Positions 1 through 64,000 of a stretch of 64,000 nt of DNA are shown here, piece after piece. The position numbers were made by a program, and so were the translations under genes. The notes beneath the pieces are model-generated. The model was not told the origin of the DNA. It made no database searches and saw only the letters and a program-made list of their open reading frames with translations. The first letter of the stretch is position 1. Every line of letters starts with the position of its first letter. This DNA comes from Pseudobdellovibrionaceae bacterium (GTDB lineage Bacteria; Bdellovibrionota; Bdellovibrionia; Bdellovibrionales; Bdellovibrionaceae). The DNA is taken from assembly GCA_013359135.1 (NCBI GenBank), contig JABWCN010000003.1:1-64000 (forward strand). Direction: 5' to 3'.

Positions 1-477
1 ACAGAACGATTGCTTGATCTACACACAGCCTATGAGGATTTTTTTCATAAAGCACTGTCTCTTTTTATAAAAAATCATGGCTTAAAATCTCAACTAAAAA
101 AACTTAAGAAGAATTTCAATCTTGCCCTGATAACTAATGAAAACTGTAGGACTCAAATGTTGAAAATTAACTGTATCGACCCCAAAGGCATTTTATTTAA
201 TAAAGTTATCACCTCAGAGGAGGTCGGAGTTGAAAAACCCCACAATAAGATCTTTGAGGTATTATTTACAAGTATTGATCTTAAATCCAGTAAGTTGAGT
301 CTGAACAGTCATTATCTTATTGGTGACAGCTATGAAAATGATTATCTGCCCGGTTTAAAGTTCGGCCTGACACCTATTCTTACAACACAGTTTAAAAATG
401 ATTTACTCCATAGAAAAGTGAAGGCTTCTGAAATTAATATTATTTCCTCTTTAGCTGATTTTTATAATAATTTCTAA
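1..477 (+). CDS. HAD-superfamily hydrolase (5' partial)
   Basis: The frame is open from base 1, so the gene begins before the window and only its C-terminal half (about 158 residues) is seen. HAD motifs II to IV are visible: LALITNEN (motif II, Thr), the Lys of VGVEKPHNKIF (motif III), and the acidic IGDSYENDY (motif IV). The nucleophile DxD motif must lie upstream. This is the core of a small-molecule phosphatase of the YjjG/phosphoglycolate-phosphatase type, probably cytoplasmic; the substrate cannot be read from sequence. It converges on the glycosyltransferase at 524. It could belong to the polysaccharide locus, but that is only positional. Confidence 0.75.
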   Translation, partial: TERLLDLHTAYEDFFHKALSLFIKNHGLKSQLKKLKKNFNLALITNENCRTQMLKINCIDPKGILFNKVITSEEVGVEKPHNKIFEVLFTSIDLKSSKLSLNSHYLIGDSYENDYLPGLKFGLTPILTTQFKNDLLHRKVKASEINIISSLADFYNNF

Positions 478-523
478 CCAGAGGCTTTGTTGCTCGAGAA
501 AGCTAATGGTAAAATTTGTTAGC

Positions 524-1333
524 TCAGGAAAAGGAAGACCACTTCCAAAAATACTGTAGTACAGATCTTATGTGGTACCATAGTAGTTTTTTTGATTTAT
601 AGCTGCCTTGCCCGTGCTCATGGTAAATTTTTACTTCTGGGAAGTGAATATTTTTAGCTACTTGAGAAGCTCTCCTAGAGATATCGACATCTTCCATATA
701 CATGAAAAAACGCTCATCAAATCCTTGAATTTTTTTTAAGACCTCAGTTCTAAAGTACATAAAACAACCTGAAAGACTTGGAACCTCCATGATTTTATCA
801 TAGTCTTTATCCCGCATTTCAAAATAAAAATTATTCTTTTCTTTCGCCTGACGAGATCCAAATCTGCGAACAAAAAGGTCATAGGGACGTGGTAACCTTT
901 TACAAAGGTATTGTGTAGATCCATCAGGGTATAAAACTTTAGGAGTCAACAAACCCACATCAGGATGACTTTCCATATAATGGTAAATTCTTTCTAAAAT
1001 TTTTTGTTCATCGAAATAAACGTCAGGATTTAAGATTAAATGGTAGGGTATTTGCTCTTCAATGCTTTTACGAATTGAAATATTATGAGCTTTTCCAAAA
1101 CCCAAATTCTGCCCAGTGAAAATGTAAATTTCATGGGGTTGTAACTGTACCCAAGAAAAAAAACTTTTTTCTAATGAATTATCTATCAACTCTAATTGGT
1201 AAGTAAACTCAGTTTTTCGCAATGATTGGATCACGTTTATAATTTGATCTCGACGATTTCTGTAAAGCACAATAGAAACCTTGAGTAAGTATTTAGGTTT
1301 CACAGCAGTGACTTCTATTTTCTGATTTTCCAT
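524..1333 (-). CDS. GT2 family glycosyltransferase (rhamnosyltransferase-like)
   Basis: A 269-residue GT-A fold enzyme of the GT2 family, WbbL/rhamnosyltransferase-like. It shows DNS (51-53), GQNLGFG (74-80), the nucleotide/metal motif LNPDV (101-105) and the late acidic motif YMEDVDIS (212-219). It is expected to add a sugar, plausibly rhamnose given the adjacent dTDP-rhamnose genes, to a lipid-linked glycan at the cytoplasmic membrane face. It is divergent from the second GT2 gene at 1449, with about 115 bases between them for promoters. Length is normal for the family. Acceptor and linkage are unknown. Confidence 0.8.
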   Translation of the reverse strand: MENQKIEVTAVKPKYLLKVSIVLYRNRRDQIINVIQSLRKTEFTYQLELIDNSLEKSFFSWVQLQPHEIYIFTGQNLGFGKAHNISIRKSIEEQIPYHLILNPDVYFDEQKILERIYHYMESHPDVGLLTPKVLYPDGSTQYLCKRLPRPYDLFVRRFGSRQAKEKNNFYFEMRDKDYDKIMEVPSLSGCFMYFRTEVLKKIQGFDERFFMYMEDVDISRRASQVAKNIHFPEVKIYHEHGQGSYKSKKLLWYHIRSVLQYFWKWSSFS

Positions 1334-1448
1334 TTAGTATTTTCTCTATCAGTTGAGGTTAGTTCATTTGGTACTTTTTGTCCCTAGTTTTCTCAAAAGA
1401 AATATGTCTTGCCAATCACTTTTAAGCTTTATAATTTATCCCCTAGAT

Positions 1449-2402
1449 ATGAAACCATACCAAGTAACAGCCATCATCACTTGCTTTTTTCCTAAAGAAC
1501 AAGATCTTGCACGTCTTGTTGACTCTATTAAAGATCAAGTATCCCATCTCATAATTATTAATAATGGTGGTCTTGAGCACACCTTTATACCTGCCTCACC
1601 AGCAAGTCCTTCAAACGAAAAACTGATTATCCTGGAGCCTAAAGCCAATCTGGGGACAGCTGGAGGCTACAACCTGGGAGCGAAAAAAGCATGGGATTTA
1701 GGCAGTACCCACATATTACTTTTAGACCAAGACAGTGAGTGTCATAGAAATATGGTGGCAGAACTCCTGGAGCTAGAGTCCTATCTTATTTCCCAGGGAA
1801 AAGCCGTAGCAGTGGTAGGTCCTTACTATCTTTGTAAGTCAAATAACCAAGTGGCTCCTTTCATTCAACATGAGGGCTACCGTATTCGCCGAATTTATGA
1901 GACCTCTCCTGAGGTTATTAGTTTTATTTCAGAAAATACTCCTCAATCCCCCAAAAAATTTGTTTCCTGTAGCTACCTAATCTCATCGGGATCACTGATT
2001 TCTAAAGCTTCTTGGATGGCTATTAAAGAAACGAATGAGGGTTTATTTCTTGATTTTACAGATATAGAATGGGGACTAAGAGCTACTCATCTAAATTATG
2101 AATGTTTTGGTTCCTTCAATGCTAAAATGTTTCATCTCATTGGTGATGATCAAATCTCGGTTCTTGGTAGAAAAATCTCTTTACACAGTCCACTTCGTCA
2201 TTATTACGCTTTTAGAAACTGTGTGTGGTTGTTTCAACAGGACTATGTTGCCTTTTCTACGCGCGTAAATTATTTGGTGAAACTAATTCCTAAGCTAATG
2301 ATCTATTCTTTATTCTCGAATCAGCCATGGAAACAAATCAAATTTATGCTTCTGGGCATTTTTCACGGCCTACTAAATAAGATGGGGCGCTATGATGGCT
2401 AA
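1449..2402 (+). CDS. GT2 family glycosyltransferase (rhamnosyltransferase-like)
   Basis: A 317-residue GT2 enzyme. From the chosen ATG it begins directly with the GT-A strand (QVTAIITCF), followed by IINNG (36-40), NLGTAGGYNLG (67-77) and the DQDS metal/nucleotide motif (93-96), as in bacterial rhamnosyltransferases. An in-frame TTG at 1353 would add 32 hydrophobic, non-homologous-looking residues, so the ATG at 1449 is preferred although no strong ribosome site is visible. The 3' end overlaps the flippase-GT fusion gene by 11 bases, so the two are co-transcribed. Role: building the rhamnose-containing surface polysaccharide. Confidence 0.8.
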   Translation: MKPYQVTAIITCFFPKEQDLARLVDSIKDQVSHLIIINNGGLEHTFIPASPASPSNEKLIILEPKANLGTAGGYNLGAKKAWDLGSTHILLLDQDSECHRNMVAELLELESYLISQGKAVAVVGPYYLCKSNNQVAPFIQHEGYRIRRIYETSPEVISFISENTPQSPKKFVSCSYLISSGSLISKASWMAIKETNEGLFLDFTDIEWGLRATHLNYECFGSFNAKMFHLIGDDQISVLGRKISLHSPLRHYYAFRNCVWLFQQDYVAFSTRVNYLVKLIPKLMIYSLFSNQPWKQIKFMLLGIFHGLLNKMGRYDG

Positions 2403-4770
2403 CTCGAACATTCTAAGGAATTCCTTTTATAATATCATGGGCCAAGGCCTTCCGCTAGCGTTGGGATTGGTATGTATTCCTCAACTCATTCACCGCCTGG
2501 GAATCGAACGCTTTGGTCTACTCTCTCTTGTATGGATTTTTTTAGGGTATCTAGCTTTTTTTGATCTAGGTCTTGGGAGAGCCATCATCAAGATTATCGC
2601 TGAGCAACTTGGCAAAGGAAAGCGTGAAAGCATCAATAAATTTTTTTGGACGACTTTTTGGATTATTTTAAGTCTTTCTTTAATCGGTTCCTGCGTCAGT
2701 CTTTTACTAGCTCATACGGTTATTATTGAAGTTTTCAAAATTCCAGAATCTTTAAAAGAAGATGCTCTTCATTCTTTTTATCTGCTCTCAATTGGTATTC
2801 CCGTCATCACACTGACAGCTGCCTTTCGAGGTTTACTTGAAGCCGAGCAAAGATTTTTCGTGATCAATTTACTTCAAGGGATTACTGGTATGATCACCTA
2901 TGTCGTCCCCCTCATTATTGCATTCTACACTCTAGATGTTTCTGTTATTATTTTTTATTTAGTTTTAGCTAGATTCTTAGCTTTAATTGCACATATTGTC
3001 GTTTGTCTTAAACGTTTTCCAGAGCTAAGAGGTTTTTGCCTTCCTGACAAAACAGCTTTCCCACTGCTAATTAAATTTGGAGGTTGGTTAACTATTTCCA
3101 ATTTAATCAGTCCTTTGATGGTCTATTTTGACCGCTTCATTCTAGGTTCTATTATTCCCGTTGGCGATTTAGCCTATTACACCACTCCTTACGAAATTAT
3201 AACTAGAGTACTCATAGTTCCAACAGCTGTAAGTCGAGTGCTATTTCCGACAGTTTCTTTTACTTTGGCCCAAAATTTTTCCAGCGAAAAAATCGTGGAA
3301 AATGCTTACCGTTTAACAACTCTGACTCTTTTACCTATCATCATTATTTTAATTATTATTGCTAAACCTGGAATGAATTTATGGTTAGGCCATGATTTTG
3401 GCGAAAAAAGTGCGATCATTTTACAAATTTTAGCTCTAGGAGTTTTCTTTAATGGTATTGCGTCTATTCCTTTTACATTAATTCAAAGTACGAATCGACC
3501 TGACCTAACTGCAAAGGCCCACATTTTCGAATTGCCAATTTATGGAGTCGTACTTTGGTTTCTGTGTAAAAATTTTGGAACCCTAGGCGCTGCTATGGCT
3601 TGGAGCTTTAGAATTATCCTGGATTTAGGAGTACTCTCGTATCTGGCCAAAAAAAATCTACATGATCTCAAATATTTTATTGAAGTCATGAATAAAAAAT
3701 ATGTCTTTGTTTTTATATATCTTTTTGCCTTGGTTGTTTTTATTCATACACAAAATTACTTTTTTGCTTTTCTTTTAACTTGTCTCCTTATTGTTTATTT
3801 GTGGGCTTATTTTGTGACTTTTGAGGAAAAGTATATTCTTAGAAATTTTAAAAGAATTTTTCATAAGCAACTTAAAGATGAAAAAATTAGCTATGAAAAT
3901 ACAGCTATTCTCATCATCACCTACAATCCTGACAAAGTTCTTATAAACACTGTTGAGACTCTCGTAAATCAATATAAAAAAGTCATCATCGTTGATAATG
4001 GCAGCGCCTCGAAGGGACTTAGCTTACTTGAATCTCTAAAAACTCAGTTTCCTCCGAGTTCTTTGACCATTGTATACAACAAAGAGAACCTAGGGATTTC
4101 TAGAGCCTTGAATCAGGGCTTTAAACTGGCTGAAAATGAAGACTTTCATTGGGTTTTAACCTTCGATCAAGATTCAAAACCCAGCTCTGATTATCTAACT
4201 AAAGGCAATGAAGTTTTACTTTCTTTTAGCGAACCTAAAAATGTTGCTATGATCACGCCCACTCTTTATGAAGAGCAATTACAAATGGTAATTCCTTTTA
4301 GTCATAAACCGAAAAACAAGTGTTCACGCGCACGACTAGCTATCACCTCTGGGGCTATCACCAGAGTAGCCTCTTTCTTTGAGGTAAACGGCTATAATGA
4401 AAAGCTCTTTATTGATTATGTAGATTTTGATTTTTGTTTTCGCCTACGCCACTCAGGATTTACACTTTTAGAATCCACAGAATTGATACTAAATCATCAA
4501 CTCGGACAAACAAAGAGACATGATTTCTTTTTTACCAACTTCATCACAACTCATCACAATGAAATCAGACGTTACTATATTACTAGAAATCGTTTATATA
4601 TGTATCGCAAATATTTCTTTCTTGAAACAGATTGGGTTATTGAAGATGCTATCAACTTCATTAAAGACTTCTTTAAAATTGTCATAGCTGAAAATCAAAA
4701 GATAGCCAAAATTAAAAATATGCTTCTTGGAATTAAAGATTTCGCTACTAACAAATATGGAAAAATCTAG
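2392..4770 (+). CDS. Wzx-type polysaccharide flippase fused to a GT2 glycosyltransferase
   Basis: A 792-residue two-domain protein. Residues 1 to about 480 form a polytopic MATE/Wzx-like flippase (PolST family) with about 12-14 hydrophobic segments. After a short cytoplasmic linker, residues from about 503 to 792 form a GT2 domain with ILIITYN, VIIVDNGS, NKENLGISRALNQG and the DQDS motif, closely resembling the preceding GT2 gene. Wzx proteins are usually about 420-490 residues and stand alone, so this is a true fusion in one frame. It overlaps the upstream gene by 11 bases and converges on rfbD. It probably adds a sugar and translocates the lipid-linked unit. Substrate is unknown. Confidence 0.85.
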   Translation: MMANSNILRNSFYNIMGQGLPLALGLVCIPQLIHRLGIERFGLLSLVWIFLGYLAFFDLGLGRAIIKIIAEQLGKGKRESINKFFWTTFWIILSLSLIGSCVSLLLAHTVIIEVFKIPESLKEDALHSFYLLSIGIPVITLTAAFRGLLEAEQRFFVINLLQGITGMITYVVPLIIAFYTLDVSVIIFYLVLARFLALIAHIVVCLKRFPELRGFCLPDKTAFPLLIKFGGWLTISNLISPLMVYFDRFILGSIIPVGDLAYYTTPYEIITRVLIVPTAVSRVLFPTVSFTLAQNFSSEKIVENAYRLTTLTLLPIIIILIIIAKPGMNLWLGHDFGEKSAIILQILALGVFFNGIASIPFTLIQSTNRPDLTAKAHIFELPIYGVVLWFLCKNFGTLGAAMAWSFRIILDLGVLSYLAKKNLHDLKYFIEVMNKKYVFVFIYLFALVVFIHTQNYFFAFLLTCLLIVYLWAYFVTFEEKYILRNFKRIFHKQLKDEKISYENTAILIITYNPDKVLINTVETLVNQYKKVIIVDNGSASKGLSLLESLKTQFPPSSLTIVYNKENLGISRALNQGFKLAENEDFHWVLTFDQDSKPSSDYLTKGNEVLLSFSEPKNVAMITPTLYEEQLQMVIPFSHKPKNKCSRARLAITSGAITRVASFFEVNGYNEKLFIDYVDFDFCFRLRHSGFTLLESTELILNHQLGQTKRHDFFFTNFITTHHNEIRRYYITRNRLYMYRKYFFLETDWVIEDAINFIKDFFKIVIAENQKIAKIKNMLLGIKDFATNKYGKI

Positions 4771-4776
4771 GTGGTT

Positions 4777-5646
4777 TTAGCTCTCTAGATATCCCCATTT
4801 TTTTTCTATAGCCACTTGCTGAACCTTTTCAATATAAGGCTTAATTTCTGAATGAATAGTATCCATTCTTGAATTCAGTGGTCGCTTAGCAGGAGTTGGA
4901 AATGCCGATGAAGGAATTGGTAGAACTTGCTTCACTTTTAGCGGAATATTTTTTCGTTTTGCTTCAGCAATGGTCAAATTAGCCAGATCAAACCATGTCA
5001 TTACTTTTTTAAAACTCAAATGATAAACTCCTGATTCAAGATTTAAATCATTCCCGTTCTTATTTAAAAGTAATTTGATAAAATAAGACACTTCTCTAGC
5101 ATCTGTTGGAGAGCCAACTTGGTCACTAACGATTTTCAATTCTTCGCGCTCTTGAGCTAAACGTAGTATAGTTTTTGGAAAGTTGTGGCCCCATGGAGCG
5201 TAGACCCAAGAAATTCTGAAGATAAAATGACGACAACCCGAATTCTGTATCCCTAAATCCCCGGTAAGCTTTGTTAAACCATAGTAATTCACTGGGTCCG
5301 TTGGCATATTTTCCAACCATGGATTTTCTCCCTGGCCATTAAATACATAATCTGTTGAGAAATGAATCATGGGGACTTTGTGAATAGCACACCATTGAGC
5401 TATTCGTGTAGGCGTGTGAGCATTGATTTGCATTGCTAAGTCTTTTTCCGTTTCCGCCTTATCCACCTGGGTGTAGGCTGAAGCATTAATAACAAGCTGA
5501 GGCTTTTTTTCTTCAAGTAAGCCTATGACCTTTTCCGGATTTAAAAAATCAACGACATCCCTATCACAATACTCCACTTGAAACTCTCTTAAGTCTGCCT
5601 GAAGCGCTTGAGCCACTTGTCCAATTTTTCCAAATACAAGAATCAT
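4777..5646 (-). CDS. rfbD: dTDP-4-dehydrorhamnose reductase
   Basis: A 289-residue short-chain dehydrogenase of the RmlD family, catalysing the last step of dTDP-L-rhamnose synthesis (NAD(P)H reduction of dTDP-4-keto-L-rhamnose). Visible: the N-terminal nucleotide motif GKIGQVA, NASAYTQVDKAE, HFSTDYVFNG and the catalytic YYGLTK (YxxxK). The usual GxxGQLG is slightly altered to GKIGQVA. A GAGGA ribosome site precedes the ATG. Unlike the other three rhamnose genes it lies on the minus strand, divergent from rfbB with 173 bases between them. Cytoplasmic. Confidence 0.93.
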   Translation of the reverse strand: MILVFGKIGQVAQALQADLREFQVEYCDRDVVDFLNPEKVIGLLEEKKPQLVINASAYTQVDKAETEKDLAMQINAHTPTRIAQWCAIHKVPMIHFSTDYVFNGQGENPWLENMPTDPVNYYGLTKLTGDLGIQNSGCRHFIFRISWVYAPWGHNFPKTILRLAQEREELKIVSDQVGSPTDAREVSYFIKLLLNKNGNDLNLESGVYHLSFKKVMTWFDLANLTIAEAKRKNIPLKVKQVLPIPSSAFPTPAKRPLNSRMDTIHSEIKPYIEKVQQVAIEKKWGYLES

Positions 5647-5819
5647 TTTTTCCTCACACCTGCGAAATTATTTTTTTTCTAAACAAAAAAACACAGATAG
5701 CTTAGACAGCTTTTCTTCAAAAAACCAGAACAAATTATTTTTGACTTACGTTTTTGGGATTCTTTTCTTGATTTTAGCCTATGTCTAGGTGATATTATTT
5801 CCTCAAAACAGGAGTCCTC
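5647..5819. promoter_or_regulatory. Divergent promoter region between rfbD and rfbB
   Basis: This 173-base AT-rich gap must hold the promoters for rfbD (minus) and rfbBAC (plus). A weak plus-strand sigma-70 candidate is TTGATT at 5768 with GATATT at 5791 (17-base spacing). No clear operator was seen. The rfbB start at 5820 is preceded by a GGAG-type ribosome site. Confidence 0.35.
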
Positions 5820-6842
5820 ATGAGATTATTAGTTACTGGAGCTGCTGGGTTTATAGGCAGCGCCTTTGTAAGGCAAGCTCTGAAACAAAATTACAAAATA
5901 GTTATTGTCGATGCGCTCACCTATGCTGGGCACATGGAAAATATTGAAGACATCTTAAAACCTGGCGAAGTCGATTTTGTAAAATCAGACATCAAATCCC
6001 TGGATGAAAACTTAGCTATTATGACTAAGTTTCAAGTGGATGCTGTCATTAATTTTGCAGCTGAAAGTCACGTTGATAATTCCATTTCTGGTCCAAGAGC
6101 CTTTGTTGAAACCAACGTTCTAGGAACTTTTGCTTTATTAGAAGCTAGTCGCAGTTACTTTTCTAAACTCTCATCCGAAGCAAAACAAAAGTTCAGATAC
6201 ATTCAAATTTCTACAGACGAAGTTTATGGTTCGTTAGGTGAAACTGGAAAGTTTCACGAAGCCTTACCTTATCAACCTAACTCTCCATACTCTGCTTCTA
6301 AAGCGGCCTCAGATCATTTAGCACGAGCCTGGTACCACACATACAAACTGCCAACAATCACTACAAACTGTTCTAATAATTACGGACCTAGACAGTTTCC
6401 AGAAAAACTAATCCCTGTTATGATTACCAAGTGTCTTGCTTTAGAACCGCTTCCTGTCTATGGGAATGGAGGAAACATTCGTGACTGGATTCACGTTAAC
6501 GATCATAGCAATGGGATTTTGCTAGCTTTACAAAAGGGAACTCCAGGGGAAACTTATTGTTTTGGAGGAAATTCAGAGAGGAACAACCTCCAAGTCGTTA
6601 ATTCCATTTGTGCACTTTTAGATGAAGTCAGACCTCGTGCTGACAAAAAATCTTATAAAGATCTGATTTCCTTTGTCCAAGATCGAGCTGGTCATGACTG
6701 GCGATATGCTATTGATGATACAAAGGCTCAGAAAGAGCTTGGCTTCAATAGACATTATGCGAGCTTTGAGGATGGCCTCAGAGACACTGTGAAATGGTAT
6801 CTAGAAAACAATCTTTGGATCAACTCAGTTAAGAAAGGTTAA
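5820..6842 (+). CDS. rfbB: dTDP-glucose 4,6-dehydratase
   Basis: A 340-residue extended SDR, the second step of dTDP-L-rhamnose synthesis (dTDP-glucose to dTDP-4-keto-6-deoxyglucose, bound NAD+). It has the Rossmann motif TGAAGFIGS at the N-terminus, INFAAESHVDNSI, the STDEVYG segment that carries the catalytic Asp-Glu, YSASKAASDH (YxxxK), TTNCSNNYGPRQFPEKLIP and NIRDWIHV. All are hallmarks of RmlB. It starts the rfbB-rfbA-rfbC operon with short gaps. Length is normal. Cytoplasmic. Confidence 0.96.
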   Translation: MRLLVTGAAGFIGSAFVRQALKQNYKIVIVDALTYAGHMENIEDILKPGEVDFVKSDIKSLDENLAIMTKFQVDAVINFAAESHVDNSISGPRAFVETNVLGTFALLEASRSYFSKLSSEAKQKFRYIQISTDEVYGSLGETGKFHEALPYQPNSPYSASKAASDHLARAWYHTYKLPTITTNCSNNYGPRQFPEKLIPVMITKCLALEPLPVYGNGGNIRDWIHVNDHSNGILLALQKGTPGETYCFGGNSERNNLQVVNSICALLDEVRPRADKKSYKDLISFVQDRAGHDWRYAIDDTKAQKELGFNRHYASFEDGLRDTVKWYLENNLWINSVKKG

Positions 6843-6848
6843 TACGCT

Positions 6849-7727
6849 ATGAAAGGGATAATACTTGCTGGTGGAAGCGGCACACGTTTATGGCCAACAA
6901 CGAAGTCGGTGTCAAAACAATTACTTCCAGTATATGACAAACCTACGATCTATTATCCTCTGTCTACATTGATGATGGCGGGAATCAAGGATATACTGAT
7001 TATTTCAACCCCTAGAGATTTGCCTATTATCGAAGATCTCCTTGGTGACGGAAAACCTTTTGGCTTAAGTTTAAAGTACAAAGTTCAACACAAACCAGAT
7101 GGTATTGCTCAAGCTTTTATTTTAGGCGAAGAATTTTTAAATGGTAGCCCTGCCTGTTTGATCTTAGGAGACAATTTATTCTACGGTCATGACATTAATC
7201 ACCAATTAGAAAAAGCTAAGAATTTAAAAAAAGGTGGTGTTGTTTTTGCCTACCATGTAAATGATCCTGAACGTTATGGTGTTGTCGATTTTGATCAAAA
7301 TGGCAAAGCTCTTTCTATTGAAGAAAAACCTAAAGCTCCAAAATCCAACTGGGCTGTCACAGGACTTTATTTTTATGATGAAACTGTGACTCAAAAAGCA
7401 AAATCACTCAAGCCATCTCCCAGAGGAGAGCTTGAAATCACTGACTTAAATAAAATTTATCTTCAAGAAGGTAGCCTTAGTGTAGAGAAGTTTGGTCGTG
7501 GTGTTGCTTGGCTAGATACTGGTACCCATGAATCACTTTTAAGTAGTTCTATTTTTGTTCAGACGATTGAAGAAAGACAAGGACTAAAGATTGCCTGCCT
7601 CGAAGAGATCGCCTTATTTAAAGGATTTATCACTAGAGAACAGTTTTCAGCTCTGGCCGAAACCGCTCCTAAAAGTGGCTATGGCGAGTATCTCAAACGG
7701 CTGAACAAGAATTTCCCTAATTTGTAA
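6849..7727 (+). CDS. rfbA: Glucose-1-phosphate thymidylyltransferase
   Basis: A 292-residue RmlA nucleotidyltransferase that makes dTDP-glucose from glucose-1-phosphate and dTTP. Signature motifs: [11 protein letters not shown] at the N-terminus, [20 protein letters not shown] (metal-binding Asp), [24 protein letters not shown] and [10 protein letters not shown]. It lies six bases after rfbB and ten before rfbC in the same operon. Length matches short-type RmlA proteins. Cytoplasmic. Confidence 0.96.
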
Positions 7728-7736
7728 GGATAAAAA

Positions 7737-8288
7737 ATGGAAGTAACAGAGTTTTCTCTATCTGGTCTCAAACTCATTAAACTCAAATCCATCAAAGATG
7801 ATAGAGGTTTTTTTTGTGAACGATATAAAACCAATGCCTTTGAGGAGATCGGTCTTGGGCCCTTTATTCAAGATAACTTTTCAAGATCATCTGCTCAGGT
7901 CGCTAGAGGACTTCACTATCAGTGGGATAAGCCTCAAGGGAAACTCATCACTTGCCTCCGTGGTGAAGTTTTTGATGTGGCAGTAGATATTCGTAAAAAC
8001 TCACCTACTTATGGACAACATGTTTCTGTGATTCTACGTGGTGATGATCCCCACTGGTTTTGGGTCCCTGCTGGTTTTGCCCATGGTTTTTGTGTCCTAG
8101 GAAATCAGGAAGCTGATCTTATGTACAAAGTAAATAACTATTGGAGTGGCACTGGAGAATCTGGAATTATTTGGAACGACCCTGATCTTAAAATTTCATG
8201 GCCCATTGAAAATCCGCTATTAAGTCCAAAGGATGCTAAGCTACAAAGTTTTAAAAATTACTCACTAGATCCCAAGTTTTCAATTTAG
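7737..8288 (+). CDS. rfbC: dTDP-4-dehydrorhamnose 3,5-epimerase
   Basis: A 183-residue RmlC cupin-fold epimerase. Motifs: DDRGFFCERYK, QDNFSRSS, the RGLHYQ catalytic His region, KLITCLRGEVFDVAVDIR and the WVPAGFAHGF segment. It converts dTDP-4-keto-6-deoxyglucose to dTDP-4-keto-L-rhamnose, leaving RfbD to finish. A clear AAGGA ribosome site precedes the ATG, and the next gene starts seven bases after the stop, so the operon probably continues. Length is normal. Confidence 0.95.
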   Translation: MEVTEFSLSGLKLIKLKSIKDDRGFFCERYKTNAFEEIGLGPFIQDNFSRSSAQVARGLHYQWDKPQGKLITCLRGEVFDVAVDIRKNSPTYGQHVSVILRGDDPHWFWVPAGFAHGFCVLGNQEADLMYKVNNYWSGTGESGIIWNDPDLKISWPIENPLLSPKDAKLQSFKNYSLDPKFSI

Positions 8289-8295
8289 GAAAATT

Positions 8296-9774
8296 ATGGA
8301 AATAAACTTCCCCAAGAGGAAAAGTAAGCAGCAAAGCGATAAAGGTATTTTTCAGTTTATTTCCTGGGTGAGTTTACTAGGCATCACTCCTTTTTTTGTA
8401 TTTATTTTTTTCACTCAGCCCTGTGCTGATGATATTTTTTATCACAACTATGGCCTCACGAAAACCACTTGGGAATTTCTAAATCATCATTATAATACCT
8501 GGACAGGACGTTATTTTTCTAACTTGATGATGGCTATAAACCCCTACTCTTTAACCAGCGATCCAAAGTTCTATCCAGTAATGACTTTCGTTGTAGTGAG
8601 TCTTTTCCTTAGTTGCAGCTTCTTTTTTCTTTGGACCACTTTAAAAATTCTAAATTTTAAAATCTCAGTAAAAGAAAAATTGGCAGTTTGGCTGATTTTA
8701 CTCGCTTTATTTTTTCATACAATGCCAAGGCCTGCGGACTCATTGTATTGGTTTGCTGGGAGTTCTTCCCACTTGATAGCTTTAAGCTTTGCGCTCTTGA
8801 GTCTGAGTCTTTATTTCAAAAGCTTTACACAAAGTATCCCTATCCAATGGTTGAATTACTTTGCAATAACAGTACTAAGTTTTTGTATTGCTGGGTCAAA
8901 TGAGACCATCATGTTGCAGTGGATTTTTATCCTAACTTTCATTTGGTTCTATGAATTTTACATTTTAAAGAAAGTTAATTTTAAAATCTTAGTACCACTT
9001 ATTGTCACGCTCATTGGTTTTGGAATTGTCTTCTTAGCTCCGGGTAATAAAATCAGAGCTCAAGCCTTGAATGGGGGACACGATATCGTTTTATTGTTAT
9101 TTAAGCCCCTAGGTCTTATTGTAGAAACTTCTATCAGATATTTAAGTCTCAATTTGATTATCGTTTTATTTGGAGTGCTACCCTTTCTTAAAAGAAATTA
9201 TATTTTGATTCCTGATTTTTTAAAAAGCAAATCATCTTCCTATTTATTTTTTATATTTTGGCTAGGTCTATTTTTTTTAACTTTTGTTCCTTCTGTTTGG
9301 ACTATGGGGGGATTACCTCCCAGACGAGTTTTAAATAATACTTTTTTCATGATACTCTTATTATCTACACTCATCTTGTTACTTCAAAGTCAAAATTGGG
9401 AATGGTTATATAAATTAAAAACTAAATGGGATCAATTTTTTCCTCAAAAGATTCAAAAGATAACTTTTCTTCTAAGTTACCTTTTCTTATTCAATCACCA
9501 TCAAGCCTGGAAAGACTTAATTAATACTCCAACTTATTTATCATCTCAAAATGAAAGAAGTAACCTCATAGCCATAGCCCAAACCAAAGCTATGAATCCA
9601 TCCTCAGCTCAAGATACTAGCGATCAGAGACAAGACTTAATTTTACCACCGCTACGTTACTTTCCAAGTACTTACTTTTACGAAGACATTCGCACTGACG
9701 CCAATGATTATAGAAACCTAGTATTTGCTGAGTTTTACAAGCTTAAATCTGTAAAACTAAGTCAAGACTATTGA
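8296..9774 (+). CDS. DUF6056-like polytopic membrane protein
   Basis: A 492-residue integral membrane protein with roughly 10-11 hydrophobic segments. Its N-terminal loop holds CADDIFYHNYG and WTGRYFSNL, the pattern of the DUF6056/glycosyltransferase-like membrane proteins that sit in polysaccharide loci (family assignment from memory). The conserved acidic pair just after the first membrane segment is the kind of site used by GT-C enzymes that take lipid-phosphate sugars. It lies between rfbC and a polyprenyl-phosphate-hexose-synthase-like gene, which suggests a periplasmic glycan side-branch transferase. Donor and acceptor are unknown. Confidence 0.65.
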   Translation: MEINFPKRKSKQQSDKGIFQFISWVSLLGITPFFVFIFFTQPCADDIFYHNYGLTKTTWEFLNHHYNTWTGRYFSNLMMAINPYSLTSDPKFYPVMTFVVVSLFLSCSFFFLWTTLKILNFKISVKEKLAVWLILLALFFHTMPRPADSLYWFAGSSSHLIALSFALLSLSLYFKSFTQSIPIQWLNYFAITVLSFCIAGSNETIMLQWIFILTFIWFYEFYILKKVNFKILVPLIVTLIGFGIVFLAPGNKIRAQALNGGHDIVLLLFKPLGLIVETSIRYLSLNLIIVLFGVLPFLKRNYILIPDFLKSKSSSYLFFIFWLGLFFLTFVPSVWTMGGLPPRRVLNNTFFMILLLSTLILLLQSQNWEWLYKLKTKWDQFFPQKIQKITFLLSYLFLFNHHQAWKDLINTPTYLSSQNERSNLIAIAQTKAMNPSSAQDTSDQRQDLILPPLRYFPSTYFYEDIRTDANDYRNLVFAEFYKLKSVKLSQDY

Positions 9775-9792
9775 TTTCAATAAGGAGTTCTT

Positions 9793-10551
9793 TTGCAACA
9801 AATTTTACTTATCATTCCTTGTTATAATGAAGAGAGCAGAATCGATTTAAATCATTTTCACAACTTTCAAAAGAATCTTCCTTCACAAGCGATTTCAAGA
9901 AATTATCAAATTTATTATTTATTCGCTAATGACGGTTCAAAAGATCAAACTGCGAATAAAATCTCAAACTTTATTCAACAAAACCAACTCTCTGGGACAT
10001 GGGCAATCTTTAATAATCCAACAAACACAGGAAAAGCCAATGTGATATCTAATGCCTACCAGTGGCAAAAACAAAATTTAAATTTATCCTTTGATTGGGT
10101 TGGCTACTGGGATGCAGATCTAGCAACTCCACTTTATGAAATTTTTAACATGCTTTCTTACCGAGATCTTTTTTATCCAGAGAAAAAAGCTATCTTTGCA
10201 AGCCGAGTTCTAAAACTTGGAAGTCGTATCATCCGAAAACCTCTTAGACATTATCTTGGAAGAGTATTTGCGACCGCAGTGTATCTTGCGCTTCGAGTAG
10301 GAAGTTATGACAGTCAGTGTGGTGCAAAATTATTTTCAAAGGACATTGCCGATCTAGCTCTTAGTGAGAATTTTATTAGTCCATGGATTTTTGATGTTGA
10401 AATCATGTTACGAATTAAAGAACAACATATCACAGAGTACCCTCTAAAAGAATGGGAAGATATTCCTGGTTCCAAAATAAAAATTTTCAAAGAGGCCTTC
10501 AGAGTATTGAATCATCTTTATAAAATACGCCAAGCTTATCTTAAAAACTAA
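9793..10551 (+). CDS. GT2 glycosyltransferase, dolichyl/polyprenyl-phosphate hexose synthase-like
   Basis: A 252-residue GT2 enzyme. It shows LIIPCYNEE at the N-terminus, ANDGSKDQT, NPTNTGKANVI, the WDADLATP catalytic DxD motif and GSYDSQCGAKLF, the pattern of dolichyl-phosphate beta-glucosyltransferases (ALG5/YfdH-like). The start is a TTG preceded by AAGGAG five bases upstream; no ATG is suitable. It likely makes a polyprenyl-phosphate sugar used by the preceding membrane protein, a GtrB/GtrC-like pairing (inference from context). It converges on the LysR gene. Confidence 0.78.
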   Translation: MQQILLIIPCYNEESRIDLNHFHNFQKNLPSQAISRNYQIYYLFANDGSKDQTANKISNFIQQNQLSGTWAIFNNPTNTGKANVISNAYQWQKQNLNLSFDWVGYWDADLATPLYEIFNMLSYRDLFYPEKKAIFASRVLKLGSRIIRKPLRHYLGRVFATAVYLALRVGSYDSQCGAKLFSKDIADLALSENFISPWIFDVEIMLRIKEQHITEYPLKEWEDIPGSKIKIFKEAFRVLNHLYKIRQAYLKN

Positions 10552-10562
10552 GAACTGTACCC

Positions 10563-11453
10563 TTAGGCTTTGAATTTCTGATTTAACTCCTCCTTCATTC
10601 CTGAAATCATCAAATCTAAGAAAGGGGTTCGAATCTTATGTCTGGGCCAAATTGCTGTAATTCTATACTCTAAACTCCAATTTTTTGGAGTGTATGTTTC
10701 TATAAAATTTTGGTGTTTATAACATAGAAAATCAGGTAACAAAGCCCAGAAATTTTGCGATTTTAAAGCTTCTACAGCTACATCATAGGTATCGAAGTAC
10801 ATTCCCACTTTGGGATTCAAACTAAACTTCTTAAAGATAGGATTAGACTCGCAGTTCTCTATGCCTTGAGCACCCAATGCGACTGCGGCCTGGTAGTGTT
10901 GCAAATGATTTATATTTTTAGACTTCAAAAAAAGATGCTGTTTACCAAAGGCAAGAAGAAGCTTACCTTGAAAAATATCCTCTTGTTCATGTAAGGGACT
11001 TGAATGAGGAGAGAAACAAACCCCTAGATCAAGCTCCCCTGAGTCTACTTTTGTCAAAACCTCTCCAGATCTAAAGGACTGAATTCTGGATGTAACTTGG
11101 TTGTATTTTTTTTGAATTTTTAAATAAACTGGAGTCAATAGTTGTGAACACAAGAGATGAGTTGCAGACAAGCGAAAGTGACCTTTAATTTCACAGGAGC
11201 TATCTGAAAGCTCATTTTGAATTCTGAGGATATCTGCAAGAATGGCCTCAGCTTTTCCAAGCAAGGTATGCCCTGTCTCTGTTAAACGGATTCTCCGCCC
11301 TGTTTTTTCGAAAAGTTTTTTACCAAGTTGGTCCTCTAATTGAGCGATACTATGACTAATAGCACTAGGTGATACATTTAAAAAATTAGCTGCCTGCCCA
11401 AGATGTTCACGCCTTGCTGTTTCTACAAAATATTGTAACTGATCAAGTTTCAT
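10563..11453 (-). CDS. LysR-family transcriptional regulator
   Basis: A 296-residue LTTR. The N-terminal winged HTH spans residues 1-60 (LDQLQYFVETARREHLGQAA, then VSPSAISHSIAQLEDQLG), followed by the FEKTGRRIRLTETG wing. Residues from about 90 form the periplasmic-binding-like effector domain. It is divergent from the hydrazine-type operon at 11619 with 165 bases between, the classic LTTR arrangement, so it is the obvious candidate regulator of that operon. A T-N11-A dyad lies in the shared gap. The effector is unknown. Confidence 0.9.
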   Translation of the reverse strand: MKLDQLQYFVETARREHLGQAANFLNVSPSAISHSIAQLEDQLGKKLFEKTGRRIRLTETGHTLLGKAEAILADILRIQNELSDSSCEIKGHFRLSATHLLCSQLLTPVYLKIQKKYNQVTSRIQSFRSGEVLTKVDSGELDLGVCFSPHSSPLHEQEDIFQGKLLLAFGKQHLFLKSKNINHLQHYQAAVALGAQGIENCESNPIFKKFSLNPKVGMYFDTYDVAVEALKSQNFWALLPDFLCYKHQNFIETYTPKNWSLEYRITAIWPRHKIRTPFLDLMISGMKEELNQKFKA

Positions 11454-11512
11454 TAGACCGCCTAAAAGAATTTACCGTTAAAAGCTATGGATCTGACTCC
11501 TTGGGATATTCT

Positions 11513-11535
11513 ATTGTTCTGATTTTTTCAACAAT
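11513..11535. promoter_or_regulatory. Candidate LysR operator (T-N11-A dyad)
   Basis: ATTGTT at 11513-11518 and AACAAT at 11530-11535 form a perfect six-base dyad with 11 bases between them, matching the LTTR T-N11-A rule. It sits in the 165-base gap between the LysR gene and the cupin/MetRS-like gene, about 85 bases before the latter's start. Confidence 0.5.
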
Positions 11536-11618
11536 AATGGTGAAATAATACTAATTTTAAAAACATTTCGTATCCGCTATTTATATGCAAGTCCCCATTT
11601 TAAACAAAAGGAGCTCAA

Positions 11619-13388
11619 ATGACATCGAGCCATTGGAACCAAATAGACTTTAAAAAGGCTTATAACATTTTATGCGCTCAAGTACCTGGACTCAACCCTC
11701 AGAAAAGTCTTACCCCCACTTTTTGTAAAGTTAAAAAGGACGAAGAAACCCTTCTACATTCACATTACGAAAAAGAAATATTCTATGTGATTTCAGGTAG
11801 AGGAATTTTTCTCATAAATCAAGATCAATTAGAAGTTACTGCTGGAGAGCTTATTCACATCCCAAGTCATAGCCCTCATCAATTAAAAAATTTCTCTGAA
11901 GAAGATTTGGTTTTTATCTCTATTTATGTTCCGCAAGAGGAAGTCGACATCAATTTCACTAAGGTTTTCATTACCACAGCTCCTCCCACTCCCAATGGCC
12001 CTCTTCATCTGGGGCATATTTCTGGACCCTATTTAGTCGCTGATATTTTAAAAAGATACTACCAGCAGTTAAATATTTCAGTCTTACATTTAAGCGGAAC
12101 TGATGATCATCAGAACTATGTTGAAATCAAAGCTCTGAAAAACCAAGAAAATATTAATATCTTCTTAAATAATAGACGTAGCCAAATTCTACTAGGATTT
12201 GAAAAGAATCAAATAGAAGTAGATCATTTTCAACATCCTTCACAAGAAAATCTATATCAGGAGCAGGTAAAGACATTTTTTAACCAGGCCAGAGATAGAA
12301 ATATAATTGAAACTTGTGAAGTTTCTATGCCTATTTGCAATTTTTGCGATCATCTTTTAGTTGATGGGCTGGTCGAGGCGACTTGTCCCCATTGTTTGGC
12401 GCCTAGCAGTGGTTGTTGCGAAAATTGTGGGCTTGTCGTTATGCCAGCAGAATTAAAGCAAATAAGCTGCAGTCAGTGCCACAGATCCGCTGATTTTAAA
12501 AAAATGCCAGTGATGACATTTGATTTAAAAAAAAATCTTCACTTACTACTTGAAAAAAGTTCATTTTATAAAAATCTTCCTCAGAAGATGCAGAATTTGC
12601 TTATATATTTAGGGAAGTTTAAAAATAAAAAATTATTAATCGCCTATCCACAATTTTCAAAAAAACAACGCGGAATAAAAACCCCAGATGAAGATCAATT
12701 GATAATTCATGTCTGGTTTGAGATGGCAGCAAATTATTACTATCTTAGTCAACAGCACACAAATAAAAAAACTCTTTGGATTCACAACTGTGGAATCGAT
12801 AATGCTTTTTATTATTTATTTTTCATTCCAGCTCTCTGTCTAGCATTAGATAAGGATATCAACTTACCATCTCAATATCTAATAAATGATTTTTTGTTTT
12901 TAAATGGAAAAAAATTCTCTACTAGTCGTAACCATGCCATTTGGGCCCATGAGCATTTGTTCGATAGTGATCTGTTAAGACTTTATTTACTAAGTCATAG
13001 ACCTGAATATCAGACCACAAACTTCGAAGTCGCAGACTATCTGTATTTTGAAAAAAAGTGGAAAAAAAAATTAGCTCTGCTTAAAGAAAAATTGGATTTA
13101 GAAAAAAATCAATATCCATTGGAAAAACAGAGTTCAAATTTTTATTCTAACCCCAGAGAGACATTCTTGCAACGATGGGACAAGTGGCTGCATGATTTCC
13201 ACCAGTGTCTACTGTCTATGAACAAAGATTTCAGATACCTTTCAAAACTCATCGAATTCATGATCGATGAAACACTTCATCAAAACTTAACCCCTGAAGA
13301 ACTAAATTTGGCGCAGAAAAATTTGCGTTTCTGTCTTTCACCTCTGATGCCAGAGTTTTCCCGCAAGATGACTAAGGAGCTTTTATGA
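11619..13388 (+). CDS. Cupin/methionyl-tRNA-synthetase-like didomain enzyme (hydrazine synthetase-like)
   Basis: A 589-residue didomain protein. Residues 1-110 are a cupin with metal-ligand pattern H47, H49, E53 and H87 (HSHYEKE, PSHSPHQLKN). Residues about 114-589 are a class I MetRS-like fold with APPTPNGPLHLGH (HIGH region), zinc-knuckle cysteines (C240/C243, C256/C259, C267/C270, C284/C287) and KKFSTSRN (KMSKS region). The C-terminal helical part is only about 130 residues and has little room for a normal anticodon domain. The same domain order defines Spb40 of s56-p1 biosynthesis and related enzymes, which join N6-hydroxylysine to an amino acid (glycine in Spb40) through an N-N bond. The two next genes are the expected partners. 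AAGGAG precedes the ATG. First gene of a coupled operon. Function is inferred from family and context. Confidence 0.85.
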   Translation: MTSSHWNQIDFKKAYNILCAQVPGLNPQKSLTPTFCKVKKDEETLLHSHYEKEIFYVISGRGIFLINQDQLEVTAGELIHIPSHSPHQLKNFSEEDLVFISIYVPQEEVDINFTKVFITTAPPTPNGPLHLGHISGPYLVADILKRYYQQLNISVLHLSGTDDHQNYVEIKALKNQENINIFLNNRRSQILLGFEKNQIEVDHFQHPSQENLYQEQVKTFFNQARDRNIIETCEVSMPICNFCDHLLVDGLVEATCPHCLAPSSGCCENCGLVVMPAELKQISCSQCHRSADFKKMPVMTFDLKKNLHLLLEKSSFYKNLPQKMQNLLIYLGKFKNKKLLIAYPQFSKKQRGIKTPDEDQLIIHVWFEMAANYYYLSQQHTNKKTLWIHNCGIDNAFYYLFFIPALCLALDKDINLPSQYLINDFLFLNGKKFSTSRNHAIWAHEHLFDSDLLRLYLLSHRPEYQTTNFEVADYLYFEKKWKKKLALLKEKLDLEKNQYPLEKQSSNFYSNPRETFLQRWDKWLHDFHQCLLSMNKDFRYLSKLIEFMIDETLHQNLTPEELNLAQKNLRFCLSPLMPEFSRKMTKELL

Positions 13389-14413
13389 CAAAGCAAGAAG
13401 AGTTTGATATCCTTATTATAGGAGCTGGCTGTATTGGCTCTAGTATTTTCTTTGAAATGAGCCGCAGCAAAGACTTAGCTCAAAATAGAAAAATTGGCAT
13501 CTTTGATTTAGGAAGAAATACCACCAGTGCGACCTCCGCCTCAGGAGGACTAATACGTCTTTTTCATGAAAACTCCAAACATATCCAACTAGCCCATGAA
13601 AACTTAATGGCACTAAGAAGTCTTGATTCTGTAAAAAATTATTTTAAATCTTCGGGTTCTTTATATTTTTTCAAAAAAAATCGAGAGTCAGATTATTTAC
13701 ATCACTTCCAATGGTTTGAAAAAAATAATTATCCATTTATGATTTATGACAAGCCTAGATTAGCTCAAGAGCTACCACAATTTTACATCGAAAGTCAGGA
13801 ATTGGCTGTATTTGAACCCGATGGTGGCGTATTAGATGTAAAATCTTTTTACGATCATCTTATTAAGCAATCTTTGGTAAATAAAAACTTCCTCTTTTTT
13901 AATGACTCTGTTCTGTCTTTATCTAAAATCAATCACTTTTATTTTTTAAAAACAAAAAATAAAATATTTAAAACTAAAAAACTGATTCTCTGTACAGGTT
14001 CTCAAAGTCACGCTTTTTTAACTCCGCTTGGAATTAAAATGCCACTTGTAACTAAAGAACTTTCCTACTTTAGCTATGAAGATACTTCTTTCCCTAATAG
14101 TCCTCATTATTTCGACAGAGAGTCACTGGAATTTGGAAGGCCACAGAAAGAAATGTCTTTCAATTCGTCACTATCACCTAAAAGAATTAAAACCATTATG
14201 CCTATAAAAAATGTAAAAAAAATACTTCGCAAAGATATGTATGCTCCCCATCGTGAAGGCTTAATCGGAGAAATTCCTGGATATGAAGGACTCTACATAG
14301 CCACTGGCTGGGGAGGAACGGCAGTTAAATTTTCCCTAAGTATTGGAAAACAAATGACCCAGCTCCTTGAAAATAAAAATAAAACTTCTTCTAGCTTTAG
14401 AGGTTTACAATGA
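13385..14413 (+). CDS. FAD-dependent DAO-type oxidoreductase
   Basis: A 342-residue flavoenzyme of the D-amino-acid/sarcosine/glycine oxidase (DAO) family. It has the N-terminal FAD motif ILIIGAGCIGSS, TSATSASGGLIR (re-face loop) and the C-terminal FAD-closing segment YIATGWGGTAVKFS. It overlaps the cupin/MetRS gene by an ATGA and has its own AAGGAG. In known hydrazine pathways (Spb39 type) such an oxidase cleaves the lysine-hydrazine intermediate to release hydrazinoacetic acid; the same role is inferred here. Length is slightly short for the family but both ends are intact. Cytoplasmic. Confidence 0.82.
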   Translation: MTKQEEFDILIIGAGCIGSSIFFEMSRSKDLAQNRKIGIFDLGRNTTSATSASGGLIRLFHENSKHIQLAHENLMALRSLDSVKNYFKSSGSLYFFKKNRESDYLHHFQWFEKNNYPFMIYDKPRLAQELPQFYIESQELAVFEPDGGVLDVKSFYDHLIKQSLVNKNFLFFNDSVLSLSKINHFYFLKTKNKIFKTKKLILCTGSQSHAFLTPLGIKMPLVTKELSYFSYEDTSFPNSPHYFDRESLEFGRPQKEMSFNSSLSPKRIKTIMPIKNVKKILRKDMYAPHREGLIGEIPGYEGLYIATGWGGTAVKFSLSIGKQMTQLLENKNKTSSSFRGLQ

Positions 14414-16329
14414 AAAAAATAATCGCTGTTATAGGTGCCGGCCCCAAAGGCCTTGCCTTAGCTGTCAAAAGCCTAGTGCTCAATGAGTTTATGCTTGGGG
14501 AGTATGAAGTAATACTGATTGAAAAAAACCAAGTCGCTGCCAACTGGTCGGGAAATGAAGGCTACACCAATGGTAACTTAAAATTAGGAACACCTCCTGA
14601 AAAAGATATTATCTTTCCCAATGATTTAAAAACAGGCTCTATTGAGGTTGATAAAAAAATTCAAAGCCGATTAATGGAGTTTTCTTGGAACTTCTATAAA
14701 ATGCAATCAAATAGTTATAGCGAATGGATCGATCGTGGTAAACCATCCCCTACTCATAAAGAATGGTCAAATTATCTTAATTGGATAGCAGGCAAGATCA
14801 AAGACCAAATTAAGATAATTCACGCGGAGGTAATTAGTTGCCAAATCAAAGGCAAACAATGGTTACTTGAACTAAAAAATAAATCTAACGATATTATGAC
14901 ACTTAAAACTGACGGCTTAGTTTTAACAGGACCAGGTGCAACTAAAATTGATTTTCCAATAGATCAAAAAAGTTTAGATCAAGGTCATCTCTATGATCTG
15001 GAAAGTTTTTGGCGTGAATGGCAGACAGGATTTTCACCTAAAAAAGAGATTGCAATTATAGGCACAGGGGAAAACACGGCATCACTTCTGCAAGCATTAG
15101 GTGAAAAATACCCTCATCTTTCTTTTCATATTGTTTCCTCAAAGGGTTATATTACTAGCCGATCAGAAAATTTTTATGAAAATCAAATATATAGTCAACC
15201 AGAAAAAAATCAGTGGCAGCAATTAAGTGAAAAAGATAAAAAAGATTTCATATCAAGAACTGATATTGGTGTCTTTTCTCAAAATGTAATGCGCTTTTTA
15301 AATGAAAATACGAAACACCAAATTCACTATGGTCGCGTGATCTCTATTAAGACTAATTCTTCAAACAGGCTAGAGTTAACTTTAAAAAATTCAAACCTTC
15401 TAAGGAAACTAGAATTTGATCAAGTGATTTTAGCAACAGGATTTGATTATAGCAAAGTCTTGAAGAAAATTTTGTGCCAACAATCATTTGAATTTCTAAA
15501 TTTTTTATCAACTAATCCAGAAACTTCTTTCAATGATGAAAATCTCAGCCATTTAATCGACTCAGACCTTTCTATTAAAGGATTAACTCCAAAATTATTT
15601 ATCCCTATGTTAGCGGGTCTTACTCAAGGTCCTGGATTTAACAACCTAAGTTGCCTTGGAAAGCTCGCTGACAGAGTCTTAACTTCTAAACCTAACTATC
15701 AAGTAAGATTTCTAAGTTCAGATGACAAAGAAGAACTTTTTAAGCTCAGAAAAAATGCCTATGCTCAAGCCAAAGGATTTGCCTTAGATCTGGAACGGCT
15801 ACGTTGGAACACTAGCGATGATCAAAGCTATATCCTTGGGATCTTTCAGGACCAGCAATTAATTTCCACGATGAGAGCCGAGGTGATCGAACAAAAAACT
15901 GTCTTGGAAAAAAAACTCGAATGCCCATGGAATTTCCCAGTAAATATTGATGGACCAGTGCTTTTATTAAGCCGGGCGGCGACCGAAAAAGCTTATTCTA
16001 ATAAAGGTTTAAACTTATTACAAAGAGGGATCTTTCTGGAAATGGCCAAGGCCTACCAACTTTCCCATCTCGTTGGAACCTTTGTGCCTAATTCTCCGAG
16101 AGAGGAAACTCTAAGGAAAATGGGTTATCAATTCTTTTCTAACCCGATGGGTTGGCAAGAATCCCACTACCACTCCTTTGGCTCCGTTCATGTGGTTTGC
16201 TTAAACTTAGACTGCAGCTATGAAAAGGCAGCAGCGTTTATCCAAGAACAACTACCTACAGAGCTCTACTCTTTGATTGCCAATTTTAAATTTAACGAGA
16301 GAACTCTAAAGAGGGTCACAAATCTATGA
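14410..16329 (+). CDS. Lysine/ornithine N-hydroxylase-like flavoprotein fused to a GNAT-like domain
   Basis: A 639-residue protein. Residues 1 to about 428 look like a flavin-dependent N-hydroxylating monooxygenase: FAD motif IAVIGAGPKGLALAV (5-19), NADPH motif IIGTGENTASLL (216-227) and the ATGFDY motif (342-347). Residues about 432-639 resemble a GNAT/N-acyltransferase fold (FKLRKNAYAQAKG, YILGIFQDQQLIST, SRAATEKAYSNKGLN). The N-hydroxylase would make N6-hydroxylysine for the didomain enzyme upstream. Stand-alone N-hydroxylases are about 430-450 residues, so the C-terminal addition is unusual. It is coupled to both neighbours by ATGA overlaps. Substrate and the job of the GNAT part are inference. 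Confidence 0.78.
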   Translation: MKKIIAVIGAGPKGLALAVKSLVLNEFMLGEYEVILIEKNQVAANWSGNEGYTNGNLKLGTPPEKDIIFPNDLKTGSIEVDKKIQSRLMEFSWNFYKMQSNSYSEWIDRGKPSPTHKEWSNYLNWIAGKIKDQIKIIHAEVISCQIKGKQWLLELKNKSNDIMTLKTDGLVLTGPGATKIDFPIDQKSLDQGHLYDLESFWREWQTGFSPKKEIAIIGTGENTASLLQALGEKYPHLSFHIVSSKGYITSRSENFYENQIYSQPEKNQWQQLSEKDKKDFISRTDIGVFSQNVMRFLNENTKHQIHYGRVISIKTNSSNRLELTLKNSNLLRKLEFDQVILATGFDYSKVLKKILCQQSFEFLNFLSTNPETSFNDENLSHLIDSDLSIKGLTPKLFIPMLAGLTQGPGFNNLSCLGKLADRVLTSKPNYQVRFLSSDDKEELFKLRKNAYAQAKGFALDLERLRWNTSDDQSYILGIFQDQQLISTMRAEVIEQKTVLEKKLECPWNFPVNIDGPVLLLSRAATEKAYSNKGLNLLQRGIFLEMAKAYQLSHLVGTFVPNSPREETLRKMGYQFFSNPMGWQESHYHSFGSVHVVCLNLDCSYEKAAAFIQEQLPTELYSLIANFKFNERTLKRVTNL

Positions 16330-17234
16330 TTGTTGTTTATTCATTTTCACTGATTTGTAGTTTGCTAGCTAGTGGAATTATCGCTAGAGTTTTGGCGTTA
16401 AGAGAAGTTTCCTACGAGGAGAGTCTTTTCTTTAAAGGATTATCTTGCCTTGGCTTGATATTATTTTTTGCGTTTAAAAATAATATCAGTCTAATTCCAA
16501 AAAATTATAAATTACAGTTCGTAAGATTTTTACTCGCTGGTACCTCTTTAGGACTTTTTACTCTGAGTTACAATTACCTATCAGCTACAGGTGTTGCTAC
16601 ACTTTCAAATATCGACATTCCCGTCATCCTTCTTCTTGGTTTTTTTTGGGGAACTCGAGCTTCCAAAAAAACGGTTTTAGCTTCTGTAACGACAATAGCT
16701 CTAGTGATCATTTTAGCCTTCTTATCAGAAGCCACTTCGCAGGAAAATCAAATTAAAGGTTCAATCTTGGTGATTTTTTCTTCTCTATTAATTTGCCTAG
16801 GATACTTTCTTATCAACGAAAGTATGAAGCTAGAAAATGAGCTGATGGTAATTCTGACACCTACTCTTGGAATCATTGTCTACGCTCTGGTAATCAGGTT
16901 TTCAGACTCCACCATCCCCGCAACCTCTGTCGTCCTTGCAATGTTTTCTGCAATTAACACCCCAAATGCAGAGGTTTTTCAGAATATTCTACTTTTTTCA
17001 GCTTCTGGAGCCTCGATGTTTGGTGCCTATATTTTCACGATGAAACTTTATCAACTTCTGGATATTTCTTTAGCCGAATTTCCAACACTCCTGAGTACTC
17101 TTTTGATACAACCTGTAGAGTATTTTCTTATTGGAGAAAAATTTAACCTGTCCTATTTCCTGATCACCTTGATTATCATCGTCTTCGTTTTAATTCTTTT
17201 AAAAATAAATACCCAAGAACAAGAAAGGCTCTAA
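16326..17234 (+). CDS. EamA/DMT-family transporter
   Basis: A 302-residue polytopic protein with about ten hydrophobic helices in two EamA-like halves and almost no soluble loops. The start overlaps the previous stop (ATGA). DMT-family proteins export amino acids and small metabolites, so in this operon it is the likely efflux route for the hydrazine-type product or an intermediate (context inference). The C-terminus is short and charged. Confidence 0.8.
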   Translation: MIVVYSFSLICSLLASGIIARVLALREVSYEESLFFKGLSCLGLILFFAFKNNISLIPKNYKLQFVRFLLAGTSLGLFTLSYNYLSATGVATLSNIDIPVILLLGFFWGTRASKKTVLASVTTIALVIILAFLSEATSQENQIKGSILVIFSSLLICLGYFLINESMKLENELMVILTPTLGIIVYALVIRFSDSTIPATSVVLAMFSAINTPNAEVFQNILLFSASGASMFGAYIFTMKLYQLLDISLAEFPTLLSTLLIQPVEYFLIGEKFNLSYFLITLIIIVFVLILLKINTQEQERL

Positions 17235-17236
17235 CA

Positions 17237-18037
17237 ATGACATCAACAAACAAAAGCTCTTACCATTTTGAACAGTTGGAAAAAAAAGAAATCGAAGCAA
17301 GCTTTTTAAAACAAAGATCTAATCTTAGATTGGATGGTTTTATTGATCTCCTAAAACGTCATCACTTTCCAAGCCAAGGAAAAATCTTGGAGATAGGCTG
17401 TGGACAGGGCATTAGAACAAAACTTATGGCCCAAAATTTCTCAATGACCGAAGTCATTGGCTTTGATCGTAGTCATGAACTACTGGAAGAAGCCAAAACC
17501 TTCAGTAAAGATGTGCCTAATATTTCTTGGCAACAAGGTGATCTCTACCAACTTCCCTATCCTGAAAATTACTTTGATGGTATTTATTTACGTTTAGTTT
17601 TTATGCATCTTTCTGAACCACTATTAGCATTAAATGAAATCAAACGGGTGCTTAAGCCTGATGGAGTGCTCCTTATAGAAGATGCCGATCGTGAATGCAT
17701 GTTTTTTGAACCTGCACCAAAATCCTTTGAGCTTTTTTGGTCACGGATTCAACAAGCGCAAAGAGATCTAGGAGGCGATCCCAACATAGGAAGAAAACTC
17801 TCTTACTTAATGAAAAAAGTTAATTTTCGATCTGTACACTCTGAAGTTCAACCCATCGTTGGTGATGGCAACGACATTACTTTTTTATTAAGAACTCTGA
17901 TGCCAAGCTTGATTCTTTATTTAAATCCAAAATATAGAGAAGAAGCGGAAATGGCCTTGAATGATCTTTACCAAATGGCACAATTGCCTGAAGCTAGCTT
18001 TTACCACTTTTGGTTTGTAGTAAGCTCCAGAAAATGA
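17237..18037 (+). CDS. Class I SAM-dependent methyltransferase
   Basis: A 266-residue methyltransferase of the Methyltransf_11/25 type. Motif I is ILEIGCGQGIRTKL, followed by VIGFDRSHELLEEAK (motif II region), GDLYQLPYPENYFDGIY (motif IV region) and ALNEIKRVLKPDGVLLIED. It starts two bases after the transporter stop and ends six before the C39-like gene. It probably modifies the product of this operon by N- or O-methylation; the acceptor is unknown. Confidence 0.85.
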   Translation: MTSTNKSSYHFEQLEKKEIEASFLKQRSNLRLDGFIDLLKRHHFPSQGKILEIGCGQGIRTKLMAQNFSMTEVIGFDRSHELLEEAKTFSKDVPNISWQQGDLYQLPYPENYFDGIYLRLVFMHLSEPLLALNEIKRVLKPDGVLLIEDADRECMFFEPAPKSFELFWSRIQQAQRDLGGDPNIGRKLSYLMKKVNFRSVHSEVQPIVGDGNDITFLLRTLMPSLILYLNPKYREEAEMALNDLYQMAQLPEASFYHFWFVVSSRK

Positions 18038-18043
18038 GATGGA

Positions 18044-18508
18044 ATGAAAACCCTTAAACATTCTCTTCCTATTATCAAACAAATTGATGATTTCACCTGT
18101 GGTGCTGTTTGTTTTGCCTCAGCTTGTAACTACTTACTAGGATTAGGTTTGACAGAAAGACAAGCCGGAGAAATGCTAAATACCTACACAGAAGGCCTTA
18201 CCCCAAGTCTAAACATTGTGCAATCAGCTCAAAAATTAGGTCTCGATGCTGAAGAAAAAATTTATCAAACTCTTAATGATCTTTTAAAGCTGCAACAAAA
18301 AAATTCGGTAATATTTATTGTTTGGTTTGATGAGGATGCCAGACACTATAGTTTACTTTCTGAAATCAACAAGGGGCATGTTTATTTGATGGATCCATGG
18401 AAGGCTCGAGAAACAGAACCGCCTCAATGGAATCAAATTCCAATAGATCTTTTTAATATCTATTGGCAAATTTGTGATGGAAAAATAATTGTTTTAAAAA
18501 AGATTTAA
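18044..18508 (+). CDS. Stand-alone C39-like cysteine peptidase domain
   Basis: A 154-residue C39-like papain fold with no transporter domain attached. The catalytic pattern is complete: Q13 (oxyanion), C19 in DDFTCGAVCFASA, H101 in DARHYSLL and D117 in LMDPW. C39 domains normally sit at the N-terminus of bacteriocin ABC exporters and cut at double-Gly leaders. Here the gene closes the hydrazine-type operon and no leader-peptide gene is visible nearby. No signal peptide, so cytoplasmic. It may hydrolyse an amide on a biosynthetic intermediate, or be a general papain-fold enzyme; its role is unknown. Confidence 0.7.
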   Translation: MKTLKHSLPIIKQIDDFTCGAVCFASACNYLLGLGLTERQAGEMLNTYTEGLTPSLNIVQSAQKLGLDAEEKIYQTLNDLLKLQQKNSVIFIVWFDEDARHYSLLSEINKGHVYLMDPWKARETEPPQWNQIPIDLFNIYWQICDGKIIVLKKI

Positions 18509-18512
18509 AAAC

Positions 18513-18875
18513 TTAAAACTGCTGAGTACTTAACATCACTAAAGTACAACCTTCAACAACTTCAATACTCTCCGCGGCTGCCTTTTCTTCCCATTTTTTA
18601 TTCTCAGTTCCCGGATTAAAGATAATTCTTTTAGGTTGTAAACTAAAAATATATTCCATCACAGCATCTTGATTTTCAGGACTCAAATAGATAGAAACAG
18701 TATCAATCTCTTGGAATTTAGGAAAACCCGTTTCTATAGGAATTTCGTTAATTTTACCAGAGGTCCGTCCTAAAGCCACAACAGGATGGCCAAATTGAGT
18801 TAACTTATTTACCGCCTTATAGGAATAGCGCTCCGGATTTTCTGAAGCGCCGATGACTAGGGTTTTCTTTTTCAT
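18513..18875 (-). CDS. CoA-binding domain protein (YccU-like)
   Basis: A 120-residue single Rossmann-like CoA_binding protein. It has VIGASENPERYSYKAVNKL, GHPVVALGRTSG, IYLSPENQD and IIFNPGTENKKWEE, the standard layout of YccU/YneT proteins. These bind CoA in vitro but have no settled function. It converges on the C39-like gene with a four-base gap and starts 15 bases after transaldolase, so it forms an operon with tal and pgi. Cytoplasmic. Confidence 0.88.
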   Translation of the reverse strand: MKKKTLVIGASENPERYSYKAVNKLTQFGHPVVALGRTSGKINEIPIETGFPKFQEIDTVSIYLSPENQDAVMEYIFSLQPKRIIFNPGTENKKWEEKAAAESIEVVEGCTLVMLSTQQF

Positions 18876-18890
18876 AACTAAATTCTCACT

Positions 18891-19616
18891 TTAAATTTTA
18901 AATCCAGCACTTTCTGAGTCGGTCTTAAAGGTTTTCACAGTCTCTAAACTTAAATCCCATGGAGCCTTGTTAAAACCAGAAATTTTCTTGATTACATCAG
19001 GAGGTGCCGTGATGATATGACATCCACAAAGTTCAGCTTGAACAATATTAAATACTTCGCGTGTTGAAGCCCACAGAAGCTCAATTTGATCACCATAAGT
19101 CCTACAGTAATCAGCCGCAACACTCATCAAAGGAATAGGATCTCTTCCACTATCAGCAATTCTACCAGCAAAAACGGAAACTACAGAAGGCGCTCCCTTT
19201 TTAACAGCCATCACTGTCTCTTGAATTTGATCCCAAGTAAATAAAGCCGTTACGTTCAGTTTAATACCACTTTCAGAAAGATCTTTAATTAATGGAATAG
19301 AACTTTCACCCTTGGAATTCATAATAGGAATTTTTACATAAACATTGTCTGCCCATTTGTTAATAATCAAAGCTTGTCTTTTCATTTCAGTAAAATCATC
19401 AGCAAAAACTTCAAAACTAATTGGCTTATCTTTAATAACGGCTAACACTTCTTTACAAAAGCTAACGTAGTCATTCACCCCTGCTTTTTTCATCAATGAG
19501 GGATTGGTTGTTAATCCCTGAACATAGGGGTTTCCAGCCATTTCAAGCATCGACTTCTTATCGGCACCGTCGGTATATATTTTGATTTTATTCTGAAAAG
19601 GTGATACTAATTTCAT
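18891..19616 (-). CDS. tal: Transaldolase
   Basis: A 241-residue TIM-barrel transaldolase. Visible: YTDGADKKSMLEMAG, the QGLTTNPSLMKKAG motif, the Schiff-base lysine segment NVYVKIPIMN, LNVTALFTWDQI, VSVFAGRIADSGRDP and LLWASTRE. It moves dihydroxyacetone units in the non-oxidative pentose phosphate pathway. The short length and motif spacing suit the TalC/fructose-6-phosphate-aldolase-like subfamily, so aldolase activity is an alternative. AGAGGT precedes the ATG. It lies directly downstream of pgi. Confidence 0.9.
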   Translation of the reverse strand: MKLVSPFQNKIKIYTDGADKKSMLEMAGNPYVQGLTTNPSLMKKAGVNDYVSFCKEVLAVIKDKPISFEVFADDFTEMKRQALIINKWADNVYVKIPIMNSKGESSIPLIKDLSESGIKLNVTALFTWDQIQETVMAVKKGAPSVVSVFAGRIADSGRDPIPLMSVAADYCRTYGDQIELLWASTREVFNIVQAELCGCHIITAPPDVIKKISGFNKAPWDLSLETVKTFKTDSESAGFKI

Positions 19617-19629
19617 TCTTACCTCTGTT

Positions 19630-20868
19630 TTATGATAGCATTTTCTTTGTTATAATTTTGCCCAACTCAACACCTGGTTGGTTAAAAGCATCTATTTTCA
19701 AATATTCACCAAGACTTCCCACTATCAACTGATAGGTCATAAAGTAAAGTCCAAGGGACTCTTCACAGTTAGCTTGAAGCTCTAACTCAAGAACATGGTG
19801 CGCCACTTGTTTTTGACTCTCCGTCATTGCTTGGGCTTCTGTTTTCAAGAGATGGGAAAAGTCTTTACCCTCCAAAACTTTAGTCTCTGGAAATAAAGAT
19901 TTAATAATTTTCACATCGCTTTTTTCGACTTCAGGAAATCTATGCACGACAACTGATTTTTTCAAAGGAGCTTCCATCATTTGCTGTAAAACCGAATGTT
20001 GGTCATTCGCTCCCAGAGCAATCAAAGGGACAGAAGCAACTAAAGCCGACGAAGGTGAAACTCTTTTTCCTAAAGATTCCGCCCAAAGTTGTTCTAACCA
20101 TTTTCCTAAAAGATAACTATGATCAGCATAATACCAAAAATAGGTGAGTAAATCTTTTTGCTGCAAACCTTGTATAAAAAATTCTAACATAGGAAATATC
20201 ACTTCTGATTGATACTCTGATGTTAAAGCTTGTAATGCACCTTTCCTAAGGCGTTGAATATCTTTTCCTAATAACCCCACAGTCAACTGCCCAAGGCTAG
20301 ACAAAACAGAAAACCGTCCCCCTACATCCAAAGGAATTTCTAAAATAGGAACTTCAAACTTGCAGGCCCAATCATAAAGTGAACTTGATTTTAGTTCCGT
20401 AATCACAACACTTTGCCTAGGAAGAAATAAATTCTTCTCATTCATGATAGAAGAAAAATAATCTAACAAAGCAAGGGTTTCAATCGTCGTACCACTTTTG
20501 GATACAAAAATAAAACCTACTTTTTCCCAATTTTTTACTTCTTGGTTAAGCTTAGACAAAGATACCACATCTGGATTCTCAATGAAGTGAAATTGAGTAC
20601 CACCAAGTGCCTGTACGATACTTTTAGGGCCAAGACTTGACCCCCCAATTCCAACCCAAACAAATTCATCAAACTGAGCTTTCATCTTTTTTGCTAATTG
20701 AGCACTGGCTGTCCAGAGAGGTTCGCGTTGAGGTAGCTGATGAAATCCAAGATCTGAGCGTTGTAATAAAGTCGCTAAACAGTTTTCTCCGACAGACTTG
20801 AATTGTGTATTTACAGCCGATTCAAAATTTTCTTCTGATTTAACTAAACTTCTAAAGTTTACTTTCAT
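19630..20868 (-). CDS. pgi: Glucose-6-phosphate isomerase
   Basis: A 412-residue phosphoglucose isomerase (two SIS domains). Motifs: GIGGSSLGPKS, FVSKSGTTIETL (phosphate site), GGRFSVLSSLG, LWAESLGKR (catalytic Glu region), NDQHSVLQQMMEAP (catalytic His) and the C-terminal QPGVELGK with its Lys. It interconverts glucose-6-P and fructose-6-P. The length is that of short bacterial PGIs, not the 550-residue enteric form. It precedes tal by 13 bases, so sugar-phosphate genes are grouped here. It may feed glucose-1-P to the rhamnose genes. Confidence 0.93.
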   Translation of the reverse strand: MKVNFRSLVKSEENFESAVNTQFKSVGENCLATLLQRSDLGFHQLPQREPLWTASAQLAKKMKAQFDEFVWVGIGGSSLGPKSIVQALGGTQFHFIENPDVVSLSKLNQEVKNWEKVGFIFVSKSGTTIETLALLDYFSSIMNEKNLFLPRQSVVITELKSSSLYDWACKFEVPILEIPLDVGGRFSVLSSLGQLTVGLLGKDIQRLRKGALQALTSEYQSEVIFPMLEFFIQGLQQKDLLTYFWYYADHSYLLGKWLEQLWAESLGKRVSPSSALVASVPLIALGANDQHSVLQQMMEAPLKKSVVVHRFPEVEKSDVKIIKSLFPETKVLEGKDFSHLLKTEAQAMTESQKQVAHHVLELELQANCEESLGLYFMTYQLIVGSLGEYLKIDAFNQPGVELGKIITKKMLS

Positions 20869-20919
20869 AGAACCCCAACTTATCCTTTAAGACCTCTAAA
20901 TTAGTACTACAATAAATCC

Positions 20920-22107
20920 CTAATAGGCTAGTTTTTTTAAATCTTTAAGCTGAATTTCTTCATTTAAAGGCATAAAAGTTCCAGCGCTCCCCGAGTACAT
21001 ATCAAACACGTACTCTTCTAACTTACCATAGCATTTTTTTGCTAAGGGTGTATGAGAGGCACTACGGATACAGCTTTGTAAATACTTTTGCCCTAAACTT
21101 GTTTGATAGTGCATCATCGAATTGACATAGGCACTACCTAATAGCCAAAAAATTTCCGTCTTGTTTTGTTGATCAATAGTGTCAAGGATCTCATGTAAAT
21201 ACGATATTGATAACTGACTCCAAATCTCACCTCCGAGACTTCCGTAATCAAAGGTTCTTGAACTGACTCTCTCCATCCATACTTTAATCTGAGCCAAGCT
21301 TGGTTTTTGATTTTTACCAAAGGCTAATGACCACGTGTGGACATCTTCTTCCCATACCTGAATGATATTTTTTAGGTAAACAGGAATAAAAACAGACTGT
21401 TTAACTAAATTCAAAAACTCTTTAGTTTGTTTCGCATCCCTTTTAAAACGAATCAAAATAGATAAAGAGTTATGCACGGCGCTCTCTGCACGAAATTGGT
21501 AGTCCCAAGAAGTTTCTTTCAATCCAAAAAATTGCTTGTACTTAAGTAAAGCTTCATCAAATTTTCTGGTCGCAGTTAACATTTCCGCTTGATCTAAAAG
21601 ATTCAATTTTTCAAACCTAGCTGTAGCTTTAGCACTTTGAAAAGAAGGACCTCGATTTGATTGGGTATGACATTCAATGCAAAACTGCGTTGTTTTGAGA
21701 AGTTCAAATCGAGCAAAATCTTTATTTCCGCCTTCAAAGGAATTTTTAGCAAGCTCTGCTTGGTCTCTAAAATCAAAAGAAATGAAATTTAAACTAGGGT
21801 CACTCATCTGAGACATCGGAGAGTGATTAACTTTTTTGGAGATTTCGCTAATCACTTCCAACCGTGATAGAATAAACTCTTGATTATCTTTTCTTTGGAA
21901 GTCTTGAGGAGAAAGGATCAGCGGATAAATATCCGTTAATGAACTATCCAAAAGTTTCATTTGATCTTGCCATGAAACCGGAATTTCCTTCACTTGCTGG
22001 ATTTTACTTGCAGAAGTTTCCGCGGATAGAGTTTCTTTTTCTTTACTTGTTTGACAGGCATTCGTAGCAAACAAAGCTAGAATTAAAAAGATCGACGTTT
22101 TTTTCAT
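20920..22107 (-). CDS. Putative lipoprotein with a single CxxCH haem-binding motif
   Basis: A 395-residue exported protein. The N-terminus is Lys-rich and hydrophobic, ending in a lipobox-like TNAC (Cys18), so it is probably lipid-anchored. One CIECH motif near residues 142-146 (followed by TQSNRGPSF) is a c-type haem attachment signature. The rest is helical and Lys/Gln-rich with no recognised domain. It could be a cytochrome c-like periplasmic electron carrier or a structural protein with one haem. It lies 51 bases upstream of pgi on the same strand. Function is not recognised. Confidence 0.6.
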   Translation of the reverse strand: MKKTSIFLILALFATNACQTSKEKETLSAETSASKIQQVKEIPVSWQDQMKLLDSSLTDIYPLILSPQDFQRKDNQEFILSRLEVISEISKKVNHSPMSQMSDPSLNFISFDFRDQAELAKNSFEGGNKDFARFELLKTTQFCIECHTQSNRGPSFQSAKATARFEKLNLLDQAEMLTATRKFDEALLKYKQFFGLKETSWDYQFRAESAVHNSLSILIRFKRDAKQTKEFLNLVKQSVFIPVYLKNIIQVWEEDVHTWSLAFGKNQKPSLAQIKVWMERVSSRTFDYGSLGGEIWSQLSISYLHEILDTIDQQNKTEIFWLLGSAYVNSMMHYQTSLGQKYLQSCIRSASHTPLAKKCYGKLEEYVFDMYSGSAGTFMPLNEEIQLKDLKKLAY

Positions 22108-22463
22108 TGGGGCCCCCCTTGGCTCATGAATCTAAATCATAGTATAAATTCACTTTAAAAGTCTTTAAATGATAAAGCTCATAACTGATAGCGTCGCATG
22201 TAGTTAATTTTACTTAATTGAATCAGACATTTATGCTCCACCAACTCGATCTAAAAACCAAAGAAAATAATTCTACTTAAAATCAATTAGAACAGCATCA
22301 GCTGGAGAAGATAAATTTAATATTTTATAGTGAATAGCTCCCAACGTCACCTCAACGGCTAAGTGAATCGCTAGTTAGTGGAAATAGGTAGTAACGTAAC
22401 TGTTTTAAGAGAGCATAAGTATTTCTATACAATCAGGTGATCGAGTAAGAAGACTTCAGTATA
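22108..22463. other. 356-base gene-free stretch
   Basis: AT-rich sequence between the CxxCH lipoprotein gene and the exported kinase-like gene. It must contain the promoter of the lipoprotein gene; no clear -35/-10 pair, repeat or RNA structure was recognised. Confidence 0.5.
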
Positions 22464-23198
22464 TTAATCTAATATTTCTCCGATACCATTTCGATTTGCA
22501 TGAAAACTAAAAGAAATACTAGGATCATAAGGAAATACAATTTTATAGAACTCAGAGTCTATAATATACAGATCACTTCCATTTCTGTCGGCAATAAAAC
22601 TAAAGTCCTTAGGACGAATGCCAGAGGCATTTAAAATAATCTCAATTACTTTAAGTTTTTCCCATTGTTTATCTGATAGAGCAGTGTAACTTTCAATTAG
22701 CTGTACAGGCTTTCCATTTATCCTTTCATAAACTAAACCAATTGATCCATTAGGTGTAGTTGTTACACCAAAAAATTTTGGACCTAATCCCAATTTATAT
22801 AGGATCAGAGCAAATTTAATTTCGTTATAAACATTATTCAAACTTCTCTGTGCAAAACCAGCATTTGAATTTCCAAAATTTGAAATTTTAACGAAAACAT
22901 CTGAATGTTCTAACTTTCCAGTGTAGGATCCAGAATTGCCCTTACCATCTGTTTTTTCAAATTTTGTATCTTTAATATTGTGAAAGTTTACCGTTGGAAT
23001 TTTATCAATAGCTAAATCGGCATTCCGAAGAACGATTGATCGATACCCTTCCAACATTTTTTTGAAGTTCTCAATTTGAGATTTTTTTTTATAAAATTCT
23101 TTACATGTATTGGAATATGAGACAGATGGCGCAAAAAGTCCTGCACATGTAAAAAAAATCACGCTTAAAATAAAATGTATACTACCTGAGATTCTCAT
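22464..23198 (-). CDS. Exported protein with kinase-like fold features
   Basis: A 244-residue protein beginning with a hydrophobic signal segment (residues about 5-28, ending VSYSN), so it is secreted or periplasmic. The body loosely follows the protein-kinase/aminoglycoside-phosphotransferase fold: DVFVKIS (possible ATP-site Lys), NEIKFALILYKLGLGPKFFG (alpha-C-like Glu), LVYERINGKPV (hinge) and DLYIIDSEFY (DFG-like Asp). The HxD catalytic loop is replaced by IRPKDFS, so activity is uncertain. The ATG at 23198 is used; an upstream in-frame TTG adds six residues. It has no operon partner. Bdellovibrio-type genomes carry orphan proteins like this (recollection). Confidence 0.5.
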   Translation of the reverse strand: MRISGSIHFILSVIFFTCAGLFAPSVSYSNTCKEFYKKKSQIENFKKMLEGYRSIVLRNADLAIDKIPTVNFHNIKDTKFEKTDGKGNSGSYTGKLEHSDVFVKISNFGNSNAGFAQRSLNNVYNEIKFALILYKLGLGPKFFGVTTTPNGSIGLVYERINGKPVQLIESYTALSDKQWEKLKVIEIILNASGIRPKDFSFIADRNGSDLYIIDSEFYKIVFPYDPSISFSFHANRNGIGEILD

Positions 23199-23399
23199 AT
23201 CTAGAGTTACTGACAAAACTGTGCCAATAAGTAATGAATTTAAGATAACCGCCGCAATCTGTAACTGAACATTTTGTTCAAGTTCAATTTACACCGACCG
23301 ACAAAATCTGATTTAGTTGCTGCACAAGTTAACTAAATATTACTGAGGTGGGTGAAACCTTATATTAACCCAGTGAACAGTTTAAAAAATAAAAGAGAT

Positions 23400-24230
23400 C
23401 TAACCAAAGCGGCCTGTAATGTAATTCTCTGTTCTTTTATCTTGTGGCTTAGTAAATATTTGCTCACTAGGTCCATACTCAATCAGATCTCCCATATACA
23501 TGAACGAGGTGTAATCTGCACATCTTGCCGCCTGATGCAAATTATGGGTGACAATCACAATCGTCACATCATCTTTGATTTCAACAATCAACTCTTCAAT
23601 ATGGGCCGTAGAAATAGGATCAAGGGCACTGGTAGGCTCATCAAGCAGTAAAATTTGAGGATCTGTGGCTAAGGCCCTGGCTATACACAAACGTTGCTGT
23701 TGTCCACCCGAGAGGGCTGTTGCCTGAGCTTGAAGTCTATCTTTAACCTCGCTCCAAAGTCCAGCCTGCACCAAGCTTTTTTCGATTTTCTCATCGATAA
23801 AAGATTTCTTTTTAATACCTCTCACTTTTAAACCGTAAGCAACATTTTCATAAATTGTTTTTGGAAATGGATTTGGTTTTTGAAAAACCATCCCAATGCG
23901 CATTCTCACTTCCATAGGATCAATTTCTGAACTTAAAATATTTTTTCCCTCTGGATAAAGAACAATATCACCTTCATAAGAAGTGGCATTATAAAGATCA
24001 TGCATACGATTAAAACATCGAAGCAATGTGGTTTTACCACAGCCAGAGGGACCTATAAGGGCTGTTATTTTTTTATCAAAAACAGGTAAGGAAACTTTAT
24101 TTAAAACTCTTCTGTCTTCGGGATTATATCTAAAAGATAAATCACTCACCTTGGCTCTTAGGAAATCTCTGCCAGATCCAAATGTAAACTTCGTCTGACA
24201 CTCTGGGGGGGCTTTATATATTTGTTCCAT
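23400..24230 (-). CDS. pstB: Phosphate ABC transporter ATP-binding protein
   Basis: A 276-residue ABC ATPase with Walker [14 protein letters not shown], the PstB-specific FNRMHDL, the Q-loop [10 protein letters not shown], signature [15 protein letters not shown], Walker [14 protein letters not shown] and the switch His in [14 protein letters not shown]. It powers high-affinity phosphate import with PstA/PstC. Last gene of the pstSCAB operon; AAGGA precedes the ATG. No phoU follows, unlike many Pst operons. Confidence 0.96.
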
Positions 24231-24249
24231 TTGATTTATCCTTCGTTTT

Positions 24250-25221
24250 TTACCACTTCATTTTCTTACGGAAACGATATCTGATAAAAATAGCAATTCC
24301 ATTCATAATTAGAGTCATTAATAATAACACAACACCGGTAGCAGCTGCATTCACATGAAATTCGGCTTGAGGTCTTGAGATCCAATTGAACATTTGAATT
24401 GGCATAACTGTGAAAGAATCCATAAGCCACTTGAAACTCAAAAAAGGATATTCAGGACTGACCGGCGAACTTGGCAAAAAAGCAATGAAGGTCAAAGCCC
24501 CAATAGTGACTAAGGGCGCTGTTTCACCAATAGCTCGTGACAAGGCAATAATTACACCTGTCAGAATCCCTCCGCTAGAATAGGGTAGGATATGATCTTG
24601 AATAGTTTGCCAATGAGTGGCTCCTAAACCATAAGACGCCTCTCTAATAGAATTAGGAATGGTTCTTATCGCCTCTCTTGTTGTCACAATAATAATAGGA
24701 AGGACCAAAAGACCCAAGGTTAATCCTGCGGTCAAAATACTTTGCCCAAGCTGAAGTTTATAAACAAAAAGTCCAAGCGCCATTAAGCCAAAAGTGATTG
24801 AAGGAACTCCAGCCAAGTTAATTATATTTAATTCTATAAGCCTTGTTAACCAATTCTTTGGAGCATACTCTTCTAAGTAAATACCAGCAGCAATCCCCAT
24901 GGGAATAGCACAAAAAGCGGTTGTAATCATAACTGCAAAAGTACCTACCCATGCTGACAGAATTCCCGCCTTACTTGCAAAACGCGACGGAAACTCAGCA
25001 AAAAAAGCAAGGTCTATCCTAGGGACTCCAGTCATCGCTAGATCTACAAAAAGAGCTAGCAACGTAATCAAAGCAAATAACAACGACATCAATCCAACCA
25101 AAGAAAACAGAAAATCACTGCGCTTTCTTTGTTTAACATTTACAGCTAAATTGCTCTTAAGAACACTCAGTGGTTCTAGTTTATTTTCTACATCACTTGC
25201 TGAGGCCATGATTGTTTCCAT
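24250..25221 (-). CDS. pstA: Phosphate ABC transporter permease PstA
   Basis: A 323-residue permease with six or so membrane segments and the EAA loop ([21 protein letters not shown]). The start is placed at the ATG whose A is shared with the pstC stop (TGATG) and is preceded by AGGAGA; the longer frame starting at 25254 would overlap pstC by 34 bases and has no better ribosome site. The C-terminus ends in basic [12 protein letters not shown]. It pairs with PstC as the transport channel for phosphate. Confidence 0.93.
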
Positions 25222-26144
25222 CACTCTTTCTCCTGAAAACGGACTTTTATCCACATTCCCAGAACATTAAAAATCAAAGTCATAATCAGTAAAGTTAATC
25301 CCGCCACATAGATAGACTGGAATCCAATAGATCCATGAGGTAGATCACCCAAACTGACCTGTACAATATACGCTGTGATTGTAGATGCAGGCTCTAGAGG
25401 ATTCAAACTTAAATTAGGTTGCATTCCCGCGGCAATAGCAACCACCATAGTCTCGCCTAAAGCCCTTGATATGCCAAGAATATAAGCAGAGCTGATACCT
25501 GAAAAAGCCGATGGGAAGACCACTCTAAAGGTAGTTTGAAATTTCGATGACCCTAATGCCGCAGAGGCTTCTCTTAAATGAGTAGGAACTGATCTCATAG
25601 CATCCTCTGAAAGAGAACTAATATAAGGAATGATCATAATGCCCATGACGATTCCAGCACTTAGAACACTAAACCCACCAAGTTCAGGTAAAAACTTTTG
25701 TAGAATAGGAGTCACAAAAAGTAACGCAAAATAACCATAAACAACACTTGGTACAGCCGCCAACATTTCAAGGATTGGCTTCAACATTTCTCTAACATTT
25801 GGCTTAACGTACTCACTCAAATAAGCCGCAGTAATAGTTCCCAGAGGAATAGCAACAGTTAAAGCAATCAGGGTTGCCATAAAGGTGCCTACCACTAACG
25901 GTAGAATCCCAAATTTCGCTTCGCTAAACATAGGAGTCCATTCTTTTTCTGTAACAAACTCCTTAAATGACACATGCTGAAAGAAAGGAAGTGACTCGGA
26001 AACTAAAATATAAATAATTCCAATAGTCACAAATACTGACGACAAGGCGGCAAGGAATAAAATACTCTCAATAATTTTATCTTTAACTTTACGCCATTTT
26101 CGCACGGGGTGATCTGCAGATGTGAACGCTGTTAAATCAGCCAT
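25221..26144 (-). CDS. pstC: Phosphate ABC transporter permease PstC
   Basis: A 307-residue permease with about six membrane helices. The EAA loop is LREASAALGSSKFQTTFRVVFP and the GISRALGETM segment is typical of PstC. A GAGGA-type site precedes the ATG. Its stop overlaps the pstA start, so the two subunits are translationally coupled. It lies 17 bases after pstS. Confidence 0.94.
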   Translation of the reverse strand: MADLTAFTSADHPVRKWRKVKDKIIESILFLAALSSVFVTIGIIYILVSESLPFFQHVSFKEFVTEKEWTPMFSEAKFGILPLVVGTFMATLIALTVAIPLGTITAAYLSEYVKPNVREMLKPILEMLAAVPSVVYGYFALLFVTPILQKFLPELGGFSVLSAGIVMGIMIIPYISSLSEDAMRSVPTHLREASAALGSSKFQTTFRVVFPSAFSGISSAYILGISRALGETMVVAIAAGMQPNLSLNPLEPASTITAYIVQVSLGDLPHGSIGFQSIYVAGLTLLIMTLIFNVLGMWIKVRFQEKE

Positions 26145-26161
26145 AGATCCTCACTCTTAAT

Positions 26162-27157
26162 TTACAGTTTAGATTCCTTCTTTAATAAGTCCTCGATTTT
26201 TAAACCGACTTCAGAATGTCCATTGAAAACTGTTCCTAGTTTTTTCTTTTCAAGATGAGTTTTCACAAGATCATAAGCCTTAGATGGAAGTGGAACATAT
26301 TGAACAGCAGTGACTAACTCTGGCGCTTTTTTAACATAGAAACTAGCAAACTCAGCGACTTCAGTTTTTTTCAAGGAAGCTTCGTTAACGTAAATGAAAA
26401 TGGGTCTAGACAACGGAATGTACTTACCATTTTCAACAGTTTCTTTGCTTGGTAGAACAGCTGGATTCTTTTTTCCAGACTTATCCTGAGATATAACGGC
26501 CAATGCTTTCAACTTAGATTTATTCTCAATGTAGTAAGCCATTGGTAAATACCCTAGTGCATTTTTTTCTTTGGAAATTCCAGTCACTAAGGTGTTATCA
26601 TCTTCACTTGCATTGTAGTCACCCCTTGAAGACTTAGCCTTACCGACGACAGCTTCAGTAAAATAGTCAAAGGTTCCAGAATCAGCACCAGCTCCAAAAA
26701 GTTTTATATCGTTATCAGGCCACTTGGGATTCACTTGTTTCCATTTAGTCACCTTTCCCTGTGCTGAGGGTTCCCACATTTTTTTTAATTCCTCTACAGT
26801 AATTTCATTAACCCAATCATTTTTTGGATTCACAACAACCACAGTCGCGTCATAGGCAATGGGAAGTTCAATAAACTTAACATTTGCTTTTTTACAGTTT
26901 TCTAATTCTTCACTCAAGATAGGTCTTGAAGCATTTTGAATATCAGATTCTCCCCGGCAAAATTTCTTAAAACCACCGCCCGTTCCAGAAATGCCGACTG
27001 TCACCTTATATTTACCTTTGAATTCTTTTTGAAACTCTTCGGCAACAGCTTCTGTAATTGGGTAAACCGTGCTTGAACCGTTGGCCTGCACAATTTGTGC
27101 ATGAACTGACTTAAAAGAAAGAACACCTATTAACATCAATAAAAACTTTTTATTCAT
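26162..27157 (-). CDS. pstS: Phosphate-binding protein PstS
   Basis: A 331-residue periplasmic solute-binding protein. The signal peptide is MNKKFLLMLIGVLSFKSVHA; the mature part starts QIVQANGSSTVYPITEAVAE, the phosphate-binding GSST motif. Also present: GISGTGGGFKKFCRGESDI and AGADSGTFDYF. The ATG at 27157 has a GAGGT site and a proper signal peptide; the longer in-frame start at 27265 would put 36 extra residues before it and is rejected. First gene of pstSCAB; repeated motifs in the upstream gap suggest phosphate control. Confidence 0.95.
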   Translation of the reverse strand: MNKKFLLMLIGVLSFKSVHAQIVQANGSSTVYPITEAVAEEFQKEFKGKYKVTVGISGTGGGFKKFCRGESDIQNASRPILSEELENCKKANVKFIELPIAYDATVVVVNPKNDWVNEITVEELKKMWEPSAQGKVTKWKQVNPKWPDNDIKLFGAGADSGTFDYFTEAVVGKAKSSRGDYNASEDDNTLVTGISKEKNALGYLPMAYYIENKSKLKALAVISQDKSGKKNPAVLPSKETVENGKYIPLSRPIFIYVNEASLKKTEVAEFASFYVKKAPELVTAVQYVPLPSKAYDLVKTHLEKKKLGTVFNGHSEVGLKIEDLLKKESKL

Positions 27158-27474
27158 AAAGACCTCAAATTTTTGATGGATCTTACAAGAATAAAAAAGA
27201 AAAAACCATGCTAGTTGTGTTAAGATTCTGTTTGTATAGATTGATAACTCTAAAAAACAACTCAAAATCTCTTAACTGTCTAAAGAAACTCTCACTTTGG
27301 TGACAAATTTGAGCGCTTTTTAAGCAAACTCTAAAAAATCAACTCAGTTCTCTTTAAACAGCTTTATGAACCTGTTTATAAACTGACAACTGTCTAAATC
27401 TCTACATTAGATAAATTTTTCAAAATAGCTTATAAATTATATTTAACAGATTAGTTATTTTTTACTGAGGATAT
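27158..27474. promoter_or_regulatory. Divergent intergenic region with repeated motifs upstream of pstS
   Basis: This 317-base gap carries two nearly identical direct copies of AACTCTAAAAAACAACTCA (27246-27264; the copy at 27327-27346 has one extra T) and two exact copies of AACTGTCTAAA (27274-27284 and 27388-27398). The second motif contains CTGTC, reminiscent of Pho-box half sites. A PhoB-type control region for pstS is plausible but unproven. Confidence 0.4.
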
Positions 27475-29205
27475 ATGAACAATCATAACGAAAACCACAT
27501 TATCTCTTTACAGAAATTTAAATCAAAGCAACTATTTTCTATATTTTGGCTACGTTTTTTTGTTCGTACATTAATTTGTACACTTTCTGCATATCAACTT
27601 AAAGCTGAAGAGAGACCCCTCACCTATGTTATGCCAAAAACTTCAAAACCCATAAGCTCTGGAGCTAAAAATAGACAGGAATTAATCAACAACTTAACTC
27701 TTAAATACCGTATTGTTAAACTATGGCCTTTTGATGACTCTAAATCCCTCACTGACGAGTTTCTTCAAGGGCCTTATCAAATGCCAACTAAACGTTTCAA
27801 TATTTCTGAAAATTATTCCTGTCGCCAAAAGACCTTTGTTCGTTTTCACGAGGGTTCAAGTCTTGTTTACGATGAAACTGAAAATTTAAGTGAGTTTTTT
27901 GATAAGAACAAACCCTCCTCAGCGGGAATAGAAAGCTATTTTTTTAGTAAAGTAAGAGTTAAAGCCAATGAGTATTTTCCTAATTATGTTTCCAAATCCG
28001 ACCCTGATTTGACTTTTAATGCAAATCCCCAACTACTCAAAGAGCACAGCAAAAAAATTAACTATTCTTCATCTTTAGTAAAAACAACTTTTATAGGAGA
28101 CAACAATGCTAAAATTTCCGAAACAAATTATACTGTTGGAGGCTGGTTTAAAGCAGAAAAATCTAGTTCTTCTGGAAATGTAAGTTTACTAAGAAAAAAA
28201 TATCTCAACAGCAATGGAACTTTCCCCAAGGTGGAATGGGAAATTTTTCTCCTAGGAGATCGTCTCCTTTTTCACAATTATAAAGATTACTTTCAATCTA
28301 TGCCCCTTAAATATTTAACCGGAGAACAAGCCGCTACTTTCCGTCAGCAAAATAACCAATTTTATGGAACTTATGAGTACTATGAAGATGTTATTGCTAA
28401 TTTGGTTCGAATTCAGTCTTTAGAAAAAAGAAGCGTAATTACCCCTTCTCCAAAAGTTATTGTAAATGACAGCGCACCACCGATAATTCCCTCACAGAAA
28501 AGATTGATCAGTAAACCTATTCATAACCCACACCCCCTGCCCTTGCCACAACCTAATATTCCGACTGTTCCTTCAGTTAATATTCCTCCTTCATCTATAC
28601 CTCCTGTAGCCACTCTACCTATTCCTATCACCGTAATTCCCAAGCCCATGTTGCCACCTACTCCAATTTACGTAAGTCCAGGCTTTAACGGAAAACTCTA
28701 TACCACCGATCTACAGGTTTTTTATCCACACCTTGGTTACTGCCTTAATTGTTTTCCTAACAGACCTGGAGAACAGGATTTTTGGCAGTACATTTCAATT
28801 AGCGTTCACCTTGACGATCCATTAGGTCCCTATGTTGACATTTATGTTGTCAGAGACCCGAACCCTGAACTTACAAAGGCTCCAATAGATTTTAAGAATA
28901 ATGGCACTCATTATCGCATGCCGATACCAGATATTAATGTTAGTTCTCTGCCTCAACTAAATCCTTTCCAACATGGGATAGAAGTTGAAAGAGATTGCTA
29001 TAAAAATAACTTTGATGCCTTCAACAAGGGGAGCTGTCTTAAATCAGTTCTAGAATTTGGAAGCCTTGATCCAAATAGACCTTTTAAAGGATCAATGCGA
29101 GGAGTTTACATTTCAAAGAAAGCACTCAATGAAAATGAAGTCATGGATTTAGCTTATGAATACTACCCTGATGACAAAGAACTTTGTACCTATGAGAAAA
29201 AATAA
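27475..29205 (+). CDS. Exported LamG-like protein with proline-rich linker
   Basis: A 576-residue secreted protein. A long N-terminal signal-type segment (about residues 20-42) ends in LKAEE. Residues about 205-305 and 405-570 look like a LamG/concanavalin A-like lectin fold interrupted by a Pro-rich linker (about 335-400). VGGWFKAEK and the terminal RGVYISKKALNENEVMDLA are typical LamG beginning and end strands. A GAGGA site precedes the ATG. It overlaps the next gene by 14 bases. Probably binds surface glycans; function is not known. Confidence 0.6.
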   Translation: MNNHNENHIISLQKFKSKQLFSIFWLRFFVRTLICTLSAYQLKAEERPLTYVMPKTSKPISSGAKNRQELINNLTLKYRIVKLWPFDDSKSLTDEFLQGPYQMPTKRFNISENYSCRQKTFVRFHEGSSLVYDETENLSEFFDKNKPSSAGIESYFFSKVRVKANEYFPNYVSKSDPDLTFNANPQLLKEHSKKINYSSSLVKTTFIGDNNAKISETNYTVGGWFKAEKSSSSGNVSLLRKKYLNSNGTFPKVEWEIFLLGDRLLFHNYKDYFQSMPLKYLTGEQAATFRQQNNQFYGTYEYYEDVIANLVRIQSLEKRSVITPSPKVIVNDSAPPIIPSQKRLISKPIHNPHPLPLPQPNIPTVPSVNIPPSSIPPVATLPIPITVIPKPMLPPTPIYVSPGFNGKLYTTDLQVFYPHLGYCLNCFPNRPGEQDFWQYISISVHLDDPLGPYVDIYVVRDPNPELTKAPIDFKNNGTHYRMPIPDINVSSLPQLNPFQHGIEVERDCYKNNFDAFNKGSCLKSVLEFGSLDPNRPFKGSMRGVYISKKALNENEVMDLAYEYYPDDKELCTYEKK

Positions 29206-30442
29206 CTTTACGATCCTGATTGTTTTTCTGCTCGTAGTTTTTAGTTTGTCTAAAGTCTCAGCTTCCGTGTGGGCCTTAAACTCAAATGCCGTTGGGTACT
29301 CAAACAGCAAAAATACAGAGAAAATGGAATGGAATAACGAGTGGGAGAAACATTACTCTTTTTGGGTACAAAAAGTTTTACAGACAAATTGGCTACAGAA
29401 TGAAAGGCTTCAATATGGGGAATTTAACCCTTTTTATCGATGGCAGGTGGATTGTGCAAAATTAGCCTATCTGACGCGGTTATTTTTCTCCTATCGTTAT
29501 GGTCTTGAATTTGTAATACGTAGTGATCAAGGGCAGCTTATATCAAGTCAAGATAACCACTGGGATGAAGAGCCAAACCCAATCAAAAGATTAAAAAATT
29601 TTGCAAAGTTCATTCTTGCTCGCGTCAGTACAAGAACTATTTCCAGAGATTCGCTCCTTATTGATATTTCCAGAAACTCTCTCATTCCAGGAACCTTACT
29701 TGTTGCAGACTCTAAGAGAGGTCATGTGATGATTTTAAAAGAATTAAAACGCTCTGGAGCTCCAATATTTATTTATTCAACACTTCCTGCCTCTGATTTT
29801 ATCTACGAATCTTACAGTTACCCAACGCCTGAAGCTTATTTTTTAAGTGGCAAAAATCCAAGTGTTTCACAAGGGGGTTTTAGAAGGTTTTTATGGCCTT
29901 CAGAGCATAGAGCTCGAATAACCCAAAGAGCGCCACTCAAAACTCCTGCTCCATTTCAAGAAAGTCTCATTCAGACTGAATTAAACTTGCCATTGTTCTT
30001 TGATGAGGTTCAAAAAAAAGTCTTAGTAGCTCCCCTCTCTGAAAATGAAAAGTTTGAATACCTTCTTGATGACTTGTGTATGAAAATGCATGAACGTATG
30101 AATGTGATTATTGATGCAGCCCTTGCTTTAGAGAATAAAAAAGGGAAACGCTTTACAGAAGCTGAGTTTGATTTATATTCTACCTATCGACGCGATTTTG
30201 ATATTATGACTTACATTCAACGCCTGGACCAAACTTACCGCGAAAAGAGGTATTTACTCTCACCAAATAATCAAACCATCTATCAACAGTTATTAACGGC
30301 AACCTCATTAAATGACGATTTCTGTTTGGTGCCTTGGGCTGATAATAAGCTAGAATCCCTTGGTTCACTCAGAGCTAAGTTTTTAGCTAAAAAAATTTCT
30401 AGCAATCCCTACGATAGCTTTGCTAAGCGCTGGGGGGAATAA
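29192..30442 (+). CDS. Exported NlpC/P60- or CHAP-like putative cysteine hydrolase
   Basis: A 416-residue protein. A clean signal peptide (MRKNNFTILIVFLLVVFSLS, cleaved near VSASV) supports the ATG at 29192 over the longer frame from 29156. C88 in WQVDCAKLAYLTR, followed by H178 in GTLLVADSKRGHVMIL, has the order and spacing of the NlpC/P60-type catalytic Cys and His. The C-terminal 200 residues are helical and unrecognised. It overlaps the LamG-like gene by 14 bases, so the two are made together. A secreted peptidoglycan or peptide hydrolase is possible; only the fold-level motifs support this. Confidence 0.5.
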   Translation: MRKNNFTILIVFLLVVFSLSKVSASVWALNSNAVGYSNSKNTEKMEWNNEWEKHYSFWVQKVLQTNWLQNERLQYGEFNPFYRWQVDCAKLAYLTRLFFSYRYGLEFVIRSDQGQLISSQDNHWDEEPNPIKRLKNFAKFILARVSTRTISRDSLLIDISRNSLIPGTLLVADSKRGHVMILKELKRSGAPIFIYSTLPASDFIYESYSYPTPEAYFLSGKNPSVSQGGFRRFLWPSEHRARITQRAPLKTPAPFQESLIQTELNLPLFFDEVQKKVLVAPLSENEKFEYLLDDLCMKMHERMNVIIDAALALENKKGKRFTEAEFDLYSTYRRDFDIMTYIQRLDQTYREKRYLLSPNNQTIYQQLLTATSLNDDFCLVPWADNKLESLGSLRAKFLAKKISSNPYDSFAKRWGE

Positions 30443-30486
30443 TTCTTTGCTAGACAGATTGAAATAGAAGTTTTATAAAGCAACAT

Positions 30487-31248
30487 ATGTCATCTATTAA
30501 CTCTTGGAGTGTCTATCGCTCATTTCAAAAAGCTGTTTGGAGTCTTGCTGATAAAAAAATTCTTTTGCGATTTCTATTAGTTCTTTCTTTACCACTACTT
30601 GGCCTTAGCATTTTTCTTTTCTTTGTTTGGTCACCAAGCTTTTCTTTATTACAAAATCTTCTTAAACAACTTGGATGGTTTTCTCAAATTTTATTCTCAA
30701 TAGAAAATCAATTCCATATTCACTTGGGAAGTTTTCTTGCAATTATACTTTTAATGACGATTGGAGTTTTAATAAGTTATTTTTTAATTACCTTATTCAT
30801 CTCTTTGTTTCTAATTCCTTTGCTACTGCCACTTATTATTGAGCGAGATTTTCCCCATCTCAAAGAGTCATACAACACCTCTAAAGATCAAATTCCATTT
30901 ATGTTTAACTTTTTTTCAACACTCAAGTGGTTCCTGTTCTATTTCCTAGGAATGTTCTTCTCGATACCATTTTTACTTATCCCTGGAGGCCAAATTTTAA
31001 TCCCTTTATTATTAAATTCTTACCTGACTAAATCGCTATACCCCTTGGATTGTTTAAATCAGCTTACCTCAAAAGAGGCCTTTCAAAACTTTTCAAAAAA
31101 AAATGCGACTTACTTGTGGCAGCTTTCTTTATTGAATAATGTCTTGATTTTTATTCCTGGAGTTAACGTTTTAGTACCTCCACTCACAGCTCTATCGTTT
31201 ATTTACTTTTGTCTTGGGAATATAAAACCTACGTTAACTCAAATCTAG
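30487..31248 (+). CDS. EI24-family (CysZ-like) membrane protein
   Basis: A 253-residue membrane protein with an amphipathic N-terminus (INSWSVYRSFQKAVWSLADK) followed by four or more long hydrophobic stretches, the outline of the EI24/CysZ family. A C-terminal PGVNVLVPPLTALSFIYF segment resembles the family's conserved end. CysZ takes up sulfate, but no cys genes are nearby, so the substrate is uncertain. It converges on the ABC-F gene, with a four-base overlap at the 3' ends. Confidence 0.6.
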   Translation: MSSINSWSVYRSFQKAVWSLADKKILLRFLLVLSLPLLGLSIFLFFVWSPSFSLLQNLLKQLGWFSQILFSIENQFHIHLGSFLAIILLMTIGVLISYFLITLFISLFLIPLLLPLIIERDFPHLKESYNTSKDQIPFMFNFFSTLKWFLFYFLGMFFSIPFLLIPGGQILIPLLLNSYLTKSLYPLDCLNQLTSKEAFQNFSKKNATYLWQLSLLNNVLIFIPGVNVLVPPLTALSFIYFCLGNIKPTLTQI

Positions 31249-33071
31249 CTATTTTTAAGTTCTTCTGATTTTTTAAGCCCTAACTCAAGATTTTCCATTA
31301 TCACTATGATCTCTTCCTCTAATTGGTTTATTTGCTCAGAAAGGGATTTCAAAAGTTTCACTGTCTCTATGGCTTTTTGTCCTTGAAGTAAATTCAGTTC
31401 TAACGTTTTTGTAGACCTTTCTTGTTCAAGAGTATTCAATACTTTTTCTTTTCTAATGATTTCAGACTGTAACTCTCGATTACGCACATTTTGCCTTTTG
31501 AGTTCCTCTTTAGGATTCACTTTCTTTTCATTCACAGGATGGCTCAAAGCAAAAGAAGATTGAGACTTCTCAGGCTCAACTATTTTTTGTTTTTTTTGAT
31601 TTTGTATACTCCAGACATATTCGTCATAAGTTCCCGGATAAATATCAACAGAACCTGCTTTAATTTCCAAAATCTGCTTGGAAACTCGCCGAATAAAAGA
31701 ACGATCATGACTGATAACTACTAATGTTCCTTCATAATCTCTTAAGGCTTCAGTAAGAGCCTCAACTGTCTCAAAATCAAGGTGGTTTGTTGGTTCGTCT
31801 AATAGAAGTACGGGAGATTTTTTCAATAAAATTTGTCCCAAAGCCACTCTAGATTTTTCACCTCCAGAAAGAACCCTAATAGGTTTGTAAATATCATCAC
31901 CAGCAAAGAGCAATGAACCTGCTAAATTCAAAATTTCTTGCCTCATCACGTCCCGATTTGCAGCCTTCTCTAGCGCGTCTATCACTCTATCATCTAAATC
32001 TAATTGATCTGCAGAATGTTGGGAGAAAAAACCAAGACTAACTTGATATCCCACTTGTAATGATCCACTTAAAAGAGGAATTTTTTGCGCCAAGGACTTA
32101 AGCAAAGTTGATTTTCCAGCGCCATTAACCCCAACAATCCCAAGATGAAATCCTCGATTCAACCGTAGTGTTACATTTTTTAAAATCAAATTATCAGAAT
32201 ACCCCAAACTCGCTGAGTCTAAAAACAATACCTCTCTACCTGTTGATATGGGCTTGGGAATCTGTATTTTGGCTGTAACAGATAAGTCTTTTAGCTCAAT
32301 AACCTCCATCTTATCTAACTGTTTCATTCGGCTCTGTGCTTGTTTTGCTTTAGTTGCTTTGGCCCCAAACCGATCTATAAACTCTTGAATTTGTTTTCTT
32401 TTACTTTCTTGATTGGCCTTTTGAGCCTCCAAGACTTCTCTGAGTTGTTTTTTTTGTTCGAAGTAATCGTCAATTTGGCCAGGAAATTTAGTGATTTCAC
32501 CGGCTTCAATCTCTAGTGTTGATTCCGTTGTACGACGCAAAAATTCCCGGTCATGGGATATCAATAAAAAGGCACCTTCAAAGCTTTGTAAAAAACTTTC
32601 TAATGCTAAAATACTTTCTAAATCCAAAAAGTTGGTTGGCTCATCAAGTAACATCAAATTAGGCTCCTGCCCAATTAAATATACAAGCTTCATCCTCATT
32701 CGATAACCACCACTCAATTTATGTAATGGTGATTTAAAGTGTTCTTCTGTTAACCCTAAACCTTCACCAATTTGTTTTAACTCCCATAATTTTTTTAAAC
32801 TGTGCTCTTCTAAAAACTCTTCCGAAGACTGTTGTGTATTCCAATCTGATTCTTGCTCTAAATACCCAACTTTTAATTGTTGTGATTTGATAATTTGTCC
32901 TGAGTCTAATTCTATCTGCCCAACCAAAGCTTTAAAAAGAGTCGACTTTCCAGCTCCGTTGGGACCTATCACACCTATATGTTCACCTAAATTCACAGAA
33001 AAAGAAGCTTGATTAAAAAGCATCTTAGTACCAAATGTTTTGTTTGCATTTTGCAGCTGAAGAAGATTCAA
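31245..33071 (-). CDS. ABC-F family ATPase
   Basis: A 608-residue soluble protein with two ABC domains and no membrane segments. First ATPase: IGPNGAGKSTLFK, LSGGYRMRMKLVYLI, LMLLDEPTNFLDLES. Second: VGVNGAGKSTLLK, LSGGEKSRVALGQIL, VLLLDEPTNHLDFET. The inter-domain linker is Lys-rich (about 200-260), as in EttA/Uup, and the C-terminus is coiled coil (about 520-600). ABC-F proteins act on ribosomes. The start is a TTG at 33071 preceded by AAAGG. A short hairpin lies in the leader at 33109-33125. Confidence 0.9.
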   Translation of the reverse strand: MNLLQLQNANKTFGTKMLFNQASFSVNLGEHIGVIGPNGAGKSTLFKALVGQIELDSGQIIKSQQLKVGYLEQESDWNTQQSSEEFLEEHSLKKLWELKQIGEGLGLTEEHFKSPLHKLSGGYRMRMKLVYLIGQEPNLMLLDEPTNFLDLESILALESFLQSFEGAFLLISHDREFLRRTTESTLEIEAGEITKFPGQIDDYFEQKKQLREVLEAQKANQESKRKQIQEFIDRFGAKATKAKQAQSRMKQLDKMEVIELKDLSVTAKIQIPKPISTGREVLFLDSASLGYSDNLILKNVTLRLNRGFHLGIVGVNGAGKSTLLKSLAQKIPLLSGSLQVGYQVSLGFFSQHSADQLDLDDRVIDALEKAANRDVMRQEILNLAGSLLFAGDDIYKPIRVLSGGEKSRVALGQILLKKSPVLLLDEPTNHLDFETVEALTEALRDYEGTLVVISHDRSFIRRVSKQILEIKAGSVDIYPGTYDEYVWSIQNQKKQKIVEPEKSQSSFALSHPVNEKKVNPKEELKRQNVRNRELQSEIIRKEKVLNTLEQERSTKTLELNLLQGQKAIETVKLLKSLSEQINQLEEEIIVIMENLELGLKKSEELKNS

Positions 33072-33108
33072 AAACGACCTTTCTGTTGGTTAAATTAGTT
33101 TTACTTTA

Positions 33109-33125
33109 GTGACTTAAAAAGTCAC
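33109..33125. promoter_or_regulatory. Perfect inverted repeat between ABC-F gene and XRE regulator
   Basis: GTGACTT at 33109-33115 and AAGTCAC at 33119-33125, with three bases between, form a perfect seven-base dyad. It lies 38 bases upstream of the ABC-F start on the minus strand and 90 bases before the XRE promoter on the plus strand. It could be a regulator operator or a leader hairpin. Confidence 0.4.
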
Positions 33126-33214
33126 CTTTTGTAAGAACTTGTAATCAATTTCCAGTGGATTATTTACATTAAAATTGTTATTTCATCTACGCAAATGTTT
33201 TCATCATGGAACTG

Positions 33215-33243
33215 TTGACCAAATCTTTAAGATGCTGTAGACT
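33215..33243 (+). promoter_or_regulatory. Sigma-70 promoter for the XRE regulator gene
   Basis: TTGACC (33215-33220) and TAGACT (33238-33243) with the ideal 17-base spacing. The ATG at 33278 lies 35 bases after the -10 box. The promoter falls inside the longer in-frame ORF from 33206, which supports the shorter gene start. Confidence 0.6.
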
Positions 33244-33277
33244 GTGTGGTTATCTATTTAAAAGTGGAGGCTTGAAC

Positions 33278-33568
33278 ATGTCTAAAAAAAATGTATATAT
33301 CGAGATTGGCCAAATGGTCCGAAATTATAGAGAAAAAAATGGCATGACCCAGCTAGAACTTGCTGAAAAACTAGGCTATCAGACTTCTCAGTTCGTATCT
33401 CTTTTTGAGAGGGGGCTGTCTAAAGTTCCAATGGAAGTTTTGGGACAATTGGTAATTATTCTTGGAATTCCAGAAAAACAGTTTAAGAATGTCTTAGTTA
33501 AAGACTTTGAATCTGAAATTAATGCTCGAATAAATTTTGGTAAAAAAACAGCCGCTAAAGCTATATAG
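33278..33568 (+). CDS. XRE-family helix-turn-helix regulator
   Basis: A 96-residue HTH_3 protein. The DNA-binding core is IGQMVRNYREKNGMTQLELA followed by EKLGYQTSQFVSLFERGLSK. GGAGG at 33266 and the sigma-70 promoter upstream fix the start at 33278. It precedes, in the same direction, a two-gene operon (GNAT-like and diiron-oxidase-like) after 88 bases and may regulate it. The C-terminal tail is short, without an effector domain. Confidence 0.85.
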   Translation: MSKKNVYIEIGQMVRNYREKNGMTQLELAEKLGYQTSQFVSLFERGLSKVPMEVLGQLVIILGIPEKQFKNVLVKDFESEINARINFGKKTAAKAI

Positions 33569-33656
33569 TTTACGAAGTATTCAACTATATACCTATAAAG
33601 TTATTTTTCCCTAGTCCGATGGATCCTTGTAACAACTAGCAAACAAGGATCTTAAT

Positions 33657-34337
33657 ATGACAAATTACTTTCTTTTTGATTTAGCTAACTTCCCTAAACG
33701 CTATCTGCCTCTGCTAGATCAGTCCTATAACATATGGGAACAAACCTATAGCTCTATTCTTTCTGCCTCTGGTGAACAAGTTAATCCTGATGACTTTTGG
33801 AGAGCGAAAATTCTAGCTGTCATAGAAAGAGACAATGAGGTCCTTGGTTTACATCTTTACAACTCCTTTGACTTAAGCTGCCCATCAAGCTTAAAGCATA
33901 GCTATTTTAAATACTTAAGCGCTGAAAAAACTCAAGAGATCAGACATAAAAATATCAACAAGCTGATGACTTGTGAATTTTTAACCGTTAACCCTAAATA
34001 TCGAGGTAATAAAAAAGAAGGTGTCTCTTGGGGTGAAGTCATTGTAGGTCTATGTTCTAAAGTTTTTATTCAGTCCCCATGGGATGGTTTAATTGGCATA
34101 TCAAGAATGGATTTTAAAGTAGATAAAATGTCAATGAATGTTGGAGCCCTCTCTATCGGTGAAGTTTCTCGCCACAAAGTAGATTGTAAAATTATTATTG
34201 CCACAAGAAATGAACTAAAAGAACACATCAATCCTTCAACGGAAGAGATCATCTCCAGTTTATGGAACCAAGTTCAAAACCATACCCCATGGATTAATAC
34301 CAAAACTAATCTTCGCACTCTAAAGGAGGTCGCATGA
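33657..34337 (+). CDS. GNAT-like N-acyltransferase-type protein
   Basis: A 226-residue cytoplasmic protein resembling N-acyl-amino-acid-synthase/GNAT proteins: WRAKILAVIERDNEVLGLHL (central strands), MTCEFLTVNPKYRGNKKEGVSWGEVI (acyl-CoA/ACP-binding loop of the V-x-P-x-x-R-G type) and VGALSIGEVSRHKVDCKIII. It is translationally coupled (ATGA at 34334) to the diiron-oxidase-like gene. The pairing suggests an acylated or oxidised small molecule. Substrate is unknown; family placement is moderate. Confidence 0.5.
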   Translation: MTNYFLFDLANFPKRYLPLLDQSYNIWEQTYSSILSASGEQVNPDDFWRAKILAVIERDNEVLGLHLYNSFDLSCPSSLKHSYFKYLSAEKTQEIRHKNINKLMTCEFLTVNPKYRGNKKEGVSWGEVIVGLCSKVFIQSPWDGLIGISRMDFKVDKMSMNVGALSIGEVSRHKVDCKIIIATRNELKEHINPSTEEIISSLWNQVQNHTPWINTKTNLRTLKEVA

Positions 34338-34963
34338 AATCTATTTTGAATCAGGAAATTGAAAAAATTAAAAACTCATACACTCTGGAGCACTTTAGAA
34401 ACAAAGAGTTTTATACTGAGTGGTTAGCACAAACTTACTTTTTCGTTCGTCACTCAACAAGATTATTAAATTTGAGTGCCGCACTAACACCTTTTGAATT
34501 ACAGTTTTATCATCTCCGCGCAAATGAACATGCGCATGAGGAAAGAAGTCATGAAAAACTCATCGACTTAGATTTAAAATCCTTTGGAACAAAAATTGAG
34601 AATTTCAAAGAGCTACCAAGTACAAAAAGCTTCTATCAAACTCAGTACTACCATATTCAACATGTTCACCCTTTGAGCTTTCTTGGATATGTTCTTGTTT
34701 TAGAAACCTTAGCAATTACCCTTGGTAAAGAACTTGTCCCTATCGTTGAAGAATGTCATGGCAAAAAAACTTCAGCCTTTTTACGATTGCATGCCCAAGA
34801 AGATATCGAACACATTGATAGTTTAATGAAGGTTTTTGATGCTTTACCAAGAAGTCTCACAGAGCTTATTGCTGAAAATCTTACTCAATCGGCGTTTTTA
34901 TATAGAGATATAATAAAAAATATTTCAGATGAAAAATTAATTTCAAATAAAAAAGTTGCATAA
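34334..34963 (+). CDS. Heme-oxygenase-like diiron oxidase (HDO) family protein
   Basis: A 209-residue all-helical protein. Candidate ligands: NEHAHEERSHE (64-74), E124 in VLETLAITLGKE, and HAQEDIEHID (153-162), which gives the HxxxDxxH pattern of helix 7 in heme-oxygenase-like diiron oxidases and iron-containing redox enzymes. Relatives oxidise amino acids or fatty acids or make N-N bonds (UndA, SznF). It overlaps the GNAT-like gene by ATGA, so they work together. The reaction is not predictable from sequence. A strong terminator follows. Confidence 0.65.
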   Translation: MKSILNQEIEKIKNSYTLEHFRNKEFYTEWLAQTYFFVRHSTRLLNLSAALTPFELQFYHLRANEHAHEERSHEKLIDLDLKSFGTKIENFKELPSTKSFYQTQYYHIQHVHPLSFLGYVLVLETLAITLGKELVPIVEECHGKKTSAFLRLHAQEDIEHIDSLMKVFDALPRSLTELIAENLTQSAFLYRDIIKNISDEKLISNKKVA

Positions 34964-34993
34964 CAAAATTCTATTTTTATTCTAAAGTAATTT

Positions 34994-35030
34994 CAAAGAG
35001 CCTGGTCATTTATATAGACCAGGATCTTTT
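34994..35030 (+). terminator. Rho-independent terminator after the GNAT/HDO operon
   Basis: CCTGGTC (35001-35007) pairs with GACCAGG (35017-35023) across a nine-base AT-rich loop. Outer pairing AAAGA/TCTTT extends the stem, and the 3' side runs into ATCTTTT. It lies 31 bases after the diiron-oxidase-like stop. Confidence 0.8.
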
Positions 35031-35067
35031 AGTTTCAAATATAATTGGTTTCATGATTAGTCTATTA

Positions 35068-35313
35068 TTAACTTGAAATACTTTTACTTGCACGCAACCG
35101 TTCGCAAACGATTACACCAACAATGTCTTTCAATTCCTTGTCATAGACAGGAGCCATAAATTTATAACTAATAGTGACTGAAGTCCCAAACTCTTTTTTT
35201 TCATGGACTTCATGTTCAGGACAAAACTGTGTTAAAAAATTTGATTTTCTTGAGAAGATTTTTTCTGCCGATTTAAGAATTAATTTGGTATAAAATTCTG
35301 GCCTATCATACAA
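35068..35313 (-). CDS. Small unrecognised protein, possibly the 3' part of a split gene
   Basis: An 81-residue frame beginning at a TTG. Content is a mixed alpha/beta stretch with EFGTSVTISYKFMAPVYDKE and IVGVIVCERLR, resembling the last strands of a PAS/GAF-type sensor. The frame stays open upstream to the stop of the 74-residue gene at 35389, and both are in the same frame, so a single TAA may have cut one gene of about 181 codons in two. No ribosome site supports an independent start. Function is unknown. Confidence 0.4.
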   Translation of the reverse strand: MYDRPEFYTKLILKSAEKIFSRKSNFLTQFCPEHEVHEKKEFGTSVTISYKFMAPVYDKELKDIVGVIVCERLRASKSISS

Positions 35314-35388
35314 CTGATCAACCCTTTTTGTAAAAAGATCATCAAGCGAATAAGTCGAGTATTTATATAAATTAAAAGTTCTAAAAAT

Positions 35389-35613
35389 TTAAACTCTAAA
35401 TTTATCATAAATTTCAATAAAATCATCTTTGTCTATTTGCTCTAGAATTCCAGAATCAACACAAAAATCAGTTTTTTCAAAGAAAAAATCGAGAGTTTTT
35501 TTTGAGTCATCAATATCGATCCCCAGCTCTTGGATCTCACTAAGCAGTTTTTGATATTTTTTCGCCCTAAGGCTTAATAAAGGCAAAATAACCTTTTTTA
35601 CTAACAAATTCAT
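35389..35613 (-). CDS. Small unrecognised protein, possibly the 5' part of a split gene
   Basis: A 74-residue frame with an ATG start; the helical, charged sequence (ILPLLSLRAKKYQKLLSEI) has no family I recognise. The TAA at 35389-35391 is followed in the same frame by 106 further codons that run into the frame ending at 35068. It is either a short real protein or the head of an interrupted gene. No signal peptide; cytoplasmic. Confidence 0.45.
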   Translation of the reverse strand: MNLLVKKVILPLLSLRAKKYQKLLSEIQELGIDIDDSKKTLDFFFEKTDFCVDSGILEQIDKDDFIEIYDKFRV

Positions 35614-35771
35614 GCCTGAACCCTATGTAAGAACGATTTTCTTGTCAACATTTGTACGCTGGTATTTTCAAAAAGTTTAAAAATATGAAGATTTTATGAT
35701 AAATTTCTGATTTAATCTTGGTGGATCTGTGGGATGAAAAATTTACCCCCAAAGCTCATCAAGGAAATTTA

Positions 35772-36539
35772 ATGACCTCTTCAGAAAAAAATAAAATCTA
35801 TACGGGAAAGTACAAAGTAACCACTTACGATGCAGACCCCTATGGCTATGCAAAACCATCTTCTCTGATGAATTATATGCAGGACGCCTCTGGAATGCAT
35901 GCATTTCAATGGGGAGTCTCGGTTTTTGACCTATTTACAGAGGAGAAAACTTGGGTTATCTCCAGATATCATTTACAGATATTTAACCGACCTGCTATTG
36001 GTAAAGAAATCACAATAAGAACTTGGCCTTCGATTATTCAAAGCCTGTTTGCTCTCAGGGAGTTTGAAGCCTATGATGCAAATGATAAACTCATCGCTAA
36101 TGCTACCATTTCTGTGGCTTTGATTGATTTAAAAACTAAAAAGCCAATCCCCATCGATAAAAGCTTTCCCCATGACTATATGACTCCTGCAAGGGTCATT
36201 AATAAAGATTTTTCTCCGCTTCTTAAAATCACAGAAACTACAAAAGAGGTTTGCCTGCCTGTGATGCTAAGAGATTTAGATGCCAATGGACATGTAAATC
36301 ACGTAGTATATGCCCAATGGGCACTTGAAGCTGTACCACTAAATATATGGAGCCAATTTCACTTGACCTCCATTGAAATAAATTACAAAGCTGAAGTCCT
36401 TCATGGAATGAAAATCAATTCTAAAGTACAACAAGTTAATACCGAGGACATAAATACTGTTACCTTTTTGCATCAAATCTTTACTGAAGATAACCAAAAA
36501 GAACTAACAAGATTAAAAACTACTTGGCAAAAAAAATAA
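35772..36539 (+). CDS. Acyl-ACP thioesterase-like hotdog protein
   Basis: A 255-residue double-hotdog protein of the FatA/acyl-ACP thioesterase family. First hotdog: YDADPYGYAKPSSLMNYMQD and WVISRYHLQIFNRPAIGKEI. Second: RDLDANGHVNHVVYAQWALE with the N-x-H-V-N motif, then EINYKAEVLHGMKI. It would release fatty acids from ACP. AAGGA six bases before the ATG at 35772 decides the start; the longer frame from 35718 has no ribosome site. It precedes an RlmI-like methyltransferase by 20 bases. Confidence 0.8.
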   Translation: MTSSEKNKIYTGKYKVTTYDADPYGYAKPSSLMNYMQDASGMHAFQWGVSVFDLFTEEKTWVISRYHLQIFNRPAIGKEITIRTWPSIIQSLFALREFEAYDANDKLIANATISVALIDLKTKKPIPIDKSFPHDYMTPARVINKDFSPLLKITETTKEVCLPVMLRDLDANGHVNHVVYAQWALEAVPLNIWSQFHLTSIEINYKAEVLHGMKINSKVQQVNTEDINTVTFLHQIFTEDNQKELTRLKTTWQKK

Positions 36540-36559
36540 TTACTACTTAGAAAGATCTT

Positions 36560-37783
36560 ATGAGTGAGCACGAAAGAAATCTAATTCATCTTCCAGAAAG
36601 CTTAAAAAAGTTAACCTTAAATAAGGATCTTTCTAAACATTTAAAGAGAGGACATTTGTGGATTTTTGCCACGAATATACAAGAGTCCCAACTCCCTTTT
36701 GGAATTTATAGCCTAGAATATAAAAATGAAACTCTTGGAGTTGGTATCTTTCAGCCTAACTCACAATTAAGATTCCGCATACTTTTTTTAAATGATATCT
36801 GGTATTTTAAAAAAAATAATTTAAAAAAATCTCTAGAAATTCACTGTCAATTTTGTATTGAAAGAGCTCTTCAAATCCGTAAAGGATTTGACTTGAATAA
36901 AACTAACTCTTTTAGACTTATCAATGGCGAAGGGGATGGACTTCCTGGACTAATTATTGATATTTATAATGACACGGCGGTGATTAAACATGATCAACCA
37001 GAGATGGAAAAAGTATGGCACCACCAAAACCTTGCCCGTACTCTGCTTAAAAATCTTCCCCAACTTAGAAATGTATATCTAAAAAGAAAAAATGATACCA
37101 AAGAGAAAGGTCAAATTATTTATGGCACTTTGCCAGAGGAAGTTATCTTTCTTGAAAATTCAGTTCAATTTAGTGCTAATATAAAGGATGGGTCTAAGAC
37201 TGGCTTCTTTCTGGATCAACGCGACAATAGAAATCTAATAAAATCTTTTGCAAAAAATGCCTCGGTGTTAAATTTGTTTAGTTATACAGGTGGGTTTTCT
37301 TTATTTGCTGCTGCTGGAGGGGCTTCTTCTATCACGAGCGTTGATATTGCAGCCTCAGCTATACAAGCTGTTGAGCGTAATTTTTCATTGAATGGTTTTA
37401 AAAACAAGCAGATTAATTTAGCTCAAGATGCATTTGAGTTTATTCAAATAAGTCTGCAAAACAAAATGGAATACGACATGGTCATTACTGACCCACCAAG
37501 TTTTGCCCCAAATGAAAAGGTAAAACCACAGGCAATAAGTGCATATACTAAAGTTTTTTCTGATTCCATACGTCTTGTAAAAAATAATGGTTTCTTTGCC
37601 GCAAGCTCCTGCTCTAGTCATATTTCCCATGCAGAGCTACTTGAAATTATAAAAGAATCTTTGGCTAAAACGAAACGAAAGGCCAGTGTTTTATATTGTG
37701 GAGGGCAACCTGTAGACCATCCATTTCCTATCGGTATGGAGGAATTGCGCTACCTCAAGTTTTATTTTCTGCGTATGGATTAA
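36560..37783 (+). CDS. RlmI-like class I rRNA (cytosine-C5) methyltransferase
   Basis: A 407-residue protein with an N-terminal PUA-like domain (about 15-90, HLKRGHLWIFATNI), then RLINGEGDGLPGLIIDIYND, the FFLDQRDNR linker, SAM motif I VLNLFSYTGGFSLFAAAGGA, DPPSFAP (motif IV) and the ASSCSSHIS segment. This is the RlmI/YccW layout, where the enzyme methylates 23S rRNA. The exact target base is inferred from E. coli RlmI. It follows the thioesterase gene closely. Cytoplasmic. Confidence 0.85.
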   Translation: MSEHERNLIHLPESLKKLTLNKDLSKHLKRGHLWIFATNIQESQLPFGIYSLEYKNETLGVGIFQPNSQLRFRILFLNDIWYFKKNNLKKSLEIHCQFCIERALQIRKGFDLNKTNSFRLINGEGDGLPGLIIDIYNDTAVIKHDQPEMEKVWHHQNLARTLLKNLPQLRNVYLKRKNDTKEKGQIIYGTLPEEVIFLENSVQFSANIKDGSKTGFFLDQRDNRNLIKSFAKNASVLNLFSYTGGFSLFAAAGGASSITSVDIAASAIQAVERNFSLNGFKNKQINLAQDAFEFIQISLQNKMEYDMVITDPPSFAPNEKVKPQAISAYTKVFSDSIRLVKNNGFFAASSCSSHISHAELLEIIKESLAKTKRKASVLYCGGQPVDHPFPIGMEELRYLKFYFLRMD

Positions 37784-37871
37784 GATCTGGGCCTGAATTA
37801 TGTTCTGAATCATATCTCTCAGTAAAAATAATGCTATTCTCCAGGAGCCGTACATCACGAGAGGGAAATAT

Positions 37872-38288
37872 ATGTTCAAAATAGAAATGAGCGATCAAAA
37901 TCAAATCACTGTCACTAGTAAAAAATTTAACTATGTCTATTCCGTTGACGGTTCTTTACCAAATCCGCTTGAAGCAACTTTTGCAGCCCTATCTGGATGC
38001 GCTGGTGTCTATACATTAAAGGCCTGTAAAAAATTGAATAAAAGTGCAGAAGGAATTTCTATCGAATGCAAACCTATCGTGAAACCTGATAATCCTAGCT
38101 TTCCGACAAGCTGGATTACAGAAATTCATTTTCCACAAGGTTGGGAAGAACATGAAAAGACCACCGTTAATGAGGCAGTAAAGAAATGTGCAGTGAAAGA
38201 GCTAATTCAAATGGGTTCCCAAATTCAGTTTGTAGTAAACTCCTCAACAAAAGTTCTTATTACAGATAAAGATCCACTGAACCTCTAA
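37872..38288 (+). CDS. OsmC/Ohr-family protein
   Basis: A 138-residue OsmC-like protein. It has LPNPLEATFAALSGCAGVYTLK with the first redox Cys and VKKCAVKELI with the second, the two-Cys peroxidase arrangement. Members detoxify organic hydroperoxides. GAGGG precedes the ATG. It lies 88 bases after the RlmI-like gene. Whether it is an OsmC or a YhfA-type member cannot be told. Cytoplasmic. Confidence 0.85.
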   Translation: MFKIEMSDQNQITVTSKKFNYVYSVDGSLPNPLEATFAALSGCAGVYTLKACKKLNKSAEGISIECKPIVKPDNPSFPTSWITEIHFPQGWEEHEKTTVNEAVKKCAVKELIQMGSQIQFVVNSSTKVLITDKDPLNL

Positions 38289-38357
38289 AAATGTAAATTA
38301 TACTCTTTTTATTTAATTCTTGATAAGGTATGATCCCAGCGCAGGTGTGGTGGGGTT

Positions 38358-40937
38358 ATGTCACAAAAATTAATTTTTAAAACATTATCGTTGCTGGTTA
38401 TCTTTTTCAGTTTTGGTTGTAATCCAAAACTTAATAAAAGGCATTTTTTTCCTAATGAAAACATTAATAAACCAGCCCTTGAACAAATTGACAGTTTAGA
38501 ACAGCCTGACGAAAATAGTAGTAAATTAAAGTTAAATTGGAACGGAATATCCAAAACCAGTGAAGTCAATGAAGTCATTACGAACTACTTATTATTAAGT
38601 CAAAAGCTAGCAGATGAAAGACTCAGAGGCATAGCTATTAATTTGTATAACAAACTCAATAAAGAGCCCATCTCTTTGGGATCTTCTGTTGAAAACACCC
38701 CATTTTTTGATTTATTCAAAAGCAAAGCCATTCCTGAAGTAAAAGCTGAAGTTAAAAAAGTAGAAAATGAAATTGATGCTGATTTAAAAAAGGTAAAGCT
38801 GGAAGTAAATAATGTAGTTACCTCCAAAAAACTTTCAACTACTTTGACTTTTTCTGAAAGTGTTGAAACGCTTGACCGCATTTTAACTCAAATTGAAAAA
38901 AATTTTGAAAAACTCATTTTGTATCCTGAGTTTAAAAATGAACTACTAAATCAATTCAAAGAGGAAAAGAAAAACAACCTCAATTACCTTTATGCTTATA
39001 GTGAAGATATAAAGCAAACTAAAGAACTCACTTTCTTATTAAGTCAAATTGATCTCCTAGCTAAAGAGTATTCTTATCACTTTGATTCGGAAACAAAAAA
39101 TATTTTACAAAGGGCAAAAAAATTAGCTCTCAAAATTGATAATGTAACAGATTCTGATTCCGCATTATCAGCTCTTATTGAGGTTTGGCTCTTTTTAGAT
39201 AAAAACGATCGTATCACTGAAATTAAACCGATTTCTGAACCCCTATATGATTTTCTAAATAGTCGAACCGATGAAGAGGTAAAATGTCTAGTTGATCAAT
39301 CTTGCTCTGGGCTTTGGGACTCTTTAATGAAAAATCTTTTTATTCTCCCCAAAATTAACACCTATGGAATTCAAAATATTAAGGTCAAATTAAACGAAAG
39401 GTCTTATGAAATTGCCTATGGTATATTGAGTGAAAAATTCTTTGTTGTAGTAAAAAATATTAATCAAAGAATTAATTCAATGATAGAAAAGGGTGTCTTG
39501 AAGGGTAAGCAAAAATTAGTTAAAATCAAATCTAATATTAATAACTATCTAATCACTCAGTTTACCGATTGGCTAAAGAAAAATATAAACTCGGAAAAAA
39601 TTAAGCTAATGACTTTTCAATGGCCCCAAGTCCAAATAAACAAATCAACTTCAGGTTTAACTTTCACTCCTATTAATCGCGATGACTCCATAGACAAAGA
39701 AACTATTGGTAGTTATTTTCAACTTTCAAAAGCTATTCTAACAAAAGCTAAACTCAAGGATAGTTCACTTAAAAAAGTTTTATATGAACAACTCAATTTA
39801 TTTTTTTCTCTTGGCGGAATTCCTGATGAGTTTCCAGCAACAAGTATTTATCGATCTGGCTTGATCAAAAACTTAATAGATCCATCAAAGCCTTTTGAAC
39901 TAACAGCAGCTCTAAGCTCTAGTGATCCATTTAGTTTGAGTGATAAAATTTATCTTAGTAGTTCGTACACTAGCCGGAAAAGCTCAAATGCAAATATTAA
40001 TCTCAGTGCAAAATCAACAGCACTTTATGTCCTAGGGCTTATTGATCTTGTTGATTATTATAGAGACTGGGAAAAAAATAACTTCGACACATTACTTGGC
40101 AACGTAACTTCAAGTGAGGTCTTTGGTACAGAAAAAAGCGTCAAAGAGCAGTCCCTATTTTCAAAAGCAAAATTTTTTGGTTTTTTGACGAGCCATTTAG
40201 CTACCGTCTTAAGTAACTTTAACAAAAAATTTACTCCTATTGGGCTGATTGATTCAGACAATAAGCTACTATGGTCAAATCAATTGGCACAATCTACCAA
40301 CAATGCCTTTTTATATAGTGTATTCGTTAATATTGAAAACGGAACCAGGTCTGAAGTTATGAATTTAGAAGACATGGGATTACTTATTGAGGTTCTTGCG
40401 AAACTAGTAGAGACTGTTGATGGAATTGAAAAAACTCAATTTGTAGAATTTCTTAAACCACAGCCATCATTGGATGGAAAATCGGTAGTTCAATTAATTA
40501 ATGAAAATATAAATAAAGTTTCGAAAGCTTTTATTCCACTTGGTAATACTATTGCAAATAAGATGAAAGATATTAATTCTGAAAAAGAGAAAGGATTGAT
40601 TTTTAATAGAATTACCACGACAACTTTTTCTGATAGATCCTTAAACTATAAACTTAATGATCAACTTATAGCACTGGAAGCATTACTTACTGTCTACGAA
40701 AAAACAAGAATTCAGTCTTACCTATGGGCAGCTCTTGAAATATTTAATTACTTACAAAAATTTTATGACCCAAAAACAAACTATTACAACTACTACAATC
40801 AAGAGCCAACAGTTCCTACAGCTCTCCGCCTAGTTAAATCTTTACTAAGAATAAAACCTTATCTTAGTAAAAGTGAACAAGTGATATTAGATGAACGTAT
40901 CCGCTTATTAAAACAAGCTCTATTGATCGTATTTTAA
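38358..40937 (+). CDS. Large unrecognised lipoprotein
   Basis: An 859-residue exported protein. The signal peptide ends in a lipobox at FGCNPKLNK (Cys21), so it is probably an outer-membrane or inner-membrane lipoprotein. The mature part is Lys/Asn-rich and mostly helical, with a predicted coiled-coil-like stretch around 120-210. The C-terminal region (about 740-859) has helical repeats (YLWAALEIFNYLQKFYDP) of the alpha/alpha-toroid look, but I recognise no family. It converges on the Lux-like operon, ten bases from its last stop. GGTGGGG precedes the ATG. Function is unknown. Confidence 0.6.
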   Translation: MSQKLIFKTLSLLVIFFSFGCNPKLNKRHFFPNENINKPALEQIDSLEQPDENSSKLKLNWNGISKTSEVNEVITNYLLLSQKLADERLRGIAINLYNKLNKEPISLGSSVENTPFFDLFKSKAIPEVKAEVKKVENEIDADLKKVKLEVNNVVTSKKLSTTLTFSESVETLDRILTQIEKNFEKLILYPEFKNELLNQFKEEKKNNLNYLYAYSEDIKQTKELTFLLSQIDLLAKEYSYHFDSETKNILQRAKKLALKIDNVTDSDSALSALIEVWLFLDKNDRITEIKPISEPLYDFLNSRTDEEVKCLVDQSCSGLWDSLMKNLFILPKINTYGIQNIKVKLNERSYEIAYGILSEKFFVVVKNINQRINSMIEKGVLKGKQKLVKIKSNINNYLITQFTDWLKKNINSEKIKLMTFQWPQVQINKSTSGLTFTPINRDDSIDKETIGSYFQLSKAILTKAKLKDSSLKKVLYEQLNLFFSLGGIPDEFPATSIYRSGLIKNLIDPSKPFELTAALSSSDPFSLSDKIYLSSSYTSRKSSNANINLSAKSTALYVLGLIDLVDYYRDWEKNNFDTLLGNVTSSEVFGTEKSVKEQSLFSKAKFFGFLTSHLATVLSNFNKKFTPIGLIDSDNKLLWSNQLAQSTNNAFLYSVFVNIENGTRSEVMNLEDMGLLIEVLAKLVETVDGIEKTQFVEFLKPQPSLDGKSVVQLINENINKVSKAFIPLGNTIANKMKDINSEKEKGLIFNRITTTTFSDRSLNYKLNDQLIALEALLTVYEKTRIQSYLWAALEIFNYLQKFYDPKTNYYNYYNQEPTVPTALRLVKSLLRIKPYLSKSEQVILDERIRLLKQALLIVF

Positions 40938-40947
40938 ACCTTCTCAT

Positions 40948-42204
40948 TTATATTTTAGCGCGGTTATCAATAACGCGCTTCAATTTTCCAGTTCGAGTAT
41001 TTATCTCTAATTGTCTCATATCAACAATAGAAATTTTCAAGGGATGAATTTGTTTTTCTAGAACTAAAGACTTCAAAAATCCCCTTTCATTCTCTATTTC
41101 TCTTTTTAAAACTCCGGTATCAATACTTTCTTGCAAACTACTTGCAATCTTAATCTCTAATTGATCCTTATTATCAAAATGACTAGTCACTAGTTGCAAG
41201 CCCTTAATTTGAAAGTCATGATGGTACTTTGCTAAAAGCACAGAAATGTCATCATAGTACACAGTTGCAGGTCCTATTCTTGCACCTTCTTCAGTTCTAC
41301 CCAAGATTTTAAGTCTTCTATACTTTTCGTTGCTATCTGAGGTTAACCAATAAGCCTTATCTCCTACTGGATATCTTATCATAGGCATCAGTTTTCGTGT
41401 TAGGTTAGTTAAATATAACTTTCCAGCAACAAGAGGCTCTTGAATAGGCTTAAGAGTGTCCTCATCCAAGATCTCCATTATCGTGTGATCCGAAAATACA
41501 CAATGTTCCTGAGGCAAGCACTTTTCCGTAGCAAATCCCAGCAAGCCACCATCAACACTGGCATATCCAATTGATTGAATTTTCACATTTGGAAAAATTT
41601 TTTTTATGTAATCAAACTGATCTTGGTACATACTTTCTCCACCAAACAATATTTTTTCTGGAGCCACTAACTTGTTCTTCTCTGCATATTCAACTAATTT
41701 GACTATTGTTGTTGGAACTCCGGCCCAAACATTAATAGAAAAATTATTTAACGACTGTACAATATAATTAAAATCAATCCCTCCACTTATGGGAAAATGA
41801 ATTACAGGCACCTGACTTTTCTCTATAGACTTTGTTATGAATAAGAATGACGCATACAAATCACCTGCATAAAAAAGATTCGCAATTTTATCGCCACAAC
41901 GAAGACCACCTTGACGAAGCCCAAACCCAAAAACTTCTGTAAAGGTTTCCCATTCTTGAAGTGTAAAATAAGAAAACTTTGGATTACCAGAAGTTCCACC
42001 ACTTTTAAAAACAACTCCATCAATAAACGGTGCAGTTAAAATTTGATTATCCTCATGAGTATTTGCATGCCAAAAAGATTCACTTTGGATAACTGGTAAA
42101 TTTTCGAGGGAAGTAAAGTGTTTAATATTTTTGTATAACTCCCTATAAAATGGAGACTCTCTTTTTGCTAAGTAAAAAAGCTCTTCGACTTTATAAGTAC
42201 TCAT
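40948..42204 (-). CDS. LuxE/PaaK-like adenylate-forming ligase
   Basis: A 418-residue AMP-forming enzyme with the phosphate-binding loop FKSGGTSGNPKFSYF near the N-terminal third, FGGESMYQDQ, SIGYASVDGGLLG, MIRYPVGDKAYW (adenylate site) and the C-terminal TRTGKLKRVIDN with its Lys. It resembles both LuxE acyl-protein synthetase and phenylacetate-CoA ligase and is a paralogue of the C-terminal domain of the next gene upstream. The ATG at 42204 has AAGGAG eight bases before it; a TTG at 42210 is too close to the ribosome site. Last gene of the Lux-like operon. Substrate is an unknown carboxylic acid. Confidence 0.75.
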   Translation of the reverse strand: MSTYKVEELFYLAKRESPFYRELYKNIKHFTSLENLPVIQSESFWHANTHEDNQILTAPFIDGVVFKSGGTSGNPKFSYFTLQEWETFTEVFGFGLRQGGLRCGDKIANLFYAGDLYASFLFITKSIEKSQVPVIHFPISGGIDFNYIVQSLNNFSINVWAGVPTTIVKLVEYAEKNKLVAPEKILFGGESMYQDQFDYIKKIFPNVKIQSIGYASVDGGLLGFATEKCLPQEHCVFSDHTIMEILDEDTLKPIQEPLVAGKLYLTNLTRKLMPMIRYPVGDKAYWLTSDSNEKYRRLKILGRTEEGARIGPATVYYDDISVLLAKYHHDFQIKGLQLVTSHFDNKDQLEIKIASSLQESIDTGVLKREIENERGFLKSLVLEKQIHPLKISIVDMRQLEINTRTGKLKRVIDNRAKI

Positions 42205-42219
42205 AAACAAAACTCCTTG

Positions 42220-44766
42220 TTATAACCTTTGATCAATGACTCGTACTAACTTTCCACTAGCTTTAGAATGAACCATTTCTTCCTGTGACATAAAAACTAA
42301 GTCTAAATCTACTGTTCGTTCATAATTAATGACTTCATTGATGTCAGAGTATTCATTTATAATTTTCATTTTTAGCATAAGGGATAACTTCTCATATTCC
42401 TTATCAAGAACTAAAATCAATTTCTCCTTAGCTGGATCTTCTTCATTTTTTTTAATTATAACTTGAAAATCTTTTTCTGAGCTTAAGCATTCATTTACAA
42501 TTTTTTGTAATTTATTATAGTTGATAAAAGATCCAGAAACTCTAAAAACATCTCCAGAACGGCCAAGTAATTCAAAACGTGGTGATTTTCTTCCACAAGA
42601 ACAGGGCGCCTGAACCCATCTACCTAAATCTCCAACATCATAACGAATCAGATTTTGCCCTGACCTCGTCGTCGTTGAAAAAACTAATTTTCCCATTTCT
42701 TCATTTTCTATTTTTCTGTGATTTTCCAAACTAAATATTTCTAACTTATGTAAATTTTGATTTAAATGATGAATTTTTCCATCTGAGTGTTCACATTGAA
42801 ATCCAAGAGGCCCCATATCTACACTTCCATAACTTGCTGAACGCACAATTTTGATACCAAACTCATCTAAAAGGTATTTTTTTTGAGAATCACTGAAATG
42901 CTCTCCACCATAAAATATTTTTTGAATTACTGGGCTTTCTTTAAAGAGATTTTTATTTTCTTCCAATAAAAGTAAAATATAAGAAGGCATGCCTAGAAGG
43001 ACATTCACCTTATACCTAACAATCATCTGAGCAACAAATTTGAAATCCATATGAGCAGACATTGGTAACTGACATGCGTTTATTTTTTCCAAGATGGTAT
43101 AGAAGCTAAGGAATCCGCCATAAAGACCTCCACCAAAAAACAAATTCATACATAAATCAGAATTGACATTAAGTCCTGCCGCTATAAGACCATTAGCTGC
43201 TTGCTCCATTTGCAAGTGATAATCATGATAAGTAAAGTAAGAAATTTTAGGTTCACCTGAGCTTCCACCACTTTTGAAAAACAATTGCGTGTCTAAAGGA
43301 GGTTTAATTTTTTGAAAATCTTCTTTAGTCATTAATTTATCTGTACTTAAAAGTTGGCATATCTGATGCTCAACTTCATTGAGTCTTACTTGTTTTAAAT
43401 CATCAAGTTGATAAAAACTTTTCAGTTCCGGCAATACCGAATCCAAACTGATTTTTTTTGTGTACCTAACCAATGCTGAATACCCGTCATGTGGTTCTCC
43501 CGTATAACTGTCATGCATTTGCCCTAGGGGTTTAATGCGATTAACACCAGATTGATAAAAAAGTTGCTTCAGCTCTAACACCTCTGATAAAGCACAGCTT
43601 AATCCCACAGTTTGAAGATACGAACGTAATGGACGCAAGACTTCCATAATCTGGTCGCGTTTGATACTTTTAATCCATAAAGTCCCGTACAAAGGCGAAG
43701 CTCTTAATCCCGGATTATCATCAACTAAAAGTCTCCAACGACCATGGGCATCTTTTATCACAGCACTTTGATTGCCTGGCAATGACCTCTGAGCTTCAAC
43801 GACAAGAACAGTTTTTTGTATTTCAGCTGCCTCCATAGAAGAGGGCTTTAGAAATTTATAATATGTCAAATTTTCTTTTATCGAGTTATGCAATAATGTA
43901 GCAAAGTGTTTTAAATCATCAGAGCTGGCATCCTCTAAATATAAACATTGAGGACTTGAACAAGCTTGCTGATTATAAATAAAAATATCATTAACAATAG
44001 ATTTTAAGAGATCTGGAGTTAGCTCTTGCTTCGCTTTAGAGCTCACATAAGAAAAAGAGATCTTATGTCCCCAGTCAATGAATTTGACTTTTTCTGGAGT
44101 CAATCTCTTCAGCTCTGAAATAGCCTCTTCTCCTCCCCAAGCGACTAACGCGTCCAAATGTAGCATTAAACTTTCCAGCAATTTTTTTCTTTGAGATGAA
44201 AACTTAAGGATAGCTATTCTTGAGCCCAAAAAATCAAGATTTTCTTTTATAAACTCCTGAAAAAAAATCCTACTAAAATCACTTGAGTGAGAACTCAGCT
44301 TTAGAATATTTATATTTCCACTTAATAGGCCTTCCAAAGCACTTAAAATTGGCAATAAAGAATCATTTGAAGGAGTGATTTGCAAGATCACTCCCAATGG
44401 CGAGTAGGCCTCAAAAACACCGTCTTTATTTTGATCTTTTTTCATAGAAAAGGGTGTGTCAGTTCCCAATTCCTTAACTAACTTTTTTCTTAATTCTTTC
44501 TCACTCATGAAATCAATTAGTGTTTGAAAACTACTTTCAACCTCTGAGCTTTTAAGTTGATCTTGTTCGATTAAAATTTTTTTTAATAACTCCCTCAATA
44601 AACTATCACACTGTAGGCGCGTTGAAAAATGATGGCAAAGAGATATAAATAAATCTATATCAAAATTTTCTTTTAATGCTTGGAAAATTTTTTTATCGAT
44701 AGTCAAAATCTCTTTTTCAAGTTCATCAATCGTTATATTTGCTCCAAAGAATAACTGATCTCTCAT
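42220..44766 (-). CDS. LuxC-like acyl reductase fused to a LuxE/PaaK-like ligase
   Basis: An 848-residue fusion. Residues 1 to about 440 match LuxC: YSPLGVILQITPSND (NADPH site), LKLSSHSSDFSR and the NQQACSSPQ motif with the acyl-accepting Cys269. Residues about 450-848 are an AMP-forming domain: FKSGGSSGEPKISYFT (496-511), FYGGEHFSDSQKK, RSASYGSVDMGPLG and LIRYDVGDLGRW. LuxC normally reduces an acyl thioester, passed from LuxE, to aldehyde; here activation and reduction sit in one chain. It overlaps the LuxE gene by ATGA and has an AGGAG site. No luciferase genes are nearby. Product and substrate are unknown. Confidence 0.82.
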   Translation of the reverse strand: MRDQLFFGANITIDELEKEILTIDKKIFQALKENFDIDLFISLCHHFSTRLQCDSLLRELLKKILIEQDQLKSSEVESSFQTLIDFMSEKELRKKLVKELGTDTPFSMKKDQNKDGVFEAYSPLGVILQITPSNDSLLPILSALEGLLSGNINILKLSSHSSDFSRIFFQEFIKENLDFLGSRIAILKFSSQRKKLLESLMLHLDALVAWGGEEAISELKRLTPEKVKFIDWGHKISFSYVSSKAKQELTPDLLKSIVNDIFIYNQQACSSPQCLYLEDASSDDLKHFATLLHNSIKENLTYYKFLKPSSMEAAEIQKTVLVVEAQRSLPGNQSAVIKDAHGRWRLLVDDNPGLRASPLYGTLWIKSIKRDQIMEVLRPLRSYLQTVGLSCALSEVLELKQLFYQSGVNRIKPLGQMHDSYTGEPHDGYSALVRYTKKISLDSVLPELKSFYQLDDLKQVRLNEVEHQICQLLSTDKLMTKEDFQKIKPPLDTQLFFKSGGSSGEPKISYFTYHDYHLQMEQAANGLIAAGLNVNSDLCMNLFFGGGLYGGFLSFYTILEKINACQLPMSAHMDFKFVAQMIVRYKVNVLLGMPSYILLLLEENKNLFKESPVIQKIFYGGEHFSDSQKKYLLDEFGIKIVRSASYGSVDMGPLGFQCEHSDGKIHHLNQNLHKLEIFSLENHRKIENEEMGKLVFSTTTRSGQNLIRYDVGDLGRWVQAPCSCGRKSPRFELLGRSGDVFRVSGSFINYNKLQKIVNECLSSEKDFQVIIKKNEEDPAKEKLILVLDKEYEKLSLMLKMKIINEYSDINEVINYERTVDLDLVFMSQEEMVHSKASGKLVRVIDQRL

Positions 44767-45923
44767 ACAAAACTCCTGAGTAATTCATTGGCAGCAATGG
44801 CACAGCTTTTGTTCTTACTTACTCCGGCACGTCCTAAAACTTCAAACCAATCATTTTCTAACCCACAACCACAATCATGGCCTTTTCTAAGAATTGCGAG
44901 ATCACCCATTAAAACAGAATTCGCCGGTACAGAAGTAATATAAGGTGAAACAAATTGCAAAAAACCTTCTTTGTTATATCCCAGAACATCGAGGGTGTAT
45001 AAATCTCTAATTAATACTTTAGAGTATATAGGAACATGAAAATGATGAAACTTGCATTCTACATAAGGAATACAATGTTCGACACTTCCAAAACCATCTC
45101 TAATTCTAGAATCAGGAATACCCAATAAATCATGAATCATTTGATACAATTGCTTTTTGCTGATTTCATCACCAGCATAACCCTTCCACCCACCTCCGAG
45201 AAAAACCAATGAATTATCAGGAAACTTCAGAGGTGGAAACTTTAGATCTTTCATTCTTTGCAGAGTAAAATAAAGAAAAGAGGGAAATCCAAAAATTCTT
45301 AGAGGAAGTTGTTCTTTGGCAAATTGCTTTAAACTTTGAAGACAGCCATAAAGATCAAAATCATGACCACCTTTTCCATTCAATTTTAAAGCAAAATCAA
45401 GACGATTAATTGGTGCATATTGAGTTAAGTAATTGTCAGTATAAGCTGTACCCAGCGTCGAATCAGATTCCGTCTGATAAGTATATAGCAAATAATTAGT
45501 CTTCTCATCTGAGGTCCATCCATAATATGAAAAAATATTATCCACCATACTCTGAGCCGATTTTAAACTCCACTCATCAAAAAAAATCTGAGACTTTTGC
45601 CCTGTAGTTCCAGAAGATGTCAGATGTAAATAAACCTCATTATCTTGGATTGTCTTCACTTCATGTCTTTTAAAGAAATCTGTTGGAAGATAGGGCAAAA
45701 AAGCTATGTCACCATTCCAGGATTCAATATCAAAATTTTGACTTTTCAAAAAGTTAGAAAAAAAAATTGATTTTTGCTGATGCCACAATAAAACTTCTCT
45801 CATAGCTTGTGTAAAATGAAGATCTATTTTTTGAGATTTCTTATAAGGCTCAGTAATTAAACACAGTTGTTCAACTTCACCAAGTTTTTTTTTATCAGGA
45901 ATTTTAAACTCTTTATTTTTCAT
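44763..45923 (-). CDS. LuxE-like acyl-protein synthetase
   Basis: A 386-residue LuxE-family enzyme: LHLTSSGTTGQKSQIFFDEW (nucleotide loop), YTYQTESDSTLGTAYTDNYL, SLVFLGGGWKGYAGDEISK and RDGFGSVEHCIPYVEC, a LuxE-like run with the conserved Gly-rich parts. It would activate a fatty or other acid as acyl-AMP and transfer it to its own Cys before LuxC. The ATG at 45923 (GGGAG upstream) is favoured over a TTG three bases earlier. It overlaps the GNAT gene by about 11 bases and LuxC-ligase by four, inside one operon. Confidence 0.82.
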   Translation of the reverse strand: MKNKEFKIPDKKKLGEVEQLCLITEPYKKSQKIDLHFTQAMREVLLWHQQKSIFFSNFLKSQNFDIESWNGDIAFLPYLPTDFFKRHEVKTIQDNEVYLHLTSSGTTGQKSQIFFDEWSLKSAQSMVDNIFSYYGWTSDEKTNYLLYTYQTESDSTLGTAYTDNYLTQYAPINRLDFALKLNGKGGHDFDLYGCLQSLKQFAKEQLPLRIFGFPSFLYFTLQRMKDLKFPPLKFPDNSLVFLGGGWKGYAGDEISKKQLYQMIHDLLGIPDSRIRDGFGSVEHCIPYVECKFHHFHVPIYSKVLIRDLYTLDVLGYNKEGFLQFVSPYITSVPANSVLMGDLAILRKGHDCGCGLENDWFEVLGRAGVSKNKSCAIAANELLRSFV

Positions 45924-47088
45924 CAAAAACTCCCAGTACTTCTAAGTGCATCTTTTTCCAGAGCTTAATATACTGATCGATATAGGGTTTGAATGACTTC
46001 TCAATTTGAATACCCCTAAAATTCAAGGGTTCCATAGATCTAGACAGCAACACTAAATCCATAAATTGCCCTTTATACTCAAGCATAGCTGGATACAAAG
46101 CTGATGGTAAAAAATTAATATCAAGTAATGTTTCTAAAGATTGTATGCTATCCATCGCCATCAGAATTTCTATGTAGGAAACACCGTAATCATGCAACTG
46201 TTGCATCAACGGTCTTAATCTTCCTGCCATACTGAAAAATGGTTCTGTGGCTGTGATTAATGCACAATATCCATCAGACTCACTCAAGTAACCATAAATA
46301 TCTACTTCTCCATTCTTGGCAGACAAAAGAAGATTAGGCTTATGAAAAGGGAAAAACTGATCAAAAGGATCACTAAAAGCATCATTAAACTTTCTCTGCA
46401 CATAGCTTGGAGCATGAATTATTTCAAACTCAAGATACTCACCACTTGGTTTAGGCCTAACCATTTTTAGCAACTTTGGCATAGGTATATTCGATTTTAT
46501 ATTTTTTCCCACAGTCTTAAAAATAGGACCTAATAACTCAGGAGCAACATCGACGGGAATTCGCTTAGAAAGCACATCCTTATTATGTTTTGCTAATAAA
46601 GTAAGGGTTTCGTAATTTGAAAGCCGATGAGCATTAGGAAAAATTCCTAAAGGTACATAGTTATTTTTTATAAAAACCATTTGAGGACCAAGAGTCAAAG
46701 TTCTTGTCGTTGCATAAATGGAATTCACTCGTTTTGTCGTCTCTAAAAGAAAATCTGACCCATAAGAGAGCATTTTTGAAGCCAGCCCATGATTCTGATA
46801 ATCAGGATGAACGACAAAGCCCTCAGCTCTGGCAATGCGATACAAATTATCAACCTCAAAAACAGCAGAGGCACATATGTTTTTCTTCAGATCATCGACA
46901 GCTACTAGCCACAGATTATTCTGATTTTTTATAATTTCTAGCATCACATTACGATCAGTGCCAAGAAGTAATGGGTAATTACTTCCATAGATAGTGAAAT
47001 ACAGAGTTAATAAATCTTGTACGTCTTTTTCTGTTGCTAATCGCATTGTAATCGACTCACTAAGTTTTATCACTTCGTCTTTTATCAT
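45913..47088 (-). CDS. GNAT-family N-acetyltransferase, possibly tandem
   Basis: A 391-residue protein. Residues about 12-165 form a GNAT domain: MRLATEKDVQDLLTLYF (start), IARAEGFVVHPDYQNHGLAS (V-x-P-x-x-x-x-x-G-L-A motif) and YATTRTLTLGPQMVFIKNNY. The second half (about 200-391) is a GNAT-like or partner domain with an EFEIIHAPSYVQ strand and GRLRPLMQQLHDYG. It overlaps MFS (ATGA) and LuxE genes. It probably acylates an amine in the Lux-like pathway. Acyl donor and acceptor are unknown. AAAGGA precedes the ATG. Confidence 0.7.
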   Translation of the reverse strand: MIKDEVIKLSESITMRLATEKDVQDLLTLYFTIYGSNYPLLLGTDRNVMLEIIKNQNNLWLVAVDDLKKNICASAVFEVDNLYRIARAEGFVVHPDYQNHGLASKMLSYGSDFLLETTKRVNSIYATTRTLTLGPQMVFIKNNYVPLGIFPNAHRLSNYETLTLLAKHNKDVLSKRIPVDVAPELLGPIFKTVGKNIKSNIPMPKLLKMVRPKPSGEYLEFEIIHAPSYVQRKFNDAFSDPFDQFFPFHKPNLLLSAKNGEVDIYGYLSESDGYCALITATEPFFSMAGRLRPLMQQLHDYGVSYIEILMAMDSIQSLETLLDINFLPSALYPAMLEYKGQFMDLVLLSRSMEPLNFRGIQIEKSFKPYIDQYIKLWKKMHLEVLGVFDEK

Positions 47089-48308
47089 TGAAATAGATCC
47101 TTTCCTAATTTTTTAAAAGGATATACCGAAACCACAACAAGTGCTAATAATACTAGGGAGCTCATACGACTTAGTATGATCACACTCATATATTTTTGTA
47201 ATAACGCGAGAAGGCTCAAAGACACTGGCACACTAGCTGTACTAATAAGATTCACAACACTCATAATATTGGGAACATCTGTTTTTAAAGGATGCTCCTG
47301 GAACAAATGTACAATCAAAACATTAACTAAACCAAGAGTAACTCCCATTAACAAAAGACATATCAATATAAAAATTAAACTTGCTTGAAAATGAAATAAT
47401 ACAAATATCAAAGAGAAAAAAAGAAGAAAAAACCAGACCCAAAATAACTCGCGTCGATGAATACTGACTAAACTTAGAAACAAACCACCAAAAACAACAC
47501 CCAATCCAAAAAATAACTCCATATATGCAAGAACATTAAATGATTTACTAAATAAATTTTTAGCTAGTACTGGCATTAAAACTTGAATAGGACTTAAAAA
47601 AAGATTCATAAACAGAAACAACAACAACATCACTGCTATCAATTTATTTCTACTTAATGACTCCCAAATAGGAACCGAATGAAAAGATGACGAAGAACTT
47701 GAATGATTACTTTTTTTATCCATACTTCCTAGTTGCGAAACTCGAAAAAGCTTTCTGGCAAAAAAACTTGAAACAGCATAGCAAATAAAATTGATTACAA
47801 AAAGCCCCTTAAGACCAAACTGATTAAATAAAACTAAGCCTAACAATGGACCAATAACTGTTGTCAAAGAAGACACTGTCGTTAATCTTGCAGTTAATGT
47901 TTGGACTCTCTCTTCATCTTCAACTTCTAATGGAAGTGTCAAAATAGCTGGGTTAAAAAAAGCTGAAAAAACATTTACTGAAAAAATTAACCCCAGTAGC
48001 ATATACAAACTAGAATCATGCTTTAATTCATTTTCAAAATAAAAAAAACTAATAATAAATAAAAAGGCTCTTGCTAAATCACTGTAATATACAGTTTTAA
48101 TAGCTGTCCATTGCTGAATAACCCTTCCTGAATAACCACTCAAAAGTAAATGGGGTAAGCCTCCGATAACAAGATACCACGTCAACCACGATTCTCCAAA
48201 CTGGGTTGTGATGTACCAAATTAACCCCAAGCTCGTTATCTTGTCTGACAACTGAGCCAAAAGTTGACTAATTAACATAAACCATTCGTATCTATTCTTG
48301 GACATCAT
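47085..48308 (-). CDS. MFS transporter
   Basis: A 407-residue major facilitator with 12 hydrophobic helices and a short Ser-rich cytoplasmic loop near the middle (NHSSSSSSF). The N-half contains SGYSGRVIQQWTAIK, the loop 2-3 motif of the MFS_1/MFS_3 exporter type. It is the first gene of the Lux-like operon and its stop overlaps the GNAT start, so it probably exports the product of the pathway. Divergent from lipB with about 100 bases between them. Substrate is unknown. Confidence 0.82.
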   Translation of the reverse strand: MMSKNRYEWFMLISQLLAQLSDKITSLGLIWYITTQFGESWLTWYLVIGGLPHLLLSGYSGRVIQQWTAIKTVYYSDLARAFLFIISFFYFENELKHDSSLYMLLGLIFSVNVFSAFFNPAILTLPLEVEDEERVQTLTARLTTVSSLTTVIGPLLGLVLFNQFGLKGLFVINFICYAVSSFFARKLFRVSQLGSMDKKSNHSSSSSSFHSVPIWESLSRNKLIAVMLLLFLFMNLFLSPIQVLMPVLAKNLFSKSFNVLAYMELFFGLGVVFGGLFLSLVSIHRRELFWVWFFLLFFSLIFVLFHFQASLIFILICLLLMGVTLGLVNVLIVHLFQEHPLKTDVPNIMSVVNLISTASVPVSLSLLALLQKYMSVIILSRMSSLVLLALVVVSVYPFKKLGKDLFQ

Positions 48309-48409
48309 AAAATGACCCTACCCCAAAGTACCAGTTTAATAAAATGTACTCAAATTGCTCACTATTTTTTTCATTTACTTCCTCAATCAAACTGATAGAT
48401 TAAAAAGCC

Positions 48410-49075
48410 ATGACTGAATTAATTTTTTTTAACATGGGCTTAGTTGACTATTCTGTTGCTCTTGACAAGCAACTAGAACTAGTCGAACAAGTTCACTTAA
48501 ATCCTAAAAAAGAATACATCATTTTATGCAAGCACCCTGAGGTTGTCACTCTTGGACGCTCAAGTAAAGAAAATGACTTATTTGCATGGGACGGTAATGT
48601 CCTTGAAGTTTCTCGAGGGGGACGAGCCACTTACCACGGCCCTAGTCAAATAGTCATTTATCCAATTGTTAATTTAAAAAACTCTCACTCCTTGTTTGGA
48701 GCTCAAGATGTAACTGGTTTTCTACGTACTCTTGAAAATTCACTGATTGACTTCCTAAAACTCTATGAAATCAACGCTCAAGGAAAGTCCATACAGAAAA
48801 ATAAAACTGCTGAAAAAGAAGAAACAGGTGTTTGGATTGGTTCGAAAAAAATAGCATCTTTGGGAATTGCCGTTAAAAAATGGGTCACTTACCATGGAGC
48901 AGCCATCAATATACATAATGATCCAATGGCCTACCGAGGTATGAATCCCTGTGGTTTTAGTAATCAAATAATGACAAGTCTTGAAAGCATGGTTAATCAT
49001 TCCTTAGATGAATCACAGATTACCAACCAACTTCAAGCCATTTTATCCAAAAAGTTTTGTAAAGAGACAACTTAG
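48410..49075 (+). CDS. lipB: Lipoyl(octanoyl) transferase
   Basis: A 221-residue LipB. Key parts: ILCKHPEVVTLGRSS, SRGGRATYHGPSQIV (RGG at 69-71; the usual HGPGQ is HGPSQ), KKIASLGIAVKKWVTYHG with K147, and MNPCGF with the catalytic acyl-accepting Cys181. It transfers octanoyl from ACP to lipoate-dependent enzyme domains. Length is normal. It stands alone, divergent from the Lux-like operon; sharing acyl-ACP with that pathway is only a positional thought. Cytoplasmic. Confidence 0.93.
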   Translation: MTELIFFNMGLVDYSVALDKQLELVEQVHLNPKKEYIILCKHPEVVTLGRSSKENDLFAWDGNVLEVSRGGRATYHGPSQIVIYPIVNLKNSHSLFGAQDVTGFLRTLENSLIDFLKLYEINAQGKSIQKNKTAEKEETGVWIGSKKIASLGIAVKKWVTYHGAAINIHNDPMAYRGMNPCGFSNQIMTSLESMVNHSLDESQITNQLQAILSKKFCKETT

Positions 49076-49147
49076 AGTTTATCTCTTTACAATTAAGCCA
49101 TAAAAGGTTTTTTATATAAGCTCTTAAACTAGAAAAGTCGTTCTAAT

Positions 49148-49834
49148 CTAGTTTACAAATAAGTAAGGACGATATAACTCACATCGATCTTTTCTTGTAT
49201 AAACTTTATTAGAACTACTACGAGAACCTCTATAATTTCCTTTGACCTCTTGTGTTCCTGTTTTTAAAAATTGGACACTTACTAATTGATCTATCGTATG
49301 ATAATAATACTCAACATGCTGTTCACCTTTGGCTAGAACATTTCGCATCTCACACTTTTCCCGAGGTTGACTGCCATTTGAGCCAGAAACCACAAAACAC
49401 ACTTGGGTTAAAATATTCTCAGCACAAGACTCATTACCACTATAAGCTTCAGAGTTTCGCATATCAACTCTAGACCCTAATAAGAAATCAAAAGGCTGTC
49501 CTGATTCATCTGCTGCCAGTAGAAGTTCTCCATTCTCTGGAAACTGTTTACCCTTAGGTAAATTAAGTTCTAACTTAACCAAAGTTAATTTTTTACTAAT
49601 TATTAACTGAATCATTCTCTCTGACGAAGCTTCGATCTTCATATCATAACCACCTGCTGGAATAGTGGTGCCAAACTCTTGATTTAAACATCCCAAAGAG
49701 TCATTTTGACAAGACTCATTTACCGTTTTATTGACACCCAAATCTTCTTTCAAAAAAAGATTACCCTCAACTGGATCACAGCCACATAAATAAAAAGAAC
49801 ACATAACTAACAAACTTATAAGTAAAGATTTCAA
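49148..49834 (-). CDS. Unrecognised lipoprotein
   Basis: A 228-residue exported protein with a signal peptide and lipobox LCGCDP (Cys19), likely lipid-anchored. The mature part is beta-rich with several Cys (ESCQNDSLGCLN, ESCAENILTQVCFVV), so disulfides are likely in the periplasm. The start is a TTG preceded by GGGGG. No family recognised. It converges on lipB, with the two ends 72 bases apart. Confidence 0.6.
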   Translation of the reverse strand: MKSLLISLLVMCSFYLCGCDPVEGNLFLKEDLGVNKTVNESCQNDSLGCLNQEFGTTIPAGGYDMKIEASSERMIQLIISKKLTLVKLELNLPKGKQFPENGELLLAADESGQPFDFLLGSRVDMRNSEAYSGNESCAENILTQVCFVVSGSNGSQPREKCEMRNVLAKGEQHVEYYYHTIDQLVSVQFLKTGTQEVKGNYRGSRSSSNKVYTRKDRCELYRPYLFVN

Positions 49835-50044
49835 TTTGCACCCCCAATACCCTCAATACAAATAAAATGCCAGTCAAAAAAAGTCACTTTGACATCACCT
49901 TTCAATCAGAAGCTTTTGAATTTACAAATTAATCTTCAATTTGTACTCTTATTGTACAGACTTAGATAAATTATATTTGATTTATAAGTTATAGAATCTC
50001 ATTTTTATTTGCAGTAGATAACACTTATTATAAAAGGACAAAAC

Positions 50045-51052
50045 ATGCTTTCTAATGGAAAACAACTTTCACAAGTGTCTTACCTATTGAAAATTTTATT
50101 TTTATTATCATTCTCTAGTTTTTACTCTTTTGCAGAAGAAGCTCAGGAACAAAAAATAAAACCTACAGAGTCTGTTAACAGTAACACCAGTCCTCTAATT
50201 AGTTATGACACGGGTTATCTAGTTAAGGAATCTCTTATAAACCTTAGTTTTTTTCACTATGATCTAACAAGGCAATTATTCATTCCCACTCAAACTCTTA
50301 ATAGTAAGAAATTCTCACCAAATAACTCTGCTCTTTTGAATGAAATGACAGACAAACTAGAGAAATATGTTTTAAATGAAAAAAATGGCAAATTGAGTCA
50401 ATGTACGAACAATCAATGCAGCAATCAATTCTTACAACTTAATGGTGTTACAGAAAGAGAAATGGCCAATGAGGTCATAGTTTCTTCTTTTTGTTTTGGC
50501 ACAGATCCATTTATTGAAGCTTCAAAAGTAAGACAAGAATCAAAGTTTGATATCCGTTCTGTGTCTCCAACCGGAGCGATTGGACTAACTCAAATCACAG
50601 GCATCGGCCTTAAAGAGATATTGGATCAATTCGGTCATAGAGGGGCTAAATATTCTTCACTTGAACTTAAAAATTTCATATTTGAAGCCATAGATTGTTA
50701 CACCGGCGAACAAAAAGATAAAGTCATGGCAAACTTTCCAGCAATTAATACTTTTGTAAGTGGCCAAAGAAGATCTTTGGAGTACACAGCAGATACCATA
50801 GCTAATTTGAAAAGATGGATCTCCGTTAAACCAAATCAGACAACTGAAGAAAGAGCTATTTTAGTAAAAAGACAATTAATACTGGGTCAAACTTTATTGA
50901 AAATATACTTAGCTTTTTCTTATGGTACATCAACAAATAAGCAAACTTTTTTTGTTTATGAACGTGCTCTCCGGATGTTTAATGGCGATAGGATAAAAGT
51001 TAAATATGCTAAAGAAGTCTTAAAAAAATCTATTTTCCTAAACCCCCTATAA
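50045..51052 (+). CDS. Exported lytic-transglycosylase-like (SLT) protein
   Basis: A 335-residue protein with a signal peptide (cleaved near YSFAEE, residue 30). The SLT/goose-lysozyme-like core is VRQESKFDIRSVSPTGAIGL, with catalytic Glu at 165 and the GAIGLTQI motif (177-184). A disulfide is possible between C120 and C125. SLT enzymes cut peptidoglycan glycan strands without hydrolysis. AAAGGA precedes the ATG. A role in wall remodelling or prey lysis is inferred from the location outside the cytoplasm, not shown. Confidence 0.75.
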   Translation: MLSNGKQLSQVSYLLKILFLLSFSSFYSFAEEAQEQKIKPTESVNSNTSPLISYDTGYLVKESLINLSFFHYDLTRQLFIPTQTLNSKKFSPNNSALLNEMTDKLEKYVLNEKNGKLSQCTNNQCSNQFLQLNGVTEREMANEVIVSSFCFGTDPFIEASKVRQESKFDIRSVSPTGAIGLTQITGIGLKEILDQFGHRGAKYSSLELKNFIFEAIDCYTGEQKDKVMANFPAINTFVSGQRRSLEYTADTIANLKRWISVKPNQTTEERAILVKRQLILGQTLLKIYLAFSYGTSTNKQTFFVYERALRMFNGDRIKVKYAKEVLKKSIFLNPL

Positions 51053-51157
51053 CTCCAGGGTTGAAAGGGATTAGCTTTTAAAAGAGCTTTATTTAAATTG
51101 TCTTAAATTGGTATTTTAAAATCCAAAACTGGCTGCAAATTTGAATATAAATATTAT

Positions 51158-51772
51158 ATGGTATTTATAAAAAAACAGTTTATTTTTATAATCTGTAGAT
51201 ATTCTAATATCTTAAAACTATTCCTCTGGCTTAACATTTTATTTTCATCAATTGGCTTTGCGCAGAACTTGTCTACAGGTGAAAACAGTCAAAACAGTCA
51301 AGAGGTTCCCTGTATCTATTTGAATGATTCTGAAAACAATTCCTCAACAAACTTTAATTTAGTGAATTACAGCTTAAATCGTGCTCTAAAAACAGGACAA
51401 AACTATACCTTAATCATAGATGTCAAATTAGCTTTATGTCGAAGAACACAACGAAGTCTTACATTAGAAAAAAAACTAATTCAAAATAGTCCACTTATCC
51501 CATTTGGATCCTCAAAAAAAGAAGATTTTTTATTAGTTAAAGATTCTCAAGGTAATATTTTAGATCAAATCAAGCCCAGCAAAGTCAGCCCTTCAGAGCA
51601 GCGCTACATTTTACATATAGATACAAGTAAACTCAACAGGGACTTGTACACTGGAACTAAATGGTTAGTTTTTACTTACACTCATGGCAAGTTACAAAAA
51701 AATAACACCAGTCCTCAAGATCAAAAGGAACGCTGGTCTTCTTATCGTTTTCACTTTAATGATTTCTTATAA
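51158..51772 (+). CDS. Unrecognised exported protein
   Basis: A 204-residue protein with a hydrophobic N-terminal segment (about 10-45, ending GFAQN), consistent with secretion. The mature part is polar and Lys/Ser-rich, with YTLIIDVKLALCRRTQRSL as its most ordered segment. No family recognised. The ATG lacks a clear ribosome site. It converges on the papain-like gene with a six-base overlap. Confidence 0.5.
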   Translation: MVFIKKQFIFIICRYSNILKLFLWLNILFSSIGFAQNLSTGENSQNSQEVPCIYLNDSENNSSTNFNLVNYSLNRALKTGQNYTLIIDVKLALCRRTQRSLTLEKKLIQNSPLIPFGSSKKEDFLLVKDSQGNILDQIKPSKVSPSEQRYILHIDTSKLNRDLYTGTKWLVFTYTHGKLQKNNTSPQDQKERWSSYRFHFNDFL

Positions 51773-52810
51773 TGGTGCTAAAAAATCAATGGAGTGTAAA
51801 CTCTTTGATATCCACTTCTCATCTATCCAAAGAAAACCATCATCACACTTTGAAACTTTGTTTGAATATTTAGATTTTCCTTCTTTATCATAGCAAGAAC
51901 CCCATGAGTTTTTAATGATCAAATGACAGGAATCACCTATTCTGTTCATACCAACAACTGAAACAGCATGAAGAGATCCACTTAGAAATCTAGGATTTTT
52001 ACTAATTAAAAAATCGAGATAGAAATTTAATGCTGTTGGCTGATCTTGCTCAAGTCTTTCTTTTATTTTATTAACAATAATCTGCGGATCTTCTAAAAAA
52101 ATATCTTTGTAGCTTCCATTAACTTTAAGTCTTATATTCCTGCCTAGCTCCCACTTAAAAACACTGATCGTGTTCACAGCGTTAATGAACCGCTCAGACG
52201 GCGAACAAAACAAATCAATAAAATGAATGCCAAGATTAATAGGATTACTATTTTTAAATAAAAAATACCACTGTTCTAAGCTAATTCTTGAGAAAAAATC
52301 ATTAGATTCTATAAACTTTTTAAGAGCTTCATCAAAAAGAATAAATGATTGTGATTTCTTAGCTTGATTAAAAGCTTTTTGCAAAAAGAATAGTTCTTCT
52401 AACAACTCTTTATTTGTTCTGAAGTCTGTATTATTTCTTCTGGTTATTTTTTTTTCTAAAGTGTCAAAACAAATTCCCTTATTGAAAATACCAAACATTG
52501 AGTTATACGGTGCTAAAGCCAAACTAACTCCATCTTTAACGTCACCTCCGTCATTAGAGTTGTAGGGCAGCTGATCATTAGCTAAATTCAAAAGTGCTAT
52601 ATGTAATGGTGAAATTTTTTTCCCAATCAAAGTCTGTTGAAATTGAAAATTAATTAAATCAGCTGCCGTGTATGCATAACACCAATTTTGACTTTTTTGT
52701 TCATGTCTTTCTGTAAAAAACTTACGCAAATCCTTATCTAGACACTCTCTACTAAATAAAGTAGATGAAAAAATATAAATAAAAAAGAACGACTTTATTC
52801 CTTTTGTCAT
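51767..52810 (-). CDS. Exported papain-like (C1) cysteine peptidase
   Basis: A 347-residue C1-family protein. Signal segment about residues 7-19. The active-site motif is SQNWCYAYTAADL (Cys44), then GSLHAVSVVGM (His) and LIIKNSWGSCYD (Asn), in the papain order, near the C-terminus. The ATG at 52810 is used over an in-frame GTG five codons upstream. Cys-rich end suggests disulfides. A secreted protease is the direct reading; a nearby inhibitor or partner was not seen. Confidence 0.75.
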   Translation of the reverse strand: MTKGIKSFFFIYIFSSTLFSRECLDKDLRKFFTERHEQKSQNWCYAYTAADLINFQFQQTLIGKKISPLHIALLNLANDQLPYNSNDGGDVKDGVSLALAPYNSMFGIFNKGICFDTLEKKITRRNNTDFRTNKELLEELFFLQKAFNQAKKSQSFILFDEALKKFIESNDFFSRISLEQWYFLFKNSNPINLGIHFIDLFCSPSERFINAVNTISVFKWELGRNIRLKVNGSYKDIFLEDPQIIVNKIKERLEQDQPTALNFYLDFLISKNPRFLSGSLHAVSVVGMNRIGDSCHLIIKNSWGSCYDKEGKSKYSNKVSKCDDGFLWIDEKWISKSLHSIDFLAPL

Positions 52811-52909
52811 AGCAATTGATAACACAAGAAAACAAAATTTTATAGTGGCATGTAATTTTCACTGTCTAGCTTCTATTCATCTTCTAACAAGCGCTATATC
52901 TAAATAAAC

Positions 52910-54127
52910 TCAAGAAGAGCTTCTGGATGAATAATAATTCCAAAAGTGGGGTAAAAGTAATACCGTCACAAGGATCGTAAAAACACAAATAATTCCACCT
53001 GACCACAAACTTATAGACACAGAATATTTGGACGCCATCCATCCGGCCCTGGCGTTACCAATAAGGGGACCAGACATATATGAAACCATCTCTATACCTG
53101 ACATCCGACCTCGAATAGAATTGGGAATTGATTGATTCCAAATAGTTTGTCGAAAAAGTCCACTCACCATATCTGCAGCACCAGCCATCGCCAAAAATAG
53201 TATTGTTAACCAAAAGCTCTCGGAAAAACCAACGGCTATAATAAAAACTCCCCAAAAAAGAGCAGCTAAAATCACAGCACGACCTTGCCATTTTACTTGA
53301 TTAGTCCAACCACTAAAAATAGTCATAATTAAAGCTCCCAGTGCCATAGCAGAAAATAAATAACCGGCGGCTTGTGCTCCACCAAATTTTTCAGACATTG
53401 CTGGGTAAAGAGCTACTGGAAACGCAAAAACCATCGCAACAATATCTATGACATATGTCCCGACCAATTCTGGTTTAGAAAGAGCAAATCTCAACCCCTC
53501 TAAAGCACTCTGAAGAGTGGAGCTCTCAGATTTTTCAGGATCAGGACTTCTTCTTATCTGAATAAGAAATAAAATTGCCACAATAAAAGTTGCAAGATCA
53601 ATAAGGTAAGTCACCTTCACACCAAACATCGAAATAATAATACCACCTATAGCAGGACCTGTGATAGCTCCAACTGAGTATCTAAAACTCCCTAAAGCAC
53701 CAATTGATGGATAATCCTCTGTCATAACCATCTTTTGTGTCATAGCCTCCATCGCCGGACGATGAAATCCAAGAACAGCCTGAAGTAAGGCAACAAGTAT
53801 AAAAATGACTATTACTGAGGGTTCTGGCATAAAAGCATTCACGCCAAGTAACATCGTAACCACCGCCATTAGAATTTCGGAAACAAGAATTAATTTTTTT
53901 CTATTAATCCGGTCAGCAATGGCACCTCCCACAATTCCAAAAATAAGAATGGGAACCAATTGTACTATTCCAAGAACTCCAACATACCAATTATCTTTTG
54001 TTAATTGATAGATCTGATAGGGAACAGCAACATAACTCATCATACTCCCCATAAAAGAAATAAATTGACCAAAATATAAATTTCTAAAGTCTGGATACTT
54101 TTTAAGTGGAGATAAATTAATTAGCAT
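52910..54127 (-). CDS. MFS exporter (EntS-like, MFS_3)
   Basis: A 405-residue 12-helix major facilitator of the EntS/MFS_3 type. The loop 2-3 motif is GGAIADRINRKKLILVSEI; ALGSFRYSVGAITGPAIGG and RGRMSGIEMVSYMSGPLIG are also typical. EntS relatives export siderophores and drugs. No siderophore genes are close by. It lies 14 bases downstream of a tRNA gene on the same strand. Substrate is unknown. Confidence 0.82.
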   Translation of the reverse strand: MLINLSPLKKYPDFRNLYFGQFISFMGSMMSYVAVPYQIYQLTKDNWYVGVLGIVQLVPILIFGIVGGAIADRINRKKLILVSEILMAVVTMLLGVNAFMPEPSVIVIFILVALLQAVLGFHRPAMEAMTQKMVMTEDYPSIGALGSFRYSVGAITGPAIGGIIISMFGVKVTYLIDLATFIVAILFLIQIRRSPDPEKSESSTLQSALEGLRFALSKPELVGTYVIDIVAMVFAFPVALYPAMSEKFGGAQAAGYLFSAMALGALIMTIFSGWTNQVKWQGRAVILAALFWGVFIIAVGFSESFWLTILFLAMAGAADMVSGLFRQTIWNQSIPNSIRGRMSGIEMVSYMSGPLIGNARAGWMASKYSVSISLWSGGIICVFTILVTVLLLPHFWNYYSSRSSS

Positions 54128-54141
54128 GAAACACCATAAGA

Positions 54142-54217
54142 TGGTGTCCTCACCCCGACTTGAACAGGGATCGACCGTTTAGGAAACGGTAGCTCTATCC
54201 TGTTGAGCTATGAGGAC
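54142..54217 (-). tRNA. tRNA-Arg (anticodon CCU)
   Basis: Cloverleaf on the minus strand: acceptor GTCCTCA/TGAGGAC, D arm GCTC...GAGC, anticodon stem ACCGT/ACGGT with loop TTCCTAA (anticodon CCT at 54181-54183), T arm CCCTG TTCAAGT CGGGG, discriminator A and encoded CCA at 54142-54144. It reads AGG arginine codons. Present between MFS and the coiled-coil gene. Confidence 0.92.
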
Positions 54218-54235
54218 ACTTGTTTTGAATTAAAC

Positions 54236-55528
54236 TTACCCCTTTATAGATCGGTTTTTAAAAGATTGCAACTTCGGAATGGTAATGAAAATATAATCTC
54301 CGCTTCTTTCCCTGGCAACACCCTCGCTAATTATAGGCACTTCAAACGGAAACTCTTCACGTAAAGACTGATTGGAGTGTGTAGATAGTTTTTTCCCACT
54401 ATCTGGATCTATAAAAGTCTCATTAAACTTTCGTTGAGTACTAATAGAGGCTTTGTCCTTATGTATAATCACATTTATGTTATCTTTCTCATGCTCTGGA
54501 ACATAAGCTCTGAGAACATAGAAATGGCGATCCTCGCTCAAATCACTGCCTCGATCAATAACTTTATAGAATGGATCTTCTTCTTTTCCATCATATTTAG
54601 ATGACTGTTTTAAAAATTGTCTAAACTCTTCCGCTAAAGCCTTAGCATGATTTTGTGACTGAATTTGTAATGATAACTTATTATTTACGTCATTTTTCTG
54701 ATATGTTGATTCAAAATGCTGCCGCTGTTGAGTCATTTGTTTCTCGTACTCACCTTTATTTGTGGTGATGAGATTCCTATACTCTGCCTCTTGTCTGTCT
54801 TTTCGAGACTCCCATTGCTTATTCTTTTTTTCAAATTCTCGCTTTGAATCTGTTTCTAGCCTGGCCTCTCTTTTTTCGTTCTGCATTTTTGCTTCAGTAA
54901 TTTTCTTTTCTCCAAAATCAGTTGTACTTTTCAAATCCTTTTCATTATTCTCACGAACTTGCGAAAGCGCTACTTTACCCTTGCTTTTTTCATGATCTAC
55001 TTCTGTCTGATTTTGCTTCATTAACTCATTCAGAGAATTTTCTTTGCCTTCTTTCAATTTTTTCATTTGCTGCTTATAACGTTCAACAAGTTCACCATAT
55101 TCTTTTTCACTGAGTTGTTTTTTTTGGTTCACTCGTTGCTGAAATTTAGATTCCACTTCATTAGTTTTTTTATCATAGTCAGCTTCTATCTCTTTAAGTT
55201 GTTCATTTTTATTTTGCTGGAACTCCCTAACCTTGCTAGTATATAAGTTTTCAGTTTCCTTAAGCCCCTGATGACTTTTCTCTATAACTTTTTTTCTTTT
55301 CTCTGAGAACTCTTCTATTTGTTGACTCTGAGTTTTTTGAATATGATTAACAGCAGCTTCCTGATTGGATATTAAATTTTCCTTTTTATCATCATAATGT
55401 GTTTTTAAACTTTCAATTTCCTTTTCTTTTGAAGCCACCAAATTTTTCTTTTTTTCTTGGTACTCTTCCTGAACTCGCATGAGTTCATTTTGATAATTTT
55501 TTCTTTCTTTATTGATTTCAATGGCCAT
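54236..55528 (-). CDS. Long coiled-coil protein with C-terminal Hsp20/alpha-crystallin-like domain
   Basis: A 430-residue cytoplasmic protein. Residues 1 to about 300 are one Lys/Glu/Gln-rich coiled coil (EEYQEKKKNLVASKEKEIES and similar heptads). Residues about 325-430 look like an alpha-crystallin fold: FYVLRAYVPEHEKDNINVI, KASISTQRKFNE, EEFPFEVPIISEG and the last strand YIFITIPKL. No membrane segment. A fusion of a rod to a small-heat-shock-type domain is unusual; the domain call is moderate. Function is unknown; scaffold or chaperone are options. Confidence 0.6.
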   Translation of the reverse strand: MAIEINKERKNYQNELMRVQEEYQEKKKNLVASKEKEIESLKTHYDDKKENLISNQEAAVNHIQKTQSQQIEEFSEKRKKVIEKSHQGLKETENLYTSKVREFQQNKNEQLKEIEADYDKKTNEVESKFQQRVNQKKQLSEKEYGELVERYKQQMKKLKEGKENSLNELMKQNQTEVDHEKSKGKVALSQVRENNEKDLKSTTDFGEKKITEAKMQNEKREARLETDSKREFEKKNKQWESRKDRQEAEYRNLITTNKGEYEKQMTQQRQHFESTYQKNDVNNKLSLQIQSQNHAKALAEEFRQFLKQSSKYDGKEEDPFYKVIDRGSDLSEDRHFYVLRAYVPEHEKDNINVIIHKDKASISTQRKFNETFIDPDSGKKLSTHSNQSLREEFPFEVPIISEGVARERSGDYIFITIPKLQSFKNRSIKG

Positions 55529-55578
55529 ATGAATATCCTAACAACGAAATTTTCAAATGGAAACCAGACTGGATTAAA

Positions 55579-55911
55579 TTAGGGCTGTTCAATAGACTTT
55601 GATCTTGGATTCTCACAAAGGGGAAGAGAGTTAGTACGACCTTTACACATCCAGGTATCAACATAAGAGATAACTTCATTTTCTTTTAAAGTGTAATATC
55701 CACGATATTGCAAAGGATCTAGTGTCGATGTCACTAATCTGCTAGTCGTCTCTTCACCCATCGCATTCCCAACTTCAAGCTGACTGATCTTCAAAAGAAA
55801 AACCCTATATTCTGCTTTTGCTCTAGTTGTTAAAAGCAACATAGTAGTACTCACAACGAGTAGAAATTGAATTTTAAAATGAAAAAAAAATATTCTACGA
55901 AAGTCGCCCAC
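55579..55911 (-). CDS. Small exported protein, unrecognised
   Basis: A 110-residue protein with a signal peptide ending in TTRAKA, and mature start EYRVFLLKISQLEVG. Starts at a GTG. Two Cys residues (WMCKGR, PLCENP) could form a disulfide. It follows the response regulator gene after 13 bases, so probably shares its transcript. Function is unknown. Confidence 0.55.
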   Translation of the reverse strand: MGDFRRIFFFHFKIQFLLVVSTTMLLLTTRAKAEYRVFLLKISQLEVGNAMGEETTSRLVTSTLDPLQYRGYYTLKENEVISYVDTWMCKGRTNSLPLCENPRSKSIEQP

Positions 55912-55924
55912 GAACTCATATCGG

Positions 55925-56635
55925 CTAATTTTTTTTATCTTTTAAGGAAAGTCTGAAGCCAATACGATTAAAAGTTCTTATTTCTCCTTCAAAATCTTTT
56001 AACTTACGTTTTAAGTTATAAATTTGGGTGTCTAGATTACCACCAGCTATCTCTGTCTCACCCCAAATATGATTTTTAATTTCATCGCGATAAACGATTC
56101 GCTGATGATTATCAAATAAAATCTTCAGAAGCAAATATTCCTTCTGAGTCAGTTTTAACTCTGCATCAGCTACCTTAAACATTTTTCTTTTATTATCAAA
56201 AGATAAGTTACCAAAGTCTTGATTGATTCTTCTATTCTTTTCGGGCCAATGAACTTTGACCCTAAAAAATAATTCTTTATTATTAAATGGTCTAGTTATA
56301 AAATCGCTGGCACCAGCTTCAAAGGCCAAAACTCTTTCATTAACAAATCCAGAGCCGGAAACAAATATCACCGGAATATTTTTGTACAGCTCCAGGGACT
56401 TGAGTTTCTGACAAACTTTTTCTCCAGTGACATGGGATAAAAAATAATCTAGCAAAATCATTCTAATTTTTTCAGGCTGAGGAAACTTTAAAAAATCCTC
56501 GAAAGTATTAAAATGCAAATACTCAATATCCTTTGGAAAGTCAGAATGGCTATAACCTTCGGCTTCCATTTTCAGTATATCTCTAAGAACTTCGAAATTT
56601 TCAAAATTATCTTCAATGACAGCAATCGAGCTCAT
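55925..56635 (-). CDS. OmpR-like response regulator with atypical receiver (Arg in place of Lys)
   Basis: A 236-residue regulator. Receiver (1-118): acidic pair in VIEDN, phospho-acceptor in ILLDYF, Ser in FVSGSGF. In the last motif (FITRPFN) the invariant Lys of KPF is Arg. The C-terminal winged-helix domain (about 135-236) has LTQKEYLLLKILFDNHQRIV and DTQIYNLKRKL. No histidine kinase gene lies beside it. It could bind DNA without normal phosphorylation. It precedes the small exported protein gene. Confidence 0.85.
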   Translation of the reverse strand: MSSIAVIEDNFENFEVLRDILKMEAEGYSHSDFPKDIEYLHFNTFEDFLKFPQPEKIRMILLDYFLSHVTGEKVCQKLKSLELYKNIPVIFVSGSGFVNERVLAFEAGASDFITRPFNNKELFFRVKVHWPEKNRRINQDFGNLSFDNKRKMFKVADAELKLTQKEYLLLKILFDNHQRIVYRDEIKNHIWGETEIAGGNLDTQIYNLKRKLKDFEGEIRTFNRIGFRLSLKDKKN

Positions 56636-56716
56636 AGGGTCAAGTTAATTGTTTATGAGTTATTGTCACTATTTTCTAGACCAATTTAAAAAAATAATTA
56701 AATTTTCTCAAATTTC

Positions 56717-56989
56717 TCAAAATTTCTTGATAGTTATAAGATAGGATATCTCTTTCATAATAAAATTAAGCCTGCCACTTAATTGCTTTAGCGTTTCAAT
56801 ATTTTCAGATAAGCGCTCTAAATCGCTAATAGATTGCAAAGGTAAATCTGCCATTTCTTTATAAACAAACTGCTCCAAGTTTGTTAGTTCAAGAGATAAC
56901 GACGCTCGGCTTGAAACTTTTAAATCATCAACAGCCAGCTCTTCTTGTCCGCCAAGACCCACCTGATTCAGATCAGTTAATAATTTCAT
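56717..56989 (-). CDS. Small unrecognised helical protein
   Basis: A 90-residue protein with an ATG start, rich in Leu/Glu/Ser and predicted mostly helical (LERLSENIETLKQLSGRLNF). No signal peptide. It lies 81 bases upstream of the response regulator on the same strand and may be co-transcribed. No family recognised. Confidence 0.5.
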   Translation of the reverse strand: MKLLTDLNQVGLGGQEELAVDDLKVSSRASLSLELTNLEQFVYKEMADLPLQSISDLERLSENIETLKQLSGRLNFIMKEISYLITIKKF

Positions 56990-57072
56990 TCGCTACACCT
57001 TTCTCCAGAACTATAGTCTAGATCTTTTTTTAAGTAAATCTCAACAAGAAACTTTCAAATGTAAGGTTTTCA

Positions 57073-57699
57073 TCAATACTCACACGTGAGTGATTTTTTA
57101 TCCGTAGCGGCAATACTCACACGATCACTCTGGCTTGCCAAGTACGTTGCCATTACACTTTGATCGACATCTTTATGTTTTAATCCTAAAACATGCCCCA
57201 TTTCATGGATCAGCAAGGCTTCTATACTCACCTTACTTGGTCCTTTATCCTGTAAAGTCATACCATAGAACTTAAAATTTTTGGCATTCACTCTAATATC
57301 TGCCTCTTTAATCTCATCCCCAATCCAATAAACACTGGTTCTTGCTTGCTCTGTAGGCTTTTCAGCCTCCCAAGAGTTATAAAAATAGACAACATTCTGA
57401 GTGTCTTTAAAAGACTGCGTAGGTCCTTTTTGAATGTCCTCTGTGTCCACAAGAATCACTGTCTTTCCAAGCGCTTGATTCCACTTTTCCGCAGCTTCAG
57501 CAATTGAAGAATAGTATTCTTTGGGAACAGACTCATGAAGCTTCATCACAACAGGTACCTTTCCCTTCCATGAAATTCGCTCTCCATAAACATTCTGCAC
57601 AAAACCACAATCTTGTTGGGATTTAGGAGCACAGGCAGTTAAATAGGAAAGTAATCCCGTTAATGCTATCAATAAAAGTGTTTTTAAAATAATTTTCAT
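57073..57699 (-). CDS. Matrixin-like zinc metalloprotease lipoprotein
   Basis: A 208-residue lipoprotein. The signal peptide ends in YLTACAPK (lipobox Cys23). The zinc site HEMGHVLGLKH (H165, E166, H169, H175) follows the HExxHxxGxxH pattern of metzincins and SVMATY (M183) is the Met-turn. Spacing fits matrixin/M10-like enzymes. The catalytic domain is small but complete. It is predicted to be membrane-anchored and to act in the periplasm or outside the cell. Confidence 0.8.
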   Translation of the reverse strand: MKIILKTLLLIALTGLLSYLTACAPKSQQDCGFVQNVYGERISWKGKVPVVMKLHESVPKEYYSSIAEAAEKWNQALGKTVILVDTEDIQKGPTQSFKDTQNVVYFYNSWEAEKPTEQARTSVYWIGDEIKEADIRVNAKNFKFYGMTLQDKGPSKVSIEALLIHEMGHVLGLKHKDVDQSVMATYLASQSDRVSIAATDKKSLTCEY

Positions 57700-58016
57700 A
57701 TCTCATAAAGAGACTAAGGCAATCTCAGCGCCAAATTTTAAGAATTTTGTTAAGGCCTGAAGAAACAACTACAACTATACGATTTTTATAAGTTTTATAG
57801 TTTTTAAAAAGGATTTAAACTATCGAGCTGATAACGTCTCATTTTGAAATTAATGATCAAAAACCAATTAAAGAGATTTAACTTATTGAATTTACAAATC
57901 TTTTACTGTCTTATTTTAAAACACTCAAAAAGAGACAAAAATGGAGACTTTTCCATATAAAAACATCCTCCAGGACTTTGGTTTTAGTTTAAAAAAAATC
58001 TACCGATGAAACTATT
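57700..58016. other. Gene-free divergent region
   Basis: A 317-base AT-rich stretch between the metalloprotease and delta-60-repeat lipoprotein genes. It must hold two divergent promoters. ATGGA at about 57940 can pair with TCCAT about 10 bases downstream, but no clear -35/-10 box or RNA fold was recognised. Confidence 0.4.
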
Positions 58017-60155
58017 ATGTTAAAGAGTTTAAGGAACCTATCTCTTTTATTGCTTATTTTTACCTTTGGATGCACTCCTGTAGACTTGAAACTAAATGGA
58101 GATCTATACTCTTTAATGCAGTACTCTTTCCAAGATGGAGGCTATGAACTCTATAAAGAAAACTCTCAACAAAAATTGAAAATATACTCTTCAACTGCTG
58201 ACTTTCTTACAGAGGATTTACAAGTACGACTTAACTTTCAAAGCGAAACTTACAAAAGCAGCGAAATTTTCACCGATTTTCCTGAAGAACCTATAACAAT
58301 AAAAAAAGGAGAACAGCTTTTTAGTCAGATATTAACTATTCAAGCTGACTTACCTAAAGAACAAATCTCACTAAAAATCAAAATTGAAACTTTAAATAAT
58401 AAAGTAGCTTTTTCACCAGATACTTTTGAAATTGTTATAAATGATTCCGTCAAAAAGCCAAAATTTACTAACCCCTCTCCTTTAAGTTATATCAATAGTC
58501 TAAATCAGAGCTCCTTAACGATTACAGGTGAGTGCTCATCAAAAAATATAGTGATAGTAAATATCACAGACACAGCTAACATGAACCAATCTACAACCTG
58601 TGCATCGGGTACTTTCTCTGTTACATTTGATCTTTCTAATCTTCCAGACCAACAATTGGTTTTTAAAGCTAAACAGACCAATTCTGTGGGACTTTCATCT
58701 CTAGAAGAAGAATTAATACTCCAAAAAGATGCTGCTATAATTTCACTACCTATCACCTTAAACCCCAACGAACTAGATGGGTCTACGGCTAACCAGAACC
58801 TAATTGGCTTTACAGCAACCATTGATTATGATTCAAACAATCTATCACCCTTGTCTTTAGCTCTCTACACAAATGATATTTGCTCACTCTCAAATAAAGT
58901 TGGCGAGGCTACAGTTTCTAGCAATAATTTTGGATTCGATGTGGACTTTAAAAATATTGAAGGCCCTAAAAGTCTTTACGCCCAATTTACCAAACAATCA
59001 GGAACTATTTTGTCTTGTGATAAATTACCATTTTCTTATTTCTTTACTAAATCTGAGATTTTACTTGCTGGTGATTTTAATAAATTCAACTCCATTACTA
59101 GTAATGGTCTCGTCAAATTGGATTCTCAAGGTAATAAACTTAGCAGCTCAGAATTTGACATAGGTAGTGGTTTTGAGACTTCTACCGGTTTAACTGATTA
59201 TGTACGCCGTATATTGATCGAAGCTGGGAGTTATTTGTTCGTCGGAAAATTTACTCAATTCAATACGGCAACGGCTCCTTATGCAGCACGATTAAATAAA
59301 GATGGAAGCGTTAACTCTCTGAGTTTTCCTAACTTCACTAGCACTATAAAAGAAATCGTAAAGGATTCCGCTGGCAATTACTATTATGGCGGTGAATTTT
59401 CAGTCTCTACCAACTTTGGCTTAGTTCGCTCTCTTATCAAACTTGATGATACAAACAAAATAGATAATACCTTCGCAGCCAACATTTCAAGCAGTGGTAT
59501 TTTTGGCTTATTTTCTTCTGTTAGGAAAATAGTGACTCTACCCTCTGGAGATTTAATTGTTGTTGGCGGTTTATTCGACAACAACATCGTAAAAGTAGAC
59601 AGCACAGGTAAAGAAGTTACTTCGTTCACCGCTAACGTTGGATCTGGCGCTGATGACACTATTTATTCTATTTTACCGTTACGAGATGGAACATATTTAT
59701 TAACAGGAGTTTTTAATTACTTTAACGGTGTTAAATGCGCTAGAGTTGCCAAAATTAATGCTAATGGAGTCATCGATGCAGCCTTTTGTAGTAAGTCTAA
59801 TAACATCATTAGCACTGCAGATGGAAATTACGCTCTGGCCAGTTACGAAAGTTCTACTAATAGTTTATTCATCGGGGGACAGTTTTTAAAAGGTATTAAA
59901 GTCCTTAATTCTGATGGTTCCTTGAATTCCACAATGACTTCTGCATTTGGTAGTGGCTTTGATAAAACTGTGTACGTTATTAAAGAGTTTGTAGATGGTG
60001 ACTTACTTATCGGTGGTGACTTTACAAGTTACAAAGGAATTAGTGGACATAAAGCTTTTGTTAAAATGAATAAACAAGGAACTGTTAACAGCACTTTTAA
60101 GGGAAACAAAAAATTTACTAGTTCAGACGATGCTGTATACGATATCGCGTTTTAA
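58017..60155 (+). CDS. Lipoprotein with Ig-like region and delta-60 beta-propeller repeats
   Basis: A 712-residue lipoprotein. Lipobox FTFGCTPVD (Cys19). Residues about 25-340 are beta-rich and Ig-like. From about 345 on, repeated units of the form GGxF..ngx...aRlnxdGslD..F are seen (ILLAGDFNKFNSI, FVGKFTQFNTA, VVGGLFDNNIVKVD, FIGGQFLKGIKVL, LIGGDFTSYKGI), the delta-60 repeat that makes a beta-propeller. Likely surface-exposed and involved in binding. A hairpin terminator candidate follows the stop. Confidence 0.75.
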   Translation: MLKSLRNLSLLLLIFTFGCTPVDLKLNGDLYSLMQYSFQDGGYELYKENSQQKLKIYSSTADFLTEDLQVRLNFQSETYKSSEIFTDFPEEPITIKKGEQLFSQILTIQADLPKEQISLKIKIETLNNKVAFSPDTFEIVINDSVKKPKFTNPSPLSYINSLNQSSLTITGECSSKNIVIVNITDTANMNQSTTCASGTFSVTFDLSNLPDQQLVFKAKQTNSVGLSSLEEELILQKDAAIISLPITLNPNELDGSTANQNLIGFTATIDYDSNNLSPLSLALYTNDICSLSNKVGEATVSSNNFGFDVDFKNIEGPKSLYAQFTKQSGTILSCDKLPFSYFFTKSEILLAGDFNKFNSITSNGLVKLDSQGNKLSSSEFDIGSGFETSTGLTDYVRRILIEAGSYLFVGKFTQFNTATAPYAARLNKDGSVNSLSFPNFTSTIKEIVKDSAGNYYYGGEFSVSTNFGLVRSLIKLDDTNKIDNTFAANISSSGIFGLFSSVRKIVTLPSGDLIVVGGLFDNNIVKVDSTGKEVTSFTANVGSGADDTIYSILPLRDGTYLLTGVFNYFNGVKCARVAKINANGVIDAAFCSKSNNIISTADGNYALASYESSTNSLFIGGQFLKGIKVLNSDGSLNSTMTSAFGSGFDKTVYVIKEFVDGDLLIGGDFTSYKGISGHKAFVKMNKQGTVNSTFKGNKKFTSSDDAVYDIAF

Positions 60156-60196
60156 GTATAATTATTTTTTATAGTTCTTGAAATCAAAACTCTAGA

Positions 60197-60240
60197 GACA
60201 AACCCACACTAAAGCCTAGTCTAATTTTGTCACTTTTTTT
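60197..60240 (+). terminator. Candidate terminator after the delta-60-repeat gene
   Basis: GACAAA (60197-60202) pairs with TTTGTC (60226-60231), enclosing ACTA/TAGT, and is followed by seven T (60234-60240). The stem is weak but the T-run is good. Confidence 0.45.
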
Positions 60241-60293
60241 GAACTAATCGACACCACTAAGTTAAGTTATTGAAAACACAGTGTAAAAAATGT

Positions 60294-60308
60294 TGGCAAG
60301 TGTCTTGC
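60294..60308 (+). promoter_or_regulatory. Sigma-54 (RpoN) promoter
   Basis: TGGCAA (60294-60299), five bases, then TTGC (60305-60308), matching TGGCAC-N5-TTGC with one mismatch; the GG/GC spacing is exact. Start of transcription would be near 60320. It lies outside any gene, just upstream of a structured RNA candidate. Confidence 0.55.
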
Positions 60309-60319
60309 TTATATACAAT

Positions 60320-60480
60320 GACAAGACCAATCAGTTCCTCCCAGTCACAACCGTGACGATCCTTAGGGAGCTTGAACGAAACAGCCAATCAAAGAAACCA
60401 ACCTAAAAGAAGAGGATTAAAAAGATCCTCTCCTCCTGCCGTTTGACTAGTGAATTAGCAATGGACTTCTCTTTTCTAAA
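60320..60480 (+). ncRNA. Candidate structured small RNA or leader
   Basis: Downstream of the sigma-54-type promoter. Outer stem GTTC-CTCCC (60334-60342) with GGGAG-GAAC (60366-60377), enclosing the perfect hairpin GTCAC/GTGAC (60344-60357). A second perfect hairpin AGAGGAT/ATCCTCT spans 60411-60431. No reading frame is visible. It could be a free sRNA or the leader of the lipoprotein gene at 60551; I do not recognise a known RNA family. The 3' end is a guess, as no terminator is seen. Confidence 0.4.
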
Positions 60481-60550
60481 ATATTGATATTATATTTTCA
60501 TTTGACCATTTCTAAACCTCAAGAGAGCATATGGCAGTGAGGAGTCTCCT

Positions 60551-61120
60551 ATGAGAAAAAAATTAGTTCTTTGTCTTGGTCTATTTTTGTTTTATCAGAT
60601 GGGTTGTAAAAGCAATCCGCACAAAGCTGAAAAAATTGATACCAAAGTAGAAAACCATGGACAAATATCTGGCGATACCACTGTCGGGATTAAAGATGGA
60701 AATATGATTGTACAAAAAAAAGTACAAATGAATGAAGAACTTCGCCGCGTCCAAAATGAAGTTTACGAGCTTGAAGATCGCGTTTATGGTAACAGGAAAT
60801 ATGGCTCCTTAGGACTTTATGGAGTTCTTCGTCAATGCCGTCTAGATCTTTCTGATCAAAAAAATGGCGGTGATGGCAAGCTCAAATGGACAGAGCCCAT
60901 AGATCGCATCACAGACAAAGAAGATGATTACAAAATAGGTTTGGACGAAAAAGAAAAGCTTGTTGGTGTCAGTGAAGAGTTTTTGAAAGATAGAATTGAG
61001 CGTTTTCGCGGTTACAAACAAGTCTTAATGAAAAGACAGGATGAGTACGAAGAAAAAGTACAAATCTGTAAAGCTGACTTAAAATCTCAGCAAAGTAAAA
61101 ATCAAAAATCAAATGATTAG
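60551..61120 (+). CDS. Small lipoprotein, unrecognised
   Basis: A 189-residue protein with a lipobox at QMGCKSNP (Cys19). The mature part is charged and helical, with possible coiled coil (ELRRVQNEVYELEDRVYGN) and YGVLRQCRLDLSD. GAGGAG precedes the ATG. The gene follows the structured RNA region and may be expressed from its sigma-54-type promoter. An inverted repeat follows its stop. Function is unknown. Confidence 0.6.
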   Translation: MRKKLVLCLGLFLFYQMGCKSNPHKAEKIDTKVENHGQISGDTTVGIKDGNMIVQKKVQMNEELRRVQNEVYELEDRVYGNRKYGSLGLYGVLRQCRLDLSDQKNGGDGKLKWTEPIDRITDKEDDYKIGLDEKEKLVGVSEEFLKDRIERFRGYKQVLMKRQDEYEEKVQICKADLKSQQSKNQKSND

Positions 61121-61129
61121 TTGTTTTAC

Positions 61130-61153
61130 ACTCTAGGATTGATGACCTAGAGT
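61130..61153. terminator. Inverted repeat, possible terminator
   Basis: ACTCTAGG (61130-61137) and CCTAGAGT (61146-61153) form a perfect eight-base stem with an eight-base loop, ten bases after the lipoprotein stop. Only a short TTT run follows, so termination may be weak. Confidence 0.45.
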
Positions 61154-61424
61154 TTAAGCACAAAATGGCTCTTTTAATGATTAAACCTACTTTAGATGAG
61201 AATTCTAATTTAAAAAAATTTTCTCTTGAAATGCCAGCTCCTTCTAGATTATCCTAGTCTTAAATCCAGTGAGTATTTTATTCCCTGGGTTTAAAATTAA
61301 CACATCTTTGTAAGAGATTTTATTTTTTCTGATTGCTTAGATCATTGAAATAAAAACGTAAAAAGTTTCTTGAATAAAGAAATCCGTTTGCGGATAATTT
61401 CTTGCAGAAAACAAAGGAGTTTCT
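61154..61424. other. Upstream region of glutamine synthetase
   Basis: AT-rich gene-free stretch (about 270 bases) that must hold the promoter of the type III glutamine synthetase gene. No convincing NtrC or sigma-54 site was seen; a TTGC at 61402 is too close to the ribosome site to be a -12 box. Confidence 0.4.
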
Positions 61425-63650
61425 ATGTCATCGGTTAATACAACCTCAGCAAGCCCTCGCGCTCAAGCTTTACAAGCGGCCCTCAATTTTCCTAACGTAC
61501 AAGTAGATAGACCTATTTCAAACACAGCACCTATTTCAGATTTTTTTGGTTCCATGACTTTTGGTCTTGCTCACATGAGAGAGAAACTACCCAAAGATGC
61601 TTATCAAAGTTTACTTAAAACTCTTGAGCAAGGAAAGAAGCTTCCTAAAGAAACCGCTGAAGCTATTGCCTCTGCTGTCAAAGAATGGTCGGTAGCAAAA
61701 GGCGTTACTCATTTCTGCCATTGGTTTCAACCTATGACAGGATTAACTGCGGAAAAACATGATGCTTTTATCACTATTCAGACCTCTTATCATTCTGAAC
61801 TAAGAGTGATTGAAAGGTTCACCGGTAGTCAATTAATTCAAGGCGAACCAGATGCATCTAGTTTTCCTTCCGGAGGCATGAGATCTACTTTCGAAGCAAG
61901 GGGTTATACAACATGGGATCCATCATCTCCTCTTTTTATTATTGAAGACGAGGCTGGAAAAACACTTTGCGTTCCAACTGTTTTCTTTGGATACCACGGC
62001 CAAGCTCTTGACTGCAAAACACCTCTGTTAAGATCACTCGAATCGCTAAACAGCGAAGCCTGCGATTTTTTAAAACTCCTTGGAGATGTTGACGTTAAAA
62101 GAATTAATGCCACCTTAGGAGCAGAACAAGAATACTTTTTAATAGATAGAAACTTTGTCGCTCTCAGACCCGATTTAATTATGACAGGGAGAACTCTTCT
62201 TGGCGGTTCCTCACCTAGAGGACAACAATTAGAAGATCACTATTTTGGTTCTATTCCTACCCGTGTGAAAAAATATATGCAAGAAGTGGAGTATGAACTA
62301 TTCAAACTAGGAATCCCCGCAAAAACTCGTCACAATGAGGTTGCTCCAAGTCAGTTCGAGTTAGCTCCTATTTTTGAAGACGTAAACATCTCTGCCGACC
62401 ATAATACTTTATCAATGGAGGTTTTAAAACGTATTGCTTTAAAACATAATTTTGTGTGTTTGCTTCATGAAAAACCTTTTGCCGGAATCAATGGAAGTGG
62501 AAAACATAACAACTGGAGCTTGTCCAATGACAAAGGAGAGAATCTTCTAGAGCCCGGAACTACTCCACATCAAAATTTAAGATTCTTAGCTGTTCTTTCT
62601 GTTGTACTAAAAGCTGTATATGAAAACTCTGCAGTCCTTAGAGCATCGATTGCATCTCCTGGCAACGATCATCGCCTTGGTGCCAATGAAGCTCCTCCAG
62701 CTATTATTTCTGTTTTCCTTGGAAGCATGCTTGAAAAAATTTGTAACGAAATTGAGGAAGGTAAATCGGCTCAAGCCACTGACCAACAAATCATTGATTT
62801 GGGTGTTGGCAAAATTCCAAACATCTCTAAAGACTATACAGATCGCAATCGAACTTCACCTTTTGCTTTCACTGGAAACAAGTTTGAGTTTAGAGCGGTA
62901 GGCTCTTCATCGATTGTATCTATCCCGATGACGATCCTTAACTCTGCTGTTGCCTTTGCATTCAGAGAGGCTAGTGAAAAACTTCGTAATTTACTAAAAA
63001 ACAAAGCTTCCAGAGATGAAGCCGTTATGGAGCTAACTAGAACTTATCTAAAAGAGTCAAAACAAGTTAGATTCGATGGAAATGGCTACTCTGCGGAATG
63101 GCGCGAAGAAGCAAAACGTCGTGGTTTACCGGTTCTTAACTCTACAGCCGAAGCTCTTGAGGTTTACAAAGACGAAAAAGCAACTGCCTTTTTATCGAAA
63201 ACCCATGTATTATCTGCTGAAGAGATCATGAGTCGTTATCATATTAGCGTGGAACGTTATGTGAAAACTATCGATATTGAAATTGAAACTCTTTTAGAGA
63301 TGACTCAAACCTTGGTTATACCAGCAGTCGAAAAGCAACTTAATGTTCTTTCGACGACACAGCAGCATATCAGCTCTACTTCGTTGAAAAAACACCATCA
63401 AAGTCGTAGCCACAAACTTGAGCTTGTTTTTGACTCAATTTTAGCTCTTCATGAAGATCTAACAAAGTTAAACGACACTGTTAGAAATGGCCATGATGAA
63501 ACCATCAAAATGCAAAGACTTGCTTCTGAAGTCCAACCTTTAAGCGTGAAACTCAGAGAAGCCTGTGACCAAGCTGAGAAGCTAGTTGCTGATGAATTTT
63601 GGCCTTTACCAAAATACAGAGAAATGCTTTTTACAAACTCTTTATCTTAA
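61425..63650 (+). CDS. glnN: Type III glutamine synthetase
   Basis: A 741-residue GSIII enzyme that makes glutamine from glutamate, ammonia and ATP. Characteristic parts: HFCHWFQPMTGLTAEKHDAF, LGAEQEYFLIDR (metal-ligand Glu), RHNEVAPSQFELAPIFE, NGSGKHNNWSLS (the GSIII His-Asn loop) and RLGANEAPPAII. Length is typical of GSIII and about 270 residues longer than GlnA-I. AAAGGAG precedes the ATG. It stands alone, with a strong terminator at its end. Cytoplasmic. Confidence 0.95.
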   Translation: MSSVNTTSASPRAQALQAALNFPNVQVDRPISNTAPISDFFGSMTFGLAHMREKLPKDAYQSLLKTLEQGKKLPKETAEAIASAVKEWSVAKGVTHFCHWFQPMTGLTAEKHDAFITIQTSYHSELRVIERFTGSQLIQGEPDASSFPSGGMRSTFEARGYTTWDPSSPLFIIEDEAGKTLCVPTVFFGYHGQALDCKTPLLRSLESLNSEACDFLKLLGDVDVKRINATLGAEQEYFLIDRNFVALRPDLIMTGRTLLGGSSPRGQQLEDHYFGSIPTRVKKYMQEVEYELFKLGIPAKTRHNEVAPSQFELAPIFEDVNISADHNTLSMEVLKRIALKHNFVCLLHEKPFAGINGSGKHNNWSLSNDKGENLLEPGTTPHQNLRFLAVLSVVLKAVYENSAVLRASIASPGNDHRLGANEAPPAIISVFLGSMLEKICNEIEEGKSAQATDQQIIDLGVGKIPNISKDYTDRNRTSPFAFTGNKFEFRAVGSSSIVSIPMTILNSAVAFAFREASEKLRNLLKNKASRDEAVMELTRTYLKESKQVRFDGNGYSAEWREEAKRRGLPVLNSTAEALEVYKDEKATAFLSKTHVLSAEEIMSRYHISVERYVKTIDIEIETLLEMTQTLVIPAVEKQLNVLSTTQQHISSTSLKKHHQSRSHKLELVFDSILALHEDLTKLNDTVRNGHDETIKMQRLASEVQPLSVKLREACDQAEKLVADEFWPLPKYREMLFTNSLS

Positions 63651-63667
63651 ACAGATAACTATAAAAC

Positions 63668-63701
63668 AAAAGCCCACTTGGCGTAATCTAAGTGGGCTTT
63701 T
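63668..63701 (+). terminator. Rho-independent terminator of glnN
   Basis: AAAAGCCCACTT (63668-63679) pairs perfectly with AAGTGGGCTTTT (63690-63701) over a ten-base loop, 17 bases after the stop. Stem of 12 bp ends in the T-run. It can also serve the gene on the minus strand that ends at 63709. Confidence 0.92.
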
Positions 63702-63708
63702 ATCTTCC

Positions 63709-63969
63709 CTAGAGATCTTCGCAAATGTATGCTGCCGCTGTCATTTTACCGCTCAGATCCTGGGTCAACTCTCTTAAAGATTCACACACTGGTTGTGAGC
63801 TTTCATGCTGTACTGAAACTTGAAATCCTTGATTAACCCAAGTGACTATAACCTCTTCCATTTCAGCATTAAAAACTCCTTGAATTTTTTCCCAGTGACA
63901 TTTGTTAGTAGCTACGACTCGGCCTTCTTCAAAAGGTTCATTTAAAGATTTTTTAATTGCCTTGTGCAA
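63709..63969 (-). CDS. Unrecognised protein, 5' end outside the window
   Basis: At least 86 residues are visible. The frame stays open from the TTG at 63969 to the window edge, so the true start may lie beyond 64000. Sequence is mixed (NKCHWEKIQGVFNAEMEEVI, SLRELTQDLSGKMTAAAYIC), no signal peptide seen, no family recognised. It shares the terminator at 63668-63701 with glnN. Confidence 0.5.
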   Translation of the reverse strand: MHKAIKKSLNEPFEEGRVVATNKCHWEKIQGVFNAEMEEVIVTWVNQGFQVSVQHESSQPVCESLRELTQDLSGKMTAAAYICEDL

Positions 63970-64000
63970 AAAAGACCTAGTTTTATTTCCCTGAATATAA

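What the first reader, a model, noticed from the sequence alone, without database searches (positions are those of the whole stretch)
11619..18508. Cryptic hydrazine-type (N-N bond) biosynthetic operon
Three adjacent, translationally coupled genes match the known N-N-forming trio: cupin/MetRS-like didomain synthetase, DAO-type flavin oxidase and lysine-N-hydroxylase-like flavoprotein (Spb40, Spb39 and Spb38 in s56-p1 biosynthesis, with counterparts in triacsin and pyrazomycin pathways; from memory). They are followed by an EamA exporter, a methyltransferase and a C39-like peptidase. No NRPS or PKS is seen, so the product would be a small hydrazine-derived molecule. The known clusters I recall are mostly actinomycete. 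The last three genes are not part of the known trio and suggest a new end product.
Basis: partly seen in the sequence, partly recalled or inferred. Interest (0 to 1): 0.92.

Follow-up and report, generated by a model that had tools for sequence, protein, structure and literature searches.

The report
Hydrazine-making operon in predatory-bacteria family
A compact, regulated set of genes in a relative of the predatory bacterium Bdellovibrio very probably builds and exports a small molecule with a nitrogen-nitrogen bond, using a known bond-forming enzyme with an unusual set of partners, including an exporter that in sister species is fused to a peptidase.

Summary
In detail: six tightly packed genes lie at 11619-18508. 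The first encodes a genuine cupin/MetRS-like hydrazine synthetase. All metal ligands and ATP motifs are kept, it separates from housekeeping MetRS (support 100/100; forced grouping rejected, AU p=0.003), and the genome has its own MetRS elsewhere. A divergent LysR gene and a conserved operator (11523-11545) belong to the unit. The match to the Spb38/39/40 trio is only partial: the synthetase is homologous over its whole length, but hydroxylase and DAO oxidase are remote relatives of the azaserine-type partners, and the GNAT shows no detectable relation to the HAA succinyltransferase. The same cassette (LysR, synthetase, DAO, NMO, GNAT, DMT exporter, usually methyltransferase and C39-like peptidase) occurs in all six searched genomes of this Bdellovibrionaceae genus, in another genus of the family, another family of the order, and three MAGs labelled as other phyla. 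In three relatives exporter and C39 domain are one protein. No NRPS condensation domain occurs in the genome. Likeliest: a small N-acylated, possibly methylated hydrazine made from lysine and an amino acid. Substrates and product are undetermined. New variant of a known kind.

The parts
10563..11453 (-). LysR-family regulator, divergent from the operon
   Evidence: Pfam HTH_1 1.3e-20 and LysR_substrate 1.8e-18; 51-55% identical orthologue in the same place in G001-G005 and G008
11523..11545 (+). Predicted LysR operator TTTTTTCA-N10-TGAAA in the divergent promoter region
   Evidence: T-rich TCA half and 10-base spacer in all 10 aligned loci, TGAAA half in 9 of 10, across MAGs labelled as different phyla (A4); exact form 2 times in the 3.84-Mb genome
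11619..13388 (+). Cupin/MetRS-like hydrazine synthetase, 589 aa
   Evidence: Pfam; metal ligands H47, H49, E53, H87, HLGH and KFSTSR motifs; tree
11724..11927 (+). Cupin domain, residues 36-103: predicted Zn-dependent N-N forming step
   Evidence: PF07883 3e-14; four ligand positions as in PyrN (PMC8664883)
11964..13037 (+). MetRS-like domain, residues 116-473: predicted ATP-dependent ester-forming step
   Evidence: PF09334 1.8e-50
13385..14413 (+). DAO-type FAD oxidoreductase, 342 aa, sarcosine-oxidase-like
   Evidence: PF01266 1e-19; best PDB hits monomeric sarcosine oxidase 1.1e-5; remote to azs-type DAO
14410..15693 (+). NbtG-like L-lysine N6-monooxygenase domain, residues 1-428
   Evidence: phmmer 4d7e 2.4e-70; the only convincing Lys/Orn monooxygenase of the genome
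15694..16329 (+). GNAT N-acyltransferase domain, residues 429-639; a separate gene in the relatives
   Evidence: 43-49% to separate genes in relatives; AF2 pLDDT 89.5, GNAT fold, FeeM and AHL synthases among matches
16326..17234 (+). EamA/DMT-type exporter, 302 aa
   Evidence: Pfam EamA sub-threshold 0.034; homologue model is a 10-TM DMT fold; fused to C39 in G003, G004, G005
17237..18037 (+). SAM-dependent methyltransferase, 266 aa
   Evidence: PF08241 7.5e-25; 54-58% orthologue after GNAT in relatives
18044..18508 (+). C39-like cysteine peptidase/hydrolase, 154 aa, with conserved Q, C, H, D
   Evidence: PF03412 2.6e-11; PCAT1 peptidase domain 1.4e-4; fused to the exporter in three relatives

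Best explanation
A LysR-controlled operon that makes and exports a small hydrazine-derived metabolite. Proposed order (all steps inferred from family knowledge; none assayed here): the NbtG-like domain N-hydroxylates lysine (ornithine or diaminobutyrate not excluded). The MetRS-like domain activates a second amino acid with ATP and joins it to the hydroxylamine oxygen. The cupin domain rearranges this ester to an N-N linked bis-amino acid. The DAO oxidises a C-N bond next to the hydrazine and frees a hydrazino acid (hydrazinoacetic acid if the second amino acid is glycine). The GNAT domain acylates it, the methyltransferase methylates it, and the DMT exporter removes it from the cell. The cytosolic C39-like hydrolase, fused to the exporter in sister species, cleaves an amide at the point of exit, possibly the acyl cap. 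What is shown is the anatomy, the conserved catalytic residues, the conserved linkage and the operator.
For: Synthetase: both domains, PyrN-type metal ligands H/H/E/H and class I motifs in all didomain members aligned, one side of the tree against six housekeeping MetRS at 100/100, grouping of the window protein with MetRS rejected (AU p 0.0027), own housekeeping MetRS on another contig. The chemistry of this family is established for PyrN and RHS1 (PMC8664883). Hydroxylase: closest solved relative is NbtG, which was used with PyrN in E. coli to make the N-N product (PMC8664883); no second convincing Lys/Orn monooxygenase in the genome. GNAT: adjacent in every relative carrying the close form of the cassette and nearly the same phyletic pattern as the synthetase. 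Acylation of HAA by a GNAT is known for AzsS, Tri31 and DobB (PMC10445470, PMC13061610). Export and hydrolysis: EamA-C39 fusion in three genomes, DMT and C39 folds in one model, C39 side cytosolic by 10 helices and positive loops. Operator conserved in the ten loci compared.
Against: No product, substrate or activity is known. DAO and hydroxylase are only remote relatives of the Spb39/Spb38-type partners, so cleavage to a hydrazino acid is less secure than the N-N step; related oxidases cut at different C-N bonds (Apy10 versus Spb39, PMC11705231). The GNAT shows no relation to AzsS (hhalign probability 0.8%), so the acyl donor and site are open. Lysine as substrate rests on NbtG similarity. 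One relative without the MT and C39 genes (L039) keeps the rest, so these two are accessory.
Confidence: 0.72

Rival explanations
1. Uncleaved or differently cleaved variant: the N-N linked bis-amino acid is not cut to hydrazinoacetic acid. The DAO instead oxidises it to a hydrazone or an alkyl hydrazine (Apy10-like regiochemistry), which is then acylated and exported.
For: The DAO is not in the Spb39/AzsM subfamily by blastp and is closer to monomeric sarcosine oxidase; Apy10 cuts the other C-N bond (PMC11705231).
Against: The gene stands directly beside the synthetase as in the HAA clusters (L069, L073), and profile comparison still finds remote homology over about 300 columns.
Confidence: 0.3
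2. Siderophore-like route: the NMO-GNAT fusion makes an N6-acyl-N6-hydroxylysine (hydroxamate), as IucD/IucB or MbtG/MbtK do, and the MetRS-like enzyme forms an amide or ester; the N-N bond is not the point.
For: The NMO is NbtG-like, is fused to a GNAT in the window, and the 2010 prediction for this neighbourhood was N6 acylation (PMC2922099).
Against: The cupin is fused and keeps all four metal ligands; the GNAT does not hit the siderophore acyltransferase families; no NRPS condensation domain in the genome.
Confidence: 0.1
3. The MetRS-like protein is a housekeeping or tRNA-dependent enzyme and the cluster is unrelated to N-N chemistry.
For: Sequence resembles archaeal-type MetRS (1rqg, 2.5e-36).
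Against: Tree and AU test; own MetRS elsewhere; fused cupin and conserved NMO linkage in the relatives with enough flanking sequence.
Confidence: 0.02
4. Peptide route: the C39 domain cleaves a double-glycine leader and the small molecule is built on a scaffold peptide, as in C39 ABC exporters.
For: C39 domain closest to PCAT1/ComA peptidase domains.
Against: No room for a precursor gene in the packed operon, only unconvincing short frames; the only small extra gene in relatives is a cupin.
Confidence: 0.05

Closest known systems
MetRS/cupin hydrazine synthetases Spb40, PyrN, Tri28, AzsN, Apy9
   Same: Same two domains, same metal ligands and ATP motifs, full-length profile match to azaserine-type enzymes (5.5e-81)
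   Different: About 28-31% identity to azaserine-type and R. rhizogenes enzymes; a separate, well supported subfamily
Azaserine/NNG/triacsin HAA clusters (azs, nng, tri, dob)
   Same: Hydroxylase, DAO and synthetase adjacent; a GNAT and a peptidase-family protein in the same cluster, a possible protect/deprotect logic
   Different: Hydroxylase and DAO only remotely related; GNAT shows no detectable relation; C39 instead of C45 peptidase; no adenylase, carrier protein, NRPS, dehydrogenase or saccharopine dehydrogenase in the unit
MtRS-paralogue/cupin/lysine monooxygenase neighbourhoods of Biol Direct 2010 (PMC2922099)
   Same: Synthetase, cupin and lysine monooxygenase linked, sometimes with GNAT and papain-like proteins
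   Different: No fatty-acid activation or carrier genes here; the word Bdellovibrio does not occur in that paper's main text
C39-peptidase ABC exporters (PCAT1, ComA)
   Same: Cytosolic C39 domain physically coupled to an exporter (in relatives)
   Different: Transporter is a DMT secondary carrier without ATPase; no leader peptide found
NbtG/MbtG lysine N-monooxygenases
   Same: Sequence subfamily (4d7e, 2.4e-70)
   Different: Not in a siderophore cluster; fused to a GNAT in the window

Membership tests
MetRS/cupin hydrazine synthetase | Cupin plus MetRS-like domain, fused or adjacent | tested here: met
MetRS/cupin hydrazine synthetase | Four metal ligands with the invariant Glu (PyrN H50, H52, E56, H90) | tested here: met
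   H47, H49, E53, H87; PMC8664883
MetRS/cupin hydrazine synthetase | Intact class I ATP motifs, with a lysine in the KMSKS-type loop | tested here: met
   HLGH and KFSTSR
MetRS/cupin hydrazine synthetase | Separate from housekeeping MetRS in a tree; genome holds another MetRS | tested here: met
MetRS/cupin hydrazine synthetase | N-hydroxylating monooxygenase in the cluster | tested here: met
MetRS/cupin hydrazine synthetase | Forms an N-N bond in vitro or in vivo | not testable with these tools
   Needs assay
HAA trio Spb38/39/40 (AzsLMN) | Hydroxylase of the same subfamily | tested here: not met
   Tested against azs-like clusters L069 and L073: blastp E above 2; hhalign only 96.7%, 4e-10
HAA trio Spb38/39/40 (AzsLMN) | DAO of the same subfamily | tested here: not met
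   blastp E 0.048 against L073 and 8.8 against L069; hhalign 93.7%, 2e-7
HAA trio Spb38/39/40 (AzsLMN) | Glycine as second substrate, hydrazinoacetic acid as product | not testable with these tools
Azaserine/triacsin/NNG cluster | HAA succinyltransferase of AzsS/Tri31 type | tested here: not met
   GNAT hhalign probability 0.8%
Azaserine/triacsin/NNG cluster | Carrier protein, adenylase, NRPS or PKS in the cluster | tested here: not met
   None among the genes of the unit; no condensation domain in the genome. Adenylase, carrier protein and PKS were not searched genome-wide
Hydroxamate siderophore cluster | NRPS condensation domains | tested here: not met
   NIS synthetase not searched
C39 ABC exporter (PCAT) | C39 fold with catalytic Cys, His, Asp | tested here: met
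C39 ABC exporter (PCAT) | ABC transporter with ATPase domain | tested here: not met
   DMT fold instead

The most novel reading that the evidence does not exclude
The exporter and the C39-like hydrolase form a coupled unit: a DMT secondary carrier whose cytosolic C39 domain removes a protecting acyl group (placed by the GNAT) from a reactive hydrazine as it leaves the cell. This would be a self-protection device for a hydrazine compound in a family of predatory bacteria.
Probability: 0.25. Interest if true: 0.75.

Novelty: new variant of a known kind. Interest (0 to 1): 0.55.

Why it matters
Products of linear-hydrazine enzymes include antibiotics, antitumour agents and metabolic inhibitors. 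A cassette kept in all six searched genomes of a Bdellovibrionaceae genus, and shared with MAGs labelled as other phyla, suggests a useful molecule in a group whose chemistry is little explored. At about seven genes, with a conserved promoter region and no NRPS condensation domain in the genome, it is small enough to reconstitute whole. It brings a new hydroxylase-oxidase-acyltransferase partner set for N-N synthetases and an exporter-peptidase fusion that could reveal how such reactive compounds are handled.

Tried and rejected
Horizontal acquisition in the window genome: the synthetase is only 38-41% identical to that of its genus mates while housekeeping MetRS is 75.5% identical to that of G003, and trees place it outside them, but the AU test does not reject a genus clade (p 0.18 and 0.12) and GC does not differ (35.3% versus 35.0%); left open, fast evolution is equally possible. 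Second amino acid from pocket residues: compared with azs-type enzymes, no decision. Precursor peptide for the C39 domain: short frames of 20 aa or more listed, none stands out. Operator elsewhere in the genome: one further exact match, not distinguishable from chance. A paper on an EamA-C39 fusion, or on hydrazine clusters in Bdellovibrio: none found in the held library. Genome scan of named contigs found only 11 loci because the peptide patterns were strict, so distribution outside Bdellovibrionota is a lower bound. AzsS-like function for the GNAT by homology: rejected. The FeeM and AHL-synthase likeness of the GNAT is a tie among many GNATs (Z about 15) and is not used as proof.
Full report
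Observation. Domain assignments are: cupin + MetRS-like; DAO; lysine/ornithine monooxygenase; methyltransferase; Peptidase_C39. The transporter is below the Pfam EamA cut-off (0.034), but the model of its homologue has ten helices and the DMT fold. Three things were missed: the third protein is a fusion whose residues 429-639 are a GNAT domain; a LysR gene is transcribed divergently (10563-11453); and the 165-base gap between LysR and the synthetase holds an inverted repeat TTTTTTCA-N10-TGAAA (11523-11545).

Where it is. In all five other searched genomes of the genus and in one genome of another genus of the family (G008), the same genes are found: LysR, synthetase, DAO, NMO, GNAT, methyltransferase and EamA; C39 in the five, while the G008 contig ends inside EamA. 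There, EamA and C39 lie on the far side of LysR and are one protein in G003, G004 and G005. NMO and GNAT are separate genes; only the window genome has them fused. Four relatives have an extra small cupin gene after the methyltransferase. The same cassette occurs in another family of the order (G227) and in MAGs labelled Gammaproteobacteria (L039), Proteobacteria (L042) and Deltaproteobacteria (L043), and more distantly in other Bdellovibrionota (G278, G127). In 369 Bdellovibrionota genomes the synthetase is found in 12 and the strongly scoring GNAT in 11; the sets nearly coincide. The exception G252 keeps only EamA, C39, GNAT and methyltransferase; the GNAT has lost its N-terminus to unrelated, transposase-like sequence and the genes between are gone.

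The synthetase. All didomain members aligned keep the cupin ligands corresponding to PyrN H50, H52, E56, H90, the HLGH-type motif and KFSTSR. Against six housekeeping MetRS, including E. coli MetG and the window genome's own, the hydrazine-synthetase side is separated with 100/100 support; forcing the window protein onto the MetRS side is rejected (AU p 0.0027). The mechanism is known for PyrN and RHS1: the MetRS-like domain makes an unstable ester from an amino acid and N6-hydroxylysine, and the zinc cupin rearranges it (PMC8664883). This is taken over by homology, not tested.

The partners. A Streptomyces lavendulae plasmid (L069) and a Sinorhizobium meliloti plasmid (L073) carry azaserine-like sets and served as references. 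The synthetase matches theirs over its full length (hhalign 5.5e-81), but the NMO (4e-10), DAO (2e-7) and GNAT (probability 0.8%) do not match closely, and pairwise blastp finds nothing significant for them. The NMO is close to NbtG (2.4e-70), the enzyme that Zhao and colleagues combined with PyrN in E. coli (PMC8664883). It is the only convincing lysine/ornithine monooxygenase in the genome (the second hit is a weak partial match in a 473-aa frame). So this is a separately assembled set of the same functional classes around a shared N-N enzyme.

The last genes. The GNAT model (pLDDT 89.5) is a standard GNAT fold; FeeM and CoA-dependent AHL synthases are among the matches with the longest alignments, but scores are tied. 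In azaserine, triacsin and diazo-oxobutanoate pathways a GNAT succinylates hydrazinoacetic acid and the group is later removed, in azaserine and diazo-oxobutanoate by a C45-family peptidase (PMC10445470, PMC13061610). A GNAT with a C39-like hydrolase would be an analogous pair built from different families; this is inference. The C39 domain keeps Gln, Cys, His and Asp and resembles PCAT1 and ComA peptidase domains. In the fusions it follows the tenth helix; positive loops put it in the cytosol.

Regulation. Ten LysR-synthetase intergenic regions align with a T-rich TCA half and 10-base spacer in all, and the TGAAA half in nine. This ties the regulator to the operon across distant genomes.

What remains open. 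The second amino acid, the acyl donor, the site of methylation, the product and its role are unknown. The window genome contains no NRPS condensation domain, which fits a small product. Whether the window copy was acquired separately from that of its genus mates is undecided. Statements about genes of relatives rest mostly on MAGs; the NMO frame is broken in G005 and in L043, which may be sequencing error or decay.

Noticed in passing
L068 (Rhizobium sp. N731 plasmid pRspN731c) 9992-11912; plasmid tally: Split cupin + MetRS-like hydrazine synthetase pairs sit beside nodD2/nodD3 on a symbiotic plasmid, with similar matches on plasmids of many bean rhizobia (39 of 70 plasmid records with a match are Rhizobium).
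   Followed up: no
L073 (Sinorhizobium meliloti pMl3) 5594-17063: An azaserine/NNG-like gene set (NMO, DAO, 769-aa synthetase, adenylation genes, acyl carrier protein, GNAT, C45 peptidase) on a conjugative Sinorhizobium plasmid.
   Followed up: no
L071 (Pantoea agglomerans) 7701-14498 and L072 (Deinococcus ficus) 6586-13071: Plasmid clusters with cupin, MetRS-like protein, DAO, ATP-grasp and substrate-binding protein; related matches in Pantoea ananatis from onion.
   Followed up: no
L070 (Xenorhabdus sp. TCT-1 plasmid pXT29) 4001-8036: A MetRS paralogue without a cupin match, next to a GNAT and an adenylation-domain gene.
   Followed up: no
L085 (G252) 7082-10719: Apparently decayed cluster: EamA, C39, GNAT and methyltransferase remain, while LysR, synthetase, DAO and NMO are replaced by unrelated, transposase-like sequence.
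   Followed up: partly
L063 (G274) 1-11722: A distant synthetase-DAO pair with a hydroxylase gene and an adenylation-domain gene nearby in another Bdellovibrionota genome, suggesting a peptide-linked hydrazine.
   Followed up: no
window 5820-8288: dTDP-sugar genes (rfbB, rfbA, rfbC-like) directly upstream of the region, followed by a membrane protein and a GT2 glycosyltransferase; not found beside the cassette in relatives.
   Followed up: no
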